Positions 1-21,155 of a DNA stretch of 21,155 nt are shown here, in pieces. Each line of letters opens with the position of its first letter. Within the stretch, counting starts at the first letter, position 1. The stretch spans positions 1 through 21,155 of IMG/VR virus record IMGVR_UViG_3300030085_003577; one strand, 5' to 3'. The position numbers and the translations under genes are program-made. This DNA is from a virus. The notes under the pieces are model-generated. The model was not told the DNA's origin. It made no database searches and worked only from the letters and a program-made list of their open reading frames with translations.

Positions 1-1011
1 TTAACAGTTCCTTCTGGTAATATTCTTGTTGGACGTAATTTTAATTTAGGTGGAACTCTCATCAAAGCTGGAGAGATTAATTTAACTGGTCCAAATTCTA
101 CAGATTTAAACTCTACTTACTATTCAAACATTAGATTAAATAAAGTTGGTGTTAATTTTAGATATGACTTAGAGTTCCATTCCAATGGATATTCTTCTGG
201 TGATATTGGTGACTTTATCTTCTATAGAAGAGGGACGAGTTATCAAAGATTTGAAAGAATGAGGTTGAGTGGTGAAACTGGAAATCTCACCGTAACTGGT
301 AGTGGTATTTTTAATGGACTGGACATAACGGGTCATAGTGAACTTGATGACGTAAATGTTTCTGGAGTTATTACTGCAACTTCATTCTCTGGTTCATTCG
401 TTGGTTCTGGTGCAGGACTAACCAGCATTCCTTCATCACAACTTACAGGAGCACTACCTGCGATTGATGGTTCTAATTTGATCGGAGTTATTGCTTCTGG
501 TACTGGTATTGAAATCAAGGATAGTGACTCTGTTGTTGGTTCTGCTGGAACCGTCAACTTTGGAGATGGATTGACAGTATCACCAGTATCTGCTGGTGTT
601 GTTACTGTCACCGCAGCCGGTGGTTCACTCCAAAACAGAGTTACTGTTTCTGCATCCACTACATCAATCGCAGATAATGCTACTGGGTTTACTACAGTAA
701 CTGGATTCAAGACATATTCTCTTATGAAGGTTGGTGTTTCCACGTCTGCTTGGGTAAGAATATATACCGATGACACATCGAGATCTAATGATACTAATAG
801 AGGAGTAGGAGAAGATCCTAATCCTGGAAGTGGAGTAATTGCAGAAGTAGTTACTACTGGAATCTCAACCCAACAAATGATCACGCCATTTACCATGGGT
901 GGAAATATGGAGGATCCTGTAGGTGATACCATTTACTTAGCCATTACGAACCTTTCTGGTTCTACTCAATCAATAACCGCAGATCTAACTATTCTTCAAC
1001 TGGAGGCCTGA
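1..1011 (+). CDS. Tail-fibre-like protein, C-terminal part (5' end outside window)
   Basis: The reading frame is open from base 1, so the gene starts upstream; 336 residues are visible and it ends in TGA at 1009-1011. An internal ATG at 259 has no special support as a start. The visible part has a beta-rich stalk, then around nt 352-480 the cyanophage fibre repeat (VSGVITATSFSGS followed by GSGAGLTSI). A short beta module with the pattern GTGIEI...VVGSAGTVNFGDGLTV lies at about nt 499-624. The last 125 or so residues (from about nt 625) form a distinct domain containing AWVRIYTDD and LAITNLSGST, a C-terminal domain I recall from other cyanophage fibres and probably the distal, surface-binding tip. 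It is followed after 3 nt by the next structural gene. Fibre assignment rests on repeat style; which fibre it is cannot be told. Confidence 0.75.
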   Translation, partial: LTVPSGNILVGRNFNLGGTLIKAGEINLTGPNSTDLNSTYYSNIRLNKVGVNFRYDLEFHSNGYSSGDIGDFIFYRRGTSYQRFERMRLSGETGNLTVTGSGIFNGLDITGHSELDDVNVSGVITATSFSGSFVGSGAGLTSIPSSQLTGALPAIDGSNLIGVIASGTGIEIKDSDSVVGSAGTVNFGDGLTVSPVSAGVVTVTAAGGSLQNRVTVSASTTSIADNATGFTTVTGFKTYSLMKVGVSTSAWVRIYTDDTSRSNDTNRGVGEDPNPGSGVIAEVVTTGISTQQMITPFTMGGNMEDPVGDTIYLAITNLSGSTQSITADLTILQLEA

Positions 1012-1014
1012 TAA

Positions 1015-2952
1015 ATGACTGTATCAATTAGTACAGTAGGATTTAACACTGGTAATGCTGGAACTTGGACCCCAAATGACATCATCACTTGTATTGGTGA
1101 AGCACTTTCACTACAGGAACTTCATGGAAGCACCACCGATTCTGGATTGATTTGTGGTATAGCAACTTACAGTGGAGATAATACGATTCCTTCTGAAGTT
1201 AATATTAGATATCTTGACGTTAGGGGTACTTCTAGTGGATTGGGCACTGACGCTAGTTTCGATGTTATGAGAAATGCATCTGGTCAAACTTATGGTGTAT
1301 ATGTAAACAGACCTGGTGTTGGTTACACTGGAGGAGAAGTAGTTACTATTTCTGCAGAAGATATCGGTGGTGCATCTAACGGTGCATCTGATATGACATT
1401 TCAAGTTATAGTTGATGCTAATATTTCTAATGGTGTTTCTTATGCTGTAACAGTAACTGGAACATATTTAAATTATACTGCTGAGGGTTGGGACAGAAAT
1501 GGTTATCAAGGTCCTGGTACGGACAGAACTTTTACTTTTATGGAAGGAGATAGTATAAAATTTCATAATACTATTGTTGATGAAGCTTCAACGTATGATG
1601 CGTATACTCTGACTCATAGACAAAATAAGATGTGGGCAGAAATTGATAAGGTTGTTAGTTTTTATACAGCAGTGGGTTCTGGAACAAGTATTACTTGGAC
1701 TCCGAACTGGGGAGAACGTGGAACGTATTATTGGAATAAATTCCAGTATGTGAACCAAGAACATGTTCATACGATTGTTATTCAACCAGCAGATAGTGCA
1801 AATGTTACTTCCGTAAGTTATGGATCTACCACTGCTTTTTATGATGTTGCCGATGAAGGAAATGCTGCAGTTTGGAAACAAGAACTCGACTCATCTAAAA
1901 CATATGGAAATAATTATTGGTACATCTATGCTGATACCAGTGGTAATGTACATTGTGCAGGTGGTAATGGTTATCATCCAACAGATCATCAAACCAGATT
2001 TCCAGCATGGTTCCAGCCTGGCGCTAGTAATCCAGCGCCAGAAGCAGGAAGTTCTGTGTATACTGTTTGGGGCCATGCGTTTGGACCAAGATCTTCTAGG
2101 GGTAGCAAAGAGTTAGATCTTTGGAATGGTTGGGCTACTGTAGATCAGAACATACACAATAATATCAACAATCCGGCCTCTGTACTACAGAACAATGCAT
2201 GGACTACATTTACTGAAGTACCTATAGGTAGAAGTTCATATGAAGTAAATCTTAGAATGTGGAAGTCTGGACTTGATCCAAGTTTTGTTGTATTTTCTTG
2301 GTATTATCCAACACTATCTTCTTCAACTATTCAGGATAATGGCGGAAGGACTTGGTGGTGGCATAACTATACAACAACTTTATTTGATCTTGATTATGTG
2401 CAGAACGCATCTGTTACACATATAAGTCGAGATGCAGCGAATGGTAATACTGCTGCTAAAATAAGATTTGAAACTCCTACCAATACCACTAATTATAATT
2501 ATAGAAATGCACTGAGAGGATACTGTAATATTGGTGCAGGAATACAAATTTTGAAAGATTATTATGCACCAATGACAGTAGATGATGCTCCTGTAGATTA
2601 TGATTCTAGACTTCTTTATAGACCTGCTACTTCGGATTATTATTATACTGCTAGAAGTACAAATGTCGGCAACACACTATTCAAAGGTCCCACTATCAGT
2701 AACAACGCGGCTACAAATAATATTATAAAGAATATACCTACTTGCTCTAAGATGGTTCCGTGCCCATATTACTTACCAGATGACTTTGCGTTATTTACTT
2801 TTGATTACAATGCAATAAGTGCAAATATCAATCAGGGAGATACCATTACCGTTAGTGGTAGTGAAGTTTGGCAAGTTATTGACGGATCTTATTGTACTAA
2901 TGAGGGTTCATCTAGAACTTCTGGTATTATATTCTGCGCGAGGATAGTATAA
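1015..2952 (+). CDS. Large virion structural protein, copy 1 of a tandem pair (645 aa)
   Basis: The ATG at 1015 has a strong ribosome site (GGAGG at 1002-1006, 8 nt spacing) and follows the preceding stop by 3 nt, so it is probably translationally coupled. The protein is acidic, aromatic and Asn/Ser/Thr-rich, with no signal peptide or membrane segment, like phage tail or baseplate components. It is a clear paralogue of the 653-aa protein at 3208-5169. Blocks shared in the same order are GTWTP near the start, VNRPG[VI]GY[TS]GGEVVTISAED at about residues 97-118, WGERGTY at about 232, VSYGSTT, GYHPTDH, the SG[LI]DP[SN]FVVF region, and CPYYLPDDFAL at about 583 followed by SGSEVW and VIDGSY. I do not recognise a T4 gene-numbered equivalent; a structural role is inferred from composition and position between fibre genes. 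Confidence 0.8.
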   Translation: MTVSISTVGFNTGNAGTWTPNDIITCIGEALSLQELHGSTTDSGLICGIATYSGDNTIPSEVNIRYLDVRGTSSGLGTDASFDVMRNASGQTYGVYVNRPGVGYTGGEVVTISAEDIGGASNGASDMTFQVIVDANISNGVSYAVTVTGTYLNYTAEGWDRNGYQGPGTDRTFTFMEGDSIKFHNTIVDEASTYDAYTLTHRQNKMWAEIDKVVSFYTAVGSGTSITWTPNWGERGTYYWNKFQYVNQEHVHTIVIQPADSANVTSVSYGSTTAFYDVADEGNAAVWKQELDSSKTYGNNYWYIYADTSGNVHCAGGNGYHPTDHQTRFPAWFQPGASNPAPEAGSSVYTVWGHAFGPRSSRGSKELDLWNGWATVDQNIHNNINNPASVLQNNAWTTFTEVPIGRSSYEVNLRMWKSGLDPSFVVFSWYYPTLSSSTIQDNGGRTWWWHNYTTTLFDLDYVQNASVTHISRDAANGNTAAKIRFETPTNTTNYNYRNALRGYCNIGAGIQILKDYYAPMTVDDAPVDYDSRLLYRPATSDYYYTARSTNVGNTLFKGPTISNNAATNNIIKNIPTCSKMVPCPYYLPDDFALFTFDYNAISANINQGDTITVSGSEVWQVIDGSYCTNEGSSRTSGIIFCARIV

Positions 2953-3182
2953 TGACTGATTGGTCTATTCCAAATTTAGGAACAGTTATTGATGGTTATC
3001 CAGAACTCAATGGAGAATTGGGATCTAGTCTTTTATCTGCAACTATCTCAGTCACAAATGGCACCATCGGTGTTGGCGATTTAATACTGACAGCCAAACT
3101 TGGTGGATATGAAAACGTTAGAAGTATCCCAGCAGAAGAACCTGGAAGACCTCATGTTGGTCAAGTCTATCCACATCCATAA
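2952..3182 (+). CDS. Small partner protein of copy 1 (76 aa)
   Basis: It starts at an ATG sharing one base with the upstream TAA (TAATG), with AGGA at 2941-2944 as a likely ribosome site, so translation is coupled to the 645-aa gene. The N-terminus (MTDWSIPNLGT) and C-terminus (EPGRPHVGQVYPHP) match those of the 80-aa protein at 5169-5411 (MADWVFPGL and EPTRPYNGQMYPRF), while the middle is diverged. No signal peptide, membrane segment or known motif is seen. Strict pairing with the large protein in both copies suggests the two act together, for example as subunits of one virion part; this is inference. The TAA stop lies inside the late promoter motif of the next transcription unit. Confidence 0.75.
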   Translation: MTDWSIPNLGTVIDGYPELNGELGSSLLSATISVTNGTIGVGDLILTAKLGGYENVRSIPAEEPGRPHVGQVYPHP

Positions 3183-3185
3183 ATA
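3178..3185 (+). promoter_or_regulatory. T4-type late promoter motif (CATAAATA)
   Basis: CATAAATA differs only in its first base from the T4 late promoter core TATAAATA, which is read by the phage sigma gp55 with the gp45 clamp. It lies 23 nt before the ATG at 3208, which fits a start of transcription in the intergenic gap. The motif contains the stop codon TAA (3180-3182) of the upstream gene. Confidence 0.6.
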
Positions 3186-3207
3186 AGAGAAGAGCTCAAT
3201 TTAACCT

Positions 3208-5169
3208 ATGGCAATAAGCACTTATGTTGTCGGAATCAATACGGCAAATGCTGGGACCTGGACTCCCGAAGATGCCTTATATGCAATTGGTGTTGGTCTA
3301 AGTTGGGCGCAGATGCATGGGTCGCCAGTAAGTGGACTAGTTGTTGGTGTTTCTAGTATTAGTGGTGGCGGTGCAGTTGATGCGGCAAATGATAATCACT
3401 ATAAAGATGTAAAACCTGTTAGCACTACTGGTGTTGGAACTGGTGCAAGTTTTTGGATTGAGAGGGAGAGTAATCTCAGTGGACAAATACACAGTATCAT
3501 CGTAAACAGACCTGGTATTGGATATAGTGGAGGAGAAGTAGTCACTATTTCTGCAGAAGATATTGGTGGTGCAGCCAACGGTGCATCTGATGTTACTCTC
3601 AGATTAATTGTTGATGCTAACATACCTGTTGGTGCTTCTTATGCAGTAACTGCAAGAGATTCTGGTGGCAACAATCACGTTAGTGAAGGTCGTGATATTA
3701 ATGGATATCAGGGAATTAGTTCTGGATTAACTTATACAATCTATGAAGGTGATACTTTAGAGTTTACTAATTCTACTGGTTCTGAAGGTTCTAGTTATGA
3801 TGATTATTATTTAACAAATAAGTACGTAGCATCATTTCCAGCTGATCAAGATAAAGTAACCACTTTTGGTATCACTGGACTTGGTAATGGTGAAACTAGA
3901 AGTTGGACACCAAAGTGGGGAGAACGTGGAACTTATTGGTTAACCAGACAATATTATTCTCATGAAAATGTAGAAGAATCGATTATAATTAATGTCTTGC
4001 AAAGAGACTCTGCTGGAATCACTAGCGTAAGTTATGGATCCACTACAGAGTTTATGAATTATAGTACTTATTCATATGGAACTGCAGTTTGGAAACAAGA
4101 CATCAATCCAAACAAATATTTTGGAACTACATATCATTTTCTATCATTCGATAGTTCATATAACTTATACTGTGCTCAGACTAGTGGATATCATCCAACA
4201 GACCACGCTACATGTTTCCCCAACTGGGCATCTAATGGAGATCCAAGCAATTCTGTAGAATATAGTGGGCACAAAGGACAATCAACTAGATCCGCTGGAA
4301 ATCAAGAACTTGATTTAATTAACGGAAGTTATGATATTAACAACAATGCTAGCAGTTATAGATACGGATGGTTAAGTAATAATACTTCCTCATGGACATA
4401 TTCAAACAGTATTCAAACACTTTGTCAACTTAATACCAGTTATACAACTTTTGAACTTAGATTGAGAGTGTGGAGATCGGGTATTGATCCTAACTTTGTA
4501 GTATTTGGATTTGATTATCCTACAGTTTCCTCATCAAATATAGATGACAATACAACGACAACTTGGTTCTGGCATCATTTTGAGTCCAATGTTTTTGATT
4601 TGGATCATGTCTTCTTAGGGGGTTCTACTGATATTTCAAGGTTTGGTACTTATGACCATACTAGTAGCAATCAACCTTACATGCAATTTAATACTCATTT
4701 AGAACCAAGCAGTTGGGGTAAGAGAGCTGCACTTCGTGGATATGGGTCCTATTCTACTGGCACTGATATAACCTACGATAGATATAAACCCACCATTGTA
4801 ATGAAAAGTGCTCAAGAAGATAGTATGGATTCTAGAATGTACTTTAGACCCGAATCTGGACTGCTTCGTTATGAGACCTTCATGACAGATGACACCACAA
4901 GAGTTCATGATAAGATTGATGATTCGGTAGCTTCTAATAACATTATCAAGAATCTACCTTTGAATACTAGGTTAATGCCTTGCCCCTATTATCTACCAGA
5001 TGATTTTGCACTTATGCAATTTGAGTACAACCAAATATATGCAAACATCCAAAGAGGTGATAGGGTAACTATTAGTGGTAGTGAAGTCTGGGAAGTTATT
5101 GACGGATCATATGATGTAAACGAAGAATCTAGAACTACTGGAATTTTATTCTGCGGGAGGGTAGTCTGA
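3208..5169 (+). CDS. Large virion structural protein, copy 2 of a tandem pair (653 aa)
   Basis: This is the paralogue of the 645-aa protein at 1015-2952. Shared blocks include GTWTPED near residue 20, VNRPGIGYSGGEVVTISAED from about residue 99, WGERGTY at about 237, GYHPTDH, GIDPNFVVF and CPYYLPDDFAL at about 592, with SGSEVWEVIDGSY close to the end. Composition is again Asn/Ser/Thr/Tyr-rich with no signal peptide or membrane segment, as expected for a tail or baseplate protein. Unlike copy 1 it has its own late promoter motif just upstream (3178-3185) and only a weak ribosome site (AGAAGAG at 3188-3194), so the two copies may be made in different amounts. No T4 counterpart is recognised. It ends in TGA overlapping the next ATG by one base. 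Confidence 0.8.
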   Translation: MAISTYVVGINTANAGTWTPEDALYAIGVGLSWAQMHGSPVSGLVVGVSSISGGGAVDAANDNHYKDVKPVSTTGVGTGASFWIERESNLSGQIHSIIVNRPGIGYSGGEVVTISAEDIGGAANGASDVTLRLIVDANIPVGASYAVTARDSGGNNHVSEGRDINGYQGISSGLTYTIYEGDTLEFTNSTGSEGSSYDDYYLTNKYVASFPADQDKVTTFGITGLGNGETRSWTPKWGERGTYWLTRQYYSHENVEESIIINVLQRDSAGITSVSYGSTTEFMNYSTYSYGTAVWKQDINPNKYFGTTYHFLSFDSSYNLYCAQTSGYHPTDHATCFPNWASNGDPSNSVEYSGHKGQSTRSAGNQELDLINGSYDINNNASSYRYGWLSNNTSSWTYSNSIQTLCQLNTSYTTFELRLRVWRSGIDPNFVVFGFDYPTVSSSNIDDNTTTTWFWHHFESNVFDLDHVFLGGSTDISRFGTYDHTSSNQPYMQFNTHLEPSSWGKRAALRGYGSYSTGTDITYDRYKPTIVMKSAQEDSMDSRMYFRPESGLLRYETFMTDDTTRVHDKIDDSVASNNIIKNLPLNTRLMPCPYYLPDDFALMQFEYNQIYANIQRGDRVTISGSEVWEVIDGSYDVNEESRTTGILFCGRVV

Positions 5170-5411
5170 TGGCTGATTGGGTTTTTCCTGGATTGCAAGC
5201 GTCAGTTGATGGATCTGTAGAAAATCTAGAGTTTGGATCTGCAGTTCCATATCCAACAGATATTGGTTATACAGTTTATCCCACATATGAAGATTTCCAA
5301 GGTGGTGAAAGATACACCGACTTTTGGTTGAGTAAGAATATGAAGATTGTTTCTGCTGTTGAACCTACAAGACCATACAATGGTCAGATGTACCCGAGGT
5401 TTAACAACTAA
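5169..5411 (+). CDS. Small partner protein of copy 2 (80 aa)
   Basis: The ATG shares one base with the preceding TGA (TGATG) and has a strong ribosome site, GGGAGGG at 5155-5161, 7 nt upstream. The ends resemble the 76-aa protein at 2952-3182: an N-terminal M-x-D-W and a C-terminal EP-x-RP-x-x-GQ-x-YP. The middle is rich in aromatic and acidic residues and differs from the other copy. It has no membrane segment or catalytic motif. A role as a small structural partner or chaperone of the preceding large protein is inferred from the conserved pairing. Confidence 0.75.
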   Translation: MADWVFPGLQASVDGSVENLEFGSAVPYPTDIGYTVYPTYEDFQGGERYTDFWLSKNMKIVSAVEPTRPYNGQMYPRFNN

Positions 5412-5414
5412 ATA
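5407..5414 (+). promoter_or_regulatory. T4-type late promoter motif variant (ACTAAATA)
   Basis: ACTAAATA keeps the TAAATA core of T4-type late promoters but departs from TATAAATA in its first two bases. It sits 20 nt before the ATG at 5435 and includes the TAA stop (5409-5411) of the upstream gene. Its position in the only non-coding gap, matching three similar sites in this window, supports it. Confidence 0.45.
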
Positions 5415-5434
5415 AAAGAAAATGATTTTAAATT

Positions 5435-5998
5435 ATGGCTACCTCTGTTAAAATGTCTGGTGATATTGAAACACTGCCTGCTAATCCATTTGCTTTTGAA
5501 GTCTTAACTCTTGCATCAAAGCAAAGAAGTAATGCAAAGAAGGCACAAGTTCTTAGAACTTATAACGATCCTTCTTTGCAGACTCTATTGATTTGGAATT
5601 TTGATGAGACTGTAGTCTCCATGTTGCCAGGTGGTGTTGCACCATATGCAAGCACGCAACAACAAACTTCTTATTCTGGAACTCTGGGCGAGAAGATTGA
5701 TAACGCTGTCAAAATGATGGGTGAACTGGGATCTAAATCTTTAGGTTCACAAGATCAAGGTAGAACTTCAATTAGAAAAGAATACAAATACTTTTACAAC
5801 TTTGTTAAAGGTGGTAACGATGGTCTTTCTTCAATGAAGAGAGAGACTATGTTCATCAATATTTTGGAAGGTCTACACCCACTTGAAGCAGAAATTCTTC
5901 TCTTGGTTAAAGATCATGATCTTGAAAGTAAGTATAAAATTAGTAAAAAGAATGTATCTGATGCTTTCCCTGAAATTCAATGGGGAAATAGATCCTAA
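5435..5998 (+). CDS. DUF6433-like conserved phage protein (187 aa)
   Basis: The protein has an alpha-helical look, with the run KAQVLRTYNDPSLQTLLIWNFD near residues 36-57, YNFVKGGND near 122, and KRETMFINILEGLHPLEAE near 134-152 followed by KDHDLESKYKISKKNVSDAFPE. From memory this arrangement (helical repeat, 'F..G.ND.L...KRE.MF...LEGLH..EA', then 'KD..L...Y..') matches the DUF6433 family found widely in T4-like cyanophages; its role is unknown. There is no signal peptide. The ATG at 5435 is the first in frame after the late promoter motif; no good Shine-Dalgarno sequence precedes it. It stands alone between two late promoter motifs, so it is probably its own late unit or read through from upstream. 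Family match is by recall, not by search. Confidence 0.65.
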   Translation: MATSVKMSGDIETLPANPFAFEVLTLASKQRSNAKKAQVLRTYNDPSLQTLLIWNFDETVVSMLPGGVAPYASTQQQTSYSGTLGEKIDNAVKMMGELGSKSLGSQDQGRTSIRKEYKYFYNFVKGGNDGLSSMKRETMFINILEGLHPLEAEILLLVKDHDLESKYKISKKNVSDAFPEIQWGNRS

Positions 5999-6001
5999 AT
6001 A
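5994..6001 (+). promoter_or_regulatory. T4-type late promoter motif variant (CCTAAATA)
   Basis: CCTAAATA keeps the TAAATA core and lies 31 nt before the ATG of the 1,100-aa fibre gene. The TAA stop (5996-5998) of the preceding gene is embedded in it, as in the gaps at 3178, 5407 and 17381. Confidence 0.45.
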
Positions 6002-6032
6002 CTTAAACGGATAGTATTATCAGCGTATCTCC

Positions 6033-9000
6033 ATGGCATATCAAGGTCTTGTAACTGGCTTCGCTCCCAATGATGGCAACGGAGATACACTACTATTGGG
6101 TGCTCAGAAGATTAATGCTAACTTCGAGGACATATATCAAACTTTAGGTGATGGAACCACTCTGGGTATTGCAACTCTCACTCAGTTAAAGACAACAGGG
6201 GTTGTAACTGCATCATCTTTCTCTGGTGATGGTTCAGGATTAACAAATATAATTTCTTCATCTTCTAATTATGCTTCAGTAGCAGGTGTTTCGACTTTAG
6301 CTGAGGGTCTCACTGGAGTTCCTAGTATAGATGTAAGACATATTAGTGCTGTTGGTGTTATCACCGCAGCATTATTTTATGGATCTTTCTCTGGTAATGC
6401 TGGTGGTCTTGCCGGTTCTCCAGACATCCAAGTAACCAACTTAAATACTCTTGGGTTATCCACATTTGTTGGTGTTGGTACATTTAATAATGACTTATAT
6501 GTTGGTGGTGATCTGTACGTAGCAGATGACTTAGTGCTTGATGCTATATCTGCAAGAGAAACCACTTTATCTGAAAGGGTAACTACTCTAGATCTAACGG
6601 TAAACAGAGATGTTTCTGTAGCTGGAGATGTTTCCGTAACGGGTGTAAGCACACTTGGAAACACGACCGTAGGTGGGGCAACAACAGAACTTATTGTTGA
6701 CGGTGATGTAAGAATTCTAGGAATTCTAACAATAGGTTCTTCTAGTATTACATTTGACGGTAGTAATAATAGTGTAAACGTTGGTGCAGGCGTTACTATT
6801 GAAGGTTCTACTGGTGTCATAAAAGCGACATCAATGGAAGTAGATCATACATCTACTTCTACACTGGGTGTCACCAGTGTGACCGAACTGCGTGCAGAAA
6901 ACGCTACAGTCACTGGTGTAGTCACTGCAACATCTTTCAGTGGTAGTCTTCTAACTTCCGATCTTGATGGAACTATTTCTAATGATCAGTTAGCAGGTAA
7001 TATTGATAACACAAAACTAACCAATGATAACATTTCCTTTGGTGGAATATCTCTAAACCTCGGTCAACTTGACGATACTCCCGCATTTAACTTAGTTGAT
7101 GCGGTTAATTATCCATACACTTCACTTACTGGAGTAACTACAGAAATATCTGCAGATACTACTCCTGCTCTTGGTGGTAACTTAAACCTCAACAGTAATA
7201 ATATAGAAGGAACTGGTAATATTAATATTACTGGAGGAGTAACTGCAACTGGCGATCTTTCTGCACAAGATATCACTGGACGAGATATTACTGGAAGGGG
7301 AGCCAATCTTTCTGGAGTTATTACTGCAACTGATGCAGTCTTCAGTGGCAATGTAAGTATCGGCGGAACACTGACTTATGAAGATGTAACCAATGTAGAC
7401 TCTATTGGTATAGTTACTGCAAGAAATGGGGTTCAGGTTAATACTGGTGGCATCACTGTCGCAGCCGGTGGTGTAAATGTTTCTGGTGTTTCTACATTCC
7501 AGGATGATATAGGTATTACAGGAACCGTAACCGCAACAGGTTTTAGTGGACCTTTAACTGGCACTGCCACTGGACTTACTGGAACTCCTAGCATCACTGT
7601 TGATGAAGTTACTGCAAATAGTGTTAGTGTTTCTGGATCAACAGATCTTGCTCAAGTAAGTGTCACTGGTGTTTCAACTTTAGGTAACATTGATGTTGAA
7701 GGTAATGACATAAAGGCACAGTCGATTAACTTTAAGACTCCCAACGGATCAGAAACTTTCCTTGCATTCAGCCAAAGTTCATCGGTAGATGTATACTATG
7801 ATAATTTACTAAGACTTCAAACTACTGCATCTGGTGTTGATATTACTGGTGGTCTTGTAGTTGATAACTTAGATGTCTCTGGTGTAACGACCTCTGCACA
7901 AACTGTTCATACTGGTATTAGTTCTTTCTATGATGATGTTAGTTTCCTCTTTGATGATTCAACTGGCAAAATATTCTTAGGTCCTAACAATGAATTAGAA
8001 ATCTTCCATGCTAATGCAACAGGTAACTCTGTTATCAAAGAATCTGGTAGTGGATCACTTATACTTGCTGGTGACAATGTTAATATTAGAAACGCCGCAA
8101 ATAATAAGAATGCGGCAAGTTTCATAGCAGATGGATCAGCAAACCTGTTCTACAATAATGGTAAGAAATTTGAAACGACTGGTATTGGTGCATCTGTACT
8201 TGGTACTCTAGAAACTTTTGGTTCCGCAGTCATTGGATCTAACTTAAATGTTACTGGTATTTCTACCTTTGGTGGTGCTGTATCAGTTTCTGGAAATGTA
8301 ACTGCAACCGCATTTATTGGTGCTTTAGCGGGTAATGTAGATGGTACTGCTAGTGGACTGAGTGGTACTCCAAATATCACTGTTGGAAATATCATTGCGT
8401 CTCAATTAAATGTATCTGGATTAACAACTGCAACCAATAAGATCGAAATTAGAAGTACTGATAGTACACCAGGTAGAATTGATTTATTCTGTGAAGTTAA
8501 TAATGCACATTATGCCAGAATTCAGGCACCAGGACATGGTAATTTCAGTGGAAACATAGTTGCAACACTTCCAACAAAATCTGGTAATTTAATTGTTGGG
8601 GATAGTGTTGCAATTGATAATGACATCAACACCACTGGAATTATTACCGCAAGTTCTTTCTCGGGATCTGGTTCAAACTTAACTTCGTTAACTGGAGCAT
8701 CTGCTGGTAGTTATGGTGGTGGTTTTGCAATTCCAGTTATAACCGTTGATGCAAATGGAAGAATCACAGGAATTTCTACTGCTGCTAATGCTGGCGCACA
8801 GGGTGGCGGTGGCGGAATTGCTAACGTTGTAGATGACACTGCTCCACAACTGGGTGGTAACTTAGATCTTAATGGTAATAATATTACTGGTAATGGTAAT
8901 ATTAACTTTACTGGAACTTTAACTGCAACTTCTATTGTTAAGTCTGGTGGAACATCTTCACAGTTCCTTAAAGCAGATGGTAGTGTTGATTCGAGTACAT

Positions 9001-9335
9001 ATAACAACTACACTAACACAGATGTTGATACACACTTGAATGTATCTGGTGCTAGTGCTGGTGAAATTCTAAGTTGGAATGGTACTGATTATGCTTGGGT
9101 AGCAGACCAGACCGGCGGTGGCGGCGGTGGTGGCGGAATTGCGGGTGTTGATATTCAAAATAATGGATCACTAGTTGGTACTGCAATAACCACAATCAAC
9201 TTTAGCACGGATCTAACTGCAACAGTCAGTGGAACAACAGCGACCGTTGTCTCTACCGCTTCTGGTGGCGGCGGTGGCGGAGGAGGAGGAGTTTCTCAGG
9301 CAACTGTTGTCGCACTTGCGATTGCGTTGGGTTGA
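6033..9335 (+). CDS. Long tail-fibre-like protein with stalk repeats (1,100 aa)
   Basis: The N-terminus (GFAPNDGNGDTLLLGAQKIN, then NFEDIY) is typical of the virion-attachment end of phage fibres. The rest is a chain of beta repeats: 'G[VI][VI]TA[TS]SFSG' variants (about 8), 'VTGVSTLGN' variants, two 'LGGNL[ND]LN.NNI.G.GNIN' units (from about nt 7172 and 8851), two 'YY[DN]N...K..TT..G' units, and GGTSSQFLKADGS near the C-terminus, a motif I know from other phage fibres. Three poly-glycine runs occur at residues about 924-928, 1028-1035 and 1078-1086. After the last, only 14 residues remain (VSQATVVALAIALG), so there is no obvious folded tip domain. The ATG at 6033 has no clear Shine-Dalgarno. 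Likely a side or long tail fibre contacting the host; the exact fibre type is unknown. Confidence 0.8.
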   Translation: MAYQGLVTGFAPNDGNGDTLLLGAQKINANFEDIYQTLGDGTTLGIATLTQLKTTGVVTASSFSGDGSGLTNIISSSSNYASVAGVSTLAEGLTGVPSIDVRHISAVGVITAALFYGSFSGNAGGLAGSPDIQVTNLNTLGLSTFVGVGTFNNDLYVGGDLYVADDLVLDAISARETTLSERVTTLDLTVNRDVSVAGDVSVTGVSTLGNTTVGGATTELIVDGDVRILGILTIGSSSITFDGSNNSVNVGAGVTIEGSTGVIKATSMEVDHTSTSTLGVTSVTELRAENATVTGVVTATSFSGSLLTSDLDGTISNDQLAGNIDNTKLTNDNISFGGISLNLGQLDDTPAFNLVDAVNYPYTSLTGVTTEISADTTPALGGNLNLNSNNIEGTGNINITGGVTATGDLSAQDITGRDITGRGANLSGVITATDAVFSGNVSIGGTLTYEDVTNVDSIGIVTARNGVQVNTGGITVAAGGVNVSGVSTFQDDIGITGTVTATGFSGPLTGTATGLTGTPSITVDEVTANSVSVSGSTDLAQVSVTGVSTLGNIDVEGNDIKAQSINFKTPNGSETFLAFSQSSSVDVYYDNLLRLQTTASGVDITGGLVVDNLDVSGVTTSAQTVHTGISSFYDDVSFLFDDSTGKIFLGPNNELEIFHANATGNSVIKESGSGSLILAGDNVNIRNAANNKNAASFIADGSANLFYNNGKKFETTGIGASVLGTLETFGSAVIGSNLNVTGISTFGGAVSVSGNVTATAFIGALAGNVDGTASGLSGTPNITVGNIIASQLNVSGLTTATNKIEIRSTDSTPGRIDLFCEVNNAHYARIQAPGHGNFSGNIVATLPTKSGNLIVGDSVAIDNDINTTGIITASSFSGSGSNLTSLTGASAGSYGGGFAIPVITVDANGRITGISTAANAGAQGGGGGIANVVDDTAPQLGGNLDLNGNNITGNGNINFTGTLTATSIVKSGGTSSQFLKADGSVDSSTYNNYTNTDVDTHLNVSGASAGEILSWNGTDYAWVADQTGGGGGGGGIAGVDIQNNGSLVGTAITTINFSTDLTATVSGTTATVVSTASGGGGGGGGGVSQATVVALAIALG
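9114..9290 (+). repeat. Poly-glycine (GGN)n tracts near the fibre C-terminus
   Basis: Eight consecutive glycine codons lie at 9114-9137 and nine at 9264-9290; a shorter run of five is at 8802-8816. The codons are mixed (GGT, GGC, GGA), so these are not perfect simple repeats, but the DNA is locally GGC/GGT-rich in an otherwise AT-rich gene. The two long tracts flank one beta module. Confidence 0.75.
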
Positions 9336-9343
9336 TCTTCACT

Positions 9344-9351
9344 TATAAATA
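9344..9351 (+). promoter_or_regulatory. T4-type late promoter motif (TATAAATA)
   Basis: This is an exact match to the T4 late promoter core, located in the 43-nt gap before the 1,825-aa gene. The ATG at 9379 follows after a leader that carries AAGGAG at 9361-9366. It is the best late promoter match here together with 14901-14908. Confidence 0.7.
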
Positions 9352-9378
9352 CTTTTCGATAAGGAGTAGTCTTCTAAG

Positions 9379-12300
9379 ATGGCAAAGAAATTATTAGTCG
9401 GCAGTTATAGATTCGACGCTAGCGAGAAGGTTGTATTTTGTTCAGGCAACATAACTGCTGAAAGGTTTCTTGTCGTTACGAACATAACAAGAAATACCAT
9501 CATCTATAACTTTGCAGATGTAAATTCTGGTTATGGTGGTGTAAGTTATAATGTTGATACTGATGAAACTCAATTAGCATTATTATATGACACCACAAGT
9601 ATGGCGGACACAGATGTCCTCCAAATATTTGTACAAGGTGACTATCAAGAAATTACTCCTGCAGAAGACATTTTAGATCCTGTTGGAAAACTCAGAGTTA
9701 GTAATCCAGAAAACCTTATCGATACTGACTTTGAATATGGACTGCAGTCAACTAAGTGGGAAACCATTCAGACTGTAAATAATATTCCTACCATTTATAG
9801 TAGTAGTGGAGACACTCCTATTGATGGTCTCGTTTCTGTTGAGGCTATTAGTGGAAGTAGAAACATTAAAGTAACAACCAATATTCCACATGGTTTAAAC
9901 ATTGGTGACCCGATTTCCATTCAAGGTGTATCTCAATATCAGGCAGAAGGATACTTTATTGTTACAAATGCTCCTAGCACAACTGTATTCTTCTTTGAAC
10001 TAGACGTTGCTGCAAGTTTTACTGGTGATATTAGTGGTAGTTACACGACTATTATTCCTGGTAAATTCTTTGAAGGATCTACACTACCAGTTAGTACTGC
10101 AGATGGTGCTGTTACAAATGGTTCTGATCCAAGTACTATTAGCGTTACGACTGAAAATACTCATGGATTCTCTCAGGATACCAAAGTTTATCTAAGAAAT
10201 ACAGTTGGTCCACGTACACTTAGAATTGCAGATAGTGCTGCAACTGCACCAGACGGTAGACCATTCGTAGATACTGTTGCATCTTTTAATACTAATACCG
10301 CTATTGATCTGACTACTGATACTGGTAGAGGAACATATAAGAAAACCCCAGTTGTTACTTTTGACTGGGAAGGCACTTATTCTACATATTTGTCTGCTGC
10401 AGACGTAAACTCAGCAACTAATCGGATCACATGGAATGGTCATAATCTTCGTAACAAGTATGCTCTTCTATTCCAAACACCATATCAGGGATTAACTGAT
10501 GGGGGAATGGTTGATGGTACTGTTTATTATGTTGAGGTTGTTGATGCAAACACTATCGAACTTCATAATAATACAACCCTTTCATCTCAAGTAAGTCTTT
10601 CTAATTTAAATAACACATACGGTCTTTCAAGACTCACTCTGTGTTATAAAGTTGAGAGTGCTTCTGGAACTGCAAGAAGAACTACTTTCGGTGATTACTA
10701 TATTACTCAGACACAACCAGTTACAACTAATGGCGTAGGAAGTAACAGTACATCACAACAAACTTATAATATTGACTTAACTGCTGCTGGTCTTGGTAAT
10801 CCAACAAGCGTAACTCTAGATTCTATTCTACTCTCTGGTGACGTTGACTCTACTTCGGAGTGGGTTGAATTTACTATTGCAGGTACTACACAGAGAATAC
10901 ACTCACCAGGAAACCAGTCTACAACCTACGGTACAACTACCACTACAAACGGACAGACGCCAGTATTTAATGGATTAGATGTAAGTAGTGCATTGACAAA
11001 TAGTGGCGGAAGCACTTTCCTCACTGTACAAGCAAGTTGTAATACTTCTGTTGGTACATTTATCTGGGGTAGTGATCGTTACAGATTCCAATTAGCTGTA
11101 ACTCCTGCTGGTGGTAGTTTCACTGACACTGAAAAACAAAGAAGTGGTGCAGACTTAGTTGATTCTGCTTGGGGTCTTGGTGGAACAAAACCTGGAGCTC
11201 TTGTAGCTTTCCAAGGAAGAACTCCTGGTGGTACTACAAACTCAAACGATGCCTTCTCATATCTTTCCAATCAAAGAAACTATGGTAGATATGGAACATT
11301 CGGCGTAAGAAATCCAACGTATGTTGTTCAAGGAACGACAACTGCAGGACAGACAGGTTCTTTCCAACTTAACTATACTGATAGTAATACTTCTTATGGT
11401 GCTTCTAGTGAAATTTTCTATATTTTCTGTAACCCATTAACTGCAGATAGGAATACTGTTTATATTGGAAGTCATGGAATTGTGGGAAATCAAGATGTAG
11501 ATATTACAGTAGACTCTACAAGATATGCTGCTGGTGATAGATTTGGATATACAAATACTACCACTGGAACAACAGATATGCCTTCAACATTCCAGGCAAT
11601 TGCAACTCCAGTTAATGATGATATCGTTAGATTATCAACTAAACAATCGCCAAATACAGATGATATTACGAGAGTTCCCACAGACTTTAACATATCATAT
11701 GTAACATCAAACACAACCTTTAACTCTTTGTATATTGCAAACCATAAAATTACTGGTGATGTAACTGCAACTTATACAAATACTTCTGGTAGTGCTATTG
11801 CTCCATTGGTTGACGGACAGTCAATTGATCTGCAAAGATTAAATGACAGTAGACTACAGTTGGCTAATACTGGATCTAATAACTCGGGTACTAGTACTCA
11901 CGTAATTGAACAAAATAGTAATTCAGCATATACAGTATTCATTGATGTTGAAAGTGTCTTAGGATTTGCTCCAGGTACTGCAGAAATCACTAAGTTAGAA
12001 TTCCGTGGTGACTTTAGTTCCTCTTCTGAGTATGCAACTTTAGATATCCTTAATAGTAGTAATCAAGTTGTGAATACTTATACTATTGGTCAATATGATG
12101 ATGCGGGGGATACCGCAACATATACTGATTCCACTACCTTCCCTGGCAACTCTAGCTACGACATTTCAAATATTCTCCATAATAATGGTGGATCAACTTT
12201 AGGATTTACTGTCAGAGTTGATCCCCAATCTTCGGTTAATTACGGACCTGGTGGTGGTCCATGGTGGGGATTTAGATTCACTGTAAACGGAGAAGAGTCT

Positions 12301-14856
12301 GGATTTGTTCTGACTGGACCTGGATCTGGTTCTCATACATTTGACGTTGCTAGTGTTGTTGGTGCATACGATGGTGTCTTCAATGTAGCTTCAGTTCCAA
12401 CAGCGAACTCATTTACCATGGATGGAACGTTTAAGATTCCCATCAGAGAATACGAGTTTACTAACACCAATATCAATGCTGGTGCATCAACAATTCAGTT
12501 TGGCGCTGGACATAACTTACTTACTGGAGAAAAAGTTACATATAATGCAAATGGAAATACTTCTATTCTTCCCGCAGGTGTAACTGATACATTCGCTATC
12601 GTTGTTAACTCTACTACTATTAAGTTGGCAACATCCGCCCTTGATGCACTGAATAATAATTCAATTGCAATCACTTCTCAAAGTGGAACTCATAAGATTG
12701 AATCTAGTAACGTAATTAAAAATATTCAGGGACCTGGTAACGTAACCATTATTCAAAATAGTAAAGATGTTACTGGATCTGGAACTGACTTCTTAACGCA
12801 GTTTAAGAGATTTGACAAAATTTATATCAATAATGGATCATTCGTTGAAGCATACACTGTAGATACAGTAACAACCAATGATAAAATGACATTGTTTGAA
12901 GCTTCATCCGCAAATGCATCTGCTTCTGATTATTATTATGCAACTCAGTTGGCTCTAAGACCCGATGGATACAGTCTACATAAACCATTTGATGGTGGTG
13001 TTGACATTACTGCAGGAACAAGTCCTACCAGTAGAATTGCTAGACAAACTCGTAAGTATTTCCGTTATCAGTCAGGTAAAGGTTTACAGACTAGTTTCGC
13101 AATTAACTTCAATCCACCCAAACTTGTTAAAGAACTAATCAAAGCTGTAGGAACTACCGCTACTATTGATACTCAAGAACAACATAATCTACAACCTGGC
13201 GATAGAGTTAGAATTGAAGGCGCTACAGTATCAACAGGAAGTAACTTCTATAACGGAACATTCACTGTTGCAACAGTTCCCGATCCTTTCCGATTCACAT
13301 ATATAATGCCAGGAACTCCAACAGATGTTCGCGCTGGTGGTTTCCCAACTTATGTTCGTGAGTCATGGACAGACTCTTTTGTCCGTGGTGGAATGTTTGA
13401 TGACCAGAATGGATTCTTCTTTGAATATGATGGTCAATCTCTATATGCTGTAAGACGTAGTAGTACAAAACAAATTGCTGGTAACGTTTCTGTTACTAGA
13501 GGAAGTCAGATTGTAAATGGAGATGGTTCTAGTTTCACAACTCAACTTACCATCGGTGACATGATTGTTATTAGAGGACAGTCCTATAAGGTTACTGAAA
13601 TTAGTTCTGATATCCGTTGTGTCGTTCAACCTGCATATCGTGGTATTGATGCAACAAGAGTTAAGGCAACGAAAACCATTGATACAAAAACTCCACAAAG
13701 TCAGTGGAATATTGACAGGGCAGATGGTACTGGATTCACTGGTTACATCTTAGATACCACTAAGATTCAAATGGCATACATGGATTACTCCTGGTATGGT
13801 GCTGGTAAGATCCGTTATGGATTCAAAGATAGTGTCGGACACATCAGATACTTCCATGAGTATATTCATAACAATAAACTAGATGAATCTTACTTCCGTT
13901 CTGGTAACTTGCCTGCTAGATATGAGATTGAGAACGGTCCAAACTCTAGTACATCACCAACTCTATTCCACTTTGGTACTTCCATTATCATGGACGGTAC
14001 ATTTGACGATGATAAGGCATATCAGTTTACTGGACAGAGTAGACCATTCTCGTTCACTTCTGGAGGCAACCAAGCTATCTCCAGTGGTGGAGACTCAACC
14101 TTCTCACAAGTAACTCTTGACGGTCAAAGAGTTTATGTATACACAATTCCTGTTTCCCAATCTGATGCTCAACTTGTAAATGTTGGTAAGACATTTGTAG
14201 AAACAACTCCAAATGAACTACCTTCTACAACATATATCACCCAGGTTGACGTTGATGGTGCGAATAGTAAGATCTATCTCAACTATCCAGCAACCACTGC
14301 AGATCCTACTGGGGGAACAGAGTATGGAGTGATTCTTAATGGAACTGCATTTACCGCTGGTGAGAGTTCTGCAATCGAACTTCAAAGACCAATTCCACTA
14401 ATTAGTGTAAGACTTGCACCATCAGTTGATAGTTCTCTGACTGGATTCTTAGGCGAGAGAGATATTATCAACCGAATGCAGTTGAGACTTGCTCAGGCAT
14501 CCATTACTACTAACAAGGATATTGAGATCTTCTTGATTCAGAATACTCTACCAAGTAGAATTAATTTTGAAAATGCACAATCTCCTTCACTGAGTCAAAT
14601 TATTAAACACGTTGCAGGTGATACTCTAATTGCAGGAACGACAATTTATAATGCTAAGGTTGCTGCGGGTTCTATATCAGTATCTCTTGCAGACCTATTG
14701 GAAATCGGTAATTCCATCTTAGGTGGTGATGGTATTTTCCCTGCGGGCCCTGACCTTCTCACACTTGCGGTTCAGTTGCAGAACTCTGCTGGTGTTACAT
14801 TTGCCGCACCGTTCCAAGTTTCAGGCAACATCTCCTGGTCTGAATCTCAGGCATAA
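9379..14856 (+). CDS. Giant virion structural protein with internal repeats (1,825 aa)
   Basis: The start at 9379 follows a perfect late promoter core and an AAGGAG ribosome site (9361-9366, 12-nt spacing, rather long). The N-terminus (MAKKLLVGSYRFDASEKVVF) lacks a signal peptide. The protein is beta-rich throughout. A motif of the form H-[GN]-[LFI] then a polar turn and a strand (for example HGLNIGDPISIQG and HNLQPGDRVRIEG) recurs at about residues 171, 262, 355, 699, 1045 and 1269. A domain of about 110-120 residues occurs twice, at roughly 463-574 and 852-971, sharing 'SGD..S.SE', 'NNGGST/NSGGST' and a final W-G...R[FY]. The C-terminal third carries motifs such as YMDYSWYGAGKIRYGFKD. I recall similar large proteins encoded beside fibre genes in many T4-like cyanophages, annotated only as virion structural protein. 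Tail or baseplate-associated placement is inferred. Confidence 0.8.
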   Translation: MAKKLLVGSYRFDASEKVVFCSGNITAERFLVVTNITRNTIIYNFADVNSGYGGVSYNVDTDETQLALLYDTTSMADTDVLQIFVQGDYQEITPAEDILDPVGKLRVSNPENLIDTDFEYGLQSTKWETIQTVNNIPTIYSSSGDTPIDGLVSVEAISGSRNIKVTTNIPHGLNIGDPISIQGVSQYQAEGYFIVTNAPSTTVFFFELDVAASFTGDISGSYTTIIPGKFFEGSTLPVSTADGAVTNGSDPSTISVTTENTHGFSQDTKVYLRNTVGPRTLRIADSAATAPDGRPFVDTVASFNTNTAIDLTTDTGRGTYKKTPVVTFDWEGTYSTYLSAADVNSATNRITWNGHNLRNKYALLFQTPYQGLTDGGMVDGTVYYVEVVDANTIELHNNTTLSSQVSLSNLNNTYGLSRLTLCYKVESASGTARRTTFGDYYITQTQPVTTNGVGSNSTSQQTYNIDLTAAGLGNPTSVTLDSILLSGDVDSTSEWVEFTIAGTTQRIHSPGNQSTTYGTTTTTNGQTPVFNGLDVSSALTNSGGSTFLTVQASCNTSVGTFIWGSDRYRFQLAVTPAGGSFTDTEKQRSGADLVDSAWGLGGTKPGALVAFQGRTPGGTTNSNDAFSYLSNQRNYGRYGTFGVRNPTYVVQGTTTAGQTGSFQLNYTDSNTSYGASSEIFYIFCNPLTADRNTVYIGSHGIVGNQDVDITVDSTRYAAGDRFGYTNTTTGTTDMPSTFQAIATPVNDDIVRLSTKQSPNTDDITRVPTDFNISYVTSNTTFNSLYIANHKITGDVTATYTNTSGSAIAPLVDGQSIDLQRLNDSRLQLANTGSNNSGTSTHVIEQNSNSAYTVFIDVESVLGFAPGTAEITKLEFRGDFSSSSEYATLDILNSSNQVVNTYTIGQYDDAGDTATYTDSTTFPGNSSYDISNILHNNGGSTLGFTVRVDPQSSVNYGPGGGPWWGFRFTVNGEESGFVLTGPGSGSHTFDVASVVGAYDGVFNVASVPTANSFTMDGTFKIPIREYEFTNTNINAGASTIQFGAGHNLLTGEKVTYNANGNTSILPAGVTDTFAIVVNSTTIKLATSALDALNNNSIAITSQSGTHKIESSNVIKNIQGPGNVTIIQNSKDVTGSGTDFLTQFKRFDKIYINNGSFVEAYTVDTVTTNDKMTLFEASSANASASDYYYATQLALRPDGYSLHKPFDGGVDITAGTSPTSRIARQTRKYFRYQSGKGLQTSFAINFNPPKLVKELIKAVGTTATIDTQEQHNLQPGDRVRIEGATVSTGSNFYNGTFTVATVPDPFRFTYIMPGTPTDVRAGGFPTYVRESWTDSFVRGGMFDDQNGFFFEYDGQSLYAVRRSSTKQIAGNVSVTRGSQIVNGDGSSFTTQLTIGDMIVIRGQSYKVTEISSDIRCVVQPAYRGIDATRVKATKTIDTKTPQSQWNIDRADGTGFTGYILDTTKIQMAYMDYSWYGAGKIRYGFKDSVGHIRYFHEYIHNNKLDESYFRSGNLPARYEIENGPNSSTSPTLFHFGTSIIMDGTFDDDKAYQFTGQSRPFSFTSGGNQAISSGGDSTFSQVTLDGQRVYVYTIPVSQSDAQLVNVGKTFVETTPNELPSTTYITQVDVDGANSKIYLNYPATTADPTGGTEYGVILNGTAFTAGESSAIELQRPIPLISVRLAPSVDSSLTGFLGERDIINRMQLRLAQASITTNKDIEIFLIQNTLPSRINFENAQSPSLSQIIKHVAGDTLIAGTTIYNAKVAAGSISVSLADLLEIGNSILGGDGIFPAGPDLLTLAVQLQNSAGVTFAAPFQVSGNISWSESQA

Positions 14857-14874
14857 TTCGGGTATCCGACCCGC

Positions 14875-14903
14875 TTGACTTCTTAGGTACTTTCAACTAT
14901 TAT
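14875..14903 (+). promoter_or_regulatory. Sigma70-type (early) promoter before the porin-like gene
   Basis: TTGACT (14875-14880) and TATTAT (14898-14903) each match 5 of 6 bases of the bacterial -35 and -10 consensus and are separated by exactly 17 nt. This sits in the only long intergenic region (14857-15007) and points at the porin-like gene. The -10 element overlaps a T4-type late motif. Confidence 0.6.
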
Positions 14904-14908
14904 AAATA
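14901..14908 (+). promoter_or_regulatory. T4-type late promoter motif (TATAAATA)
   Basis: This is an exact late promoter core, beginning inside the -10 hexamer of the sigma70-type promoter at 14875-14903. Transcripts would start near 14914 and carry a leader of about 95 nt before the ATG at 15008. Confidence 0.65.
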
Positions 14909-15007
14909 AGTGATCGAGACAAAGTGTTTCGATTTGTAACAGACTCATGTCGAGAGTCTTCACATCTGCGGGTAATCATTCCGCAAGTAACTAAGAGGTA
15001 TTAACAA
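14909..15007 (+). promoter_or_regulatory. Structured 5' leader of the porin-like gene
   Basis: Three successive hairpins can be drawn. Arms 14913-14920 and 14926-14933 give 8 pairs including one G-U, loop AAAGT. Arms 14941-14946 and 14954-14959 give AGACTC/GAGTCT, 7-nt loop. Arms 14967-14971 and 14981-14985 give TGCGG/CCGCA, 9-nt loop. The ribosome site AAGAGG (14993-14998) lies 9 nt before the ATG and outside the hairpins. No known riboswitch is recognised; the structures may stabilise the mRNA or tune its translation. Confidence 0.45.
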
Positions 15008-15379
15008 ATGATCAAATCTGTATTCGCAGCAACCGCTGCTCTGTCTATGTCCGCTGGTGCTGCTTTTGCAGGACCCTACGTAAACGTGGAAACCAATGCT
15101 GGTTGGACGGGATCGGACTACTCTGGAGCAACGACTGATCTCCACGTAGGCTACGAAGGTGCTATCGGTGAGACTGGTGCTTCCTTCTATGTTCAAGGCG
15201 GCCCTGCTTTCGTTGCTGCTGATGGTGCTGATACTGAGACCGTTTTCTCTGGTAAAGCAGGCGTTGGAGTTCCTGTCAGCGATGCACTTGGTATCTATGG
15301 TGAAGTTTCCTTCGCAACTGGTATCGATGATGCAGATACTGGTTATGGCGGAAAGCTGGGTGTTAAGTACAACTTCTGA
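15008..15379 (+). CDS. Small porin-like outer-membrane protein with signal peptide (123 aa)
   Basis: Residues 1-21 are a classic Sec signal peptide (MIKSV, a hydrophobic Ala-rich core, AFA before the cut), leaving a mature protein of about 102 residues. The mature part alternates Gly, aromatic and small residues in amphipathic strands (YVNVETNAGW, ASFYVQGGPAF, GIYGEVSFATG) and ends GGKLGVKYNF; a C-terminal Phe is the usual outer-membrane beta-barrel signal. About six strands fit, few for a barrel, so it may oligomerise or be periplasmic. From memory, small porin-like proteins occur in T4-like cyanophages. The start is set by AAGAGG 9 nt upstream. It has its own promoters and terminator. In a 120-base sample (15061-15180) I count 65 G/C, against 25 of 60 at 14401-14460, so it stands out in composition and may be host-derived. 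Confidence 0.7.
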   Translation: MIKSVFAATAALSMSAGAAFAGPYVNVETNAGWTGSDYSGATTDLHVGYEGAIGETGASFYVQGGPAFVAADGADTETVFSGKAGVGVPVSDALGIYGEVSFATGIDDADTGYGGKLGVKYNF

Positions 15380-15383
15380 TCAC

Positions 15384-15402
15384 TTGACACTGTTGGTATA
15401 AT
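15384..15402 (+). promoter_or_regulatory. Extended -10 promoter-like element just before the terminator
   Basis: TATAAT at 15397-15402 is a perfect -10 and is preceded by TGG, giving the extended form TGnTATAAT. A perfect TTGACA lies at 15384-15389 but only 7 nt upstream, too close for normal -35/-10 use. If active, transcription would begin at about 15408-15410, inside the terminator stem. Confidence 0.35.
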
Positions 15403-15405
15403 ATA

Positions 15406-15428
15406 GGGGTCTGCGGACCCCTTTTTTT
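15406..15428 (+). terminator. Rho-independent terminator after the porin-like gene
   Basis: A 6-bp GC-rich stem GGGGTC (15406-15411) and GACCCC (15416-15421) with loop TGCG is followed directly by seven T (15422-15428). It lies 26 nt after the porin-like stop codon and is the only convincing intrinsic terminator in the window. Confidence 0.9.
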
Positions 15429-15617
15429 ATGCAGAAAATTTTATTTCATCCAGTCACGATCATAAATATAATGATCTGTGGATCTCTTGGTGTGATTGAA
15501 TATATTCATACCAGAGCACATCACACCCTAGAGACAGATGTCCATGGACATGTTTACAGAGCACTACAAAAAAATCCAGAGTTAGCACGTTCTGCTTGTT
15601 GGGAGTTAGATGAATGA
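15429..15617 (+). CDS. Small membrane protein, unknown function (62 aa)
   Basis: The frame opens with ATG at 15429, immediately after the terminator T-tract, with no Shine-Dalgarno possible there; a second ATG at 15471 would drop most of the hydrophobic stretch. Residues about 8-26 (PVTIINIMICGSLGVIEYI) form one likely membrane or signal-anchor segment, followed by a short polar His-containing tail (HTRAHHTLETD). It overlaps the next gene by ATGA at 15614-15617, which supports it being translated as part of the cluster. I do not recognise a family. A late-promoter-like CATAAATA at 15461-15468 lies inside the frame, so late transcripts from it would not include the first ATG. Confidence 0.55.
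   Translation: MQKILFHPVTIINIMICGSLGVIEYIHTRAHHTLETDVHGHVYRALQKNPELARSACWELDE
15461..15468 (+). promoter_or_regulatory. Possible T4-type late promoter motif (CATAAATA)
   Basis: CATAAATA is the same sequence as at 3178 and 17381, but here it lies within the start of the 62-aa frame rather than in a gap. It could drive the downstream cluster (coiled coil, cupin and later genes) past the terminator at 15406-15428. Its position inside a coding frame lowers confidence. Confidence 0.4.
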
Positions 15618-15739
15618 AGAAAAAAGAACGGATTGAAGTTCTAGAACGACGAATAGGCGAGATGGAAGAAGAAAATATGAAATTACTTGTTCGTATTGCT
15701 AAACTTGAAGGGCAGTTGGAGAATCACGAACATGAGTGA
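15614..15739 (+). CDS. Short coiled-coil protein (41 aa)
   Basis: This very short gene is supported by three points: an ATG in a 4-nt ATGA overlap with the upstream stop, a strong ribosome site GGGAG at 15601-15605 with 8-nt spacing, and a stop that overlaps the next ATG by 8 nt (15732-15739). The product begins MKKKERIEVLERRIGEMEEE and continues as a charged amphipathic helix with hydrophobic residues at roughly heptad spacing (I7, L10, I14, M17, then L24, I27 and L31), ending in a His/Glu tail. The pattern recalls SlyX-like short coiled coils. It probably dimerises; its partner is unknown. Confidence 0.7.
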   Translation: MKKKERIEVLERRIGEMEEENMKLLVRIAKLEGQLENHEHE

Positions 15740-16205
15740 AGTTAATTTCAAGAAACACCGAGTCTTCCGTGAGACAGACTCAGTTATTTTTTATGATATT
15801 TCTGTAGAAAATTCAAATGCATCTGATCTGGTCGTGCATGATGGACCTGCAATATCTCCACCAGATGATGTAATCGGAGCAAAACAGTTCTATATACATC
15901 ATCACCAAACAGATCACAATCGTGTTCTCTCTGGTGTCCGCACCTTTGAATTAATTAATCCTGGTTGGAAATATCCATATCATATTGTGCATCTTAACAG
16001 ATCTTCTGGGGCTCTCGTCATCCCAGTAGGTACTTACCATAGAAGTATCTCGGGTGACAATGGATCTATTGTGATCAATCAAGCCATTCGTGACGATGAG
16101 TTCAATTCAGAAACAGAATTTATTCCTGTATCTGCTGGACAAAACGCTGAACTTTATGGTATACTGGCCCATGAAAAGCCAGTTATTCACACGCTTGGAG
16201 AATAA
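15732..16205 (+). CDS. Cupin-fold protein, possibly of the sugar-ketoisomerase-like type (157 aa)
   Basis: The ATG at 15732 is chosen over the in-frame ATG at 15687 because it overlaps the coiled-coil stop and has GGAG at 15718-15721, 10 nt upstream. Cupin motif 1 is visible as HHH at residues 56-58 with H62 and G68, and motif 2 as PVGTYH at 98-103, so likely metal ligands are present. The segment from LVIPVGTYHRS to AIRDDEF resembles the end of WxcM/FdtA-type dTDP-sugar ketoisomerases (IPPG..., then a 'YIRDY..F' tail), but the acidic and His pattern is not decisive. It could also be a non-enzymatic sugar-binding cupin. No signal peptide. It lies in the small-gene cluster, with the next gene starting 1 nt after its stop. 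Confidence 0.6.
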   Translation: MSEVNFKKHRVFRETDSVIFYDISVENSNASDLVVHDGPAISPPDDVIGAKQFYIHHHQTDHNRVLSGVRTFELINPGWKYPYHIVHLNRSSGALVIPVGTYHRSISGDNGSIVINQAIRDDEFNSETEFIPVSAGQNAELYGILAHEKPVIHTLGE

Positions 16206-16206
16206 A

Positions 16207-16491
16207 ATGTCTGAATTCCCAAAAGACTGGAGGTATGCAGACGACAGAATGCAAATGAGAGCAGCAGTATTTCGTGCTCTCAGTCACCATCTAAATGACC
16301 ATTGTCGTGCAGTATATGAGTTTTGTCATGACTGGGTAAGTCAAGGCAACAATCACACCAACAACATTGAACATCATTTTCAAACCTATTTGAAGGAGAC
16401 CCATCGTGAGAAAGTTTATCAACTGGAAAAATGTCTTGAGATCGAGCCTGGCTGGTATGCTCCTGACAACAACTCCAGCACTGGCACATGA
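16207..16491 (+). CDS. Hypothetical protein, unknown function (94 aa)
   Basis: The ATG at 16207 has TTGGAG at 16195-16200, 6 nt upstream, and lies 1 nt after the cupin stop, which makes it far better than the in-frame ATG further up at 16090. The product is helical, soluble-looking and rich in His, Asn, Trp and Tyr, with the stretch LSHHLNDHCRAVYEFCHDW near residues 25-43 that could bind a metal through His/Cys, though no known motif is matched. Its last 86 nt (16406-16491) also encode the start of the HExxH protein in another frame. No family is recognised. Confidence 0.65.
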   Translation: MSEFPKDWRYADDRMQMRAAVFRALSHHLNDHCRAVYEFCHDWVSQGNNHTNNIEHHFQTYLKETHREKVYQLEKCLEIEPGWYAPDNNSSTGT

Positions 16492-17101
16492 AAAAGATAA
16501 ATTAAAGTATGGGTACAACACTATGGATTCCATGGGTTGTATGATACTTAGGGAATGCACCGATGGAGTCGAAGAGATCACTAGTCTTTTGGATATTTCT
16601 AGTAACTATGATGATCCTACTCGTTTTACTCCCGTTGCTAACGAGTTCAACCGAATGCTCACTTCTCTTAGGCAGGTCGGAGTTAAGGTGTTTCTAGCAC
16701 CAGCAAAGTATTTTCCGATTGGACATAGGGGTGTTTATCATACTGTGAGCAACACCTTCTTTTTGAACAAAAGGCATATGGGATATCCTGGCACATTGAT
16801 GTCAGTGATGCGTCACGAAGGTTGGCACGCTGCTCAGGATTGCATGGCAGGCACCATTGATAATAGTATGATTGCTATCATCATGCCTGAGGAGGATGTT
16901 CCTGAATTGTGGCAGGAGATGGTAGAACGTACCTATCCCAAAGCATCATGGCCTTGGGAGAAAGAAGCGACCTGGGCAGGCAAGACTGAAGGTATGACTG
17001 AGAAAGCACTTGCTTCTTGTGCTGCTGGTGATATGTGGAAGGTTTACAAACCCACCCCTCTTACGTTAGAATGGTTGCGTGAAAACAACTTCGTCAACTG
17101 A
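16406..17101 (+). CDS. Secreted HExxH metallopeptidase-like protein (231 aa)
   Basis: The start is GTG at 16406, supported by GAAGGAG at 16392-16398 with 7-nt spacing, and because it supplies a complete signal peptide: basic MRKFINWKNVLR, a hydrophobic core, and ALA before residue 28. A zinc-binding HExxH motif is present as HEGWH at residues 137-141, preceded by SVMR and followed by AAQDC; E187 in the segment KEATWAGK is a plausible third ligand 46 residues on. Two Cys pairs are possible (C45, C51, C146, C205). The family is not certain; similar 'HE.WH..QDC' proteins are, from memory, frequent in cyanophages. Export suggests action on periplasmic or cell-wall protein, perhaps in lysis or envelope change. 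Its first 86 nt overlap the upstream gene. Confidence 0.65.
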   Translation: MRKFINWKNVLRSSLAGMLLTTTPALAHEKDKLKYGYNTMDSMGCMILRECTDGVEEITSLLDISSNYDDPTRFTPVANEFNRMLTSLRQVGVKVFLAPAKYFPIGHRGVYHTVSNTFFLNKRHMGYPGTLMSVMRHEGWHAAQDCMAGTIDNSMIAIIMPEEDVPELWQEMVERTYPKASWPWEKEATWAGKTEGMTEKALASCAAGDMWKVYKPTPLTLEWLRENNFVN

Positions 17102-17385
17102 TGGTACGGACTCAAAAGGCTCTCGAAAAAAACGTCAAGACTCTGAACAAGAAGACTACGACTGCCAAGAAACCTCGTAAGACTAAGAAAGAAACTAACA
17201 AGTTCGTTTGTACTCAGTCCAAAGAAGAAAAACTTTTTCCACATCATCAAACGTTTCCGTATCGACTTGAAGACAAACGAGAGGGTAAGACATGTTGGTT
17301 TCAATGTGAAGAACATGTAATCAAGTATGTAACCCGATACAACATGTCTTCAAAAGAGTACAAATGCCAGGTTTTTAATCCATAA
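17101..17385 (+). CDS. Small Lys-rich, Cys-containing protein (94 aa)
   Basis: It starts at ATG 17101, sharing one base with the preceding TGA, which implies coupled translation. The first 35 residues are strongly basic (KKTTTAKKPRKTKKETNK), fitting nucleic-acid contact. The C-terminal half holds four cysteines (in FVCTQS, KTCWFQCEEH and YKCQVF) and His residues, which could form a small zinc site, and the 'C.F.C..H' spacing is suggestive. No known family is recognised. Its TAA stop (17383-17385) is nested in the late promoter motif of the next gene. Confidence 0.65.
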   Translation: MVRTQKALEKNVKTLNKKTTTAKKPRKTKKETNKFVCTQSKEEKLFPHHQTFPYRLEDKREGKTCWFQCEEHVIKYVTRYNMSSKEYKCQVFNP

Positions 17386-17388
17386 ATA
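17381..17388 (+). promoter_or_regulatory. T4-type late promoter motif (CATAAATA)
   Basis: It has the same sequence as the site at 3178 and again contains the upstream TAA stop. It lies 21 nt before the ATG at 17410 in the only gap of this part of the cluster, so it likely drives the holin-like gene and those after it. Confidence 0.6.
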
Positions 17389-17409
17389 CAACTGCCCTGC
17401 TCTCTATGG

Positions 17410-17718
17410 ATGGCTGATACAAAGCCCAAAGTAGAAGAGAAGGACCAAGATGAAGATAAAAGTGAAGTCCTTGGTAATCTGGTGAAAGTTGTTGTCCTTA
17501 TATGGTCCGCATCTCTTCTCACGTTCTCATACGTAAGACTTCCAAACGGTCAAAAAATTCTTGATTTTGACCCTACCTTTATCGCATCTGTGTTTTCTGG
17601 CTCTCTGGCTGCATTTGGACTCTCTCCGGCTAAGTCTGGTGGAAATGGTAATGGTGCTGCTAAGAAAAAGAGAGACGAGGAACCACCTGTTGTTTCGGCA
17701 GTTGAACCTAAAAAATGA
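17410..17718 (+). CDS. Holin-like small membrane protein (102 aa)
   Basis: It has an acidic/basic soluble N-terminus (about 22 residues), a first hydrophobic segment at about 24-42 (LVKVVVLIWSASLLTFSYV), a second at about 57-71 (FIASVFSGSLAAFGL), then a glycine-rich linker and a charged tail (AAKKKRDEE). Size, two membrane spans and a highly charged C-terminus fit class II holins, which open the inner membrane at lysis. That is a topology-based guess; no holin family motif was identified. It follows a late promoter motif after only 21 nt and lacks a clear Shine-Dalgarno. It overlaps the next gene by ATGA. A secreted HExxH protein lies two genes upstream. Confidence 0.55.
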   Translation: MADTKPKVEEKDQDEDKSEVLGNLVKVVVLIWSASLLTFSYVRLPNGQKILDFDPTFIASVFSGSLAAFGLSPAKSGGNGNGAAKKKRDEEPPVVSAVEPKK

Positions 17719-17915
17719 ATCTAGTCTTAAGACCACTTGATAATATCAATGATCCTACATGGAGTGTCATCATTAGTTTGGTGATACTCCTTTTTTTTGT
17801 AGCTTTTAACATATATATTATTATGAAATTAGCTTTTGAGGAGTTAGAAGATGGGAGCGATGACACCCCCAAGTCGGAAGAGTTGTTACAACTTCCGAGT
17901 GACGAAAATAAATAG
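17715..17915 (+). CDS. Single-pass membrane protein with acidic tail (66 aa)
   Basis: It begins in a 4-nt ATGA overlap with the holin-like gene. Residues about 15-41 are a long hydrophobic span (WSVIISLVILLFFVAFNIYI then IMKLAF), followed by an acidic cytosol-type tail (EELEDGSDDTPKSEE). The pairing with the holin-like gene suggests a partner or regulator of it, such as an antiholin or spanin-like piece, but nothing in the sequence proves this. The final 65 nt overlap the start of the nuclease gene. Confidence 0.65.
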   Translation: MNLVLRPLDNINDPTWSVIISLVILLFFVAFNIYIIMKLAFEELEDGSDDTPKSEELLQLPSDENK

Positions 17916-18309
17916 AGTCGTTGATGGCGATACGATCGATGTCACGATTGATCTCGGTTTTGACCTTTATAAAAAAGAGAGAGTTAGAGTTGCTGGTGTG
18001 GACACGCCAGAAAAACGCACAAGAGACCTAGAGGAGAAAGCCCTTGGAATCGACGCAACAAACTGGCTCAAAGAAAGACTGGAATCGGCTATCCGTGGTG
18101 ATGATGATCTTGTCATTAGGACTGAGCTTGTTGGCGGTGTCGGGAAGTATGGTCGTCTTCTTGGTTGGTTATACATCGGGGACGCAGATGTGTCCCTCAA
18201 CGAAGAAATGATCACCGAAGGATATGCATGGGCATACGACGGTGGTACAAAACAGAAAAACTTTGAAGAACTAAGAGAAATTCGTCGTACCAAAGGTACG
18301 TTAGTATAA
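17851..18309 (+). CDS. Thermonuclease (SNase)-family nuclease (152 aa)
   Basis: The start at ATG 17851 has GAGGAG at 17838-17843, 7 nt upstream. All catalytic positions of staphylococcal nuclease are recognisable: DGDT (D27 matching D21), R46 and D51-T52-P-E54 in RVRVAGVDTPE (matching R35, D40, T41, E43), and R102 in KYGRLLGWLY (matching R87). Length is normal for the family. The enzyme should be a calcium-dependent phosphodiesterase cutting DNA and RNA. There is no clear signal peptide, so it may act in the cytoplasm (host DNA breakdown or nucleotide scavenging) or be released at lysis. It starts 65 nt inside the upstream membrane-protein gene and its stop shares one base with the next ATG. 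Confidence 0.85.
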   Translation: MGAMTPPSRKSCYNFRVTKINRVVDGDTIDVTIDLGFDLYKKERVRVAGVDTPEKRTRDLEEKALGIDATNWLKERLESAIRGDDDLVIRTELVGGVGKYGRLLGWLYIGDADVSLNEEMITEGYAWAYDGGTKQKNFEELREIRRTKGTLV

Positions 18310-18557
18310 TGCAAAAAGTAATTAATTTTATGGCAGTCTTCAGTTTTATTGGAGTTGCTAGTCTCACTGGAATGGGTATCTACATTGAACTCAACAGAGA
18401 TAAACTCGCTGAAGAGTACAAACAAAAAGTTATAGGATACATTACTGACCTTGTTTCAGAGGAATTGCCAGGTATGGTGGACGGGCTTATTCCCGATGTT
18501 ACATCGCCAGAAATGCCAGTTCCAACAACAACTGGACCTGCTATTAAACTACCATGA
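18309..18557 (+). CDS. Small N-terminally anchored membrane protein (82 aa)
   Basis: The ATG at 18309 shares one base with the nuclease TAA. Residues about 4-28 are a hydrophobic signal anchor (VINFMAVFSFIGVASLTGMG), followed by a short helical region (NRDKLAEEYKQKVIGYITDL) and a Pro/Thr-rich tail ending in IKLP. No lipoprotein Cys or catalytic motif is present. A hairpin (18286-18300) covers part of its possible ribosome site. No family is recognised; the topology is that of a periplasm-facing anchored peptide. Confidence 0.65.
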   Translation: MQKVINFMAVFSFIGVASLTGMGIYIELNRDKLAEEYKQKVIGYITDLVSEELPGMVDGLIPDVTSPEMPVPTTTGPAIKLP

Positions 18558-19192
18558 TATTCAAGAAAACCAAGGAACAAAACAACACACAACTAGAACC
18601 TACGGAGGTAAAGACTATGAAACCTATGAAATGGTTTATCGTTACTGTTGGAGGGATCGTTGGTGTTGCTCACCTTGGTATTCTTGGACATTTAATTAAA
18701 CCCCAACCCTCTCTACAACAACCACCAGCATTTAATATTCCCCATGGTCCTTACTCGTCTTATAAAATTAAGGCAGGTAAAGATGGATATACAATTGAAT
18801 ATCGTGCAAATGATCCTAAAGTTCTAGAATCATCTAGAACTCATGCTTCCGATAAGAATAAGAAAGGACTCTTCGGTGGCGGTACAGAAATGCGTCGAGA
18901 GACTCGTTATGATCAGTACACCATGGAAGGAGTCCGTAATATGGGTTCAGGAGGTGCCGTGGCAGACGGTGAGGGAAAGAGTGCAAAAGACATCGAGTGC
19001 ATCGTGGCGGACGCTGGAGCGCGGTCACAAGGTGCAATGGCAGGTAGTGCGATCACAACAGGTTTAGTTGCTCCTGCTGTCATGAACATCCCTTACATCG
19101 GATGGTTAGCTGCAGGATGGGCAACTCTCCTTGGTAATCAAGTTGGAGAATCTATTGGATCCGAAGTTGGTAGTGTGTTTAATGATTGTTAA
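18554..19192 (+). CDS. Membrane-anchored glycine-rich protein, unknown function (212 aa, or 191 from the inner start)
   Basis: Two starts are credible. ATG 18554 overlaps the upstream stop by 4 nt (ATGA) but has no good ribosome site. ATG 18617 has GGAGG at 18604-18608 with 8-nt spacing and would place the hydrophobic anchor (KWFIVTVGGIVGVAHLGILG) right at the N-terminus, so it may be the main start. The middle is soluble (HGPYSSYKIKAGKDGYTIEY, then a basic Gly-rich stretch GLFGGGTEMRRETRYDQYT). The C-terminus has a long Gly/Ala-rich hydrophobic region (MAGSAITTGLVAPAVMNIPY then IGWLAAGWATLLGNQVGESIGSEVG cut by small residues) that resembles glycine-zipper membrane segments. Function is unknown; membrane insertion by oligomerisation is a guess. 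Confidence 0.65.
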   Translation: MIFKKTKEQNNTQLEPTEVKTMKPMKWFIVTVGGIVGVAHLGILGHLIKPQPSLQQPPAFNIPHGPYSSYKIKAGKDGYTIEYRANDPKVLESSRTHASDKNKKGLFGGGTEMRRETRYDQYTMEGVRNMGSGGAVADGEGKSAKDIECIVADAGARSQGAMAGSAITTGLVAPAVMNIPYIGWLAAGWATLLGNQVGESIGSEVGSVFNDC

Positions 19193-19971
19193 TGGATATT
19201 CCTATTATTAGTGGTATAGATGTTGATATAAAAGACATCCGTATCAATGAAATTAATACTTATCGATATACTGCACCATCTTTACCAGTTGCTCCACCCG
19301 TAACTGTTGAGATTGGTTTGCCTATTGTAGACATCCCTGGGTGTGTGGAGGCGCATGAACAAAACACCAACAGGGAACGAAGTGGTGTTCTATCCGAGGA
19401 TGATCCTAAAGGCGTAAAGACTTATTGTGATGCTGGAATTCCTTCATTTAATCCTCTAGATTACAATAAAGATAAACTAAAGTTTCAACAAGAAGCTCCA
19501 GTACCACCAGTTGCGCCACCACCTGATACAGATACAGAAGTACCAAAAGCAAAAGGGACAAATCCTCCACCACCAAAGTGTCCTAGTAGAGAACAGGAAT
19601 TATTAAATCCCGTAGGAAAGATCCTAGAGGGTAATAAAAAGGTTACTGGTTATGAATTGGTAGGTAAGAAATGTCTGATGGTAACAGAACAACTTACTAT
19701 ACCCGATCAGATTGTTGTCAATATTCCTAATGCAGGAAAGGTAACTGCTACTGCCTCAATCGCTGTTGTTGCTACAACATCCGCTCTATTAGCAAAACCG
19801 TTGGCAGACTTACTACTGAAAGTAGTCAAACCAACGGTCAAGAAAGTTATTAAAAAGATTGCTGCGATTAGAGGAAAGACTCCTCCTATCGAGTCCGTAA
19901 GGGACCGCCGAGATGAGCAGCGTCAGAGGAGTGCTGCAATTCGGGCATTACGGTTGATGAAGAAGAAGTAA
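19192..19971 (+). CDS. Proline-rich protein with C-terminal hydrophobic segment (259 aa)
   Basis: ATG 19192 shares a base with the upstream TAA; a TTG two codons earlier (19186) is possible but less likely. The N-terminal part includes IPGCVEAHEQN and VKTYCDAGIPSFNPLDY with conserved-looking Cys; a Pro-rich linker (PVPPVAPPPDTDTEVPK) follows near residues 102-118. Beyond it are KKCLMVTEQLTIPDQIVVN and a hydrophobic stretch (TASIAVVATTSALLAKPLAD), then a basic tail (KPTVKKVIKKIAAIRGK and a run of Arg). I recall related proteins in T4-like cyanophages but not a function. The last 86 nt overlap the convergent gene on the other strand. A virion or envelope role is inferred from the neighbours. 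Confidence 0.65.
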   Translation: MDIPIISGIDVDIKDIRINEINTYRYTAPSLPVAPPVTVEIGLPIVDIPGCVEAHEQNTNRERSGVLSEDDPKGVKTYCDAGIPSFNPLDYNKDKLKFQQEAPVPPVAPPPDTDTEVPKAKGTNPPPPKCPSREQELLNPVGKILEGNKKVTGYELVGKKCLMVTEQLTIPDQIVVNIPNAGKVTATASIAVVATTSALLAKPLADLLLKVVKPTVKKVIKKIAAIRGKTPPIESVRDRRDEQRQRSAAIRALRLMKKK

Positions 19972-20794
19972 CAGGATCAATTCGGTGTACATGTGGATGA
20001 CTATGCCCTGGTGGATTGTTCACCATGACATCTGCACATATTTTAGCATACTGTGTGCCAGGTTTAAAGTATATGCCTTTTTTCATTAGTTCGCCACAAT
20101 TCTTGAGTCTCGCGATCTCAAAGTCGAGGCGCTTATTGGCATTTTGTTGACGCATCAATGCAATGTTTGCTGAAGCAGCTTCTTTACAGAGTTCTTGTAA
20201 TTTTTTATCTGTTGGTGTACTCCATGTCATAGAGAAACCAATACCAAGACTATAGTTATCTTTCTGTCCTGTTCTGGTTTTTTTATAGAAACTTACATCC
20301 CCAGGATTATCTAAAACACCATCTCCTATTGGGTTGCCGTCATCATCGAAGGCGCCAAAGTTATCGGTGACATCATACACTGGGTCCATATAATAGGGTT
20401 CATATGGTTTAGATGCTGATGCAGTTCCTGTTACATATGGCGTGAAATTCCTAGTGGGTCCTTGACACTGGATTCCAGACCCATAAGTATTCGTAATATA
20501 GGGGCCTTGTAAAACCTGGATGGCCTGGTTTGTGACGCTGCCAGAACTATTAGCAACAGGAGAAGCGGTAGCACTGACCCCACCAACAGTTTCTGCCAGA
20601 GATTGAGATGGGAGTAACGCACTTAAAATTACTGGGAGAAGATACTTGTAGTGTCTGTTACGCTTGTAACTTCTGTGGTTCTTTGGATAATCGTGTGATT
20701 TTGCAAACCAGGGCCCGAGTATGTTTCTGTGAACTGAAACGCTGCTCCTGGTGTTGTTTGCGTGAACGTTGGTTTGCTTGTTGCACCAGTCCAT
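19886..20794 (-). CDS. Secreted cyanophage-type protein with coiled coil (302 aa)
   Basis: On the minus strand the only usual start codon that gives a complete signal sequence is ATG at 20794, backed by AAGGAG (20810-20805) 10 nt upstream. This yields a 50-residue basic leader (ending KRNRHYK), a hydrophobic core (YLLPVILSALLPSQSLA) and predicted cleavage before ETVGG (residue 68). The mature part has SSGSVTNQAIQVLQGPYITN, then SLGIGFSMTW, then a helical segment (DKKLQELCKEAASANIALMR ... RLDFEIARLKNCGELMKKG) with Cys, and a His-rich PPGHSHPHVH. I recall similar proteins as conserved unknowns in T4-like cyanophages. It overlaps the upstream gene by 166 nt (20629-20794) and the convergent plus-strand gene by 86 nt. 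Confidence 0.65.
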   Translation of the reverse strand: MDWCNKQTNVHANNTRSSVSVHRNILGPWFAKSHDYPKNHRSYKRNRHYKYLLPVILSALLPSQSLAETVGGVSATASPVANSSGSVTNQAIQVLQGPYITNTYGSGIQCQGPTRNFTPYVTGTASASKPYEPYYMDPVYDVTDNFGAFDDDGNPIGDGVLDNPGDVSFYKKTRTGQKDNYSLGIGFSMTWSTPTDKKLQELCKEAASANIALMRQQNANKRLDFEIARLKNCGELMKKGIYFKPGTQYAKICADVMVNNPPGHSHPHVHRIDPVTSSSSTVMPELQHSSDAAHLGGPLRTR

Positions 20795-21072
20795 GATGAT
20801 GTCACTCCTTCAATAGTTACATTGTTACTTCCTGTTCCTGGGGACAGGTTCCCACTTGCTGATACTCCAGATCCTGTTACAGAGTATTGATACCCTGTGG
20901 AGTAGTCCATCGAATTGATGGTTTCCGTAATTGTTTGTGTTGTTTCCGTATGGCTAGTCATTGAGCCCTGGGTGAAGTTTGGCACAACAGGTACGGAATA
21001 TGATGGTTGTGCCAAACCATGAATTACACCAAGAACCAATCCTAGTCCGATTGCCTCTTGTAATCTAGTCAT
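20629..21072 (-). CDS. Secreted Thr/Ser-rich protein, unknown function (147 aa)
   Basis: The ATG at 21072 shares one base with the TGA of the gene before it on the minus strand, so translation is coupled. The N-terminus (MTRLQEAIGLGLVLGVIHGL then AQPSYS) is a signal peptide or anchor. The rest is rich in Thr, Ser and Gly with alternating polar and hydrophobic residues (TETTQTITETINSMD, YQYSVTGSGVSASGNLSPG), suggesting an extended beta structure as in fibre or surface proteins. Its last 166 nt also encode the beginning of the 302-aa gene in another frame. No family is recognised. Position next to another exported protein suggests a shared envelope or virion role. Confidence 0.6.
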   Translation of the reverse strand: MTRLQEAIGLGLVLGVIHGLAQPSYSVPVVPNFTQGSMTSHTETTQTITETINSMDYSTGYQYSVTGSGVSASGNLSPGTGSNNVTIEGVTSSWTGATSKPTFTQTTPGAAFQFTETYSGPGLQNHTIIQRTTEVTSVTDTTSIFSQ

Positions 21073-21155
21073 CAGTCGATAACAGTAATTTCGGAAACGA
21101 ACTGGCCAGTAGCAGAAGAACCTGCGCCGCCAGCGGTTACGGTAAGTGCTCCAGT
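21072..21155 (-). CDS. C-terminal fragment of a minus-strand gene (5' end outside window)
   Basis: The minus-strand frame is open from the window edge to a TGA at 21074-21072, giving 27 residues that end in ATGQFVSEITVID. Gly/Ala/Thr-rich beta sequence (ALTVTAGGAGSSATG) looks like the end of a structural or fibre-type protein. The one-base overlap of its stop with the ATG of the next gene argues it is a real coding end in an operon. Nothing more can be said from this piece. Confidence 0.5.
   Translation of the reverse strand, partial: TGALTVTAGGAGSSATGQFVSEITVID

Follow-up and report, generated by a model that had tools for sequence, protein, structure and literature searches.

What is the function of a tightly packed row of membrane-anchored and secreted proteins in a marine cyanophage, and does it serve lysis of the host? 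The question is raised by positions 15429-19971 of a 21,155-nt stretch of DNA (the window), a fragment of a marine T4-like cyanomyovirus (Kyanoviridae). A first-pass annotation had pointed out a cluster of envelope proteins with a nuclease here, and had proposed a lysis module in which a secreted HExxH protein replaces or assists the endolysin.

Composition of the cluster

The open reading frames of 15429-19971 are densely packed, with nearly all touching or overlapping, and as every one of them has a PHROG match, they represent true genes rather than chance frames; the strongest matches are those of phrog_591, phrog_570, phrog_605 and phrog_452 (E=3e-114 to 5e-74, Table 1). Hydrophobic segments are present in six proteins, among them one each, as judged by hydropathy (threshold for transmembrane (TM) calls, 1.4), in the product at 15429 and in 814, 568, 605 and 570, and the cluster of envelope proteins is thereby confirmed. 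The genes are hence as first described, but the boundary is not, since the natural unit runs past 19971 into two convergent genes. The region is a mixture of a conserved core and lineage-specific passengers, the core being DUF6450, the downstream 568/605/570 and the convergent minus-strand 848 and 650. Searches of Pfam, PHROGs and NCBIfam returned no function for the core proteins.

Table 1. Features of the cluster and its surroundings, in window coordinates
Feature	Position	Strand	Basis
Cyanophage outer-membrane beta-barrel PF24653 (context gene)	15008..15379	+	E=5e-50
phrog_2587, one-TM protein, passenger or barrel neighbour	15429..15617	+	PHROG match
Cupin-like protein, passenger	15735..16205	+	phrog_9052 'hemagglutinin'
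phrog_4136, 94 aa	16207..16491	+	phrog_4136 E=8e-20; overlaps HExxH gene by 86 nt
phrog_591, secreted HExxH protein (231 aa); accessory, predicted zinc peptidase of the periplasm	16406..17101	+	PHROG match (E=3e-114) and residue conservation
phrog_1609-like basic protein, 94 aa, HExxH-DUF6450 linker gene in some relatives	17101..17385	+	PHROG match
Late-promoter-like motif CATAAATA, -29 of DUF6450	17381..17388	+	Likeness to published cyanomyovirus late motif
DUF6450/phrog_721, 102 aa, holin candidate; two hydrophobic helices, charged ends	17410..17718	+	PF20048 E=2.6e-28
phrog_814, one-TM protein, probable passenger	17715..17915	+	PHROG match; travels with SNase
SNase-like nuclease, probable passenger	17851..18309	+	PF00565 E=6e-12; phrog_452 E=5e-74
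phrog_568, 82 aa, N-terminal TM, inner-membrane partner candidate	18309..18557	+	phrog_568 E=1e-21
phrog_605, 212 aa, TM segment at the N-terminus, hydrophobic and Gly-rich C-terminus; candidate inner-membrane/periplasmic partner	18554..19192	+	phrog_605 E=5e-85
phrog_570, 261 aa, Pro-rich, spanin-like candidate; C-terminal TM, then cationic tail	19186..19971	+	phrog_570 E=4e-104
phrog_848 (Syn9 gp165), secreted/signal-anchored, 5 Cys	19886..20794	-	phrog_848 E=1e-141
phrog_650/DUF6322 (Syn9 gp166), signal-peptide protein, Thr/Ser-rich	20629..21072	-	phrog_650 E=9e-66; PF19847 E=5e-42

Helix 1 of DUF6450 is distinct by hydropathy, with the Gly/Ser-rich helix 2 falling under the threshold; the P-SSP7 record annotates two TM segments for the homologue. 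Across myo-, podo- and siphophages, helix 1 keeps a W-S and helix 2 a DxTFxAS...G. None of the named holin families matched the protein in sequence, only DUF6450/phrog_721 of 'unknown function', and the open-access literature holds no description of DUF6450, nor of a holin in these phages. A holin function is putative.

Downstream, the TM segment of 570 spans residues 185-203 and is followed by a strongly cationic tail, with the orientation assigned from the positive-inside rule alone. The protein lacks a signal peptide that would take its long N-terminal domain to the periplasm, which speaks against a spanin-like role. C53 and C81 are invariant and C132 nearly so among 43 sequences. Spanin topology, an N-terminal TM segment with a periplasmic domain, fits 568 and 605, whereas the TM segment of 570 is C-terminal instead. 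The phrog_568 protein is labelled 'plasmid stability' in records. On the opposite strand, 650, 564 and 848 have signal-peptide-like N-termini, and the start of 848 falls 166 nt within 650, out of phase. A lipobox scan covering residues 1-45 of the window proteins and of several homologues found none.

The SNase and the cupin, on the other hand, look like passengers. The catalytic residues of the SNase are intact by reading of the sequence, and its pairing with 814 shifts position and strand between relatives; a fusion of the nuclease to the 814 membrane segment was considered and discarded, as 56 loci displayed no upstream in-frame TM segment. The cupin-like frame, assigned by reading alone with no Pfam match, starts with ATG (a TTG at 15687 is open too) and lies upstream of DUF6450 within 5 kb in only 2 of 80 loci. 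Neither gene was detected in podo- or siphovirus loci, and their membership of the module is not supported. Among the 80 HExxH loci, phrog_4136 is present in 54, usually directly upstream of the HExxH gene, the phrog_1609-like gene in eight and the PF24653 barrel in 32; barrel and phrog_2587 genes adjoin in seven loci.

Distribution of the core and the late-promoter motif

DUF6450 was recovered in 442 phage records and phrog_848 in 444, with 650 and 848 extending to podophages and the siphophage P-HS2. In the podophages P-SSP2, P-SSP3, P-SSP7, NATL1A-7, KBS-P-1A and MedDCM-S28-C3, DUF6450, a 570-like gene, 650 and 848 form one compact block between tail fibre/horn-like genes and terminase. In T7, the 17.5 holin and the 18.5/18.7 spanins are likewise located between tail fibre and terminase. 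The layout of P-HS2 is that of the myophages, with DUF6450-564-650-848 converging on 570-568 (570 homologue, E=2e-51), 568 again adjoining 570 and fibre-like genes beside the pair. As far as tested, phrog_605 is confined to myophages. DUF6450, 570-like, 650 and 848 genes are accordingly linked in all three morphotypes. Neither DUF6450 nor the HExxH protein was found in S-SZBM1, a complete cyanomyovirus with a lysozyme, and the cassette is therefore not universal.

The published late motif of cyanomyoviruses is NATAAATA (PMC2984593). Of 103 distinct sequences upstream of DUF6450, 55 contain it (1.7 expected), as do 26 of 50 upstream of 564, which leads the convergent operon (1.2 expected), and it ranks top among all permutations at both places; by sequence cluster the counts are 29/46 and 22/43, and since related sequences are not independent, the motif and linkage counts overstate the evidence. 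The motif is missing or nearly so before internal cassette genes, and only one of 36 upstream sequences of the HExxH gene carries it. As a control in Syn9, it was detected before 12 of 30 virion genes and none of 20 replication/metabolic genes, the TATAAAT scan being informative only once limited to gene upstream regions. No cassette gene of Syn9 is preceded by the motif, and DUF6450 directly follows regA there, a position that would fit earlier expression. From the motif we infer that the DUF6450 and 564 operons are probably expressed late. The data support an envelope-directed module, probably late and including a holin-like protein with two TM segments.

The HExxH protein and the lysozyme

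The HExxH gene has a GTG start with AGGAG upstream, and the N-terminus of its product is signal-peptide-like, ending ALA-HE. HEGWH (H137, E138, H141) is invariant in 54 aligned sequences, as are E185, E187 and four Cys, with either Glu a candidate zinc ligand. The structure model is of good quality (pLDDT 86, pTM 0.81), and a profile search of PDB sequences yielded nothing significant. A likeness to KaiC was dismissed (E 0.2 or worse, with the alignment outside the HExxH part), as were apparent bacterial relatives, the inspected assembly contigs with psbA or a phage cassette looking cyanophage. The gene occurs in 366 records; its main carriers are Synechococcus-infecting myophages.

The first-pass annotation correctly noted that an endolysin is missing from the window, where a PF18013 lysozyme (Phage_lysozyme2) was not found. 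Such a lysozyme is however encoded elsewhere in all five complete cyanomyoviruses checked, above the curated cut-off (51.3 bits against 28.2 for S-SCSM1 gp231), with an N-terminal hydrophobic segment in four of the five. It lies within about 5 kb of the HExxH gene in 34 of 80 loci, directly beside HExxH and DUF6450 genes in many IMG/VR relatives, and contiguous with the whole module in three loci (L264, L128 and L251). A canonical endolysin and holin set elsewhere in the genome, which would have counted against the proposal, is borne out only in part: the lysozyme of relatives is an endolysin candidate, but the T7 and T4 holin families (PF10746 and PF11031) had no match in any of 11 genomes. 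Seven cell-wall-hydrolase families (PF01510, PF13539, PF01832, PF18013, PF08291, PF01464 and PF00959) had no match in five podophages and P-HS2.

The original suggestion that this phage cuts the cell wall with the HExxH protein in place of an endolysin appears very improbable. The protein is secreted, with HEGWH and conserved Glu and Cys residues, its gene adjoins DUF6450 in 52 of 80 loci and the fragment holds no lysozyme; however, the fragment is only 21 kb, and relatives possess both proteins. Furthermore, the 366 records are apparently all myophage-sized among the matches listed, the gene was not found in core-bearing podoviruses or the siphovirus, the late motif is nearly lacking, and no known peptidoglycan-peptidase family was matched in Pfam, PHROGs or NCBIfam. 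Participation of the protein in lysis is possible but doubtful; as an accessory periplasmic peptidase, its substrate would probably be an envelope or peptidoglycan-linked protein, to be cleared.

Probable lysis role of the core, and alternatives

Lysis is plausibly the best reading of the module's position, distribution and promoter, and we consider the DUF6450/570/650/848 core to be probably a lysis cassette; of the original proposal, the lysis role is retained, but not the SNase, the cupin or the HExxH protein as endolysin. On this view, the cluster would be where a marine cyanophage of the T4 type encodes its envelope-disruption functions. DUF6450, a small two-helix holin, would be produced late in infection, in myophages co-transcribed with the inner-membrane proteins 568, 605 and 570, and the convergent operon 564-650-848 would send secreted proteins into the periplasm. 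Peptidoglycan may be cut by the separate PF18013 lysozyme with its signal-anchor-like N-terminus, encoded elsewhere or, in relatives, beside the cluster, and 570 with 564/650/848 may perform the outer-membrane step, as spanins do elsewhere. This spanin-like function is predicted from sequence features. A more specific proposal, which we regard as possible but doubtful, is that the three morphotypes share a hitherto unrecognised arrangement of a DUF6450 holin and a lipoprotein-free spanin replacement, built of the C-terminally anchored 570 and the secreted 650, 848 and 564.

Envelope remodelling or superinfection exclusion, where the core changes the cell surface or blocks secondary infection, would agree with every core protein being membrane-bound or exported, with the barrel gene often nearby and with DUF6450 following regA in some lineages, compatible with early expression. 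Exclusion genes are however expected to be early and patchy, whereas the majority of several hundred records of marine cyanophages carry the core, the late motif stands at the start of both operons in roughly half of the distinct sequences upstream of them, and the podophage position between fibre and terminase matches that of the T7 lysis genes, rendering this role unlikely. The podophage block also directly follows fibre/horn-like genes, and the P-HS2 fibre-like genes adjoin 570-568, as might be expected if 564/650/848 and 570 were virion or tail/horn-associated proteins with a role in adsorption or DNA entry. Yet the signal-peptide-like N-termini of 650, 564 and 848 argue against a virion location, as they would export the proteins from the cytoplasm, the site of virion assembly, and an integral membrane protein, DUF6450, is encoded at the centre of that block; we judge a virion role to be quite improbable.

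The putative lysis cassette resembles several known systems in part. With T7 17.5/18.5/18.7, it shares the position between fibre and large terminase genes in T7-like cyanophages, the succession of a small membrane protein and exported proteins, and an endolysin gene located elsewhere; it differs in having no PF10746 match and no lipobox protein among the cassette proteins examined, in the C-terminal TM segment of 570 and, in myophages, in the two convergent operons. Two-component spanins of the Rz/Rz1 type similarly combine inner-membrane protein(s) with an exported partner and a big out-of-phase overlap (848 in 650), but the cassette lacks a lipoprotein partner and the overlapping 650 and 848 are both exported. 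The N-terminal hydrophobic segment of the lysozyme recalls SAR (signal-anchor) endolysins, although the lysozyme lies outside the window, and DUF6450, small, two-helix and with a Gly/Ser-rich helix 2, recalls pinholins; anchor release and pinhole formation are both putative. Disruptin-like proteins are membrane-active cationic lysis proteins. The amphipathic Lys-rich stretch at the end of 570 is reminiscent of these, but 570 is far larger and contains a TM segment.

The ocean's most abundant photosynthetic cells are lysed by cyanophages, and more than 20 sequenced cyanophages have been classed as without identifiable genes for outer-membrane disruption (spanins), a lack for which fragility of the outer membrane of the host has been offered as an explanation. 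Kongari et al. (2018; PMC6139136) found no spanin in Syn9, P-SSP7, Syn5, S-PM2, P-SSM2 and others, termed 'spanin-less', and suggested an inner-membrane protein with a C-terminal TM domain as a possible unorthodox i-spanin. The cassette described here is a concrete candidate for the spanin function missing among the known genes of these phages: placed at the position of the T7 lysis genes, shared by three morphotypes and headed by late motifs, it provides named genes with which the lysis question becomes directly testable.

Gene order and the conserved unit

All open reading frames recorded by the first-pass annotation were recovered, mostly abutting or overlapping and each matching a known phage family, with hydrophobic segments in six of the cluster proteins. 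The window is a virus record of 21,155 bases. Its right half resembles cyanomyoviruses, the nearest in the annotated phage collection being Synechococcus phage S-SCSM1 (Kyanoviridae), and the left part holds large fibre or structural proteins. Two large proteins without a PHROG match at E<=0.01 are each followed by a small one, which by eye look like a tandem duplication. Considering that the record is a fragment, absences from the window support no inference.

Syn9 and S-CAM22 share the order regA, DUF6450 (PF20048/phrog_721), phrog_568, phrog_605 and phrog_570, convergent with 848-650-564 (likewise PHROG families) on the opposite strand. Siphophage P-HS2 carries DUF6450-564-650-848, convergent with 570-568, and a compact block of 570-like, DUF6450, 650 and 848 genes lies between fibre/horn-like and terminase genes in the T7-like P-SSP2, P-SSP3, P-SSP7, NATL1A-7, KBS-P-1A and MedDCM-S28-C3. 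The P-HS2 protein belongs clearly to phrog_570; the podophage protein (phrog_9426) is tied to phrog_570 by position and layout (proline-rich, C-terminal transmembrane segment, basic tail), with no significant alignment between the two families. Among annotated phages, matching records number 442 for DUF6450, 444 for 848 and 408 for 570. Typical orders in IMG/VR relatives with HExxH read lysozyme, gp215-like, 4136, HExxH, DUF6450, 605, 814, SNase and 570, converging on 848-650-564.

The SNase and cupin genes, initially counted as module members, appear to be passengers. SNase keeps its pairing with the one-transmembrane gene 814, but the pair changes place: some contigs have it between DUF6450 and 570, others on the opposite strand past 650. 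SNase was not found adjoining the podophage or siphophage cassette, and the cupin gene seldom occurs close to DUF6450.

The 650/848 overlap is annotated similarly in Syn9 and S-CAM22. As 848 has no other ATG, GTG or TTG start before residue 66, the long overlap is forced, unless translation begins at a rare start such as the ATT found at the 650 stop (20629). At 230 nt, the annotated 570/848 overlap of S-CAM22 exceeds that of the window.

Features of the window
Feature	Position	Strand	Remark
848 and 650	19886-21072	minus	outside the cluster first delimited (15429-19971)
650/848 overlap	20629-20794	minus	848 starts 166 nt within 650, different frame
570/848 overlap	19886-19971		convergent 3' ends share 86 nt
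CATAAATA	17381		29 bases ahead of DUF6450
TATAAATA	14901-15007		107 bases ahead of outer-membrane barrel gene (15008)
645-aa protein; small follower	1015-2952; 2952-3182
653-aa protein; small follower	3208-5169; 5169-5411

Lysozyme, holin families and the HExxH protein

Nine lysis-related families were searched in 11 complete cyanophage genomes (five cyanomyoviruses, five podophages and P-HS2). Of the canonical endolysin/holin set, only an endolysin candidate was recovered: Phage_lysozyme2 (PF18013) scored above cut-off in all five cyanomyoviruses, with an N-terminal hydrophobic segment in four of the five proteins read, and T7 and T4 holin families matched none of the 11 genomes. PF18013 was absent from P-HS2 and all five podophages, for which the seven cell-wall-hydrolase families among the nine identified no endolysin. 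Across the 11 genomes, Amidase_2 and Peptidase_M15_3 had no match, Glucosaminidase and GH24 lysozyme matched only within long ORFs of S-SCSM1 and Sf-CH5, and M15_4 and SLT gave weak matches in long ORFs.

The HExxH gene has a GTG start codon with a good ribosome-binding site, and the N-terminus of its product resembles a signal peptide. All 54 sequences compared retain HEGWH, two Glu downstream of it and four Cys, and the AlphaFold model of the protein (pLDDT 86, pTM 0.81) is confident except in the signal region. Within about 5 kb, 34 of 80 IMG/VR HExxH loci carry lysozyme, 52 DUF6450 and 54 phrog_4136. The proposal that this protein replaces an endolysin was thus not borne out; rather, it accompanies lysozyme. 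Records named Prochlorococcus phage, counted by organism name without phylogenetic test, include four with HExxH and four with lysozyme, against 38 with DUF6450, 37 with 848 and 27 with 570.

S-SZBM1, a complete cyanomyovirus lacking DUF6450 and HExxH, may have a different lysis set: its PF18013 lysozyme lies within 4 kb of an RlpA-like DPBB protein and a C39 peptidase (S-SZBM1 7064-10897). In podophage S-RIP1, a relative of the PF18013-type lysozyme, an OMP-like gene and psbA are neighbours, an arrangement also met in some myophages; at that place, the DUF6450 match of S-RIP1 carries a TGA stop. In Syn9 (24883-29002), psbA-psbD is flanked by lysozyme and the HExxH gene, and several IMG/VR contigs also have psbA/psbD next to HExxH or the cassette. 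A 188-kb contig of a Nonlabens xiamenensis assembly (NZ_RMVE01000006.1) with HExxH and psbA (86% identical to Syn9) resembles a misbinned cyanophage genome, or a contaminant, in this flavobacterial assembly.

The late-promoter motif

The late-promoter motif published for cyanomyoviruses is NATAAATA (PMC2984593). In a Syn9 control, NATAA[AG]TA occurred within 80 bases upstream of 12/30 virion genes versus 0/20 replication or metabolic genes. Of 103 distinct sequences upstream of DUF6450 in relatives, 55 had NATAAATA at -60 to -15 (shuffles predicted 1.7), as did 26 of the 50 upstream of 564, which heads the convergent operon (1.2 expected); these counts are drawn from related, not independent, sequences. 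After clustering at 70% identity the motif remained in 29/46 and 22/43 clusters, respectively. It outranked every other permutation of its letters, and was found upstream of HExxH in 1/36, lysozyme in 0/30, OMP in 0/36 and hardly any internal genes. Syn9 cassette genes have no late motif upstream, hence lineages may differ in timing. Separately, TATAAATA suggests that the outer-membrane barrel gene has a late promoter and a long leader.

A putative lysis cassette

An independent survey of 677 phage genomes reported no spanins in Syn9, Syn5, Syn1, Syn19, Syn33, S-PM2, P-SSM2, P-SSP7, P60 and others, its authors suggesting an inner-membrane protein with a C-terminal transmembrane domain as a possible unorthodox i-spanin (PMC6139136). 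By its predicted layout, 570 fits this description; it has no signal peptide, and its membrane orientation is uncertain. From architecture, linkage and motif statistics, we infer that the core (DUF6450, 570 and secreted proteins) is probably a lysis cassette: DUF6450 would act as holin, and 570 with the secreted proteins would disrupt the outer membrane. The PF18013 lysozyme would cut peptidoglycan, and HExxH may be an accessory peptidase.
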